Below, piece after piece: positions 1-64,000 of a stretch of DNA of 64,000 nucleotides. Each line of letters begins with the position of its first letter. Position 1 is the first letter of the stretch. The notes beneath the pieces were generated by a model, which made no database searches, was not told the DNA's origin, and saw nothing but the letters and a program-made list of their open reading frames with translations. The position numbers were made by a program, and so were the translations under genes. Location of the stretch: positions 1-64,000 of the forward strand of contig VKHL01000067.1 of the NCBI GenBank assembly GCA_015146655.1. The letters are read 5' to 3'. This DNA is from Ochromonas danica (Eukaryota > Sar > Chrysophyceae > Chromulinales > Chromulinaceae).

Positions 1-78
1 CCTAACCCTAACCCTAACCCTAACCCTAACCCTAACCCTAACCCTAACCCTAACCCTAACCCTAACCCTAACCCTAAC
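1..78. repeat. Telomere repeat array, 13 units of CCTAAC
   Basis: Thirteen uninterrupted six-base units (CCTAAC, the C-rich strand of TTAGGG) fill the first 78 bases, and the array stops sharply at a CG. C-rich strand at the left end, reading inward, is the expected orientation for a true left chromosome end. Only 13 units are present, so the array is probably cut short by the assembly. Confidence 0.97.
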
Positions 79-312
79 CGTAAGGTTGTTTTGTGGTGGT
101 GAGATGAACTAAATTGAAGTTCGTCAGTGATTTGAATATGCCGTTTCCGAACTTCTGCTAATTTAGTGTTAATCTCTTCCAGGGTCGGAACTTAAGGGGG
201 GCCCCGACTGTATTAGAGCACCTGTCTGTCCTCAATGCAAGCGGTGTCTTAAATCGTGACCCTAATCCAATCCGAATCCTAATCCAAACGTAAAACTAAA
301 CCTGTGTACACT
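79..312. other. Very short subtelomere with decayed telomere-like repeats
   Basis: This 234-bp stretch separates the telomere array from the 3' end of the first gene. I see no ORF of note. Around 257-302 there is a run of imperfect units (CCCTAAT, CCTAATCC, AAACTAAACC-like) resembling mutated telomere units. A short G6C4 run lies near 196-206. No subtelomeric gene family or transposon is visible. Confidence 0.6.
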
Positions 313-1588
313 TTACTTCTTTGTTAGAAAAAACATCATACTCTTCTGCATGGAAGCGTTTGAGGCGTTGCTCGCACTGTTTTTCTTGCTTTTAGCTGAT
401 GATTTATCAGCTTTTCCGGGTGGGTTATCCGCAGCCGCACTCTCCGGCTTGGCAACAGGAACAGAGGGAGCATTCGCTTCATCGTCTGTTACTTCCTCAT
501 ACACCATTTCAGTAACAAAGTAGCCTTTCTCGTCCGTGAACATCTAGAAGTAGAGATGAGATTAAGAAATGTTCCATGGACAAACAGAGAGAAGAGCTGC
601 TGGTCCTCACCTTCTCGACAAGTTTGCGTGTCTTCTTCTTTGGAGGTCCACCTGCGGCCTCGTCGAGGCGATGCTGAGCAATAACAGCATCCTGCACGAA
701 GTCATCCATGGCACCACGAGTAGAGTAATCTTTGTGAGGAACAGAAGCCTTCTTCCGTGAACGCTTCTTCTTGGACTCCTTCGCTTCCTCCTCACTGTCA
801 GAGCTCATCTTTTCTTCATCCTCCTCTCGACTGAGATTGACTTGTTGACTACTCGTTTCCTCATGTTTACGATTAGATCCTTCTTCTTTTTCTTCTTTGA
901 CGCCATCCTCTTCTCCCTTGCGCTTGGAAGTCTTTCCAGTGTTCCTCTCATCCTCCCATTCCACTTCGTCGTCACTGTCCTTCTGCTTCACGGAAATCTC
1001 TCTCTTTTGTGGGTTCGAGAGATCTGTCGAGGCGCGGGAAAAGAAAGAAAACGCTTGAGACGGAACAGGCGCAGCTTTCAACGAAGTAGACTTGGCATGT
1101 TCGCTAGTTGCAACAGTCCCACAGGCGGGGAAAGTAGTGGTATAGGGATTGGAGGAGCCTGAGGACGACAATGAGGGCAAAATTTGGCGATCATGTCGCA
1201 AGCAGCTGCCGCGCGCCTTGATTCTTTCTCCACCGAAAAGAAAGGGTCCTCCCTGCTTCAAATAAGCTTCCACTTGATTTGTGTAAGCGACCGCAAGGGA
1301 TGATATCTTGCCAAGGGCGAATAGTCCTTTCGATAGAACAATCACAAGGGAATCCTCAGCCTGGGCTGCTTCTTCCTCGCCTGAGGCAACGAGATATCTG
1401 AGTGCTGCACTATCATCAATACCGCTAATCAGAAAGACAGTCACAAGTGAAGTCTCCGTTGCGCGCAATAGCGACAGGCAATGAGCGGCCTTGGATAAGG
1501 AAATTTGAAAGTTATTAGCGAGAGTTGTGGTAGAGACCAGTGTCTCGGCGTCCAGCAACGACCTGGCTTCACTCACGAGCACCTCCAT
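313..1588 (-). CDS. DNA polymerase delta subunit 3-like (POLD3/Cdc27) protein
   Basis: Model: exons 1588-611 and 543-313 with a 67-bp GT-AG intron in phase 0, giving 402 aa (human POLD3 is 466). The first ATG of the open frame is at 1588. Residues 1-110 match the Cdc27-type winged-helix N-terminus: an LLD start, a segment ending in KAAHCLSLL, a VTVFLISG strand, then YLKQGGPFLFG, equivalent to the conserved region ending in GPLF. The middle is a low-complexity Lys/Glu/Ser linker. The second exon opens with DEKGYFVTEMVYEE, close to the conserved DE-G-VTE-VYE block of POLD3, and ends MQKSMMFFLTKK, a PCNA-binding-like tail. The family is an accessory subunit of polymerase delta, linking it to PCNA in the nucleus. 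The PIP-like tail is irregular: Q and FF are four residues apart instead of five. It is the most telomere-proximal gene. Confidence 0.82.
544..610 (-). other. Intron of the POLD3-like gene
   Basis: On the minus strand the segment begins GTGAGG and ends CTAG, splits no codon, and joins LVEK to MFTDEKG. Both flanks match one protein family, so this is one gene and not two. Confidence 0.8.
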
Positions 1589-1790
1589 GACCAATTCGAT
1601 TCAATTTTCAGTCCCGAATTCGAATAGATTTCCGGATTTCGCAGTTCCGTGTTCACCGGCGATTTCCCGATTTTCCGGTTTTCCGAATATTGTTGGGCTG
1701 TTCGTGTTTCTGTTTCTGTTGTGGTGGGATGAACGATGCCTTCTTGTGCCTTCTACGCTAATTAACAATCAACTGTGAACAAGCAGTTCG
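1589..1790. promoter_or_regulatory. Divergent intergenic region between POLD3-like and kinase genes
   Basis: The 202-bp gap separates two divergently transcribed start codons and must hold both promoters. It has short repeats of the type TTCGAAT/TTTCCGG/TTTTCCGA around 1600-1690. I cannot name a specific element. Confidence 0.45.
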
Positions 1791-3160
1791 ATGGGATGTC
1801 ATGGGGTAGGGCGTTTTTCTTGATGATAACCTCCATTTTTCTCCGATAATCATATTCATACTTGTAACAATTTTGTGTTCTTCAGAGCAAAGAGGCGCAC
1901 AGCGCCGAAGCAACGAACAAGCCGGAAGAATTCACTCCGCCTACTTCCTCATCATCCTCATCCGCGAAAAAGGTTGAAGTGACAATGCGTAAATTCTCAG
2001 AGTTCTATTCCCTCGGCGAGCCGCTGGGCCAGGGCAGCTTCTCGGTAGTTAAAACGGCCTATAATCTAAAGACTGGCGCGAAGGTCGCCGTGAAGATTGT
2101 GAACCGCTTGAAACTTCATCCCAAAGACATTGATGCCTTTCTTCACGAGGTTGCTATTTTGCGCACACTCGACCATCCCAACATCGTCAAGATGCTGGAT
2201 TTCTTTGAGGAGCCCAATTTGTACTATCTCGTCTTGGAGTACGTGGGCGGCGGAGAGCTCTTCGATCGACTTGTGGAGAAAGCTTCGTACACAGAAGGCG
2301 AAGCGCGAGACTTAGCCATAATCATGTTCCATGCGTTAAAGTATATTCATGACAAGGGACTGGTGCACAGGGACATCAAGCCAGAGAATATCCTTCTCGT
2401 CAGTCGAGACGACGACGTTAGCCTCAAACTCGCCGACTTTGGATTTTGTGTTGATTCCAGCACTGTACAAAGTGGACCGAGCAAGCAGACCGTGGGTACG
2501 CCAGGCTATGTTTCTCCTGAGATGATCGAGCGCAAACCTCATGGACCCCCAGTTGACATGTGGGCGATGGGTGTCATTCTCTACATGCTCTTGGGTGGAT
2601 ATCCACCTTTCTATGAACCTGACGATGACCAAAAGACAATATATGCCCGGATTTTACGTGCAGCTTATGAGTTTCATCCGGAAAATTGGTCACAGATTTC
2701 GTCCGAGGCTAAGGATCTCATCAGCAAGCTTCTGGTCGTGGATCCTTCGCAAAGGTATACAGTGGACCAGGCATTGGCACATCCTTGGTTGAGCAAACCA
2801 CGCGAAAGTCTGGCTCTCGTCTCTCTCAACAACAGTCTTATTTCGTTACGCGATTGGCGCACCAACCGTGCCAAACAGGCCCAGGCACTTGCTTCCGTGG
2901 CAATTGATGCCATGCGCAAGCTTTCCGGTGCAAATTTATCAGGCAGAGGTAGTATTAGTATCAATGATGTAGCTGTAGATGTCATGAGAAAAATCTCAGG
3001 AACGAACTTAAATGAGGCAGTGATTGAGGCCGCAAGAAAACGATCCGGTATGAATCTTAAATTGGCTGGCGAGCGTATCGAAGCCAACCGCTCTCGTTCT
3101 AGTGTCTCTCTTGGCAATAGCAAAGAACGGGCAGCAAATACTGAGCGCTCTGGTCGCTAG
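1791..3160 (+). CDS. CAMK-type Ser/Thr protein kinase with predicted dual-acylated N-terminus
   Basis: Model: exon 1 at 1791-1805, 80-bp intron 1806-1885 (GTAGGG...TTCTTCAG), exon 2 at 1886-3160; 429 aa. The open frame continues in frame from the kinase back to the acceptor. The only short ATG exon I found encodes MGCHG, so the protein starts MGCHGS: Gly2, Ser6 and Cys3 fit N-myristoylation plus palmitoylation. The kinase domain covers about residues 42-302: glycine loop GQGSFSVV, AVKIV lysine, HRDIKPEN catalytic loop, DFGF, GTPGYVSPE activation segment. All catalytic residues are present and the overall pattern is CAMK-like. I see no EF hands. The C-terminal tail has three copies of an approximately A-x-x-x-x-RK-x-SG-x-NL motif. 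Inference: a membrane-tethered kinase whose tail may be autoregulatory. The short first exon is the least certain part. Confidence 0.78.
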
Positions 3161-3400
3161 CCCATTGATGTCGACATGACCTCGATAAGGATTGTCTTAG
3201 AATGCCAGGACCCAGGATGATGTTATGTTTCGTGTAGATAAAGTAAGTTATTGTTTGCACCGCTAGTTCTAAGAGTATGATTTAAGGGCCAAGAGTGTTT
3301 TTTTCAATCGATGATTCAGGGTTAAATTTGGTGTGAGACTGGTAAACTAGGTGGATCAAACACACGCATACAATACCTGCACAGCAGAAGACCAGACAAT

Positions 3401-6400
3401 TTATCTTTTTCTAGCAAAAACGAACGCAGCCAAACCCAAAAGACCCGCTGCAGCAGCTCCTCCAAGTATTAACCAGCTGCTGCTACCACTCGATGTCGGA
3501 GCAGGGGGAGGGGTATCGGAAGGGAGAGGAGCTTTCACAGACTCCGAAGCAATGTTGGAAACAGCGACGATCTTCAAAGCATACAAACCCATAGCTTTAG
3601 CGGCAAGGACAGCATCGTGGAGGTTTTGATCGTTGTTCAGCATAACCTCGTCTTTGTCCTCATCAACGTACTTGATCAGAGTGTTGTCCACGGGACATTT
3701 AAGCACTTCAGCAACTGCGGCTCTCAAGTCTGCCAAAGATTTGGGGACGCAACGCACTTTGTGAATATTGCCATCTTTGTCAGTAACTTTAAAATCATAT
3801 TCGGTTGCAAATAACTCTCTTTTGGCATTGGACTGGATTGTGAAGTCATCCGGAGAATGAATTGACAATCTTTCAGAGTTCATTTCCAAAGCATACTTCG
3901 CTCGAATAAGAGAAGGTTGATGACTGCCAACGAAAGAATCAGAGTGAGATTTGATATCGGACACAGAGTCACCATCTCCTCTCGCCACCATGGCTGACTT
4001 GAAGAATGCCCTCCAGCCTTTGCCCTGACCTTCGCCACCTGCACTGTGACATAACAGATCCATCACATCCACCAAACCCATCACTTTGCCATCCAATCCC
4101 TCATCCTTCACAGGAAGATGCAAATACTTGTGGTCGTGCATCTCCTTTAAGGCATCCAACAAAGTCAGATCCGCGGAGACACAGTCAGGATTGGGAGTCA
4201 TAATACTAGATACAGCAGTAAGATCTGCGGGTCTATTCTTGGAAACCACCCGCATAAGCAAGTCCTTCGGAGTAACAATACCTACCACCTCCTCATCAGC
4301 TCCTAACACAAGCAAACCCTTCCTGTACTTAACCATCAAGCACGAAGCCTCACGAACATTGGCGCTCTCTCGAATAGAAGGCAACACAGCTCCATCCAAA
4401 ATCTTTCGTAGAGTGGGCACCGAGCCACCGAACATCTGCTCCATAAACGCCTGCATAGCCAGCATCTGACCCTTCTTAGCATTGCGACCCCCTGTCTGCA
4501 GCGCCGCCGTCATCATCTGCGCCAATGCGGCTGCTGATTTGTCTCCCCCATCGCCTTCTTGCTCATCCACCTTCTCCAAGATTGAAATCGCATCATACAG
4601 ACACTTCGCGATGTCGAGCAACCCAACCACCACTCCGTTGTTGTCTAACACTGGCAAATGACGGAAGTGATTATCCACCATCAGCTCCAGGGCATCCAAA
4701 GCGGAATCGTCGACATGAACGCATTTGGGATTACGAGTCATCACTTGGTCGACCGTGATGGTGTTGGGGTCGATGAACTGAGAAACCACCTTGCGCGTTA
4801 TGTCATTGTCTGTTATGATACCAGACAAGCTGCCATCTGGACCCAACAGCAGCGCTGCATCCACACGATTCAAAGCCATCTTGGAGGCTACTTCCAAGAT
4901 CGTACTGCTATCGAGTGCTGTGATAGGAACCTTCGGACGAAGCTTCGACACTGGACGCTCCAATTCTTTCGCTTTCTTCTCTTCCCCAGCGGAAGCTGTC
5001 TTCGAAACTGCGTTACTTTTACCCGGATTGTTGGCTAGGCCTTTGCTCCGAACCGTACTAGCTGAGTGGCTTCTCTCAGAGCCTGTATCAGAAATGCCGT
5101 CGCCATCACCTCTCGCCACCATGGCTGACTTGAAGAATGCCCTCCAGCCTTTGCCCTGACCTTCGCCACCTGCACTGTGACATAACAGATCCATCACATC
5201 CACCAAACCCATCACTTTGCCATCCAATCCCTCATCCTTCACAGGAAGATGCAAATACTTGTGGTCGTGCATCTCCTTTAAGGCATCCAACAAAGTCAGA
5301 TCCGCGGAGACACAGTCAGGATTGGGAGTCATCACTTCGGAGACCAATGTACTGTCAGCATCCAAACGTTTCGCCACGACACGTGATAGCAAGTCTTTGG
5401 GAGTCAAGATGCCCACCAAATCCTTTCCTTTCCTCCCACCTAACACCAAAATACCCTTGCGAGCTCGGGCCATGATTTGGGCTGCATCGCGAACAGTGCA
5501 TCCCTCCACCACACTGTGAAAGTCCTGACTCGAGAGAATCTTTCGCAGAGTGGGCACCGAGCCACCGAACATCTGCTCCATAAACGCCTGCATAGCCAGC
5601 ATCTGACCCTTCTTAGCATTGCGACCCCCTGTCTGCAGCGCCGCCGTCATCATCTGCGCCAATGCGGCTGCTGATTTGTCTCCCCCATCGCCTTCTTGCT
5701 CATCCACCTTCTCCAAGATTGAAATCGCATCATACAGACACTTCGCGATGTCGAGCAACCCAACCACCACTCCGTTGTTGTCTAACACTGGCAAATGACG
5801 GAAGTGATTATCCACCATCAGCTCCAGGGCATCCAAAGCGGAATCGTCGACATGAACGCATTTGGGATTACGAGTCATCACTTGGTCGACCGTGATGGTG
5901 TTGGGGTCGATGAACTGAGAAACCACCTTGCGCGTTATGTCATTGTCTGTTATGATACCAGACAAGCTGCCATCTGGACCCAACAGCAGCGCTGCATCCA
6001 CACGATTCAAAGCCATCTTGGAGGCTACTTCCAAGATCGTACTGCTATCGAGTGCTGTGATAGGAACCTTCGGACGAAGCTTCGACACTGGACGCTCCAA
6101 TTCTTTCGCTTTCTTCTCTTCCCCAGCGGAAGCTGTCTTCGAAACTGCGTTACTTTTACCCGGATTGTTGGCTAGGCCTTTGCTCCGAACCGTACTAGCT
6201 GAGTGGCTTCTCTCAGAGCCTGTATCAGAAATGCCGTCGCCATCACCTCTCGCCACCATGGCTGACTTGAAGAATGCCCTCCAGCCTTTGCCCTGACCTT
6301 CGCCACCTGCACTGTGACATAACAGATCCATCACATCCACCAAACCCATCACTTTGCCATCCAATCCCTCATCCTTCACAGGAAGATGCAAATACTTGTG

Positions 6401-9400
6401 GTCGTGCATCTCCTTTAAGGCATCCAACAAAGTCAGATCCGCGGAGACACAGTCAGGATTGGGAGTCATCACTTCGGAGACCAATGTACTGTCAGCATCC
6501 AAACGTTTCGCCACGACACGTGATAGCAAGTCTTTGGGAGTCAAGATGCCCACCAAATCCTTTCCTTTCCTCCCACCTAACACCAAAATACCCTTGCGAG
6601 CTCGGGCCATGATTTGGGCTGCATCGCGAACAGTGCATCCCTCCACCACACTGTGAAAGTCCTGACTCGAGAGAATCTTTCGCAGAGTGGGCACCGAGCC
6701 ACCGAACATCTGCTCCATAAACGCCTGCATAGCCAGCATCTGACCCTTCTTAGCATTGCGACCCCCTGTCTGCAGCGCCGCCGTCATCATCTGCGCCAAT
6801 GCGGCTGCTGATTTGTCTCCCCCATCGCCTTCTTGCTCATCCACCTTCTCCAAGATTGAAATCGCATCATACAGACACTTCGCGATGTCGAGCAACCCAA
6901 CCACCACTCCGTTGTTGTCTAACACTGGCAAATGACGGAAGTGATTATCCACCATCAGCTCCAGGGCATCCAAAGCGGAATCGTCGACATGAACGCATTT
7001 GGGATTACGAGTCATCACTTGGTCGACCGTGATGGTGTTGGGGTCGATGAACTGAGAAACCACCTTGCGCGTTATGTCATTGTCTGTTATGATACCAGAC
7101 AAGCTGCCATCTGGACCCAACAGCAGCGCTGCATCCACACGATTCAAAGCCATCTTGGAGGCTACTTCCAAGATCGTACTGCTATCGAGTGCTGTGATAG
7201 GAACCTTCGGACGAAGCTTCGACACTGGACGCTCCAATTCTTTCGCTTTCTTCTCTTCCCCAGCGGAAGCTGTCTTCGAAACTGCGTTACTTTTACCCGG
7301 ATTGTTGGCTAGGCCTTTGCTCCGAACCGTACTAGCTGAGTGGCTTCTCTCAGAGCCTGTATCAGAAATGCCGTCGCCATCACCTCTCGCCACCATGGCT
7401 GACTTGAAGAATGCCCTCCAGCCTTTGCCCTGACCTTCGCCACCTGCACTGTGACATAACAGATCCATCACATCCACCAAACCCATCACTTTGCCATCCA
7501 ATCCCTCATCCTTCACAGGAAGATGCAAATACTTGTGGTCGTGCATCTCCTTTAAGGCATCCAACAAAGTCAGATCCGCGGAGACACAGTCAGGATTGGG
7601 AGTCATCACTTCGGAGACCAATGTACTGTCAGCATCCAAACGTTTCGCCACGACACGTGATAGCAAGTCTTTGGGAGTCAAGATGCCCACCAAATCCTTT
7701 CCTTTCCTCCCACCTAACACCAAAATACCCTTGCGAGCTCGGGCCATGATTTGGGCTGCATCGCGAACAGTGCATCCCTCCACCACACTGTGAAAGTCCT
7801 GACTCGAGAGAATCTTTCGCAGAGTGGGCACCGAGCCACCGAACATCTGCTCCATAAACGCCTGCATAGCCAGCATCTGACCCTTCTTAGCATTGCGACC
7901 CCCTGTCTGCAGCGCCGCCGTCATCATCTGCGCCAATGCGGCTGCTGATTTGTCTCCCCCATCGCCTTCTTGCTCATCCACCTTCTCCAAGATTGAAATC
8001 GCATCATACAGACACTTCGCGATGTCGAGCAACCCAACCACCACTCCGTTGTTGTCTAACACTGGCAAATGACGGAAGTGATTATCCACCATCAGCTCCA
8101 GGGCATCCAAAGCGGAATCGTCGACATGAACGCATTTGGGATTACGAGTCATCACTTGGTCGACCGTGATGGTGTTGGGGTCGATGAACTGAGAAACCAC
8201 CTTGCGCGTTATGTCATTGTCTGTTATGATACCAGACAAGCTGCCATCTGGACCCAACAGCAGCGCTGCATCCACACGATTCAAAGCCATCTTGGAGGCT
8301 ACTTCCAAGATCGTACTGCTATCGAGTGCTGTGATAGGAACCTTCGGACGAAGCTTCGACACTGGACGCTCCAATTCTTTCGCTTTCTTCTCTTCCCCAG
8401 CGGAAGCTGTCTTCGAAACTGCGTTACTTTTACCCGGATTGTTGGCTAGGCCTTTGCTCCGAACCGTACTAGCTGAGTGGCTTCTCTCAGAGCCTGTATC
8501 AGAAATGCCGTCGCCATCACCTCTCGCCACCATGGCTGACTTGAAGAATGCCCTCCAGCCTTTGCCCTGACCTTCGCCACCTGCACTGTGACATAACAGA
8601 TCCATCACATCCACCAAACCCATCACTTTGCCATCCAATCCCTCATCCTTCACAGGAAGATGCAAATACTTGTGGTCGTGCATCTCCTTTAAGGCATCCA
8701 ACAAAGTCAGATCCGCGGAGACACAGTCAGGATTGGGAGTCATCACTTCGGAGACCAATGTACTGTCAGCATCCAAACGTTTCGCCACGACACGTGATAG
8801 CAAGTCTTTGGGAGTCAAGATGCCCACCAAATCCTTTCCTTTCCTCCCACCTAACACCAAAATACCCTTGCGAGCTCGGGCCATGATTTGGGCTGCATCG
8901 CGAACAGTGCATCCCTCCACCACACTGTGAAAGTCCTGACTCGAGAGAATCTTTCGCAGAGTGGGCACCGAGCCACCGAACATCTGCTCCATAAACGCCT
9001 GCATAGCCAGCATCTGACCCTTCTTAGCATTGCGACCCCCTGTCTGCAGCGCCGCCGTCATCATCTGCGCCAATGCGGCTGCTGATTTGTCTCCCCCATC
9101 GCCTTCTTGCTCATCCACCTTCTCCAAGATTGAAATCGCATCATACAGACACTTCGCGATGTCGAGCAACCCAACCACCACTCCGTTGTTGTCTAACACT
9201 GGCAAATGACGGAAGTGATTATCCACCATCAGCTCCAGGGCATCCAAAGCGGAATCGTCGACATGAACGCATTTGGGATTACGAGTCATCACTTGGTCGA
9301 CCGTGATGGTGTTGGGGTCGATGAACTGAGAAACCACCTTGCGCGTTATGTCATTGTCTGTTATGATACCAGACAAGCTGCCATCTGGACCCAACAGCAG

Positions 9401-12400
9401 CGCTGCATCCACACGATTCAAAGCCATCTTGGAGGCTACTTCCAAGATCGTACTGCTATCGAGTGCTGTGATAGGAACCTTCGGACGAAGCTTCATTACG
9501 CTTCTGGATGGTTCTGTTTCAGTGTTTTCAGCTGTTGGTTTCCTTGTTGCTGTTGTGCGGGTGCTTATCGAAGTGTATACTGACGGGGCGTTACCGCTAG
9601 GGATAGTCTTAGCCTTTGGGGCTTGTTCGCCTGCTGAAGCTACCTTGGGTCTACTTGCAACTGTAGAAGTTTGAGGCGCTGCCGCGATAGTAGCTGAAGG
9701 ACGAGGTGGGATCTCTTTCTTTTGCTCCACTTCGTCATCGCTGTCTTCCACAGTCAAGAGAAGAGCCTTCACTTCGTCGATTTTCTTTTCTATTTCGTCA
9801 CAGAGCAGGTATTGTTTCTTGCTTAGAGCATCTTTAGAGTCCTTTTCAAGTTGCAAGAGCTGCTTCTTGAGATCTGCTTTTGATGGCAGTTTACTCAAAG
9901 CAATTTGCAAGGTTTCGAGTTCGGAATTCAACTGCTCGCAAAGTTGGTATTGCTTTTGCTTGACCGCAGCGGCGATTTTGGCCTCATGCTCATCAATTAA
10001 TTTGAGTAGTTCCTTCCTCGTCCATTGCTTCTCTTCGGCTTCAGGCACAGAAGCAGCCGTCGCTTCCTTCGCAGGCTCTTTGACTTCCTCAACGATCTTA
10101 TCGGAGGACTCATTTCCAGGCTTTGATTGAAGGTGACGCAGGGATTCAATGTGAATATGAAGCTTCGCCATCTCCAGGAAGTCTGTCGTCTTCAGACAAT
10201 TTTCAAAATCTGCCGTCAAACGAACGATTTTTGCGGCGACTTCGCTCTCCGTGAGAGCCTTCTCGCTTAAAAGAGCCTCAACCCCGTCAAGTTCCAACTG
10301 GATATTGCTGCAGGCGTCAAACTGCTTCGCCAACAGAGCAGCAGATAAGTCACTTTCCAAGGAAGCCTTGCGGGCTTTCAGCTCTTCTACCGTCAAGTTG
10401 CCCGCCTTGTTCTTTTGTTTCAAGTCATTCAATTGCTTCTCCAAAAGGAGCAGCTTGTTTTGAAGCTCACTACAGACTTTAAACTGTTTGCTGTCCATAG
10501 CCTTTTTCAGATCCGCTTGCACAGTCTCGATCGACTGGCTCACTTCTTCAACAGTTGGGAACTGGGAGCGGAGATTCTCTAAGCGAGTTAGTAGACTAAC
10601 CAACTGCTCCGCATATTTGGAATCTTTTCTTGCATAGTAATCAAGAGCAAACTTGACTTCAAGGTAAAAGAGTTCGACATCTTCGCGACTTTCCGGCGAG
10701 CGAAGAGGAAGACCAATGCTCTCTCGAACTTCCAGAATTAGCGAAATCGACTGTTCTAAATGTGCGCAGAGCTCAAACTGTCTTTCCGCAAACGCCGTTG
10801 CCAACTCTTGGTGCATTCTGAGTAGATGCACAGTAAGTTCATCATAGCCCAGCTTGCAGTAGGGATTCATATTTTTTCGAACGCGGATTCTGGCCAGCTT
10901 TCCTCTCATCACACTCTGAATAGCGACAACGTTCTGCAGCTGTGCTCGGAAAAGACGAACACACTTCAGTCTACGACAAAGGGACTGAATCAATACCACA
11001 GAACGCCGTAGCTTCCGAAATCTGGAGCGAGCTGCAAATCCTCGAATCACTGCCTGAAGATGTGTTGCTTTCTTCCTCTTGAGAATCTTCACAAAGAAAC
11101 GTTGAAGAACGCGTACCGAGAGACACCATCTCAGCCATAGCAACTGATCTAATTTGTCGCTAAGTTCACGCCTCAGGAAAATCTTGGTCGCGCCAACTTG
11201 CCAAGACTCATCGCTGACGGAGAACAGGCGAGATAGATGCTCCACAAGCTCCTTTAAGGTTCGTGACGAAGGATTCAAACAAGAAAACTTTTGGAAAAAA
11301 TCCTTGTGCTCAATTCGCAGAGCATATCCTTGTTGACGAATGCGGATGGTCTCCAACATTCCTGAATATTTGAGCTGGATCAAAGTCTCTATTCCATTGA
11401 AGAGATTGCCTTGTTTGAAGCAATTAGGCTTGATGCAACGAATAAAATGGGGCTCTGTTGTCTCAAGAATACTTTCCAATTGCTTCATGGAACCAACAAA
11501 TTGTTTGCTCACGCTGTCTTCCTTCAACTTACTCACAAAAGATGCTCGCGGAGGGACTTTCGCGGATGCGCCATTGGCACCGCCCATTTGATTGATGGAG
11601 GGCTTCCGCACCAATTTCGAGCTGTTGTTGGAGGAAGAGGCAGTATTAGCAGCCGCGGAGTTAGTAGCAGCTTGATTCGCGGCTTCATTGGCAGCGAAAT
11701 CATTCCAAATGATCTTCAACAGAGCGTTCTCGCTTTTGGAAAGAAGGTCTTTCAGATCGTTGTTCATGGCTTCTCTGTTCTTTTCCACAAACCCTTCGAT
11801 CTCGTAGAACACCTCTCCGGCGTAATGCAAGATGCCAAATCTCTGGTCAGAATTGAATCTGGGACAAACATAGTTGGCGTGGCGTGGCGCATTTGTGCTG
11901 CCACTGAAGGACATGTTGATTGCCGTGAGGAAGCCGCTGTTCGAATCCTGACGAATGTTGCTCGACGAGTCGTCTAAAGTCTGAAAAATGCCTGCTTTCC
12001 CTTGAGGTTTTCCATCAATGAGCTCAATACAGGCCAAGTTATCTTTGAAATCGATGTAGGACCAATCGATGCCTTCCAGCTGATACTCTGCTTGCTCGAT
12101 TTGAAAAATATGTTTGTTGAAGTGGTTTTGCATCTTTTCGTTCGCATAGTTGATCAACAGCTGCTCAAAGCTATTGAGATTCTCGAAGTTCTCGAAGCCA
12201 TAAATATCCAACAGTCCGATGAAACCTGCGCAAGAGATTGTTCATTGTTAGGAAATGCAGATGATGACGCAAAGAAGAAAGTAACACCTGAAGTTAGCTT
12301 GTCAGATGGATTAATCGTGTAGTTGATCTTGTCAACCAGCCAAGAGAACAGAAGCGAATAAATGCTCTTTGCCAAGGAGTTTTTCTTGTCCAAAGCCTGC

Positions 12401-13906
12401 GATTAGATTACGACGAGAGCGCATCCAGTCAGCACAAAACAATTTACTGGGCATATGGTGTTACTGACCTGATCGACTGTCTGGCTCTTGACAATCACAT
12501 TACCGTTCACATACATGTTTTGTTTGGTCAGACTGGTCACAATGTCGGCTGGATCCAGGCGAAGCAGTTCAGCCATGGCACTCAGAGCTTTGGCGCTATC
12601 TGGCGTCACATCATGGGCATTGTCTTCCACGTCAAGCTTTTGGAAAGAGATGTTTCCTAAGTGCAATATGCTGGCCAGCAAGCGAAAGATGCCAGTCTGA
12701 ATGCTCTCATCGTCTGTAATGCTGTTCAAGCATTCTGCAGTTCGCCTCCACTCTTCCTTATCAGAAACATTGGGAATGTCACTAGACAGCTTGGTTCCGC
12801 TAAGATATAGATAGGAATCGATCGATCTCTCCAGTCCGAGATAGCCCAAGAAGCTGTCGTCGCTTCCCTTCAGCAATTGGTAGAAGATGTGGAAGTTCCT
12901 TTCGCCTTCGATTTGCCGCACGAGACGAGTCTTTTCTAGTAAGTACTTCTCGATAGTAGCTCCAACGATCCTGCCGTTAGTGGAAAAATGGATTTTGATG
13001 AACTGCAAGAGACAGATTAGTTATTAGCTCAGCACCATAACCAAGCATGAAACAAGACTTTACCTTGCCAAACCTGGATGAATTGTCATTTCGTAGTGTT
13101 CTCGCGTTGCCAAAGGCCTCCAAGATGGGGTTAGAGTTCAGCACTTTCTGCTCCAACTGGCCGATGTGCGCGTGTTCTTCATTGCCGTCCACTTCAAAGA
13201 AACTCTCCAAGCGTCTGCTTTGAGCTGCAGCAATAAATGCCAGATAGCGCATCATCACTTTCGTAGCCTCGGTCTTCCCCGAACCTGACTCTCCAGAAAT
13301 GATGATGGACTGGCTCTTCGTCTTGTTGCTCGCGATGCCCTCCATCAGCGCGCGATAGCAAGCCTCCGCCACGGCAAACAAGTGAGGAGGAAGCTCGCCC
13401 AATTTCCTCGCGTGATACAGCTCTGTGGTTGTTTCATCGTAGAGTCCATCTATGATCTTGTAGGGATTCAAGCTGATGAGAATTGGTCCCACATTCGTGT
13501 AGATGTCATCCCTCGAGTAGCGCACGCGCAGAGTGTGGACGAGAGACATCTCTGAGAAGTCTCTGAGCTTTAAAATGTCATCTACGCCTTCATCGTCATC
13601 GGTTGTCACTTTGGTAGCTTCCGTCAGCTTCGTGAGCTCTCCGCCAGGCAGGCGGACAGTGAGGATGCCTCCTTCCTCCTTGATGATCGCAGCCGGGGCA
13701 TAGTAGTTTAGGCCGATCCAATCAGCATCTCGATTGGCCAAATCAGAGGAAAGGACTTTTGCAGGATCGAAGAAGACCGTGACCTCTTCTTTGCCTGTGA
13801 CGATGTCCACGGCAATCTTCTTGTTCGCGCCAGCCTTCGTTGGTTTCGGCCTCTTGTTATCAGCTTTCTGAGCCAACGATTTTATTGACTTTACGGACTT
13901 TGACAT
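3401..13906 (-). CDS. Tail-anchored myosin fused to UVR-like repeats, five CBS-CBS units and a PB1 domain
   Basis: Model: exons 13906-13064, 13002-12469, 12396-12288, 12225-3401; introns of 61, 72 and 62 bp, all GT-AG; 3436 aa. The splices restore SSRFGK-FIKIHF, TVDQ-ALDKK and LTSG-FIGLLDIYGFENF exactly as expected in a myosin head. The motor (about 80-845) has the P-loop GESGSGKTEATK, switch I NDNSSRFGK and switch II LDIYGFE, so it should bind ATP. IQ-like helices follow at about 850-950. At about 975-1310 lie about six UVR-like K-Q-[FY]-x-x-C-x-x-[LI] coiled repeats. Residues about 1405-3247 hold five units of four CBS motifs, normally sensors of adenine nucleotides. Then come a PB1 domain (about 3293-3377) and a C-terminal hydrophobic helix ending FARKR (about 3410-3436), a tail anchor. 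Plant and fungal CBSCBS-PB1 proteins have one such unit and no motor. An upstream in-frame ATG at 14077 exists; I prefer 13906. Confidence 0.86.
3970..9493. repeat. Tandem array of 1137-bp coding repeats (CBS units)
   Basis: Within the myosin gene, a 1137-bp (379-codon) unit is repeated about 4.9 times. The sequence AAGCTT recurs at 4940, 6077, 7214, 8351 and 9488, exactly 1137 bp apart. The first four units in protein order (9493-8357, 8356-7220, 7219-6083, 6082-4946) appear identical in all frames, so even silent sites match. The fifth (4945-about 3970) is identical over most of its length but has a block at about 4201-4411 that is clearly different, encoding a distinct third CBS motif, and it lacks the Ser-rich linker. 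Each unit encodes four CBS motifs (two Bateman modules), so the array holds about 20 CBS motifs. Confidence 0.95.
4201..4411 (-). other. Diverged CBS3 block inside the last repeat unit
   Basis: In the last unit the third CBS motif reads SIRESANVREASCLMVKY and VLGADEEVVGIVTPKDLL, where the other units have HSVVEGCTVRDAAQIM and VLGGRKGKDLVGILTPKDLL. Sequence on both sides is identical to the other copies. This mosaic looks like an old original copy overwritten on its flanks by conversion or unequal exchange. Confidence 0.85.
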
Positions 13907-14297
13907 CACCCAGAGGAGATGAAAACTCGATCCTTCAATGACGAACAGAGGCAACGACCGATTGGGTTGATGGTTCGAATTGTCCGTCACCCCCCAGCCC
14001 TTCCTCTCTCTTGTTAAGTTAAGTGACATTTCAACAGCAGAAAAGGAGCCCAACTCGACTTTCACCAAAGTCGACATTTAACATCTTCAACTGCCACATC
14101 AATCATGTCTATGACTATTAAATTACTGAATAGACTATAGCAGATAGCAGAGCGCAATTTAGAAAAAGTATTGACTCGCTTGCAGCTTAAATGGACAACA
14201 AAAGGGATTCATCATCTCCCTTGGCCACACGTGCTTATAAACACAAACCAAACTAGATCCACTATATACAGAACAACGAGTGAATGTTGTCAATCAA
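13907..14297. other. Intergenic region upstream of the myosin gene
   Basis: This 391-bp gap lies between the preferred myosin start and the 3' end of the BEACH gene, both on the minus strand. The motif TTAAGTTAA sits at 14014-14022, 108 bp upstream of the preferred myosin ATG at 13906. The myosin frame remains open to an ATG at 14077, so part of the gap could be coding if translation starts there. No other gene is seen. Confidence 0.5.
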
Positions 14298-17200
14298 CTA
14301 GATTGAGAGCATACCGATCTCGATCAATTGTCTGTGCAGCTTCCTTCTCAAGTACTCTGAATCCTAACAAAAGCGAGAAGAGAAGAGGAGAAAGAGGGTC
14401 AGAGCAGGAGGTAAGAGACGGAATAGAGCAGACCAGGAGACTATCATTACCTGGGCGAGAATGCGCACTTCACCATTATCCAGCCCCACCAGAAGATGCC
14501 TCTCGTTCGCTGTGAAGGCCAAGCTACGAATAGGGGCAGAGAAGGGCTCGAAATCTGGCTCATTGCTTCCGTCAATGACTGATTCCAGCCCTCTCCTGGC
14601 ACCAGTGCTCGCAATGGCCAGATTGTGGACCCATCGAATAACCACCAAGCCTCTCTCGCCACCTGTGAGAACTGTTCTGCCATCTTCAGACAGACACATG
14701 GCATGAATGCGCTCTCGCACCTGGATGAGCTTTAAGTAGCGTCCATTCTGCGTGTAGCTCGCCAAGATGTGTCCATCGTTGGAGAAAGCCACGATGTGGC
14801 CGTCTTTGGAGAGACCCAGCAAATGCACTCTGCACAATGCCTTCTCCAGTTGCTGAGCAGTGAACTGCTGCGATTGAGTATTTGCTTGTACCGCATGACG
14901 AGGGGTCATGGGAGATACCATACCATCCATGCTCATGCCAGCGATGCTTTTGCGCGAACCTTGTGATGGAGAGGCCTGCACTGAAGCAGTGTCAGTAATC
15001 GCCCCCACAATAATAGAGCGGATGTAGGACCCCTCTCGCAAAGAGTGAATCATAATGGTCCCATCATCTGACCCACTAACAATAAGATCTAGCTCTGCAT
15101 TCACCACAAGACAGTTTACAGTGTCATCATGGCCATAGAGGGTGTGGGCAGGAGTCGCATGCACAGGCTCTGTCTCTCGCTCGGGAAAGATCTCCCAGAC
15201 CGTCACAGTGCAATCCTTCGATCCCACGACAATCCAGTGTCGCCCAAAGTCAGAAGCTCCAGCAATGCAGGTGACCACCTCTCGATGGTGAGAAATAGAC
15301 TGAATAAGACGGCCCGTCTCAGCGAAAGTGACCTTGAAGGTGTTATCCCAGTGCCCACAACTAAAGATCAGCTTCAGCGGCCCCATGCAGTAAAATAGAT
15401 GAGAGCTCAAGTGATAATCAACTCTGTCGGCTTTGCGGTGATTAACTTTGCGAATCACCGTGGCTGGCGATTCCTTGAAATTTCCGCCGCTTTCACTCCC
15501 CGACTGGTCCACGGAAAACTGTGGGGTGGGTTGGAAATCCAGTTCTTCTTTGCCCTCATTCCTGCTCAACGGGCTAAATAATAGCTCATTGGAGGGCGTG
15601 GGGGTAGCTTTATCAATATCAGGCCAAGATGTACTGGCGACAGATGGAACTAGGAGCTTCATGGACGGCTTCAATGACATTGCTCTTGATGGACGTTTCT
15701 CTTCCGGCAATCTACCTCTCAGCTTTGTTTCTTCGTCTAAGTACTTCGATTTGTTTTGTCTCCCACCGATATCAAGTGAGGCGTAGGAAAAATGCGAAGA
15801 CAGATTGTCTAACAAGCTTGCATTCAACACAACTGCAGAGGCAAAGGGAACTCCCACCACCTTTTCCCTGCTCGCCGAAGTGTACGGCAGATAAGAAATC
15901 AATGAAGTACTAGAGCGCTGTCCCCCTTGACCACCTGTTTGAGTCACTGCAGTTTTGTCCAGCTTGATATTGAACGGGGGGATATGAGAAGGATTGCGCA
16001 TCTGAAACAGATGGTAGCCAAGCACGCGGTTCGTGTCAACTGTTATTAACCTCTCTGTTTCGCTGCAGGAGGCTAAAAATATAACTGGCACCTTCGAAAT
16101 CTTGTATTCTCCATAACAGAGGACGCGCTTTGGCTTTTCCAATGCTGCATCCTGGCTGTTGGTAATGGTATCAGCCCCCACTACAATGGATGCGATGGGC
16201 CAAAGAATATCCTCAACTTCAAGTAAGCTCTTGCGTCGAGGATGTTCCTTTTTGAACAATTGCAAAGGCGTTTGCCCATAGTTATCGATCTGCTGAATGG
16301 TTCGATCATAAAGATCACTGTCACTGGCTTTCATGGCGTCCAGATCAACAGCATCGGCGTAACTGAGATGGAAAAAGACGTTGCAGGCTTGTACAGCCTT
16401 CTCACTGCCGCCATTAAGATAAGGCGGTCGCTGTTTGCAACCAAAGATTAAATCTATCCAGTTATGTAGTTGGCTGCTAACATATTCGCTCTCCAAAGCA
16501 TCACGATGAATTCGAACGAAATCAACAGGATTTTTGCACCATCTGGGCAGAAGTACATCGTCTATAGTATCACCATCTTGGCGAGTACCCAGGCAGATAT
16601 GATTAATATTGCTCAGGAACTCTGGATTGCAAAAGAACTCAGGGATCAACTCTTTCACATCCTGGGTGTTCGTTGTGCAGCCATGAAATGTACTTCCGAT
16701 GTTATGGAAAAGTCGATCTGGACGGTCAAATTTTCCGTCTTGTAGCCAGACGTGATAAGAGGTGAAGGGCTCCATTCTGATCAAATACCACAGCACCATG
16801 GCTGAGGTGGAGTAGTGAGAGCCACAATTGTATGGGTAAATGCCTTCATCTTGTAGCTGCAAACTAGATTGATACTTCTCCATGAGAAGGTCCCTCTGGC
16901 TGTCAAGTTGAGCACCCATTGGCCGATCAAAGAGCCGATAGTTTTTAGGATCTCTTAGATCAATCTTGCTCGAAGTGTAGTTGGAGAGGACCCAAGGGAA
17001 GACAGGATATTGGGCAAGATCGTTATATGAGCGGCCAGCGATGAAATTCAAGAACATCAAATAGTCAAAGTTGGAAATCTTGCGAGCCACCCAAGCCTGA
17101 GTCAGAGTCAATCCAGAGGCTGTAAACACTCGACTGATCGCATTCTGAGGACGACCAGTAAAGATCATATTCAGATTGGGTGTCTTCATTCTTCGCACAA

Positions 17201-20200
17201 GAAAGGAATAAACTCGTTTGGCAGCATTGCTCTCAAACAAATTGAAGAAGAGACTGGTGCGATTTGTGAAGAACACCTCCAAAGCCACATAGCGGAGCTG
17301 ATAGTGGCGACGATACACTCCGGTGATATCGCTGCCAGACCAAGACATGGAGGGGAAGCATTGGCAGGCCCAAAGAAACTCATTGTTGCCTGTTTTGTTC
17401 TCAAAGTCATAGTCAGCCAACTCGCTGTGGCGCTGGAAAGACATCTTCAAGCGACTGACTTCCAGCTTGCCCGAGGTCTTCCCTCCAGAAGAATTTGTGG
17501 CAGGAGATATTATCTCTGCATCAATAGAGAGAACGTCAGAATCACCAGGAAGTATTGAGTCCATTGCGTGAGCATCCTCTCCTTGTGCGTCCTCCTCTCC
17601 GTCTGAAAAATCTTCGTCGTCCTTTTCATTTTCGTCCTCATTGGCCAAATGCCTCTTTTTGCTTCCTCCTGGAGTGATCGGTTTAAACTTCTTGAGATCA
17701 ATTTCAACCCATCCCCGAGGACTTGCATCGACCAACTCAGTATTATCATCACTCAAACTCTCAAACTTGCCAGAAGCTTTGAAAGAGGCTATGGTGTGGC
17801 GGGTGCCGAAGATGTTTCTCTTCAAGCGGAGCTTCAAATGGGTGTTGAGCTCATTGTCATCCAACGTCCAGTATATCTCTTTCTTGTGATCAACACTATA
17901 ACCCCATGGCCCGCGCTCGTTTGCCAATTGCGCAAAGAGTCGACTTCTCTTCATCTCAGCCCGACGATTATTTATCTCTTCAATACGCAACAGGGCAGTC
18001 AATCGATTCCATTCCAATTGATTTACCAATTCCACCACATCATTGGGCTGACCCGCGTTAACTTCTTGCCGAAGTGGACTAGGTAGCTTAGTTGAAAGTA
18101 TCTCGGAAGATAAAATTGAACTGGGAGCATCCGTACGGATTCCATCAACCAACAAACGACTCATTTCATCAACCATTATCAAGCAAAAGCAATCCAAGAA
18201 TTTAGCCGCTGCTTGCCACACAAAGCATTTGTTTGCTTGAGAAGACTCTTCCCCAAATCGAACACCGTGAGTAAATAAAACATCAACGAACTCTTGATCT
18301 GCGCAGAAGAAAACTTCTTTTCGTGGCGCTTCATCCATTTGCTTGCAAGCATCTTTGAATCGAAATGGGGGAACATTCTGACCACGCAAATTCACCATCA
18401 CGTTTAAGGCAGAATCAAGTTTGACTTGACTGCAATTTGCGTCGCCGTCTGAATCAAATGATGTGTGGCTGCTGATGGCATTGATAAGATCTTGCAACTC
18501 TTGAAGAGATTGTGTGAAGAGATGGCCAACGAAACTATTTTCACGGTCCAACAATCTCAACGAAGAGCTCATGCCCACTAAATGGAGCCTTTCGCATAAA
18601 AATATCCCTTTATTGGACGACTGCAAAGAGTTTAATATATGCTCATAAGCAGGTGCAAAGCATGCGCTCCAGTTGCCTTGAGGATGGAAGGTAACAAGAC
18701 TTCGATGGAACTGCATGAGAATGTGTAGAGCAAGGAGGAAAAGGAGACCGCGCAATTCTGTTTCGTCTTCTCTTGTTCGGCAACACGGTTTCAATGCATT
18801 TGGCATCTTCTTCCCATCTTCTACCACTGCCCGAAGCTCATTCTCTATTCCAACAAAAATATTTTGGCAATCGACGAACAAACCAGCAACAGAGAGGAAG
18901 GCCTTAATTAGAGTCCAATTGAAAACAATATGATGGTCTTTGCTTGAGGAATCGTCACGATAAAGATTCTCATAAATAAAGTCTACCTCAAGGAAATCAT
19001 CTTTTAATTTGCTTTTGACAAGAGGCAATAGCCCATCGATCCATATTTGGGACAACCCATTTTCCTTCTTCCAATTATCTGAATCATTGAACCAAACCAA
19101 ATGATCAAGAAGGGACAAACCAAACTTGCTTACGACCAACAGACCAGACTTGCTTATCGACAGGTTGCTCAGGTCCCAAACAGAAAAGGAAAGAATGACA
19201 ACACGAAACACCAAAAACAAAGCGCTTTTCTGGTAATCAGCGAATATATCGTGCAAAATAATCAAGGTCTCTCGAGCCGCTCCGCTATTATCGACTGCAG
19301 TTAAAGGTGGTTGCGAAGACCCATAAATGGCAGATCGATCGCTTTGCTTCAGTAAGGAGGCATAATGAATAAGCGAAGTCAATATTTCGACCGTGTGCAT
19401 TATACCGCCCACAGTGCACCAAGAGTTGGAAGTATCAGCGAGGTAGGTCGTGCTTTGAAGCCGCAATAACGACGCTAAATCAACAGCCCAACCCGAAATG
19501 GCAGCAATTTGAAGTGCGGTATCACGGTTAGACAATATTTTTGACATCCTTTCTAGAACCACATCGCCAAAGTTTTTCATGAGCATGGCATGAGAAGAAA
19601 GCAACCGGATGATGGTACAATAAATTGCGGGATAATAAACAGTATCACACTCAATACTAAAGTGCGATTTGAGAATAGGGGTCTCCATTTCACTTGGAAC
19701 GGCCAAAGTCCCATGCAAGATGTTGAATAATATCGACAATATCCAAGGTGCTAACTCTTCTTCATGCTCAGGTGGTATTCTGAGAAGCATCGCTTCACAT
19801 ATGAGTGGAATGTTTTTCTGTAAATCAGAAAATTCCACGAAGGCTCTGTCCGCCCGTGACGATGCTTCTAACAGAGCACCTGCAGGAGATCCCAGAGGCG
19901 ATTGGTGGTATGGCGAAGTAGGACTCTCTATGCCGACATGCATCCTGCCTATTTCACGATCATGCTGAGTGGTGATCGGTGCCAATCGTTGCGAAGGAGA
20001 AATTAGGGAGTAATAGCTGGAGCCGAGATTGGACGCAAAATGGGCTATTGTGCTCGTCAAATACATGACCGATCGTAAAACTTGGAGATTGTTTATCTCT
20101 AATAAACTCTGAAAACTCGACAGAGAATCCCTGAGAGTGAAAGGCAGAAGAATAGTTCTCCTCTTTTCTGGACCTGCAGTAAGGACCAGCAGATCATTTA

Positions 20201-23200
20201 AGAATTGCAATGTCTCCACTTTGTTTCGAATGTCTTTCGTCTTGACTAAATACTTTATTAAGCCGACAATCGCCTCAAAAGTATACATATCCTGATCAAT
20301 GCATAACTTTATGAGACGATAAATCTTCGATCGAATTTGTTGCAGCTGCTCGTCTGATAGAGCGGATCTGATTATGTCCCAGTGCTCCGTTCTAGAAACA
20401 ATTGGAGGTGGGGAAAGTGACAGTCTAGCCGAAGGGTATTCATCTTTATCCCCCTCAACATAGTCCAGCGATCGACCGATAAAATCCATCTCGCCGACGT
20501 TAGAGCCGTTATGAGCAGAACTTGACAACGGAGAAGAAGGAGATTGTAACGGGCCAATATAATCGTAATGTGCATAGAAAGTGTCAATAAATCGTTGTGG
20601 GGAGCTGGCAGATGGAAAATGACTCAAAGCCCAATCCCGCATGGCGTTAGTTAACCAATCGAGCCAGCAAATTTGCACTAGTGCTGAAGATCGCGACCAA
20701 AGCTTGAAATTACATAATATTGCATCGAAGCAAGATTCCTTTGCTCCGCTATCATCCTTTAGATTTTCAAGAATTGCAATAAACTGGTTCAAAGTGATGA
20801 GGTTGAAGCAATCAGCTGGTGCCCTTTCTAGGAAGTCTCTGATGACAGCAAATCCACCACATCGCAGAAATATTCGTTTGTTCTCATCATTATCTTCCAG
20901 CAAGGTAGTGAACAACCCCAACACAGCTGGAAAGAAGTTGCCATCCAGTGCTTGGTTGGATAAACCATCGCCGTCATCAAACGACTCGCTGGAATCGCTT
21001 CTCAGCATTCGAAAGCGGTCGTGACTGATCAACTGAGCAAAGAGAGGAATAACCACCTTGATCCCACCCAATGAGTTCAATGCCAGTCGAACATCCTGCA
21101 AGGTTGAACGATACGTGCCAGGCAAGCGCATGGCGTGCATACGACAATGTTTCGGCAGATCCGCACGCAAATCATCGTTCACTTCCACACCATTCGGCAA
21201 TCGCCAAAGCACTTCGTTCTTTTCCGGTGTATTGTCTACGAAGTACTTCCCTCTCAAGACAACAGGATTGTATGCCAAAAGAATTTTAGCCGTCACACTG
21301 CCATCATCTATCGCAGATTTTTTATCCCCTCTCCGTTTGACAGCTGAAGCAGAGAAATCTCTGCTGCCAACAATATGAGATTTGAAGTTATAGATATAGT
21401 CTGGCCCCAAAGCATAGATGCCTTGAACCTGTTGATCTGTCAGCGCTTCACCAAAGAAATATATCGCTCCCAACTGACCACGCAGTGTCTGGTGTTCTTT
21501 TTTGTTTCGATAGCGCCTGGCACCATCCCCAATGAGTGGCTCAGGAACTGTTTCGGGCATCTTCCACAAGCTAATCTCCTCTTTGTAGAGAAGATGATCG
21601 AGATATAGCTTTAACTCAGATCTAGCGTAGAAGTGCGGTGAGGTTAGGGACAGCGCCAAGAAGTACCACTTATCCTCCATCAATTCCATTCCATAATGAG
21701 GCTCAGGGCTAGCTGAAAGAGTGGCTCCTTGGTCATTGATGTACTGAAAGCAGAGGGTGATGGCTCCACCAGGTTTTGGCTGTTTCAAAAGAAGTTGGAA
21801 ACCACAACCATTCTGATCCCTCAGACTGAACACACGAGGAACGTAGCTGATCGAATTATAGTCGATTTTGGGTGATTCTACTCGCAGCCAACAAGAAAAG
21901 GAAAAGCCTTTTGTTTTGGGCCAGCGATAGATGGCGGGCAAAAGCAAACCACTTTGATTGCCATCAAAGACAAAAGTATGTTTAGGGCCGAATTCCTCGC
22001 GAAACATACCTTGCAAAGCCTGGATTACTTTCCAAGCATATGCAGGACTGCTGCCATCGTTTCGTTGTAGGATGCGGAAAAGATGCTTGAGTGAAGAGAC
22101 AGATACCATGTACCGCCCAAGGAAGTCCAAGAGCTCTGCATTGCAAGTTTGAATGCTATCTGGTATGTAAGGGAAGAGGTCAAGGACAATATCAAATACT
22201 TTGGGTCTGGCAGAGGAGCAAACAGCGAGGTTCACCAGCGAGCCACGGCCAGAGACAAGGTTACGAAAAGACTCCAGAGCAAAGCGTTGTATAGGGAGAG
22301 AGCAATGTGGAATGAGCTGGAAGAAGTCCGGCAAAATAGCTGTGTTGCGAATGGTAGGCTTGTCGTCTTCGTGTCGCGCGAAGAGACCGGGAAGCGCCGA
22401 TGAAGAAGAGACTTTGCCAAACAACGATCTGTACTCCTTTCCTGCATGCGGACCATCAAGCATTACGTCGAGAAGTATTACAATAGTCTCCTCGCTCGGT
22501 GATCGATCAGCTGTAAGAATCAAGCCAACCAATCCACTGGCACTTTTGCTCCACGATGGTGCAAAAGGTTTCTCTTTGCTGTCAAGAGACGAGAAAGAGA
22601 AGGACGATCCGAATCGCACCCGCGAAGAGCCAAACTTCTCGCGACTAGTACTCAACAAGACGCGCAGCGCATTTTTGCATGCTTCGTTACCACTGACAAT
22701 GGCGGTTAAGGCTGCCAAACCCGCACCAAGAATAGTTCGATGGGACAAAGCGAAATCAAACACTTCGTTGGACTGCGACGTTGGAGACGGCAGATCTTGA
22801 TCACCAAAGCGCCTTGCCAAAGATCGTAACAATTCGCATATCATATTTTCTCTTCGAATGAACTCTTGTATATAAATCCTCGACGTGACGAGACTTTCGT
22901 CTCGCAAAATGTTACTAATCGAGTCCAAGCATCTGCAGGCTGTAACGACACCAAATTTCCTGTTAGGCAATCTGCCGGAGACCGAGACCAGTTGAAAGAG
23001 AATCGCCAGAACCTCTGCAACTAGTGAACGCAAGGCCAGCTTGTTTTTCTGTCTCTCTGAGTATTCCGTTCCTGACTTCTCCATAGAGATCATAGAGGAT
23101 GCACAGGAAGTAATTATAGCTTCCATTATTTCCAATCCAGCCATTTGAAAATGCTCATTCAATAGCAGAGCTGTGATGGTGAAAAGATATTGTCTAATTT

Positions 23201-25897
23201 TGATGCTCTTATCAGCGTTGTCGATCCCTCTCACAAGCGGATCGGATAATCTTCGTTCTTTTCGTAATGAAACACCCGTAATTGAAACGCTACTATTGCT
23301 AACAATGCTTGGATTGCTTCCACTCCGCCCTCTGGTTAATAGACCAATTTCATGAGACAGATCTAAAGTCACATTGCCATCCGGCGACATGAAGAAGTCC
23401 TTACAAGTTAATTGCGCATCACTCCATGGCAAGAGAAAGTGCAAGAGTGCTTGTACCACTCCAAAGCATCCAGCCATCTCCATAAATGATTTATCAGCCG
23501 TACCAGGGACCTTCCCCCGCAATTGATAGTCAATGATATCGAGCAAACAACGCACCATGCGCTGCTTGAAATTTAAAGACGTTTCAAAAGCCATCGAGCG
23601 CACGATGTCGTTCAGATTCAACACTAGGGATACCATTTGATAAACAACATGGCCGGGACTATGGGAATGCTTGCACAAAGATAAGGTGTAGCGTGTCATC
23701 ACCTTCAATATGATATCCTCAGGACTCAAATACGATTGAACAGAAAGTTGTTCAAGATGGAAATGAATTGAGAAAACAACCAATCCATGGAAAAAGTCCA
23801 TGATGTTCTTTTGCAGATATAACCACAGATAGATAGGATGGTATTGCCTCTTCTTAACGCAGGACAATCTGATGTAAAGTGAGTTCTGTGCTCCCCAATC
23901 GAACTGAGCATCTTCAAATATCTCCGAAACATAGGTTGGAAAGTTGCTATAGGCTAAAAGAAATTGATCTCCAAGAATAAAGTTAAACGTTTCGAACTCG
24001 CTTATCAACGAGAAAATCGAGCTAGCATCAGCTGCCGTGAACATTTGCGATATGAACTCGACAAACTTCAGCTGTGTCAGAGGAATGCTGAGGCCAGGGC
24101 CTTCTTCATTAATCGCTTCCAGACTAACCAAAGGAACCGAAAAATTGCGGAAGAAACAGTCAAACGCCTCGTAAACGTAGTGAAGGTCTTCCTTCGGAAT
24201 CTTGGAAGGAGCGGAAGCAGTCGATTCACTCTCTCTGGAGAGAAGATAATAGCCCAATAGCTCGGAAATAACGCTGTCCCATATCAACGACCCCGCGTAA
24301 GTCTTTAGGGCATTGAGGACAGATGAGCGAGTACTTTTCGTTAAAATTCGGTAGTTGGCAAGTTCTGTCCCTCGGACCTTCTCGCGTTTGCTTGATATCC
24401 TCGACTCTTCCTCCCTCCATGGCCAGAGATCATGACTCGTAGCCACTCGACCAATTCTCAGCTCTTGCTCAATTAAAACAAAGTGATCCCTTGATTCCGC
24501 CATCTGCTGCACCCAGTCCCCAGGAGACCTCAGCTGATCGAATTCTCGGCTTAGCCATGCAAAGAGGTCTGCAACGGCTGCTGACGACAGAAGGCGTAGA
24601 GAATAATGCGATGCTTCTGGTTTAGCTTTTTGGAGATGCTTCAACAGCGAAAAGTTGAAGCGCAGACACAGCAGCTGCCTCCGAACGAAAATTGGCTTGT
24701 GCAGGATATCCACACGTAATTTCATATCAAACGAACGCTCTACAGCCTGGAAGACAGAAACCTCAGATAGAATAACGTTCGGACAAGTCGATGTTAAGCC
24801 AATGACACCGTGCAAAGCTTCCACCTCCACAATCATCATCCAGACCTTAACTTTCTCCGAGACATGCGAAAGTTGCTGCCATCCAACAATTGCCATTAAC
24901 AGATCCAGCAGCCACTTTAAGCTTCCTGCACTGACCAAGTTTTGAAGATAGTCTGTTTTCATTTTTCTGCCTTCAGAGGTGAGAGAGGAGTGTTCCTCAT
25001 TGAGAAGACTCTCACGAGATATCACCGTCTGCCAATCACGCGAAGTCTCTTCGAGGAGCTGATTCACCACAGCCTGTGACCAAGGCTGAGGAAGAAGAAA
25101 GTCCGAAAACTCTAATGGTTCTAAATCAAACCCTTGCCCAATGAGTTGAATCACAAGCAAAAGCGCTCGAAAGAGCTTGCAGAGAACTTCCTCCTCCAGC
25201 ACCATATGACAGCTGCCAAACTGGGTTTGAAGCTGCCGTCCCATTTCCAATATCAAGTAGGAGAATTGAGTATCCATAGTTTGCTTCACGGCTAGACAGT
25301 TGCGCGGCCATCGCATCAGAATGCTCAAGGCATGCAGAAGGTCGAGGAAATCGTCCCAGCCACGCGAATCTGGCAATGGAGAAAACAAGGAGGTGACAGA
25401 GATCAACTTCGGCAAGTCAGCATTGTTCTCGTGGTTGTTGTTACTGTCTTTGCTACTGCTGCTGCTGACAGGGTTAGTTTGTTTGTCCTCAACTGATGCG
25501 AGGCTGCGGAAGAGCTGCCGCGCAAGCGCACACACCATCGAGGCTGCGTGGCCTCCGCCTAGCTTTACTATTTTGCCTTCATAGAATTCAATGACAGCAG
25601 AAGCGATCGAGTGAAGACTCTTTCCGCCTGCGTCTCCATCGCTGTGAGCATTTGCTTGGCATTCTCCCCACAGCCTCCGCAGCTCTTGGCCTGGCACATC
25701 CTCACTGAACACAGCACACATAAGACAAGACTACCAAGGAGGATGAACGAGATTTACCTGAAATCTTCGAGCAAATTAATGGTCTCGTCCAGGTGGGGGG
25801 CAGGCAAGTCGCTCTCTTGGGAAGAAGCAGTTGCGGCTAGGCCAGCACCCTGCTTGGATTTGTTTCGGTCGCCAAAAAACTTGAGGAGTGCCGACAT
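14298..25897 (-). CDS. Giant BEACH-WD40 protein (LvsA/WDFY3/neurobeachin family)
   Basis: Model: exons 25897-25758, 25704-14451, 14363-14298, introns of 53 and 87 bp; 3819 aa, close to Dictyostelium LvsA and mammalian WDFY3. Exon 1 encodes MSALLKFFGDRNKSKQ and splices to the main frame as LLEDF-SEDVPG. The last exon adds DSEYLRRKLHRQLIEIGMLSI after RILAQ. Long helical armadillo-like N-terminus; a concanavalin/LamG-like domain at about 1310-1500 (GFSFSCWLRVE); PH-BEACH at about 2770-2900; BEACH core from about 2910 ([36 protein letters not shown]); WD40 repeats from about 3480 (GHDDTVNCL, SGSDDGTIMI). I see no FYVE finger, unlike WDFY3. Family members are cytosolic scaffolds in vesicle traffic, lysosome biogenesis and autophagy. 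The subfamily is uncertain. Confidence 0.9.
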
Positions 25898-26400
25898 GTC
25901 AAATAATCATATAGTTTTGAGACATGCGATAAAACATCAATAGCACCAGGACAAGGCGCCTGTATCTTCTGATCTCCCTTCTTCTTAAGTTAACAACACT
26001 GCCCCAAGTGTGGAGGCCAGAGCAGCCAACCGAGACCTTTAGACTGCCAGAATTCTAAACTCCCAAATCTCCAGATCCTGGCAGCAGTCACTCTAATTTT
26101 CTCTGTAGATGTACAGTACCGTAGCGACTTAGTCTAGACTATTTACTGATTGGCTCTCTTCGACACTGTTATACACGCTACTGTAGTACTAAGTATCTAC
26201 TTACTAATACTCTCATGAACAAAAGCTATTTTTATTTTAGTGGAAGCTTGATTTTCAAAATTATTATAGTAGATATTACGATAACAAAGTCTGAAGTATA
26301 ACCGCCACCGCCATCCAATAACCTCACTAGCAAAACAGACAGCAGGATGGCCAAGACAGAAAGAGTGGGACAATCTATGTACAAAAAGCAAGCTGACACT
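25898..26400. other. Intergenic region with a 12-bp palindrome and TTAAGTTAA motif
   Basis: A 503-bp gap between the BEACH gene start and the FYVE gene stop, both on the minus strand. TTAAGTTAA is at 25985-25993, 88 bp upstream of the BEACH ATG. A perfect palindrome TAGTCTAGACTA is at 26130-26141. The segment 26200-26320 is AT-rich. I find no gene. Confidence 0.5.
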
Positions 26401-29400
26401 CTATAGTGCAGCGCCGAGCGCCTCGAGCAGCTCAAAGGTCTCCACGGGGTCTCTCATGGACTCGAAGTTGCCCTGGCATTTCTGCAATAACTCCGTGGCC
26501 TCTTCGACTGACACCTTCAGCAGTCCACTATTCATAATCTCTTTGGCTTCTTCGCTGTAACCTGCCAGTATGAAGTGAGCAAAAAAGTCAAGTGCTCGAG
26601 ACTTTCCGCCCTCGGCGACCATGCTCTTGAGGTCTGTCTCTTCGAGCTCTTCAAGAAGCCATTCGACATCTTTCTTCAGCGCCAGAGACAAAGGAGAAGA
26701 TCCAGAGCGGTCACTGGACAAGATGTCGGCACCACGAGAGATCAGCTCTCTTCCCACAGGCGCGAGGTTCTGATCCACGGCATGCCACAGCAGCGACCGC
26801 TGGTGCATGTCCTGCAAGTTCACCGACACAACCTCTTCATCTATTAGCAAGAGCAACGAGTCTTGCAGTGTTTCCCTCATGGATCGATCTTTCCGAGGAC
26901 TGGCAGCTGCAAGCTCTCGAAAGAGTGACCACGCCAGAGAGAGTATCTCTGGAGGGGAGAAGACGTTCTCCACACTCGCTTTCACGCCTTCGGGGTATGC
27001 CAACAACTTCTCCAAGTCTCCATGGAACAAAGCTTGTTTAACACCATCCTGGGTCAGAGGAGCAACGCAGGAAGCGGCCGAATCGTTCACTGAATCAGAG
27101 CTCTGCCGGCCAGGCCCCAATCCTCTCTTGTCAGTGGAAGTTGACAAGGGAGAAGGAACAGCAACGCCCACAGAGCGACTTTGATCGCTCACCATACTTT
27201 TAATAGAACAAGTGTCCGTGAAGTCTTCCAGCTGGGGCATGAGAGGAGTTTGAAGAAGAGCTTCTTCGTTGGAGGGCGAGAATGGCGTTGAAATCGGACT
27301 TAAGTCAGACAACAGAGGGATGGGCTTTTTACTGGTTGACAAGAACTTATATGATTGAGCACTGTTCACTGAGAGAAAGGTCTGGGGGGTACGATCACAG
27401 GGCAGGGATGAGGCTACGGAAGAAGAAGCAGCGGAGTAAACTAATTGCGGAGCGGAGATCAAGGGGCTGGCAGAAGAGGAAACAGAATGCGGCGTCTGGA
27501 AGGGTTTATAGGAGCGACTAAGACTCGGGATTGGAGAAAGACTGCGCACAGACATGGAAGAGTTGCCTTGGCTTCTCTGAACGTGGCCATGAAGATGACT
27601 GCCTTTCTCGCTGAGGGATGAAGAGAGAATGTGTTCACTCCCGCGTGGGCTTGGATGGTTTCCAAAGCGCATCGGAGTATTTGGTGTCGATCTTGTAACC
27701 AAAGCAGAAGGGCTGGGCGAAACTTCACCAACTCCTCTGCGTCCTTTGGGCGTCAGAGATTGCGTTGCAGAGGCTCTTGTGGAAGTGGTAGTGCGGTCGT
27801 TCGAGTTTACACTCATCGATCCCTTCAAGCCTGCAGGTGGCAAGCCATCTGAGGCAACCGTGGGAAAGTCCATTCCCAAGGAAGAAATATCATCTTGCTC
27901 GACAAGATCGTCCAGAATACTGTGGTCTTGGTCTCCCGCCACCTCCTCGGCGGCGATCTCATCCAACAAAGTACGGTAAGCGCTTTCTTGACGATGACCT
28001 TTATCATCATCAGCAGATATGAAGTTCTGAAGGTATCGATGAGATCGCTGCTGGATGTTTAAAGGCTCGAATGAGTTGTCCATGTCCATCAAGCTGGTGT
28101 CGACGTCTTCCTCGCCATTAACCATCGGCGAAGCTATCGCAGCTTGCTTAAAAGAGGCGCTACGATGAAATCGTGGCTGAGTCTCAATGCTCGAATCGAA
28201 AAGCTGCAAGTACTCGCACTCCTCATAAGCAGGATGGCGTCGCAAATGTGCGCTAATTGTGCCATGAGCTTCCTTGTAATTGTAGTCGTCAAGCTTCGAC
28301 TTGAGGCCTTCTTTCCACTCTGCTTTTCCTCGCTCAAGCGGATTATCACTTTCAGCAAGCCATTTGGGCAAAGCATACCAGACAGCTCGCATCTCGATTA
28401 TGTCAAGTCCATCGTAAATGTACTTGCTGCGAAAATCTGCTAAATGGATCTAAACAGTCACATGCAACCACTTTGAGATGCGATATAGGATTAATAGAAA
28501 GATCGCAATAGACTTACTTTCTTGATATCGTCTTTGTGCATGACAATGAGCCAGAGGATCTTCGTGTTCCAGATTCTTGTCGCCGCGCTATCGGGAAGAC
28601 CGAGTTTGCGCAGCGCTACTACATTAGACTTGTAGATATCTAGTGGAATCAGCTCTCTCATGGTACGGTAAGCTTCTTCATAGCGGGGAAGCATTTCCTT
28701 CTCCAGAGCCTCCATCTCTGCTATATAGCGAGCCAAACGAGTTTCCTCCGTCTCCACACCAGGGCGCTGATTGTATCGCCTGACCTTCCCACTGCCCCAC
28801 ACCGCATCGACAGATCGAGTCCTCACACCGCTGTCGCTTAAGGGAGAGTATTGAGCTTTCGGTCGAGAAGTCATGGGCTTGATATCGAGAGCGGACAGGG
28901 ACTGCCTGCTGGCTGTTTTCTCTAGAGCCTTCCCATCGTGATCTGCTTGCATTGTGAATCGATAGCTGGACTCATAAGGGAGATCGAAGTCGGGCATCTT
29001 ATCAAGCGGGGAGAAGACGCCCGGCTTCAGTCCAAAGCAGTTCTTGCAAACCCGCGAGACTGCTTCCTCCAAGAAGGGAATGGGCGAAGAGTAAGGAGAG
29101 CAGTCATGACAGACCAAGGCGCCACAAGCTCGGCAGTGATGCTTTAACCGCCCTTTCATCCACCCAAAAGTCTTGATACAGATCATGCATTTCTCCAAGT
29201 CCGTGTCGATGACCCAGCCCACTTTGTATTTGCTGTCCACGAGGTAGACGCGACGGATGCTTCGCACCTGCTTGTTCAGCAAAATCTGCTCCTTCATCAC
29301 TTCGGCCTCATGATCATTCATGCCATCGAAGAACTCTTTCTCTCCCTCCAAGGCTTTAATTTTGGCCCGCAGAGTGGCTATGGGACGATTGTCGACATCT

Positions 29401-29459
29401 CGAGGATGATGAGTCGACCAGCGGCCTCGGCGTTCCCCATAGACTTCGCGTCCGCTCAT
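26401..29459 (-). CDS. FYVE-type zinc finger protein with C-terminal ankyrin-like repeats
   Basis: Model: exons 29459-28518 and 28449-26401 with a 68-bp GT-AG intron in phase 0; 996 aa. The splice joins DDIKK to IHLADFRSKYIYDG. A FYVE-like finger lies at about 82-145: WVIDTDLEKCMICIKTF, then RLKHHCRACG and CHDCS, then RVCKNCF. The signature R(R/K)HHCRxCG is present as RLKHHCRACG, so phosphatidylinositol 3-phosphate binding on endosomes is likely though not certain. An acidic helical region at about 235-350 (ARYIAEMEALEKEMLPRYEE) is of unknown class. A long Ser/Pro-rich disordered stretch follows, and ankyrin-like repeats lie near 850-950 (LQDMHQRSLLWHAVDQN, SRGADILSSDRSGSSPL). Role inferred: an endosomal adaptor. 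No close named relative is recognised. Confidence 0.78.
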
Positions 29460-29933
29460 GCTACCTTATCTTCCAGTAATTTGACAGAGGGAAGCTGTCT
29501 CCGATCTGATGGGAGTCAGACCAGCACGCTTTCTTTTTCGCTGGAGGCCAGGCGGCTGTTGCTGGATCATCGGCGGAAAACGCGTTTAGAGCTGAAAAAG
29601 TCCGCAGACCGTGAACAAAATCATCGTAAAGTCTAGAAATGTTTTCGTTTTCTCGCCAATCCATTGAGATTTTTATTTTCGATATTCGTTAAATGAGGAG
29701 CATTTCCCTATAGCTTGATTTGTGAGACGATTTGCAAGAGTCATCAATTCAAACTCTTCAGCGTTCAGCAGATTTGAAACGACGACGCAGGTTAGCTAGT
29801 TATTAGACAAGCTTCTTCAACAGACAAGCTCTCTACTAGTCCACACGCAATACACACTGGCACACTGGAATAGGACAACGACGACAATTCAACCACTCGA
29901 TACACAAACATCAATAGTTCTAAGGTAAAACGT
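29460..29933. other. Intergenic region between FYVE and GST_N genes
   Basis: A 474-bp gap. A 67-codon open frame (29461-29664, minus) ends just before the FYVE start codon; it has no recognisable domain and I treat it as 5' untranslated sequence. Nothing else is seen. Confidence 0.4.
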
Positions 29934-31154
29934 CTAGGCAATGAGACTGTCACCACAAGGCTCTTGCTGCTTGTCAGCATCCTTCCCTTCGACTTTCGCA
30001 CCTCCTCCCATATCCTGCTGTTCGAGAGGAATAGTGTAAACATCAAGCAAGTAACGCACTATTTCAGCGCTCTCGAACATCTCCACGCCGGTGTTAGGGT
30101 CTTGCAGAAAAGGCACTTGGAAACGACCCGTCAGCTCGTAGAGCTTGTCTCTGTTAGCGCTACCACGAGCACAAGGCACATAAATATAAGCTAATCCAAG
30201 ACTGCTCAACGTCTCCCGAACAGGTTTGACGAACGGACTGCCCTCGTAACCCCAAAGCACAACAGGCTCCATCGTGTCGATGTCTGGACGCACTGAAGGG
30301 AGTAGACGAGAACTATGCAGAGTAGCACAAACCCTTAGTTAATAAAACCCTTAGCTAATAGAGACACTAACATGCCTTACCCTTCATTGCTGCGAAGAGC
30401 AGACGCGTAGACTGACGACCACACCGCGAAGTCCTTTTTCAAAGTCCACGGGATTTTACTTTCGCCAGGCCCATCTGATTGGTATACACGAAGAATGAGA
30501 CAAACATCTTGGCAGGTGTGGCGCAAGGAAAGGAGAAGTCTTACAGGTGCGGAAGAGATACGCAATGATGTCGTCCGACTCGTGCATCTGCACCTCGCCG
30601 TCGATGATAAAAGGAACAGTTCTCTTGCCTCCTGTCAAGCCCGCAAGATGGTCCGACCAGCCTGTGCGTGCACCGGGGCAAGGTCTGCACTGCAGAGGAA
30701 GGTCGAGCAGAGAGCAGGCCTCGCGCACTTTGCGGCAGTAAGGCGAGGCCTCGTACTCATAGAGAATGATGGGCTCATTAGGCTTTGGATATTTATCCAA
30801 TACCGTTGAGCCATCTCGAAGAAAGCCTAAAGTGCCTGGCCAAGGGCCTGGTTTGGAAGAGATGGGAGTCCAGCCCACAACGAAGACACCTGTGCCCAGC
30901 CGAGCCAAGGCGGAGAGAGCCCCGGAGGCGAAGCCGCTATAGTTCCCATCCGCAATTCGCAAGGGCTTGGGCTCAGGTGGACGGAAGCCGGGAGGTGGCG
31001 CCAAACGACGCTGGGAGGGGCTGGGGTTGGCTCCCGAACTAAGACGAGTGCACAAGACCGCTTTTGTGCCAAGGCGTCTCGAAGTCTTGCTAACGAGCAT
31101 CAGAGCAAAGGGTATCAAGGAAAGGAAGAAGAGAGGGAAAAGTTGTGACTTCAT
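29934..31154 (-). CDS. Tandem GST N-terminal (thioredoxin-fold) domain protein with signal-like N-terminus
   Basis: Model: exons 31154-30545, 30474-30381, 30312-29934; introns of 70 and 68 bp; 360 aa. Splicing gives YLFRTY-GPGESK and NEG-SRLLPSVRPD, matching the linker between domains in plant and algal two-GST_N proteins. Domain 1 (about 130-205): YEYEASPYCRKVREACSLLDL, then TVPFIIDGEVQMHESDDI. Domain 2 (about 252-325): WGYEGSPFVKPVRETLSSLGL, then VPFLQDPNTGVEMFESAEI. The redox cysteine survives in domain 1 (SPYC) and is absent in domain 2 (SPFV). No GST C-terminal domain is present. The N-terminus MKSQLFPLFFLSLIPFALMLV looks like a signal peptide or anchor. In plants, relatives are plastid or membrane proteins of unknown substrate. 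No upstream ATG is in frame, so 31154 is the start. Confidence 0.8.
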
Positions 31155-32704
31155 GGCTTGGCGTTGGATCAACGAACCAATTCGTAATTCAATCGACTCA
31201 GCCACCACTCCGCGCTACGTCAACGCACCTCGCAGTGGGTCGGCACAGCACTGCACACAGCAGCAGCTACACCTTTAGACTTCCGTTTCTGTGTCCGGTG
31301 GAAGAAACGAAAACGGAAAATACAGCAGCAGCAAGGGCTGCTTCTCTTCTTAAGTTAAAATTCGCTCAACACCTCCAATCCATGGAATCCCAATGGAATC
31401 TGCTGGAAATCAAATCAAATCGAGAAATGTTGAGGACTTCCGACCCGATTGTGTGTTCTGACGGCATGATTTTGCCTGTAGTCTAATCATAGTTAATTCT
31501 ACAGGGTTGCTTATCGAAGGGTAATCTGTCTGACTTCTTGAGTCATTGTCATAGTCTAGAGGGAGTGGAGGGTGTTGAATGTCTTTGTTGATGATGACGG
31601 CTTCTTTGACAGGCTATATGCTTTGATCACTCATTCGTACAGCTAAGCTATTCACACAAACAAGTCAGTGTCTAGACTAGAAGGCAGTGGCTTCAAGACT
31701 CTGACAAGACCGCTGACATCATCCCGTGGAGAATCTGAAGTCTTCACTGAAGCCAAACGATATTCATGAGAGACTGCCTCTCTTTACTGCGGGATCTTCC
31801 CCATTTGAACAGTTCGTGCATGACGTATTGTTTCGGCAATCAATGCGCTGACGCTACAGTTTGATTATGTTGACCTGTATGGTGCCATGGCTTCAGGTTC
31901 TCGAACAAGTTGTTGAGTGAGTTGATCGAGCAGATCACACAGCTGGTGTTATGAGTTCAACAAGAAGAAACCTCGGCACTGGAGCAAACAAAGGCTGTAA
32001 TGGCTTTAGCCATTTTTAGATGTTGTGTTATGCAGTGAGAGCAATTTCCCTCCGATCAGTTTCTGAAGGGCAAAAGGTTCGAAAATGGAAATGCTGTGCT
32101 CGCAGAATGTTTGCCAAAATATCCAACGCTGTTGCTTGGTTATGAAAGAAGATGTTTGCAAAACGGCTCTGAGATATGTTCTTACCCGCTGTGATGGCTT
32201 TGTAAAAACAAGGCAATTAGAAAATGAAGATTCAAGATTTATGTCTACAGCCAGGTTGTCTTGGTCAAGCTCTGCCAACATCTCACTAAAAAGTAGAACT
32301 TTCGCACCAAGAGAGGTTTGCCCAGCCGTTGTCTCCATGCTATCGTGCTGTCCGTTGCAGTTCCAACGAGTATGAAATGTGTCGGCAGCGAAGATGTTGA
32401 CAGTTCTAGCAGCTGTCTTACACTTCTCATGTGCAAGTCTCGTGATTAGCGAGGATGGAGCAGACTGTTGGAAGAGAAGAAGACAAGTTGTTGTTGAACA
32501 TAATTTACTGTACAGTAGGCCCTCTGCCCTCGAGGAGGAATACAAACAGTCTAGTACAGTGTACTTGTACACCCATTAGACCTCTAATTAGCGGAGTCGA
32601 TAAGAAGGAAGACAAGCAGTGCAAATCACTCATATTGTGTATTATTATGTTATACATGACTATCATTTGCCGCATAAATTAATTACAATTAGATGATTGA
32701 TGCC
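31155..32704. other. Long intergenic stretch without a convincing gene
   Basis: This 1.55-kb gap is the longest apparently non-coding stretch here. TTAAGTTAA lies at 31350-31358, 196 bp upstream of the GST_N gene ATG. Variants of TAGTCTAGA occur at 31552-31560 and 31671-31680. One minus-strand open frame of 188 codons (32006-32572) shows no domain I can defend. The gap could hold a long 5' leader, a non-coding RNA or a decayed gene. Confidence 0.4.
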
Positions 32705-35700
32705 CTAGCCATTCAATATGCCTCCCACTCCGAAGTGAATCACAGTGAGCAAGCCATGGCGCATCTGCTCCTCCAGGTGGTATTCGGGCATCTCGATGGA
32801 GAAGAAGCACGTGTGAGAGACTGGCAAGGCAGCTCGACCAGCATTGGTCAGCTTCATATTGGTAGTGAAATCCTCCTCGCGTGATGGAAGACGAGACCTT
32901 CCCCAAGCAAAGCGAATGAAGCCAGACTGTTCTCGTGGAGTGAGAGACTCCATCACTTTCCAGAAGAGCTCCACGGTGTCCTCCGGCAATCCGCTGCTTT
33001 CCGTGTGCGATTTCCACATGTTGATATCAATCTTTGGACTTCCACACACCAGCTCCTCCAGTTCGCTTGCAGTAAACAGCAATAAAGTTCGCATCGGCAG
33101 CACCAAGGCCATGCCTCTGGCCATGGCGGCGATCTGCAAGTCAAACTCCGCCAAACGAGCCGCCCGCACCGCTCGGCAATAATCCAATCGATTCTCAAAT
33201 GTAACTTCTTGTCGAGATCCTCCAGGCACCAACTCCCTTTCCATCTGATCGCTCCCAACATAGACGAATTTCAAGGGGCCGTTCTCAGAAGAGAACTTCG
33301 CCTGGAAAGAGACATCGTCCAGGACAGCCTCGTGGTCAGGCAGGTTGTCGCAATGCTCAATGTTCTCAATTTGCTTCGCAGTAATCATGTCAACTTCCAT
33401 CAGATCACGCATGGAATCCACTTCTTCGCCCACAAGCTTCTTCCATACAATGGGAGGGAAGTCGAAAGGCAGGCAAAGGTTTGATCGTAAAGACATTCCC
33501 ATGAGCTTGCCGACGAAAACAAACATTTCCAGAGCTAAAGGACCAGTATGCTTTGGGTTCGGGACAAATTTATCCATCTCCGAATGGACAGCTTGGCGTC
33601 CATTCGGGCTGAGCAGAAAGAGATTGAAGTGCTCAGAAAAGAGATCCTCCAAGATGCGTGACATTCCTTCACGGAAGACTCCCCCAGCATCGATTCCAGC
33701 CTCTCCCACAAATGTGATCGTGAAGACACGGTCACTATTGCGGAAGAAGGCAGGGTCTTTGCTGTGCAATTGTCGGAAGCACTGCACAAAGGTGTTCTGC
33801 GAAGTTGACGGATCTTTCTCTTCACGATCGCGACTCGCCAGAGCTTTGAAGTTATCCAAAGACACCGCCTCTGTCGCTCCCGAGCTATTCACAGATGCTG
33901 CAAGGGCGGCTGCTAATAAAGGAAGCTTCACTTGGGCCAGCATGTAGCGATTGTTGCGGCGAATCATAGCACCAAGAGAATGCGGATCTTCGTTGTTCAG
34001 ATCCACAAGTGGCAGTAACGATTCCAGAGCTTTGTTAAAGGCCAGTAAAAGCTGCGCACGCATATTAATGTCTAACAATGTGAGATGGGAGAGACAGTCC
34101 CCTTGATATGACAAGAAAGCCTTCGCCACGGCAAATGGTTCGGAAGAAGTTAAAAATGAATCTTGGCGTTGATTGCCTGGTATTCGATGCGTCTTCGTGT
34201 TTAGATATTCAAGCAATGCATAATCCCAACTGCGTCGCCAAGTGGAAAGACGATGGTGTACTTCCAAGGGTGTCAGAATCTGCTTCTTGCTGATAATAGC
34301 CGCCTCTAGACGGCTCTCAAAGCGAGCGGTATTGTTGAATGTACCCTTGGCAGAGATGCGCAGGAAATCGCCTTCTGGGTTCGAAACTTTTACGGCAACA
34401 CTCTCTTTATTCTCTTGCGCTTGATCATTCTCAGCAGAAGGAACGGAAGAAGTGGGCAGGGTGGATGAGCTGGGGTCAGGGGACATCGCATATCCGCACA
34501 TTGAACACCTGGTAACAGCACAATCACAATCGCATATTAAAGACAAACTTAAGCTAATTCCGAATAAGAAAACAAAACGTACTCTGTTGCCCGAAGATTA
34601 TTGATGAAAGTGCAATGCGGGCACCACCATCCAGCTCCAGCTCCTCCTTCGCTAGTAGCAGCCGCTCCGTCGCCAGCAGACCGAGGCTCGCCACAAGCAG
34701 AGCATGTTCGATCTTCCTCGACATTGATCAAAGTACACACAGAGCACGACCAGCCACTCTCCACCACAATTGCATCTTCTTCTTGGACTTGTTCACTTGA
34801 AGAGACTGGATCAGGTTTCGTTGTTTTCTCTTCCTCATGTTCATCCAGCGTGGGGGCGGAAGACTCGACTGGAGCAGGTGTGACGTTGATCGAATTGTTT
34901 AAGTCGCCACTTTCAGGTGCTGATTGACCTGATGGGCCAATTGTCGCGGCATGAAATGCAGCAGAGCTCATGCACCACAGCTGGTAAGTAAGTCTGTCTC
35001 CCACTACTTCGATGCTTGTGTTCCAATCAGAATACACGCGGAAATAGCTACCTTTGTCTAAACAGATGCGAACATGCCCATCAAGATCAATACAAACATA
35101 AACAACAACAAAATACACTACCTGAAGAGTGGGGAGTGATACACAAAGCTAATTCAAACGAATCTGAAGGAGATGGATCGCTTTTGTTCTTCACGGAAGA
35201 TCCTGTTCGGCTGATCTTGACCTCCAGCCGCGAAGCAAGCGGGACGATCAGACTGCCAGACTTCAACAAAACACCTTTCGAGACTATAACGGAAACATCA
35301 GTATCCAAATGAGTCTCCTCTGCATCCTTGGCATCAGTCTCTGATTGAGGAACTTTCTCCGCCAATGTGGAAGAGGGTGTTGAATTATCAACTTCGTCCG
35401 CAGGCAGCGAACTATTTCTATCGCGCTTGCCTCTTTTAGTGCGAGGCCTTAACGGTAAATTAGAGGGCGGCATCACTCCCTCGAAATCTTGGCCTGCGGC
35501 AATAATCTCCGCCGTGCTCTCTTCTGAAGAACTCTCTGCTCCATCATCTTCAATTGCATTAGTGTCCTCCAAACCACCAAGTAATTGTGGCCCTGGACTT
35601 GTCTCCTCAGGGCCGGAACTGGAACTATTGTTGGGCGGTGAAGGAGAAAAGGGCGGTTGATGCTGCGAGTGAGAGTCATCCTCTCCAGGACTCAATTGGA

Positions 35701-38700
35701 TAGATTCCGCTTCGATGGCTTGACTTAGATCGAACAATACCTCTGCACACTCATAGATCGGGCCCGACGCTGAGACAAGCAACCCCCAGCCCCAATGGTT
35801 TTCTGCGTTAATCGAATAACTCTCCCCGCGCACTTCGTCCGCTTTCGACGGGACAAACTCGATAGATATATCGTCTACACGGAACACGAGATCACTCGTA
35901 AGAGTATTCTCAGGTATCGGTCCCTGGTAAACGGTGGTAACATCCGCTGCGGTGAAGATCAATTTGTCCCCTTCTGATAGACTGGTTCGCTGGTCAAAGG
36001 TGACCGTCAGCTTGTCGGCTCCAGGAAAATAAACTCTTCGTTTCATAGAAGACTCTCGATAAGGATGAGCGCTCTCAATCATCATACAGGAACTGGCGCG
36101 CTGGTACCAGATCTTTGACGTGATCAGCTTCGAGTAAGATCGCTCGAGGATTGCAGACCGAGACCCTTTCTCAACAATCGCAGATGTAGGCGAGGGCGGG
36201 TCACTGATAGCATACAGAAACTTCAAGACTTGTTTCATCTTCAACAGGATTGATTCCTTGTGGAAGACGTTCTCAAGATTATCAAATTTGATCACACGAA
36301 AGATCTTCATGCTTTGCGGAGAGATGGTGACTCGCTCCCACCACGCCTTCTTCACGACGACGTATTTCGCTGGGAGCTCTTCGGATTCTTTCTCTTCCAC
36401 AACGCTATGTGTCTCCTCTTCTTTGCTGTTATCCGAGGCGAAAAGCTTCCATTTGTTCTTAACACGATCAATGCTGCGCGAAAGAGCATTGCAGTCCTTC
36501 GTTCCTGATTCGAGCACGTGTACAGTCTGGATCTCCACCACTAGATCAACTAGAAGCATCAATGAGGGGGGCATATCCGCTTTCTTCGACAAAATGGTCA
36601 GAGCTTCAGTTAAGATGGCTTTGCAGAGGTTCTTGGTCGAGTGCAGCAACATTTCAGCAGTCTCTCGGCTGGAATGGCGAATCCAACTAATAAGAACGGG
36701 CACAACGCGCTGCGGAGAGACCGCCAGACTTGACTTGAGGTACTTTATCAGAGCAAAGAAGACGAAGTCTTGCAGTACTAGCGGCCTCCACTTCTCAATG
36801 GATAGCAAAGTTGTCAATAGACGCTCAAGCCATGACAAGCTGGGAGACGATATGATGTCAGCTTCCTTCCACCACTCAGCCGCAACACGAGCCTCAACAT
36901 CCCTTCTCAACTTATAACAGTCGCCAACGCCACTAAAAGAAAAGTCAGCATGGCACTTACCAGAGGAAAAGGAAGATTCAAAGGGACTGCCAAAGAAAAA
37001 GCCCAAGCCATGATTCACTATCCACAGTGAAGCGTTGGTGATAGTCTTACTTTCCCCCACTTTCTTAATGACAGCGACTCGTTTCTTGATATTGCAAGGA
37101 ACAACTGCCCAGCTTGGCAAGCATGCTGTGCTTGTCAAAGGTGGACTGAAAGAGGTATTTGAACCTTGCATTACTACATCGCCCATAGCTACATAACCTT
37201 CAGGTGGTGTTGGCCTCCAAACAACAATGTTCAATTTCGAAGAATAGAAAACACATCGGAACGATAAAGGAGGTTGGGACTGTGAGCGATGGACCATCAC
37301 TCCTCTAGCTGGAGGATATCCATCCAGAGTTATAATATCACCAAGGCTACAATATTCATCAGAACCTTTCGCTCTCCAGACGGACAACTGCTTGCTCCCT
37401 TCTGATGAAGGGCACACGATCAACGAATCCTCTTCTTTGCAAGAACACACTAGCTCGAAAGACTTGGTCAGCTCCAAAGCAATATCCTCCAGTGGCTGGA
37501 CATGGAACTCATAACCCCAGTTGTCTTTCTTCGATCCAACAGCTTGAACGACTGGTCGAAATGGCGCCTCAAAATAGGCTTGAACAGTCTCAGGAACGGG
37601 AAACTGGAACGGCTTCCCGTCTCCCCAATTGACCTTCACTTTGCAGCCATAACCATTGATCGTGACAAGCGGGAACAATTCTTTATCGGCACAACTTGTT
37701 CCTCCAGTGGTCCACGTGTACAAACCGGACCATTCACCATTCCGACCAAAGCTGATCAAATGATCAACTTGCGCTTCGCTGATCTGTACAATGACATCTA
37801 TAACGTCATCGCACTCCCACTTGCTCTCAGTGCCAACCTCTGTTCCATTCATAACAATTGTTCCATTGCTACAAACTGCCCAAAGCGGAGAAGAAGAAGC
37901 CATGTCAAGGCTTTTCTCTGAACTGCTGCTCACCGCCCCCACTCCGACCCACACCTTCTCTTGTTGATCGTCTGCCTCGGTCTCTATCAGCTCCGCCTGA
38001 ATAGTAACTTCAAATCGCCAAACTCCGGGCGTGAGTTTAGCACCTCGAGGCCACAAAGTCACTCCCAAATCATCGCCCACAGGAATCGCGGCTTCATTGA
38101 AGAGATTGAACAAAGTGTCTTCTTCTCCAAGCGCTACTCTGGATGCTCCACAACCTCGCACAACAGATATCTTTGACTCACTCGCAGTGATAGCATTCCC
38201 TTGACTAGCAACCTCTACAGAAGGGAAGTCGCTGTTGGATAACGCTTCAAATTTATAATATAGCATGTTCCCAGAGTCTGACGGAACAAGAACTAAAGGG
38301 AAAGATGTGAATTTGTTCTCTCCTTCCTTTCCCCAAAACCTTCGATGAGGACGATCTGCTAAATAATCTTCCTCACTACAGTAGAATTTAAGTTGTGCAT
38401 TAGAAGAAGCTGTTCGGCTTGAAGGATGAAAGCGAATGTAACATCCTATAGTTGAAGATGGGAAAGCTACTTTCCCACTTGTAACATACGGCGCTTGGTA
38501 GGGATGAGATGAGCAAATCATCATCGAATCAACTTTATTCTTCTCGACATTTCCGTCTTCAGCGGCGCTTTTAGTTGAAGACGAAGTCAAGTGCAAGGAT
38601 GAATCGCATATAGTCACCAAGCTGGTCGTGGCGTCTTTCAATAGAGTGGAGATCAACGCCTTTCCTGCATCATCATAAATGCTGACACTCTCCACTGGAT

Positions 38701-41700
38701 TATGAGGTTTCCGAATCATGGAGAAGGCTTCACAGAGAGTCTTCAAGGGATCTTCGTTTCCGCTGCCACCTGTTGTCACCAACAACTTCACCAGGGACAC
38801 GTTGTCAAGAATTGACATGTCATTCGCAGATGACGAGGGCCCATCCTTGGGCAGCATTGCCTCGCCATAGACAAGTAACTTGAGAACAATTGACCTAATT
38901 GCCGTAATACAGATAGTCCAGTCAAGCTGGCCAATTGATTCATGAAAATGACTGGTCTCTGTTTCATAAAAGAGTACTTTCTTATAGACAGAAGCATCTG
39001 CCAGCTCAGTTATTGCAAAGCCAGCCTCTTCCAGGAACGAATCAACCAAAACTTTCCCCTTCTCCATAACATGGCACACAGTGGCGATCTTCTCGCGAGC
39101 ATAATGATCGACGCCTTCTAAGTCGGACTCCATCACTAGATCTCCACAAGTGATGCGATGAAAGCCCGAATCTTTCGATGCATCTCCACCATCCGATCCA
39201 TCTTTAATGGACAGCAATCTGCGATAAACATATGTTGATGGTGCATGAAGATTATGAGCAGGTTTCGGAGGTCGAGCAAACTCGATTCCTTTCATAGGAT
39301 TCTCGTCGCTGACAATATTGTTTTCTCCATTGACTTCGGGGGCGAGTTGAGAAACGCCTTCATTTTCAATCGCACTTCCATTAAAATCCTTGATCTTCTC
39401 CAATTCAGCTCTTGTTTTCTCCATATCCATCATGAAATACTCTGCTAGTCCCACACAATAGTCAATATTCACATTGTATTCAGCAGCCAAAGCTGTCAAA
39501 GCATCTCTTCTTGCTGCTCGCTCCATCTGATTGATTTCAATCAAAGCTCCATCGGATGTTAAAGTTGCCATAGCAGGAGCAGGCTGTAACTCCTGATCGC
39601 TAGATACTGCTGCGGGTTCATTGTTCAAAGCAACATCAACGTCATTTGTATTGGTGAGCAGAGACTCGTCATGCCCTTGACTGTCTTTTTCTAAGCAGCG
39701 CGCTTGAACGAACATCCATTTCTGCTTTAATTCTCTTATTGACATGAGTTCCGGCGAATGGGTCGGTATCTTACAGCATTGTATCAATCCGTCAATCATA
39801 TTCGCATCGTGCAAGACCTCCAATATCACCTCAGCTTGCCTGGACAACAAAGTTGACAAAGTTGCGAAGAGTACATTGGCAAGTCGGAAAACCATTCCAT
39901 CGATCCTTTGACAAGAAAGTCCATCTTTTCCCTTTGGCGAGAAACCAAACGACAATGCTCTCTTGAGCAAGCTCTTTCCAAGTGCTGTAATGTGGCTCAG
40001 AACTGGTTGAGAAAGATGAGATAAATCCACTGAGATAGGTTTCTCAAACTGAGATATCTTTCTTTCTTCCACTGTCTCAATATGTTGTCGACAATGGAAT
40101 TCTCGTCTGCAAGTATTTAAGACCACTTTGACATTGGGATCGAAGAGAGGAGACTGAACAACCACACCGGAGCCACTGCCTTCCACCACCACTTCAGTCC
40201 CAGGCATGATCTTTGATTCAAAATGGAATATAGATAAAGCAGAGCAGGCCAGTAGCAAAAGAAGATTATCACCCTTTTCGCGAGAAATATGGCAGTTCGC
40301 ATTTTCCCCGTCGATGTATAAGTCCAAAACAGCTTGAGCATTTTTCAAAGTATCTGTAATAGTACTTGCAACTAACTCACACCATTGGGGCGCCTCGAAC
40401 ATCCTTTGCAGTAGTTTAATAGCTTGCTGATAAAATGACATCTCAGCGGTCCCAACGCCAAAAATGTCCACAGTCTTATTCTCGATCACATCGACACAGA
40501 ACAAGTCAATGCCATGCAGATTGGTCACAAGCAATTTATCTGCACGATACAGTTGGCTGGCATAAAGGAACAAGATGCGAATTAAACTGTCAGGCATCTT
40601 GCGAGATCTCCTCCTGCAGCCAGCCTCGAGAAACGCATCCTCTAGTTGTTGCAATTGATTATTCCAGATAGGTAAGATACATCCCTCCACAAAGTCTGGA
40701 TCTAAATCTCTTATTATGATGATCAGAATGTTAATAGCTGATAGACTCACTTTCCCGCCGCATCGTAGGGCCGCAAAAATGCAACTGAGAAACTTGGCCG
40801 AAGACGCCAAAGCTTCTTTATTGCCGTTATTTGAGCTGACCAAAATCGTCAATGTACGAAGGTGACAATACAGATGCTCTTGGACCTGATATCGCTCTAG
40901 AGTGTAACGAGTGGAGTCTTGGTGATCGTGACTGGAGGAAGTGGGTGTTGTTGTATAGCCAAGATGCTTCTCTTCCACTTCTACTATGCTCTCTTTCATG
41001 CCAATTTCCAGATACTTGGCCCCAATAGTGATCTCATGCATCAGTGTGGCCAAGATGCTGTCATTCAGCTTGACACCGTTGGCAGAAGTAACTACCTTGG
41101 GAGTGCCGTAGATGGAAATGTCTTTGACCAAGGCTGGGCGTGCTTTACTCTCTGAACCGCTTCCAACAAGATGAGCGGAAGTAGTCTGGTGATCACTATC
41201 CTTCTTGGCGCATAATACCAGGAAAAGCTCCAAAACCAATTTCGACATGTTTTGCAATCGATTAGCTTCCAAAAGGTAGACTTCTGAAGCATGTATAGCT
41301 TGAATGGCGGAGCAATAACGCGTTTGCAAATCAATGTCCTTTGCATTTGCTTGCTCTGTTATGACGTCTGATTCAATCGAAACATCCGCCTTTGCAGAAG
41401 TAGACGCACTAACGGAAGAGCTACTTTCATTTTGACGCCTGCTCAATTCCACGGCAATATTGGGATTCGTAATTATTCCCTCGCCAGCATAAACAAAAGG
41501 TTCCAAGCCGAAATTGATTTTAACTCTCACAGGCTCATCATATCGATTGCTAAATCCAACCACGGGAACCAGACGCGTTTCGCTGATGTTAACGAAACCA
41601 TCTCCTAGCAATGCGCCATTGATAGTAAAGAAAATGGTCTTACGTTCCGCATTGTATCCGCACCCAACCACGTCGCGCACAGAGAAGGTCGGCCAATCCC

Positions 41701-44700
41701 CTATAGTTGCACCGGTACCATACTTTTTCCCATCATCTCCGTGATAGCCATAGGAATGAGAAATCCATCCTGGCATTTGTTCCGTCACAGGGAATTCCCG
41801 CTCATCCGCAAACCCAACGCCAATGTCCCCTCTTCCTAGCCGAATAATTGTGATTTCAAAATAATTTCCCGAAGAAGAAAGGTCCGCATCGGGAGCAATT
41901 GTATAGGCAACATTGGCAAAGACACACACCGAAGTCCCAGATTCATCTTCTCTTAATGATGCTTCAAGGTTCAGATTGTGAAGCTTGATTTCAGTGGCTT
42001 TCTTGTCTGGGTCAAACATCCCACAATCAGCCATGCGCGAAAGCCGTTCTTGCAATAGTTTGGACTCCTCAGCTTCGGTTTCAGATTGTTTTTGCTTCTT
42101 TTCTTCTTCTTCCTTCCTCAACAGGGCTTGGCACCTTTCTAACACTTCACAATATACTTTTGAAGCGCTTGAGGGGCTGGATTGGGGGAAAGAGCCTGAC
42201 AAGGAGTTAGGCCAGACCCCGAAGTCTTCCCAACTAACGCGACATGAATGAAGCAATAAACTTCGACTTGTTAATTGACGCTGTTTCAAAGCCTTTCTCA
42301 CATACTCAGGAGACCACGTGCGATATTTCTTGTCCGAAGTCGGGCATTTGAGCCCCTCATGGCGGAGAGAAGTTACAACCTGCATCCAGTTTTCCGCTGC
42401 TTGTCTCCAATGATTATTCACTGTTTCTTGAAACGACAATGATGCCAACTTATACAACACTGCCAATATCCCACTGTTCACAATCCAGCCGAAATCACGT
42501 GTTGAGAAGTGAATCATCCACAGTCGAAGCATCAACATGAGAGGATGGACATACAAGTGAGCAGGATAAACTGAACTGGCATCATGGCATTCCTTGCTCT
42601 GTTGAGACGAGGGCTCAAAAGAGGATAGAATGTTGCTTTGATTCTTCTCTGTCCAAAGAGTAATGTAATGCTGAGTCACCTGTGTGATAAGGCAGTAGAA
42701 CGAACTGAAGACTTGTTGGACTTGGGCCAGAGTCTCCGAACGACAACCCTCCAAATGCTTGAGATAGTGACTCTCTTTGCTCAACGACGAGCACTTTTCC
42801 TCTGTTGATGTACTCTTGAAAGTTGAGGAAGGCACAAAGTTCTCGACCGCTGAGAGAAGATCGTACAAGACAAATGGGTCTTCGACAACTAATGAGGTCT
42901 TAACCAAGTCTCCCAGAAAGACCAAGGCAGCTTTTCGATATGAGGCGCGTCTTTCTCGCTCCTTAATAATGGTGCATAAGCCTTCAGCGATACAGTTACC
43001 ATCATCAGAAGATACAAAGGTGGCACAAGCTTGTAAAGCCGCCTGCGCATTCGAGATTGAATCGTGCTTAATATTCAACGAGGAGGAACTGGTTCCAAAG
43101 GTGCTTGTTAGAGAAAGAGAATGGTGGTTTTCAGCATCGTTGGGAGGTTTAGGAGGGACTATAGTATCATCCCTAGCAACTGTGTCGACTTCCTCAGAAG
43201 ACAACTGCCGTCGGACTCGACTGTGCATGCGCAAGAAATCTACCACTCGCCTCCAGCGCTCTTGTGTTTTCCAACGTGAGAGCTCAGCTTGACTCCGGAA
43301 GAGCATTGTGGAGCCAGAATAATGTGAAGTAATATCCAAAAGTGCCAGACGCGATTCAGAGTCCAAGCTTTGTAAATTGGACGACAAGACCAGCACTAAC
43401 AGAGATCTACGCTTGATTGATTCGCATAGTTTGTCAAAAGTCGAAGTATCAGGATCATCATTCGAGAAAGCAAGAGTGAGGCTTCCACCTTCCAAGTCGT
43501 TCAACTTGAAGACCACCTTACATTGGCCTTCAGCCCAAGCATCAACACCCAGGGAAGCCAGGCTGAACTTCTGAACAATTAATTTCTCTTTTCCTTCATC
43601 CATAAGCGCAAGAGTGCCGGTATTGGAGATGGCGACCTCATTTATGGAAAGAGAACTGTCGAACTGTGACTTCCAATTCTGATTTATGAATTTGACAGAA
43701 AAAATCACAAAGGCGAAGTCTTTTTCGGCATCGATAGAAAACGCCAATATATCGAGTTTGATAGACTCTGTCACTGTTTGGCATGATGCCGGTTGACGAT
43801 ACCAAAGAGGGACTTTGTGGCAGGAGAATGCTTTGCGAATCATTTGATCTTCGCAATAGGGCAGTGCGGAGCCTCTGGAGAGTCCACCGATAATCGTTTT
43901 CTGCACCTCTGTCGTCTTCTCCTCTGACAATGATTGAGGATGAGTGCGTTCATCATCGGATACGCGCAGCTTTTGGCGTCGTTGGCGAAGAAAGGTTCTC
44001 AATTGCTTCACCTTCTGCCACAGAAGGAACAAGTCTTCGGACGGGACTTCATCTTGTGCCACAACTCGAATGGCTTCCTTCACCAGCCCACTCTGTTTGA
44101 GCAAGCAAGCGATAAAAGGTAGCTCACAAGAAGGAAATCTATACGACCCTTGCTTCTCTAAGGTTTGGCGAAGAAAGACAGGTTCTGGATCCAAGGACTC
44201 CATTCTGCTGTACAAGTTTTGCACTTTCTCGTCGTCCAAGGCAGGTTTCTCTCCGCAATCAGCCAAACTTACCAAAAATTGCTCTTCCTCCGTCAATGTG
44301 AAAGAAGGCTTTGCTGCACAGTCTTCAACACTTTGGCGGTCATCATCAGCCTCAGTCGCCAAAGCCTCCAACAGCCAGGGCTCTTTTTGGCCAACCTGAC
44401 GCACTAAGTGATTATCTACACCGCCAATAAAAAGAGGTGATCCCAGCCAATCGAACGCCTCCTTTTCTTTCTTCGAGACGTCACCGCCCTCATATAATCT
44501 TGCAAGGAGGCGACTAAGCACAGAGGCAGTCACTTGTCTCCAAGTGATCAACAAGGGATTGGCAAAAGAACCGATCGATCCGGCTGAGGAAATCTTTATT
44601 GTCATTCCCCCAGCAAATAAGGAAGCGGCTGGATGAAAGGAAAATGCGCTATTTTTACCACTTGTACTATTCTGAACGGCAGATACCAACGGCAAGGACA

Positions 44701-47700
44701 GAGAGCAAGCGGGATTGAGCTCCTGTGGTCCAAACGCTATCCCCACAAACTGGCCATTCACTGAAAACTCCAAACTTCGCTGAGAACAATTTAGGCGCAT
44801 GACCACAACGCTGCGTTTACGCAAAGGTAGCGCATCTAAGCCAAAGGATTGACATACTTTAACCCCATTAAACCACAAAGATCCATCAGAGTGCCAAGCA
44901 AACGCGATTAAGCCCCCTTGAAAATAAGAATTATCTTTCACTCCGACTCCAAGTGCATCCAATTCGTGAAGATTAAACAATTCCTCCCACCGATAGTTTA
45001 CATCTGGATCATTACTGGTGCAGCCTCTCTGGCCAGCCAGAACCAGATCGTGTTGGGGAGGAGCCACACCAACAGTTACTCCTAAGGCGAAAACTCCTTC
45101 GCAATCGTCTGAGAACTCGAAAGCCCAATCATGAACTCCAGCTACAACAGCAGCATGGCTTCTAAGTGTCAACCAGCTAGTGGGAGAACACTTTCGTTTG
45201 TCCTTCGAATTGGTTGGAATAAAAAGCAATAATGGATCACGTACGATGTTGACGAGATCAGGGGGGTAATTCCAAGCAAGATTCGCAGCTTTGGCAATAT
45301 TAAATAAATCCTCCCCCTCTTTACTGTCGTATACCTTGGCCTTTTCAAAGACCTCAACTTTGATCAATTTGACGCTCACGCCATTGCGATAGCTCCCACA
45401 GGCAGGGTAGATGTCATCAACAATATCTGTAAAGCCAACTTCTGGCTCCGAACCATTGACACTGAATGACAAAGTTCCAGCCAAGCCATCGAATTCAATT
45501 CGCACCATATCTCCTGGGTGAATCTTCTCCATGGTAGCATTGGCAGTTTGTCCATGGCAGTACAAGAAGCCATTGTAAGATCTGCGCATCCAAAGGTCTG
45601 GTGACGAACTGTAGCATCGACTCGTAAGAGGCATACGAGCCGCTCCAAAGATTGAGCATTCATCACCCAAAGAGTCTTCACTCAGTTCGAACTCCCAAGC
45701 TGCTTTCTGCCCCACGGAAAACTTTATTGGCACAATAGCACAAGTGTTACTGGAATGGACAGAAGTATAAGTGGTGCCATTATCTGTTATTGAGAATGAG
45801 TTGTCTGGAGGGTCTTCGAACACAGCTTTAACCGTTTTCCATCCCCCTACTTGAGAAGATAATTCTTCTTCGTGCCCTACAGAGCCTCTTCTCACGTGAT
45901 AGCTGGCCAACAACAAACTTTCCCTACAAGCCGCATTGCTGGAAACTGACTTAGAAAACGATTCCAATATCGACGAGAGGGAGATCAGAGCCTCTTGTAT
46001 CAGAGTCAAAGGAATAGCGCTGGAGGAGAGAGCGCAAATCGTTGGGAAGAGGACTTGGCCCAGGACGGTCAGATTCAGTTGATGTTCGATAGCAGGCCAG
46101 CTCAGCTTCTTGTTATCCAAAGCAAAACCTCCAATTGTATCCAACAGCTTTGTTGAATGCTTCACCACGACATTTAAGACAGTTCCAAAGAGATTGAGAG
46201 CTCTTCTATCAGCAGGTGTCGGTTGGTTCGCAGTTGTGTTGTTCTGCGAGTTGGAGATCAATTTGCAGAAAAGGTCCTGGAAAATGGAAACTCCCTTGGA
46301 GACAATGAAGCAGGCCTTCATTGTCAAATCATTGCAGAGAGCAATTTCCCAGGGAAGAATGAACTCCAACAAATGCTCCAAGAAACGAACCACCAAATCG
46401 GAACACTCTTGTTCTTTTCTCACCAAGTCAAGAACCTCCCTGCTCTTAATGATCATTCCTTCTACGAATGCCTCCTTAATAGCAACGGGCATGTCCACTC
46501 CATCTTTCAGTAAGAAATCTCTCAGAATCGAGTCAAACGCTTCCACGCGATCCAATGGACTCACAAAGACTATCGAGGAGCCTCTACACAGCGTTTTCAA
46601 AGCGGCTAATTTAATATCCACCATTTCCTGAGGTTGTAGCAACTCCAGCAGACCGGTGCGAATAAAATGAATATCGTTGCCCAGAGCTTTCTGAGCCTCT
46701 TCGTTTCTTCCTAAAATGCCACTGGGCATCTCTAAATCCACCAGTGACAATCGAGAGTGCAACATGGCGCAAAACTGTAATTCCAAAATATTGAGCAAAT
46801 CCGTCAACACATTGACTGCCAACCCTTTATTTCTGCATTGCTGAAACAGTTCCATCAATCCCTTCATGACAGCGCAAGACACTTCAAGACAATAGGGCGA
46901 CTCCAAATCCTGTAACGCCTGCCGATCTTCAACAGATGCCTGCTTTGAATAAAGAACCATTTTGCTGCGCGACAAATCTCCAATGGCGTTGAACAACAAG
47001 CACAGATGATGGTAAGGAGAAGACGAGTCAGCATAGGTCGATATGGGTGCTGATGGTTGAATAGAATTGAAAGGAGATACTCCGGGGAAGCTTTGCGCTT
47101 TTGACCGCTTCGAGGAGATCATTCTGATGGAGACATCCGCAGAAGATTGCTGCACGAAGACAATCGGTGAAAGATTGGAAGGAAGATGCTCGTAGATGAC
47201 GTCAAATCCTACACTTCCATCGCAAGCGATTGCTAGCATTCGTCTGAGCCCATCGAAACGCAGTCTATATCGGTAAGGTGGCTTCAAATTGTCTCCATGC
47301 TGATATGACACGCATGGACCAGGATAAGAGAGGGCTCCCGAACTGCATTTCACGAGATAGGCCTTGCTGTACTCCACTGTTTCGACTGGAGCTCCTTTCA
47401 GAGCAAGACCCAACGAAATGCTCTCACGGCAATCGGAAATTTCGACTTCCCACTCTGTTATCTCCATCGCAGACAAGACAAGATCGAGGAAGCAATACGC
47501 CGCGCAGCCAGGCTCTACTCGAAGCAGGCGACCATCTCCACATATCCAACAATTGCCCGTTTTGTTATCTGGAATAAAGCGCAAACTCTCTTCAGAAACA
47601 TCGGAAGAAAATTCCTTTTCAGCTTCTTTGCGGAGGTTTTCGTTGGCTTCAATAATGCAATCCAGCAACGCCTTGAAAGGAGCTTCGTGTCTATTAAGGA

Positions 47701-48994
47701 TGGTATTTGCATCAACGTGCTGAAAGAGATAGCTGGCAAAACGAATGCAAAGCTGCAGAGATCCCGTTGCTTTCAACACTGACAAGCTGGCCTGCACAGC
47801 GTGCTCTTCCAGAGATGGAACAGAGAAAAGAGGCAGCAAGGCACTTTGAGTCATCTCCATGATACTATGGGCATCGACCCAATCGTCCAACAAATGCTGC
47901 TCTTGGGTGAAAGCCAATATCTCGAAGGGTTTGACACTGCCAATAGTATTGAATTCACTCAATCGATTGGTCACGACCAGACGGACCTCCACGACATCGG
48001 CTTGCTGAACAAAATAAACTTGCTGCCATGATCCATATTCTTCTTTATACTCCTCCGGCGAGATCGTGGTCAGTCTTTCAAATTCTCCGTTGCTGGAGCC
48101 TGCCTTGCGAATGAAAAGGGCGACAGTCTTCGGCGCTCCTATGCTATTAGGCTGAAGACTGTTACCACAGAAATCAGCCCAATTAACTTGAATATATTCC
48201 ACAAACAGCGGGTCTCGGAAGGATCTGGCCCACCAGCCATCTCCCGATGAGAGCTCCGAGGAGCAATCGCAGGGCTGCCGAGGCTTCGTCCTCCGCGGCG
48301 CCCAGGACCTGAAAAGCTCCAGCTTTGATAAGCGAGTAACGCTGCTGCAATAGGACTTGACGGGTGTGGCTAGGAAGGCGTTGTCAGACGAAGCCAGCAG
48401 GTGCTGCGAAAGGAATTGCAGCGTATCCAGCCCCAGCAGCTGCAGACCCAAGAGAGGCTTCAGCTCAGGGTAGACAGCGGAACTCAGCGCCTCGGTGTCG
48501 GCCAATAACCTCTTTCTCTCCATCGAGAGAGCTTTTCTGCGCTGGCGCTGCAAGTGGTCCGGCAGCAGCGAGGCCAGGCACAGCGTGGACTGGATCGCCG
48601 GCAGAAAGGGAAAGCTCTGCAGCTGACTGCACTGCTCAAGACTTCTCTCCACAATGGAGATCACCTCTGAGAGGTTGACCTGGATGCCAGCTTGAGCGCA
48701 GTCGTTCATCACTGAGAAGTCTTGGTCGATCGCCGCCGCCTCCTCGCTGGAAGTCGTTCGGAAAGACTTGAATGGCTTCAGCAGGATTCCTTCTTCGCAT
48801 CCTTCAAACAAGATGGAGGCCAAGTACCGCGAGTCGAGGTTGCTCAAGAGGTAATTCTTCAGCGAGGGGGAGGAGAGGAGGAGATCAAAGTTGGCCGGCG
48901 CCGTCTCTGCCATGGGGAGCGCTGAGCCGGACAGATTCGACTTGCGCTCCACTCCTTCATCCACAAATATGGGAAGACTGGCGTGGTTTCCCAT
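32705..48994 (-). CDS. Giant HECT E3 ubiquitin ligase with SPRY, UBA, Vps62-like and RanBP2 zinc-finger modules
   Basis: Model: exons 48994-35122, 35057-34583, 34508-32705; introns of 64 and 74 bp; 5383 aa. The second splice completes a zinc finger (WWCPHCTFINNLRATE-CSMCG), which proves the join. Order: discoidin-like region (about 250-375); SPRY/concanavalin-like regions near 495-605, 1090-1210, 1270-1435, a clear SPRY at about 2365-2505 and another at about 3645-3810; UBA-like helix near 3155-3195; two CUB-like modules with an (E)S-x-HPY motif near 3486 and 4303; a Vps62-type repeat (VWRAKGSDEYCSLGD, VWRPTPPEGYVAMGD) near 3845-4005; two RanBP2 zinc fingers at about 4720-4790; HECT from about 5030. 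The catalytic cysteine is in HTCF, about residue 5350, 34 from the end as usual. The N-terminus MGNHAS fits N-myristoylation. It transfers ubiquitin from E2; RanBP2-type fingers often bind ubiquitin. It is not a simple orthologue of HERC1, HERC2 or HECTD4. Confidence 0.88.
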
Positions 48995-49209
48995 CTTGAA
49001 TAGAAAATATTTGACTCAGTTCGAAAGGATCTGTTCTTCTTCTTCTTGACGTGGAATTGCAGGATGCCGCCAGAGGATGAGCAGGAGAAACGCGTTGTTA
49101 GTAGAAGCACGTTGTTGGGAGAAACTCGTTGTTGGAGAAACAGTTTCCAGCGCATAGCAATAACTTTCAGCCTAGCCTATCCGCTTGTTCAACTTGTTCT
49201 CTCTCCGTC
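48995..49209. promoter_or_regulatory. Divergent intergenic region between HECT and acyltransferase genes
   Basis: A 215-bp gap between two divergent start codons, expected to contain both promoters. It shows imperfect repeats of GTTGTTGGAGAAAC/GTTGTTAGTAGAAGC around 49093-49140. An in-frame upstream ATG for the plus-strand gene exists at 49129 but would precede the hydrophobic leader. Confidence 0.4.
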
Positions 49210-50911
49210 ATGGCTGCTTGCTGGCTGTTGCTTGTCTGTGTGATCAGCTTAAACTTTGCACAACACTTTGCATGGCGGAGGGGAGGCGGATTAGTGTGGC
49301 AGAGGAGCACTTCTCTGTCCTCTCTCTCTCGCAGCCTGGGCAGCTACGAGCGCCTCATGAGTCGACTGGCCGGGCCGGGCGCTTCGCATCAGGCCATAGC
49401 GCACGCCAGCGTAGCGCTATTTAACCAGTCGCTGACCAGAGAGCGCCTTGTTGAAGGGCTGTCGAGTGCTATCTCTCGGTAAACCTCCTCCTCCTCCTAC
49501 CCCTGCGCATCTGCTTTTGACCATTTTAGCCTCTGCTGACAGACACCCTATGCTGCGAGTGAGGCTAGTGACCGACTCAAAGCCTCCTCGCTGGGAGGAG
49601 CTGGAGAAAGATGCTGTAGAGATAGCGCAGGAGGTGCTGCAGGTGGAGGAGGTGGAGGAGGAGGAGGAGGATACCCTCACAGCGCGATGGCAGCAGATCT
49701 TCCACGACGGCCTCAATCACGCCACGTTCTCTGCAGACAGTCCTCGGTGGCGCGTTATAGCCGTTAAGTCTGCTCGTCGTCAACGGACTGCTTTGGTCTT
49801 CGTGGTGGACCACGCCATTGACGACCAAACCTCCATACACCTCATACTGCAGCACATCCTCACTCCTCCTCCTCCTCCTCCTCCCTCTACTACTACTTGT
49901 CCTCCTCCTCCTTCATCTACTCCCCCACGCCATGAGACCACCTCACTGCCACTGCCGCCTAGTGTGGAGGAGGCGCTTTCCCATCATTTGCCCCTCCGCG
50001 GCCTGTCTTGGAGGACTTTGCTGTGGGCAGGCTATCAGTTGTTCAACCTGCTGTCCAGACCTCGCGTGACTCCCGCGAAGTGTGGCGCGCCTCTCGAGCG
50101 AGTGAGAGATCCTGCGCAGCGGTTCACCTTTTGTCGCTTTGTTGACTTGACCGCAGAGGAAGTGCGAGGCTTGCAGCGGACTGCCAAGGCGAGAGGTCTG
50201 AGCTTGACGCATCTGCTGAGCGCGGCCGTGCTGGTGGTCACGCAGTCCTTGGTCACAGTGGCGTCAGACAAGGACTTCTCCCCTACGCTGCTGCGCTTCC
50301 TGCTCTCGGTAGGCTTGCGGCCATACGGTGTGGATCGCCGCCAGCAGGATTTCACTGACGGCACTGTCGCTTGTGCAGCCGGAGCGGTCGACTACCTCGC
50401 CTGGCTACCTCCCTCCACTTTGTTACCGTTACCGCCTTCGACCTCGCCGTTATCGCCAGCCGCCATCTCCAACACCTTCTTAGAGAGCTTCTGGTCGTTG
50501 GCGAGCTTCTGCCAAGAAAGTTCTCAGCGATTGCTTTCATCATGGCAAGTCGTGCCAGAAAGTGTTCGTCTCTTTGACCTTGGCTACCAGCTGGTGGACA
50601 TTCCGCAAGCAGTGGAGAGAGATGCGCACGGAGCATCTTTCGGCAGAGGATACTCTTGTGGTCTGTCGAACATGGGCAAGGTTGACCTTTCGATTGAGAA
50701 GGAAGGAGGACGAGGAGGAGGTCTTTCAATTGAGAAGATCTACTACGGCACGTCGCATGGAAGGAATGGAGTGCTCATGCTGCTGTCGTGCATGACGCTA
50801 GCAGACGGCGGCTTCTCTGGATGTTTGCAATTCCCCGGGCCACTAGTTGGCGAGGAGGAAGCAGACGCTTCTGTTCAACGTCTCTTGCTGCTGCTGCGGT
50901 CACTGTGCTGA
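49210..50911 (+). CDS. HxxxD-type CoA-dependent acyltransferase (alcohol acetyltransferase/condensation-like)
   Basis: Model: exon 1 at 49210-49478, 64-bp intron 49479-49542, exon 2 at 49543-50911; 545 aa. The splice yields SAISR-HPMLRVRL, the conserved start of the chloramphenicol-acetyltransferase-like fold (ER...AL..HP.LR). The catalytic motif HAIDD (HxxxD) is at about residue 179. A second conserved tract, RFLLSVGLRP, lies in the C-terminal half. The N-terminus MAACWLLLVCVISLNFA is a signal peptide or anchor, which decides the start against an upstream ATG. Two Pro-rich low-complexity inserts interrupt the domain (about 193-225 and 385-400). Family members move an acyl group from CoA to an alcohol or amine; the substrate here is unknown. 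The usual DFGWG motif of the fold is not obvious; a YGTSHGRNG segment occupies that region. Confidence 0.72.
49858..49927. repeat. CTC/CCT triplet-rich low-complexity tract
   Basis: Runs of CCT with short CTA interruptions encode polyproline and Thr/Ser within the acyltransferase. The tract is likely to vary in length between strains by slippage, and being triplet-based it would keep the frame. Confidence 0.85.
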
Positions 50912-51236
50912 ACAACAAATAGTCTAGAATAGTAACAAGTCATAACAGCTAGTCGAGTAGATATAGTAGATACTGTAGTTGTTAGCGAGTACTAGTCTAG
51001 TAGATACTCGTACTGTAGTAGGTGATTAACTTGGCATTATGTTCTCCACATGTATTATATCTAGACTATACTATACTATGCTAGACTACAGCTGGCTTAT
51101 CTATACAGTACAGCCGCTGCTGCTTCTAGCTTGTTTGCAATATGACTAATTAGACTATCTAGTGTATCTATCAATTCGTAACAATACTACTTACAGTGTA
51201 GTGTAGTGACTATTTGGGCAGCTGGAGACAGTTCCT
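50912..51236. other. Convergent intergenic region rich in TAG/CTA repeats
   Basis: This 325-bp region between two converging genes is full of short imperfect repeats: AGTCTAGA at 50921-50928, ACTAGTCTAG at 50991-51000, TAGATACT and ACTGTAGT twice each, CTAGACTATACTATACTATGCTAG near 51061-51084. Many are half-sites of the palindrome TAGTCTAGACTA. It may contain 3' ends of both transcripts. No ORF. Confidence 0.6.
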
Positions 51237-54113
51237 CTACTGAGGCAAGCCATTCATTTCGAGCTCGTCTTCGTCATCGTGCAACGGAACGTGTTTTCTT
51301 CTGGAGCTAATCGCTTTCCCTGTGGGAGACTTCTTCTTCTTCCTGTTAAAGCATTGCCAACAGTTTCGGCAGATTTCAAGGAAAGGCTCACGAAAGAAGA
51401 AGTAAGCGACGCCAATAACCAAAATGAGAGTCCCTATTAGGCCAACAAAAAAGCCTAACACCGCCATTCCCCAATCAATCGGTTTGCTCCCATTCGAGGA
51501 GTGTCCGCTAGAAGGCGGAGGTGGAGGGGTAGTGGGCGAAGGCGAAGGAGACAATGAGGGCGAAGAGCTGGCCAATATTACCTGCCACGTCTCGTACAAA
51601 TCATCGCCACCACCCATATAGACATCATCATTACCACCGTCACCATTCTGCGCAACTACACACTGTGAGGATAACTTATCTCTCTGTACGAGTTTGTAAG
51701 GTGTGCAATCAGTATCAGAGAAGACCAACAATTCGAGGCCTCGAAAGAGATAAGATTGTTCAGGAGGATGGAAGATTGGCATGCAAACTTCTTGTTGCAC
51801 AGCATCTATCTCACTAATTGAGTTGGAAAGGCAGCCAGAAGGGTTGGAATAGGAGCGATGCAGCAGGTAAGAAGAGGAAGAGAACTCAGATCGAGCAGGA
51901 GCATTGCGATGATCGCCTGCATCACAAGTCAAACTTGTCGATGTCATTAGAGGAGAGTAATAATACCGCAGAGCATGGTAGGCGCATCCTGTGAAAAGAG
52001 TAAGCTGCGAGTCGACATGATTCTCGCTGCATTGGCTGGTGAGGTAGCGCTTCACATCCACAGAAGCACCATCTGCAGCACAGTTATAGCGAATATAGCC
52101 TAAGATTAGCACCTCTCCAGTGCTCTGATCGACCTTGTAGATTGGCAAACAAGTTCCCGTGGGGACTGAAGTAAGCTGATAAGGTGATCCTTCACAGTTG
52201 CCTTCTTTGTATTGGGCAAGGGTCACCCATCCAGCAGAAGCAACCGTGGGGCTTGGAGTAGAAGGGCTACTTCGAGTAGGAGCACGAGTAGGGGCAGTCG
52301 GAGCACGCGTTGGAGCGAAAGATGGAGTGGGATTAAAGCTTTTCAACGCGGCCAGCAATCGCGGGAAGTGGGGATGCCCCCACCCCGTCACCGGGTCCCA
52401 GCCAACGTTGGCTGTGAAGCCTTGCGCACAGCAAACCCTGTCCGAAGCTGCACAATTGTTTTGTCCGTCGGATACATCATAGAAGATCGAAGAAGAGTAC
52501 TTGTAGAGCACCGGGTTGACCCACCCAAGAGATGCGCGGCCCACAGCGGCGCGCTGCGCATTGACCAAAGATAACATCGCAGCCATCACAGGCGCTGAAG
52601 CAGAAGTACCAGACACTAAAGTCATTTGTCCATTCAATACGATCTGATAATTGAAAGCAAGGACGGCGACATCTGGGTAACCTCGCCCCTGAGAATTGTA
52701 GCCAGCAGCAGCTGCGCGGCCTTCCGCACTGGACAAGTACTTGGCAACAGCTTGATTTTGGAAAGATGGTCGAGCATAGAGAGTAGAGAAGCCACCACCA
52801 GTCGTAATGATTCCTCCATTATTGCTCTGACAGGCAACTTCTCTTCCGAATGCGGTCTCGGGCCCCATAGTGCCTCCCACAGCCGTGACATACGGAGAAG
52901 AAGCGGGAAAGACAGGACGATACCCGCAGAACACGGGATTCTTTCGACTGCGCGGACCCGCTACTCCATCGTCCCCAGAAGCGGCTACAATAGTCACGCC
53001 TTGCGCAGCTAGAGCCATAGCTTGAGTGTTGAAAGCCGTCGCATAAGCATCCGTCAAATAACTCTCCTCGATGCCATAGCTAATACTAATCACTTGGGGC
53101 GGTCGAGTCATTGCAGATATCTCCAGCAAGAACCCCAAAACAAAGTCATCGCCGGTATACTTCCAGAAGGAGGTTTTGGTGGCGCCGCCGACTGCTGAGA
53201 TGTACTGCACGTCTAGATTGCCCTCGTCACAGTCAGCAGGCACAGACTGACAGTGTGCATCCTCTGCGGCATCTCCCCCAATACTGCGCTTCGGGAGGCC
53301 CTGTGATTGAAGAAACTTGTTCAAGTCGTTCAAACTGTAAGTATTCGGGTCTTGCGCAAAGACTGCCTGAGTGCTCTGATTGCTACCCAAGGAGATGTCA
53401 AGATCATATGTCTGCTTCAACACACTAAGAGTCACTGCCCAATCTTTCGAGGCAGAGGTCAAGTTGATCGATATCGCTCCTTGGAAAGGCCGCGGGTCGG
53501 GAAGGTGCGCGGCGTTGAAGACAGACAGCACGTGACTGTGCAAGGTTTCCTCCAAGGAATACTGAGAGCAACGAACTACCGACTTGAAAGGGGGACTCTT
53601 TGTTTGGAAAACATGAAATTCACAATCCAAGAGCCTCTCCCAGAGCAGAACAGGCGCCTGTGCCACGATGAATTCTCCCATGGCAGTGACTTGCACGATC
53701 TGCGCACCAACTTCTCGCAAGTGATGCAGAACAAGCCCGGTCGACTCAGGATTTGAAATGACCTCTCGCAGCTCGTCGTGTGAGAGATAATTGGCATAAG
53801 AAGGACTGTCCGGGTCGGACACCTCGTCAACCAACTGCTCGAGGTGGTCAGTGTTGCGGCGCTTGATTGCAAACACCAACTCATGAACGTGCTGTGGGGA
53901 GGCGGGAGCGAGCTTGACGTAGTCATGAAGGCCGTGCGGAGACATTTTTTCTTTCAGTCGGCGCGGAGTGCTGGAGACTGAGATCTCCTCCATCACCTCC
54001 AACAGCTGGTCATGGAAAGAAGGAAGGAAGACGCGCGCTCCATTCACAGAAATATCAGTGAAGGCTAACGCCCAGCACCCAAGCAACACTAGAACACAGA
54101 TAACGCTTGCCAT
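51237..54113 (-). CDS. Membrane-anchored sedolisin (peptidase S53, TPP1 family)
   Basis: Single exon, 958 aa from the first ATG at 54113, which opens a signal peptide (MASVICVLVLLGCWALAFT). The pro-domain spans about 30-210 (YVKLAPASPQHVHELVFAIK). The catalytic domain follows: the E-x-x-x-D pair in DEGNLDVQY (about 297-301), the oxyanion Asp in AASGDDGV, and the nucleophile Ser in SGTSASAP (about 506). A calcium-type C-terminal site, FYDVSDGQNNC...GWDPVTGWGHPHF, is present. All catalytic residues are intact. A PTRAPT-type Thr/Pro stalk then leads to a Cys-containing C-terminal domain of unknown class (residues about 635-860), a transmembrane helix at about 890-915 and a basic cytosolic tail. 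The family cleaves peptides at acid pH, often tripeptides, in lysosomes or outside the cell. Here it would be a type I membrane protein with its protease in the lumen or outside. Confidence 0.9.
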   Translation of the reverse strand: MASVICVLVLLGCWALAFTDISVNGARVFLPSFHDQLLEVMEEISVSSTPRRLKEKMSPHGLHDYVKLAPASPQHVHELVFAIKRRNTDHLEQLVDEVSDPDSPSYANYLSHDELREVISNPESTGLVLHHLREVGAQIVQVTAMGEFIVAQAPVLLWERLLDCEFHVFQTKSPPFKSVVRCSQYSLEETLHSHVLSVFNAAHLPDPRPFQGAISINLTSASKDWAVTLSVLKQTYDLDISLGSNQSTQAVFAQDPNTYSLNDLNKFLQSQGLPKRSIGGDAAEDAHCQSVPADCDEGNLDVQYISAVGGATKTSFWKYTGDDFVLGFLLEISAMTRPPQVISISYGIEESYLTDAYATAFNTQAMALAAQGVTIVAASGDDGVAGPRSRKNPVFCGYRPVFPASSPYVTAVGGTMGPETAFGREVACQSNNGGIITTGGGFSTLYARPSFQNQAVAKYLSSAEGRAAAAGYNSQGRGYPDVAVLAFNYQIVLNGQMTLVSGTSASAPVMAAMLSLVNAQRAAVGRASLGWVNPVLYKYSSSIFYDVSDGQNNCAASDRVCCAQGFTANVGWDPVTGWGHPHFPRLLAALKSFNPTPSFAPTRAPTAPTRAPTRSSPSTPSPTVASAGWVTLAQYKEGNCEGSPYQLTSVPTGTCLPIYKVDQSTGEVLILGYIRYNCAADGASVDVKRYLTSQCSENHVDSQLTLFTGCAYHALRYYYSPLMTSTSLTCDAGDHRNAPARSEFSSSSYLLHRSYSNPSGCLSNSISEIDAVQQEVCMPIFHPPEQSYLFRGLELLVFSDTDCTPYKLVQRDKLSSQCVVAQNGDGGNDDVYMGGGDDLYETWQVILASSSPSLSPSPSPTTPPPPPSSGHSSNGSKPIDWGMAVLGFFVGLIGTLILVIGVAYFFFREPFLEICRNCWQCFNRKKKKSPTGKAISSRRKHVPLHDDEDELEMNGLPQ

Positions 54114-54591
54114 GCAGTCGTTAACAGCTGACGGCAGGGGAGGAAGCAATTTCACCCTTCTGCCTTGTTGGGTGGTTGACTTGGTTTGATCTCCACCCCT
54201 GCTTAACTCAACTTAACTTAACAACCTAGCTTAACTTAACAACCACACGGTGACTTGGCTTGATGTGGTATGTAGTCTAGTGTAAATGCCAAGGTGTGCT
54301 TACCGGCACCAGCCGGCTACACACGCGGTATCCTATTTTCCAATGATCTTGACATTTAACTTTAAAATAAGGCTTCACAGTGAAAACTTAGTCAGTTGAT
54401 TAAGAAGAAGACATCTAAGATGTTGTACGTTATCATCAATCTAAACTTAACTATATGAACTAATACCTAATATTCATCGACAAGCGATATAGCGCGAAGG
54501 CCGTACATCCACCTTCAATATAGCGTCTTTAATAACTATAACTATATAACTCTAGCATCAACCCAACTGAAAGACAAATCGGCGTTCTCAT
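54114..54591. other. Intergenic region with clustered TTAACTTAA motifs
   Basis: A 478-bp gap between the sedolisin start and the kinase stop, both on the minus strand. TTAACTTAA occurs at 54213-54221 and 54231-54239, about 100-126 bp upstream of the sedolisin ATG, within a tract of CTTAACTTAACAACC-like repeats. TAGTCTAG occurs at 54273-54280. The 54400-54560 stretch is AT-rich. No gene is seen. Confidence 0.5.
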
Positions 54592-57028
54592 CTAAAGTTT
54601 CTTCTTTCCCTTGGGCTTAGTAACCACCGCCCACTCTTCATCTACCTCCTTCTTGGCTACAGTGACAGCGGGCTTAAGACCGGGCTCTGGCGCGGCCTTG
54701 TTGTCCTTGGTTTCCACCAAGGCGGCAATGGCGTTAGAAGCACCAACAGCAGGAGATGCAGCAGTCGACGTGGGAAGCGAAGGTTTGCAGAGAGCAGACC
54801 ATGTCCGCGCCGGTACAGAAGCAGCTCCAGCACCAAGGATGTTGGAGGCAGGAGCAGGTTGTTCACTGTTTGCAGTCGTGAGGGAGCAGCTCGACAAAGC
54901 TGGGACAATATCTGCATGCCCATTTTTGGAAATAGCCACACCATCACCATGACCTTCTAAAGTTTGCAAAGGTCCAGGGTCTTTGCTCATCAGAAGCTTC
55001 TCTTCTGCCATCAACTCTTCGAGCTCCGCCAGCAGGCCAGGCATCTTGCTCAGCTTGGTCTTCTGGTCAGAGTCAGGCTTCAAGCCAGCTGCCACCCGAT
55101 TTTGCAAGTCCTCTATATCCTTGATCTTCTTCTTCACATTCTTCACTCTCTTCTGTAAGTTGGCCACATTGTCTTCAAACTGTTTCACCTTTTCATTATG
55201 CAATTGAATTGATCGTATGCGATCTTCGCGTTCGCGACGCTGTTGCTCCTCGGCAAGTTTGCGCGTAAGCTCCTCGCGCTCTTTCTGCTCCTTTTCCTTC
55301 CTGATCAACTCCTCCTGTTGGCGGGTCAGCTCCTTCTTCTGCTTTAGCTTGTTCTTCTTTTCAGCTTTCTGCGTCTTGTTTAGCAAAAGACTCTCGAACT
55401 TCTCGATCTCCTCCGCAGTGCAAAGAAATTGCCCACTTGTATATTCAAATCCAGAAAATTCGTCAAAATCGTTAGCAGAGCCATCGGGACGAGCAGACGG
55501 AGGGCTAGTCGAGCGTGGAGAGCGAATGACAGGTGTTGCTCCCGATGAGGCCAGAGTATCTTCCAAAATAGATCTTGAGATCACCTGCTTGGTGAACTCT
55601 TGAGAAAAGTACTGAGTATCAAGAGCATTCTGGGTCACCATTTCACTCCCTAATTGTATATCAATGGGTGGTATCAGTTGTAAGTTCTCAACATCTTGCC
55701 AATTCAACCCTTCGAAAAACGCATGCATTTTCAGCGCGTGAACGCCACCAATACTAAACATAGAAGACTTGGAGCAACCCAGGCGCTTCGAGGCATCTCG
55801 GTCGAGCAACCCACGCAGCAGAGAAACACACGGCGCCGAGAGAAAGGATGGTAAGCTCAGCTTCTCACTGAGAATCTTTCGATCCAGTTCCTTCTGGCTC
55901 TTAGCAGTAAATGGGGGTTTGCCTGCAATAGTTGTGCGATAATAGTGTAAGTACTTATCAACATTTCAACCAAACTAAGCAACACAACTTACTGGTCAGC
56001 ATCTCGCAAGCCAAAGCGCCTAGTGCCCAATAATCCACTGCTTTGCCATAGCCTGCTCGAGTCAACATCTCTGGTGCCTACGTCGTGGTCATACAAAAAG
56101 AAAATTACAGCTTGCACAGAATAACAGCACAGAAGGAAGACAAGCTGTTCTTACCATGTACTCGGATGTACCGCACAGGGTGCGTGTCGTAACACCATCA
56201 CCGATCTCTTTGGCCAGCCCGAAGTCCGTCACACAAATATGACCATCACCTCGCAGCAGAATATTCTCCGGCTTTAGATCACGATGGATAATATGATGGC
56301 CATGCAGGAACTCCAAGGCCAAGATGACCTCTGCCAGGTAGAACTGAACATCTTTCTCTAAAATAAGTCCTCTTCGGCGAAGATGCAGAAAAAGTTCCCC
56401 GCCTATGAATTAACTGTCATGGTGAACTTGCAACCCACAAATTAACGACAAACTGTATTAACATACCAGCTAGAAACTCCATAACAAGAAAGAGCTTCGA
56501 AGACGACTGGAATGCGAAGTGGAGATGAACGAGGAACGGATGGTGAAGTTTTGTCAAGATCTCTCTCTCAGACTTCATGTACTGCACATTGTTCTTCTTT
56601 CTCAACAGAGTCTTGGAGATCACTTTCATGGCGTGCACCTTGTGGTCCAAGCGATTCTGCACCAAGAGCACCTTTCCAAAGGCACCCTCACCTGCAATAC
56701 AAGACGCATTCAAGTTGAACGGAAGCCGATAAGGAAACTTATTCAAAAGGTAACAAAGACGTTATTCGCTTCTCTCACCCAAGAGCTTCAGCAAGTCAAA
56801 GTGCTGCGGCCCAATCTTAACATGCACCATCTTGCCAGCCTTGGCGGTCTCTGCTGCAGAAGACACAGTAAAATCACAACTGACAACTTGAGGATATAAG
56901 ACGTGGCGATTACCAGACGAATGATCTGCCGTCTTGTCCACAACTGCCAGCTCATAGGTGGGCTCAGCTCGGAGTTCAATCTCAGATGCCGCCAGTGAGG
57001 CGCTTTCCATCGATTCTACAGTCTCCAT
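54592..57028 (-). CDS. S6K-like AGC kinase with coiled coil and PYM/eIF2A-like C-terminal segment
   Basis: Model: exons 57028-56779, 56691-56467, 56402-56155, 56077-55993, 55922-54592; introns of 87, 64, 77 and 70 bp, all GT-AG; 712 aa. Kinase domain at about 77-345: [26 protein letters not shown] lysine, [28 protein letters not shown]-loop [15 protein letters not shown]. This is closest in pattern to p70 S6 kinase. The hydrophobic motif is FSGFEY (about 425-430), with Glu where S6K has a phosphorylated Thr. A Lys/Glu coiled coil follows (about 440-520). Then about 524-577 reads [19 protein letters not shown]...LLAELEELM, strongly like the C-terminal helix of PYM and eIF2A. The tail ends [16 protein letters not shown]6K acts on ribosomal protein S6 and translation factors, so the fusion suggests physical docking to the initiation machinery. 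A stop-free 60-bp stretch in exon 1 may be spliced out. Confidence 0.87.
56868..56927 (-). other. Possible 60-bp stop-free intron in kinase exon 1
   Basis: On the minus strand this begins GTAATCGCC and ends in a pyrimidine-rich TTTTACTGTGTCTTCTGCAG, a very good acceptor. It is exactly 60 bases, lacks a stop, and removing it keeps the frame (692 aa instead of 712). The residues it would encode are not S6K-like, so removal is likely or optional. Confidence 0.5.
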
Positions 57029-57493
57029 ACCATTGATCTTTGACGGAGATACAACCTTCCGATCAAGGCTTCTTGCAGATATTCTCCTATGAATCTAAGC
57101 GATTCACTGGCTGTTCCCAGCAGCCCCACAGCAGCGAGCAGCAGAAAAGCAAAAGCCCAGCCCAGGTATCAGCGATTATTGTTTGCGTTGGGGAGGCCAC
57201 TTAGCTCAAAAACGCTCCACAATAATAGTTAACCCTTTCTTCCCGGTGTGGCACTTGGGCATTAATAAAGCCTAAGTGCACGGCAGTTTGGCCCGGCTTT
57301 CCAGCTCTAAATGGGCGAGTTTGCCGTGAGTGGTTGAAGTTCTGGTGAAATTGACAAAGGAAACGAAGTTAAGGCACCGTCAATCAACACAATCTAAACA
57401 GAATCACCGACCAGTCATCTACCATCTGTCCTACTTTTCTTTGCTTCACATCTTCTTGGTCCTTTCTGACATGTATTTTTAGCAGTAGAAGAG
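57029..57493. promoter_or_regulatory. Divergent intergenic region between kinase and small membrane protein genes
   Basis: A 465-bp gap flanked by two divergent starts, so it should hold both promoters. It contains a GAAGTTAAGG sequence near 57365 resembling the TTAAGTTAA motif seen upstream of other genes, and GTTAACCC near 57229. No ORF of interest. Confidence 0.4.
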
Positions 57494-57799
57494 ATGACCA
57501 ACAATTATCAATATTCTTCGCAACCAATTCTGATGGGATGCGTCAATAGTCTCATTCAGAAGGGTAGCGCTGTCAATGAGAAAGCTTATGCTGAAAAAGA
57601 AAATTTCGCCAAGCCGCCCTTCGGTAGGGAAACTTTAGCTTACTTAAACCATTTACAAGGCAAACGCAAGGCACACGACGAAGAATACAGGACCGGTAAA
57701 AAGATTCTCAAATTCATCATGCTTGTCTCAGTCGTTTGCTGGGCTGCTGTATTAGCTTTGGTTATCAAACATCGCGGTCAGGTTTGTGGCGGATTCTAA
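57494..57799 (+). CDS. Small single-pass membrane protein, unknown function
   Basis: An open frame of 101 codons from ATG 57494. The first 68 residues are polar and charged with a Gly-Cys pair near residue 15 (LMGCVNSL). A hydrophobic helix (about 72-92: FIMLVSVVCWAAVLALVI) follows a basic KK and is followed by KHRGQVCGGF, so a single-pass or tail-anchored topology is likely. I do not recognise the family. Support is the clean membrane segment with flanking charges and its position between two well-defined genes. It stands alone and could have a further 5' exon: the sequence just upstream ends TTTTTAGCAG, an acceptor-like run. Confidence 0.55.
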   Translation: MTNNYQYSSQPILMGCVNSLIQKGSAVNEKAYAEKENFAKPPFGRETLAYLNHLQGKRKAHDEEYRTGKKILKFIMLVSVVCWAAVLALVIKHRGQVCGGF

Positions 57800-58526
57800 A
57801 GTGCGAAGTAATATCTCCATTATATATTATATTAGATATTAGAGTCTTACGATTGCTGTTTGTTATATGATTGTTGTTGTTGTTTCGCTGTAGCAACATG
57901 TACTATATTTATTCTTTTCGAACGCGTGATCCGCGATCTCATCCTTCAGTTGCGGTTCAGTCTGTGAAATTATATATTGTTGGCTGTAGATATGATATTT
58001 GTGAAATGAACTTCTTTTTCCACATTGTGGTTTTGTGAAATACAATAGATATATTGCTATATGTGTGATTGAGGAGGTGCGAACCTGTGCTTATTATTTA
58101 CATTATAGAAATTGTCAATATCCTTCATATCTTGTTCGGTGCTTGTAAGAACATTGACTACATGCATATGCAACTAATTGTTCTTAAGTAGGATTAACCT
58201 CTTATGTAAACATTAACCACTACTCATTTACCTAGATCAAGTTTAAACATCGCGCAAACTGTAGATCCCGCAGGTGAGGGATTCAACGGAACTGTTGAGG
58301 AGAAGGACAAGTGCAACATCACCTTCACCATACAGTGCAGCAGCGAGCTCTTCCACTCTCTTCGCCCACCGCCACCCCACCCCACTGCAGACTAACTAGC
58401 CCATGCACTGTTGCACTGTACTGTTCTGCTGTACAGTGATGAAGAAGCCAGCCAGTCGCTGTACAGAGTGCCGTGGATGACCCACTTCCTCACCAAATTT
58501 CGTTGCCTTTTCCCCTTCAACTCACC
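57800..58526. other. Intergenic region upstream of the potassium transporter gene
   Basis: A 727-bp gap between two plus-strand genes. It begins with an AT-rich 3' region (57800-58200, many TATA/ATAT runs) and ends with a C/A-rich promoter-like tract near 58340-58400. The transporter frame is open upstream of its ATG to about 58473 but without another ATG. I see no tRNA or other gene. Confidence 0.4.
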
Positions 58527-61073
58527 ATGGCAACAATGGAAAAAGACGACACTACAGCAGATCATTCGCATCAAGAGCTGTCCTCCAATCCTTACCAGAA
58601 TAAAATGCTAGAGCGTCGTGGGTCAGAAAGGGGGTCCACCTTGGCTGAGTTACTGCCTTCAAAAATAGAGATTATTCGTCGCATCAGCGGAGGTTATTTA
58701 TTGGAACCGCCGCCTCCCGATCCCGAACTCGAGGAGCAGTTGAAGAATTTTTCTTTGCCCACCTTTCTCTACAGCTGCATCACCTATAAAGCAGTTTGGA
58801 CCTTCTATTACATAGTGGTGACATTGGTTGCAGGTGCAATAATAACAGGGATTGATGGTTTACCTTATGTGGATGGCTATTTCATGGCGGCTTCGGCCAT
58901 GTGCGGTGCGGGTTTATCAACAGTGTCGATGTTGGATTTGTCCACAGGCAGCTTTATTGTCTTAGCTATATTGATGTTGATCGGTTGCCCCGCATTCCTC
59001 CTCATGGTCACTACATCGATAAGGAAATGGAGATTTAAGCTGATTCATGACAAAGTCATCAGTTCGTTCAAAGCTCGAGAGGCGACCGAGCGCTTGAAGC
59101 TTTCCCCCCAAGACAAAGAAGTCATCGCGTATTATCGAATTTACAGTGATTCCTTGGGGACTCTCATCGTGATCTATGCTTTATACGGCTTTGGAGCGTT
59201 GTTAGTGGGTACCTTAGCTATATTTGGAGCCCTCTATATCAAGCCGTTGGCTGAAGAGTTGCGGCAGCGACGCATGGACCGCTTCGCCGAGGCAGGATTT
59301 CTGTCGCTCAGCGCCTTCTCCAACTGTGGTCTCACACTGACTTCTGACAGTTTGATGGGACTGGACAACAATCCAACAGCCTATGTTTTCATCTCTGTGA
59401 TGGTTTTGGCGGGCAACACTACTTTACCTATTTTCCTTCGACTGTTGATCAAGCTCATGATCAAATGCTCCAGACCTGGTCATACTCGGCGATGCCTCCT
59501 CTTTATCCTTGCCAATCCTCGTCGCCTCACAACGCACATCTTTGATCCGCTTCAGACAATTTATCTGGGCTTAACAGTTTTTCTCTTTTGCTCGGTGCAG
59601 TACATCTTCTTTTTGGGCAGCACTTTGGATAGGCAGCAAGTTCTCCGTTACTACTCTCGCAATGAACTAGTAGGGATAGGATATTTCCAGACGCTGTCTA
59701 CTCGTAATGCTGGCTTTGCGATGATGGACCTGCGGTTGTTAAGTGAAGGCTTGTTGGTGATCTATTTGGTCATGATGTATCTATCTGCGTTTCCTTTTGT
59801 TACAACCATGCACACATCAGAAGTAGTGGAAAGTGAAGAGGAAGAAGAGGGCAAGCAGGGCGTGTTCACTGGTGGGGGAGATGCAGAGGTGAACCAGTTG
59901 AAAGATGAGGTTGTTCGTCGTCGTTTGGAGCTGGATAATCTCAGCGAGATTCATAGCGACGTGGCTGATGAAGTTCAATTGAGTTATGAAAGGCTTCACG
60001 GCAGTCCTGCTGGGTCGCGGAATTCTATTGATTTGCCCAATCGAACGTCCAGACCAATCATATATACTCGAACTAACCAACGAGAGAGCTCGTCGAACTT
60101 GTCTATGTCTGACGCGACAACTGCTATACAGAATCATCACAACCGAGCGTCATCTTCCACGATCTCTTCTGTGACGCAATCCAATCTTCCCAGGGCCCCA
60201 CGCCACAGGAAAGATTCAATAGATACGCTGGCAATCAAGCTTGCAGCTGCGGAGGTCGCTAAGAAGCACCCCTCCAGACGGAATACAATCTACGAACCCA
60301 TTCCCGAGATCATCAGAGATAGTAAATGCGACAGTGAAGAGGAAGTCGATGCTCCAAGTAGCAATTCAAAATCTCCTGGAGGCCAAGTGATATTGGAGCA
60401 AACTGCACCTGATGAAAAGGCTACCATCGAGTTGAACCGTGCAAAGCGATCTTACACAATTCAGCCCACTCCACCGCAGGATATTCAAGCTGGATCCGTT
60501 AGATCGAGCGCGGCTCTATCCGAAGCTGCGCTGACCGATGATGGAGTGGATGTTGGCAGCAATGTAACTGATTGTTCTGAGCGGGCTTCTATGCATTCTT
60601 CCCAACGAGATGACTATGAGACCGTGGGACGTGAAGATATTCAACGCATGAATGCTTTCTTTGCTCACCAGTTTCTCTTTCGCCACACCTTCTTTCTCTT
60701 GCTGGCTATCATAATACTAGCCTATTCTGAAGAGCACATGTTGAATGCAGACAGTCCCGAGCAAGCCAACCTTTTCTATGTGCTCTTCGAGATTGTCTCG
60801 GCATATGGATCTGTGGGTCTCTCTCTGGGTGTGCCTGGCAAGGCCTATTCTCTTTCGGGTGCAATGACCACTTTGGGCAAACTAGTAATCATCGCTGTGA
60901 TGATTCTAGGGAAGCATCGAGGCCTGCCTAGTGCATCAGATGAGGTGATCGACTATGAATTTCATGATTACAAGTCTGCCTGGCACTATGAAGGAACAAC
61001 ATCTACGGAGTTGGAATATCGTCGGAAGAAGACGCGAAGGCGATCGTCTAAGATGGTCTTTTTAGCTCAATGA
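58527..61073 (+). CDS. TrkH/Trk1-type potassium transporter
   Basis: Single exon, 848 aa; start ATG 58527 has a strong context (CACCATGG). Four M1-P-M2 units are visible, each with the filter glycine: CGAGLST, NCGLTLTS, TRNAGFAMM and AYGSVGLS. These four motifs define the SKT superfamily (TrkH, KtrB, fungal Trk1, plant HKT). With glycine at all four positions, potassium selectivity is expected. A hydrophilic insert of about 270 residues (about 435-705) lies between the third and fourth units; it is rich in Ser, Glu and Arg, with RRNT/RKDS-type phosphorylation-like sites, as in fungal Trk proteins where a large cytosolic loop is common. The C-terminus is basic (RRKKTRRRSSK). It should act in the plasma membrane in potassium uptake. 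No regulatory RCK subunit gene is nearby. Confidence 0.9.
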   Translation: MATMEKDDTTADHSHQELSSNPYQNKMLERRGSERGSTLAELLPSKIEIIRRISGGYLLEPPPPDPELEEQLKNFSLPTFLYSCITYKAVWTFYYIVVTLVAGAIITGIDGLPYVDGYFMAASAMCGAGLSTVSMLDLSTGSFIVLAILMLIGCPAFLLMVTTSIRKWRFKLIHDKVISSFKAREATERLKLSPQDKEVIAYYRIYSDSLGTLIVIYALYGFGALLVGTLAIFGALYIKPLAEELRQRRMDRFAEAGFLSLSAFSNCGLTLTSDSLMGLDNNPTAYVFISVMVLAGNTTLPIFLRLLIKLMIKCSRPGHTRRCLLFILANPRRLTTHIFDPLQTIYLGLTVFLFCSVQYIFFLGSTLDRQQVLRYYSRNELVGIGYFQTLSTRNAGFAMMDLRLLSEGLLVIYLVMMYLSAFPFVTTMHTSEVVESEEEEEGKQGVFTGGGDAEVNQLKDEVVRRRLELDNLSEIHSDVADEVQLSYERLHGSPAGSRNSIDLPNRTSRPIIYTRTNQRESSSNLSMSDATTAIQNHHNRASSSTISSVTQSNLPRAPRHRKDSIDTLAIKLAAAEVAKKHPSRRNTIYEPIPEIIRDSKCDSEEEVDAPSSNSKSPGGQVILEQTAPDEKATIELNRAKRSYTIQPTPPQDIQAGSVRSSAALSEAALTDDGVDVGSNVTDCSERASMHSSQRDDYETVGREDIQRMNAFFAHQFLFRHTFFLLLAIIILAYSEEHMLNADSPEQANLFYVLFEIVSAYGSVGLSLGVPGKAYSLSGAMTTLGKLVIIAVMILGKHRGLPSASDEVIDYEFHDYKSAWHYEGTTSTELEYRRKKTRRRSSKMVFLAQ

Positions 61074-61349
61074 GCAACTCTGATTAGCATGTTCCATCTC
61101 TCCACCATGACTTCTCGGGATTTCGTCAACGCGACTGATTGATGTGCAAATTACCAGAAGCTTGGCAACATTTGAAGGAAGAACCGAATAGAGGTCAAGT
61201 CATTCGTTGCTTTCGGAAAAGAACAGAAACCTTCCTCATCAATCTCTGGATACACAGTCTTTTTGTTTAAACTCTTCGTCAGTCACATGATATTGCATGT
61301 GAAACGAATTGTTATACCAGTGGTTTAAAAGTTAATGATTTATTAGCAG

Positions 61350-62441
61350 TTAGTCTGCTTTGGATTTGTTGTCAACTCCAGAGAGTATGCAATCGCGGAG
61401 AGCTAGGAATGGCGTTGCCAGAAAGGAAAGAACTGCTCCTAATCGCTTGCCCGTGACACCACAACCGAAATCGACGTCACGTCCCTCGGGATGGTTGAAG
61501 GTTGGCACGCCTTTGAGCACGAGCTTCAAGGCTTCAATGTGGATATAGATCTGCACCATGTAGGTGTAAAAAGGGTAAAGCAACAGTAAACGCAAGAGCG
61601 AGAAGGGAGTGAAGGGCAGTCGCTTGGCCCGCACACTCGCCGTGAACCACACCGCTCCCTCCCGCTCCATAGCAGCCCGCATTTCCAACTGCTCTCCAGG
61701 CGCGCTGAAGTGGAAATGGTAATGATACGGCATCTCCATGAATGGGGAAACATGAAACGTCTTCTTCCAGCGAGCGGAGAATGCCCAAGACTTGCTCGCC
61801 GGCGATTGTTTCGGAGCCTCGACCTCTACCCCTTCCACCCCTTCCTGCAGCAGGTAGCTGTGCATCTCCAGCCATGGTGTGTTAGACACTTCTGCAATAA
61901 TACCTTCCACCTCTTCTTCGTGTTTCTCAGGCTTGTGTTTCGTCAAGAAGTAGACAGACAGAGGGTTGAAGCAGTAGCCCAGATTGGACAAGTTGGTCAA
62001 CACTTGAACACTGTCATGTTCTCTAGGCTTAGGGGCCTTCTCAAGCAGAAACCTGTCCACGTGCTCAGATAAAGACCGCTCCGCGTAGTCTGGATGTGAA
62101 GCGCGCAGGTCTTTCATGTGGTGGCGTTTGTCGAGAGAGAGCAGCGCCCATCGCGTGGCATCCACGGCGAAGAGAGGCCAGAGAGCCCAGCCAATGCTTT
62201 CGATCTGCTCCAGATCGAGCAAGACCATCCAGATGGGGTAGTCCAGGTGGTGGATGGCGCCTCCCTTTAGTCGAGTGTGGGTAGTGCGACCTTCGAAGAC
62301 CGCGCACCGATCCAGAGCCTTCCGCAGGCGAGGGCCCAGAGCGAAGCGAAGGGCTACAATGGCGACCAATAGAAGCACGAAGAGAAGAAAGGCTCCCAAA
62401 GTGCACAGAACAGTGAGTAACACAGTCATTGCATCCATCAT
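61350..62441 (-). CDS. DUF1365 family protein with N-terminal membrane helix
   Basis: Single exon, 363 aa from ATG 62441 (MMDAMTVLLTVLC); no in-frame ATG lies further upstream. Residues 3-35 form a membrane helix. The rest has DUF1365 hallmarks: a start reading HTRLKGGAIHHLDYPIWMVLLDLE, the NPLSVYFL strand after LGYCFNPL, NTPWLEMHSYLL, and the H-V-S-P-F-M track in FHVSPFMEMPYHYHFHF. The biochemical function of DUF1365 is not established; in bacteria it often sits beside a cyclopropane fatty acid synthase-like gene and an amine oxidase-like gene, which suggests lipid modification. No such neighbours are seen here. It lies convergent with the potassium transporter gene (276 bp apart) and divergent from the glycoside hydrolase gene. 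Confidence 0.85.
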   Translation of the reverse strand: MMDAMTVLLTVLCTLGAFLLFVLLLVAIVALRFALGPRLRKALDRCAVFEGRTTHTRLKGGAIHHLDYPIWMVLLDLEQIESIGWALWPLFAVDATRWALLSLDKRHHMKDLRASHPDYAERSLSEHVDRFLLEKAPKPREHDSVQVLTNLSNLGYCFNPLSVYFLTKHKPEKHEEEVEGIIAEVSNTPWLEMHSYLLQEGVEGVEVEAPKQSPASKSWAFSARWKKTFHVSPFMEMPYHYHFHFSAPGEQLEMRAAMEREGAVWFTASVRAKRLPFTPFSLLRLLLLYPFYTYMVQIYIHIEALKLVLKGVPTFNHPEGRDVDFGCGVTGKRLGAVLSFLATPFLALRDCILSGVDNKSKAD

Positions 62442-62684
62442 TATCTCTTGCACTTCTCTTCTCAACACGTCACTCCAACACAAACACCAAACAGAAACGC
62501 GTTTGTTTCGTCAATTGAGCCACCGTGGGGAAAACTCGTTTCTTGCCTCGTTTCTCGGCTGCTTGAAGCTGGGTGGAATGGAATGGAATTGCTCAGATCC
62601 AGCTGAGCCATCTCATCTGTCCACCTCTGAAGCTTGGCCCTGACCTCCTCCTAGTCCCTCCTAGCCTGTCTTGTTTCTCACTTA
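62442..62684. promoter_or_regulatory. Divergent intergenic region between DUF1365 and secreted hydrolase genes
   Basis: A 243-bp gap between two divergent starts. It contains repeated CTCCTCCTAGTCCCTCCTAGCCTG just upstream of the plus-strand ATG and a GGAATGGAATGGAATTG run near 62574. No known element can be assigned. Confidence 0.4.
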
Positions 62685-64000
62685 ATGGCTCGCATTTTCT
62701 TCTCTTTCATTGTGGCCTTCCTCGCTGTGGCCTCGTGGTGGCCAATTGACTTTGTGGCTGGCGACAAGGGCAGCTGTCAGTTCGCACACCTCTTTGACTG
62801 CAAAGACTTCCTTCAGTCCCCTCAACGCGTTCAAGACTATCTTGACAACGTGATGAAGTGGGAGGGCGAGTTCGCCCAGCCTGGCGTGGGCTACGATCCG
62901 CTCTCTGGCCACACCTACGATGGTCACCCCATTGACTACCAGACTGGCGAGCTCTATGGCGAACCCCATCTATTCTCTGCGCCAAGCAAGGAGAGCATTC
63001 ACGTGGCCTTGCTGGCCTTGGCCATCGATGGCAATGCTAACGCGTTGCGCTTCGTGGGCGGCCTCGACAAGGCCTTGTCTCTTCTGCAGCTCAAGATCAA
63101 CGGATATGAGCGATTCAACGCTCGCTATCCTGGATATGGCTGCTTTACTCCCTGGGTAGGCTTTGACTCGGAGGGAATCCTGCCCCTGGAGTCGTGGTCC
63201 ACGCCCTTCTACAAGGTGCCGGGTCTGGACAACGGCGAATGGTTCTGGGCTCTCTACGCGGTCGCTCACGTACTGAAAGCGAAGTACAGTCAAACTCACG
63301 GTTCTCTTGCTGAGCAATACACCGCCTGGGTGGACTGCCAGAAGGCCAACGCCAAGACGATCTTCTACCGAGGCGGCGGCAACGTGTCAGCCACCGTCAA
63401 TATCAAGAACGCCTTCGTCAGTCCCACTCCCTCCAACTACTTCCAAGGAGATGGCTATCTCAATGACCCATATGAGGGAGAAACCTTGACTCAGCTTCTC
63501 TATCTCTTCTCTTCCTGGGAGAGCGACGCCGAGAGAGAGGAATTGTGGGTTCAGAAGCGTGCGCTCTTCCAAGCCGTCAACTACACTCTTCCCAAGGGAG
63601 CTGTAGGAGATAGCGAGAAGACCGTGACTGTGCAACAAGGCTATTGGTTCTCTTCCCATGAGCAGTGGAAGCTTCTCTTGTTGCCGTACCTTTCCCCCGA
63701 GCTCCCTCTGGTGCGTAAAGTCTTCTTGAACGCGGAAAAGGTGACCCAACAGATATGATTACTATTGTTATCATCCTTACTGTGTTAGTAACTCGTTGTT
63801 CATTCAACAATCGCTGTAGGTTCGTACCTGGGATGCACGGCTGAATGATCTGCCGGGTTTGATGGCCTCAATCAACGATGTCACTGATGGCTCGCAGGAT
63901 ATTCCAGATTACGCCAGTGCCTGTGGAATTGCCTCTGTGGCTTCGCAAGAGATAGAGCGTCGCGACTTGCTCACTCCCTATGGCTCGTATGCAATTTTCC
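62685..64000 (+). CDS. Secreted putative (alpha/alpha)-barrel glycoside hydrolase, 3' end outside window
   Basis: Exon 1 at 62685-63740, 79-bp intron 63741-63819 (GTGACC...CTGTAG), exon 2 from 63820 open to the window edge; at least 412 aa. The splice in phase 0 joins LNAEK to VRTWDARLNDLPG. The signal peptide is residues 1-26 (MARIFFSFIVAFLAVASWW). The mature part is rich in Trp/Tyr/Gly turns (GYDPLSGHTYDGHPIDYQTG, SKESIHVALLALAIDGN, ESWSTPFYKVPGLDNGEWFW). The spacing of helices and aromatic loops resembles secreted (alpha/alpha)6 hydrolases, perhaps the beta-1,2-glucanase families GH144/GH162, but I cannot confirm catalytic residues. It would act outside the cell or in a lysosome-like compartment. 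Confidence 0.6.

Follow-up and report, generated by a model that had tools for sequence, protein, structure and literature searches.

Introduction

Class-XXIX myosins were described as a class of stramenopile myosins by Odronitz and Kollmar (2007; PMC2375034), and the passages of that paper concerned with their architecture refer to members from water moulds and diatoms. According to these passages, the proteins have three IQ motifs, short coiled-coil stretches, as many as 18 CBS domains, a PB1 domain and, at the C-terminus, a transmembrane domain. Little work has been done on the myosins of stramenopiles. A 2024 diatom study (PMC11420354) lists Class 29 among five diatom myosin classes and states that functional characterisation had not been achieved for any diatom myosin up to then; the relevant passages are silent on the tail of Class 29. 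Searches of an open-licence library showed no functional work on class-XXIX myosins. No word beginning with 'CBS' or 'PB1' appears in the main text of either the 2014 (PMC3942036) or the 2017 (PMC5583752) myosin classification, and neither term occurs in the available passages of PMC12050087. Because class 29 is absent from the 2017 list of six classes common to most stramenopiles (PMC5583752), the present name of the class may differ.

CBS and PB1 domains also occur together in proteins for which the published passages describe no motor, i.e., the CBSCBSPB proteins of plants (PMC2694836), whose name implies two CBS domains, and the (CBS)n-PB1 proteins of fungi (PMC2121648), for which an energy-sensor model has been proposed. 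A first-pass annotation of the DNA studied here had described such motorless proteins as ending in a C-terminal helix; both sources bear out the proteins themselves, but the helix is not met in the passages of either.

In this study, we analyzed a stretch of 64,000 nucleotides from Ochromonas danica (hereafter, the window) that contains a gene in which a myosin motor is followed by a very long CBS-rich tail. Based on this tail, we assign the architecture of the product with high confidence to the class-XXIX type, of which the protein is a putative member.

Gene organization and myosin motor

The gene model was rebuilt and agreed in length and position with the first-pass annotation (Table 1). 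The exons (13906-13064, 13002-12469, 12396-12288 and 12225-3401, minus strand) joined to an open frame with a single, terminal stop codon, and all three introns (13063-13003, 12468-12397 and 12287-12226; 61, 72 and 62 nt, respectively) had GT-AG borders. The splice borders were picked by eye from the DNA, and the model is a predicted one. An in-frame ATG lying upstream, at 14077, offers an alternative start codon. The last exon runs from the middle of the motor, just before switch II, through the IQ motifs, helical repeats, CBS array and PB1 domain to the putative anchor, and it is free of stop codons over approximately 2940 codons, whereas stop-free runs reached at most 195 codons in 50 shuffled versions of this exon (three frames, one strand). 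Since everything from mid-motor to the C-terminus lies in one open exon, the fusion needs no splicing. Thus, as far as can be judged from the DNA, the motor-tail fusion within one gene is real, as the first-pass annotation had proposed.

Table 1. Features of the myosin gene; positions are those of the window.
Feature	Position	Strand	Basis and remarks
Whole coding gene	3401..13906	-	4 exons, 3436 aa; start codon provisional
Myosin motor	11171..13585	-	Residues about 108-847, interrupted by 3 introns; Pfam PF00063, motifs, solved-structure matches
Neck with three IQ motifs	10805..11149	-	Pfam PF00612, 3 stretches, E 3e-9
Six repeats of about 40 aa each, helical by eye	9746..10849	-	Visible cores; profile searches negative
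CBS array of five units with four CBS domains each (20 in all), period 1137 nt	3978..9493	-	Pfam PF00571, repeat search, unit comparison
Divergent patch in unit 5, first CBS of second pair	4202..4409	-	Unit comparison
PB1 domain	3575..3799	-	Residues 3305-3379; Pfam PF00564 E 1.4e-10, second search 1e-11
C-terminal hydrophobic stretch, putative tail anchor	3416..3472	-	Residues 3414-3432; hydropathy

Pfam profiles matched all three families that the first-pass annotation had expected in this gene, namely myosin head, CBS and PB1. The motor gave Myosin_head matches on each of three open reading frame pieces (E 1.2e-58, 8.4e-44 and 1e-74) and has an intact P-loop (GESGSGKT, residue 205, 13294-13271), switch I (NDNSSRFGK, residue 273, 13090-13064) and switch II (DIYGFE, residue 502, 12208-12191), all on the minus strand. 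Among the best 60 of 151 solved chains, the nearest motor by sequence was that of myosin X (5kg8; E 3e-147 with the whole sequence; 495.5 bits), aligned over residues 97-687 and 726-856, and the segment between the two aligned blocks looked rich in Ala, Asn and Ser. Within the same 60 chains, myosin X scored only about 30-70 bits over the best chains of other classes, i.e., VIIa (465.4), an 'unconventional myosin heavy chain' (444.9), XV (443.6), II (440.4), Va (433.9) and Ic (427.6). The motor is thus not clearly claimed by any solved myosin class represented in these chains.

The helices described as IQ-like in the first-pass annotation were recognized by Pfam as three IQ motifs. They are followed by six repeats with a [KRT]-[QD]-[FY] core visible in each and [FY]-x-x-C in five. 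The first-pass description of these repeats as UVR-like was only partly upheld: six helical-looking repeats exist, but no UVR family was matched up to E 10 (a search in which HMMER filters can lose weak matches), and the family name, which rested on likeness by eye, was dropped. A profile built from the six repeats gave a single match in the PDB, to a surface-layer protein (E 0.89).

CBS units of the tail

The five predicted units of four CBS domains each were recovered both by Pfam (E 2.8e-169, 20 stretches) and as DNA repeats. The units start at 9493, 8356, 7219, 6082 and 4945 and correspond to 379 residues each. Tandem Repeats Finder, with a longest period of 500, reported nothing, and the 1137-nt period came from a general repeat search. 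Units 1-4 did not differ at any of their 1137 nt, and their copy number may therefore be misassembled. Unit 5 matched unit 1 exactly over 536 nt before and 224 nt after its divergent patch; within the patch, 36 of the 70 aligned residues were identical and 34 different, and 23 of the 36 shared residues were encoded by a different codon. From this comparison, unit 5 is best read as retaining an old alternative form of one CBS domain, flanked by DNA free of synonymous changes, the kind of pattern that recent gene conversion or unequal exchange leaves behind. Within a unit, both CBS pairs are related to each other, their alignment score being reached by none of 500 shuffles.

A G-h-h-T-x-x-D pattern lies at the end of half of the 20 CBS domains, always the first of a pair, which gives two such motifs per unit. 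Its T-x-x-D part was kept even in the divergent patch of unit 5 (GIVTPKDL), and it was missing from the second CBS of each pair: as judged partly by eye, D-x-x-D is present in the fourth CBS of a unit, and neither pattern in the second (GLLDIAK). We take G-h-h-T-x-x-D to be the ribose contact of adenine-nucleotide-binding CBS proteins. Comparison of the unit with solved structures revealed 33 distinct related sequences at E up to 0.001, the best being 2rc3 (E 1.8e-11), 4fry (8.1e-11) and MJ1225 (1.3e-10). Nucleotide binding by the CBS unit is plausible from these likenesses. AlphaFold models had a mean pLDDT of 38.9 for unit 5 with PB1 and the anchor (run with one other row) and 40.1 for the first CBS pair, too poor for inspection of the pocket.

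Some other signals in this region were set aside. The Pfam family RoxA-like_Cyt-c scored 37.1 bits (cut-off 26.7) with no single significant stretch and 19.5 bits on two units, which pointed to inflation by the repeats, and ORC2 WHD, Pneumo_NS1 and other Pfam names below the cut-off were dropped as chance. With NCBIfam, two array pieces gave 21 and 25 families, bacterial and CBS-containing by name, none of them at the cut-off. On the opposite strand (4658-9674, plus), open frames of 126/125, 122/111, 112 and 100 aa recur at each unit; they follow from the repeats and show no sign of being genes.

PB1 domain and C-terminus

The PB1 domain of the first-pass annotation was detected by Pfam, and its acidic stretch YVDEDKDEV looks like an OPCA motif. 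Matches of this domain in the PDB were weak (NBR1 PB1, E 0.24). The protein then ends, as had been noted from the letters, in a hydrophobic stretch followed by a short basic end (ARKR) and the stop codon. The mean hydropathy of the terminal 19-mer (2.24) was the maximum of the whole protein. Hydropathy suggests that this stretch is likely to be a C-terminal membrane anchor, falling short of proof because 2.24 was also reached in 57 of 2000 cases when the last 120 residues were shuffled, and windows within the CBS units reached up to 1.79.

Genomic surroundings and homology searches

Other open frames lie in the window. The next gene upstream (14364-25730, minus) is a neurobeachin-like open frame of 3788 aa with DUF4704, PH-BEACH, BEACH and WD40 matches. 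Farther along are a 4642-aa open frame (35087-49015, minus) with three SPRY stretches and otherwise no Pfam match at 1e-5, a tripeptidyl-peptidase-like protease architecture (51237-54212, minus) in which a Pro-kumamolisin activation domain is joined by a match to the subtilase family (S8), and an 876-aa open frame for a TrkH-type cation transporter (58443-61073, plus). A HECT match was also found among the neighbouring genes. Genes of the BEACH-WD40 and HECT kinds are not diagnostic of any one lineage.

With unit 5, PB1 and the anchor as query, one scan of genome_contigs returned 24 stretches that included one relative, from a Gemmatimonadaceae MAG (36% identity over the CBS part), which was set aside as ordinary CBS homology. 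Two scans of viral_contigs yielded no relative: the first had no pattern match, and none of the nine pattern-matching stretches of the second encoded one. Rfam at gathering scores gave no match, and no tRNA was found.

Interpretation of the tail

Most likely, the protein is a motor held on an organelle by a tail anchor, with a CBS array that would bind adenine nucleotides, a function that we infer. The terminal helix would be inserted post-translationally in an organelle membrane as a tail anchor, and PB1 could link copies or adaptors there. Each CBS pair would offer roughly one canonical site for adenine nucleotides, which makes ten for the array, and the nucleotide level might thereby tune the reach, clustering or activity of the motor. 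The array might have grown recently, or been kept uniform, via unequal exchange or conversion of the 1137-nt unit. The predicted anatomy agrees with the first-pass idea of a motor whose own tail holds it on a membrane and carries CBS domains for nucleotide sensing between the two. Membrane anchoring of the protein is probable, and we have somewhat greater confidence in its identity and its being a tail-anchored motor, taken jointly. That nucleotide sensing is the main role of the array is a tentative suggestion. A bolder version, in which an organelle-bound motor reads cell energy directly, with the ten tail sites altering tail shape or clustering, the AMP/ATP ratio switching actin transport and the fast-changing number of units setting sensitivity, is speculative and rather unlikely.

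Three other explanations bear on these proposals. The array might act mainly as a spacer or multivalent scaffold, whose folded modules set the distance between membrane and motor, with any nucleotide binding being a vestige or serving structure. T-x-x-D is lacking in half of the CBS domains, and copy number seems free to vary, given the identical units 1-4 and the 'up to 18' CBS domains across members (PMC2375034); however, every pair retains T-x-x-D in its first CBS, even in the patch of unit 5 where 34 of 70 residues differ. We find a tail-anchored motor that responds to nucleotides the most appealing reading, yet such a spacer, which we would put at somewhat less than even chances, is about as likely. 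A similar degree of doubt attaches to the number of units, which may be an artefact of assembly in an otherwise genuine fusion, either by expansion of a shorter array or by collapse of a longer one. The four identical 1137-nt copies have no synonymous difference and exceed short-read length, and exact repeats are open to miscounting. On the other hand, recent unequal exchange also yields exact tandem repeats, unit 5 has a divergent patch and an end of its own, and the class is known to include long arrays (PMC2375034).

Finally, the motor and the CBS-PB1 protein could be two genes wrongly joined in the assembly, for which the motorless CBS-PB1 proteins of plants (PMC2694836) and fungi (PMC2121648) might be invoked. 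This appears highly improbable, because the single exon spans from the second half of the motor to the anchor and the same fusion has been published for stramenopiles (PMC2375034). The same exon disfavours separate transcripts, which the first-pass annotation had named, along with an assembly join, as the case against a fusion.

Comparison with known systems

With myosin X, the nearest solved motor, the gene shares the myosin motor, and the tail of myosin X is different from the one described here. The plant CBSCBSPB (PMC2694836) and fungal (CBS)n-PB1 (PMC2121648) proteins resemble it in combining CBS with PB1; in contrast with this gene, they have no motor as far as their passages describe them, and the plant proteins have two CBS domains by their name.

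The closest likeness is to the class-XXIX myosins (PMC2375034), whose published passages describe the same combination of motor, three IQ motifs, very long multi-CBS tail, PB1 domain and C-terminal transmembrane domain, the last being predicted here by hydropathy. As regards the short coiled coils described for the class, the tail studied here has six helical-looking repeats behind the neck. Its 20 CBS domains, two more than the published maximum, weigh against the assignment. The reading of the first-pass annotation stands with respect to architecture and one-gene fusion, but the implied novelty of a motor-CBS-PB1-anchor design does not, since the same architecture has been in print since 2007. 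The gene probably adds another, slightly longer member to a known motor class. It provides an intron-poor example of a CBS-PB1 myosin, with a uniform CBS unit suited to expression and ligand tests, and, if the assembly is right, its perfect repeats make it chiefly an example of how a folded module was recently multiplied in frame or made uniform. Only details are new here, namely a count of 20 CBS domains against a published maximum of 18, and units 1-4 that are identical in DNA.
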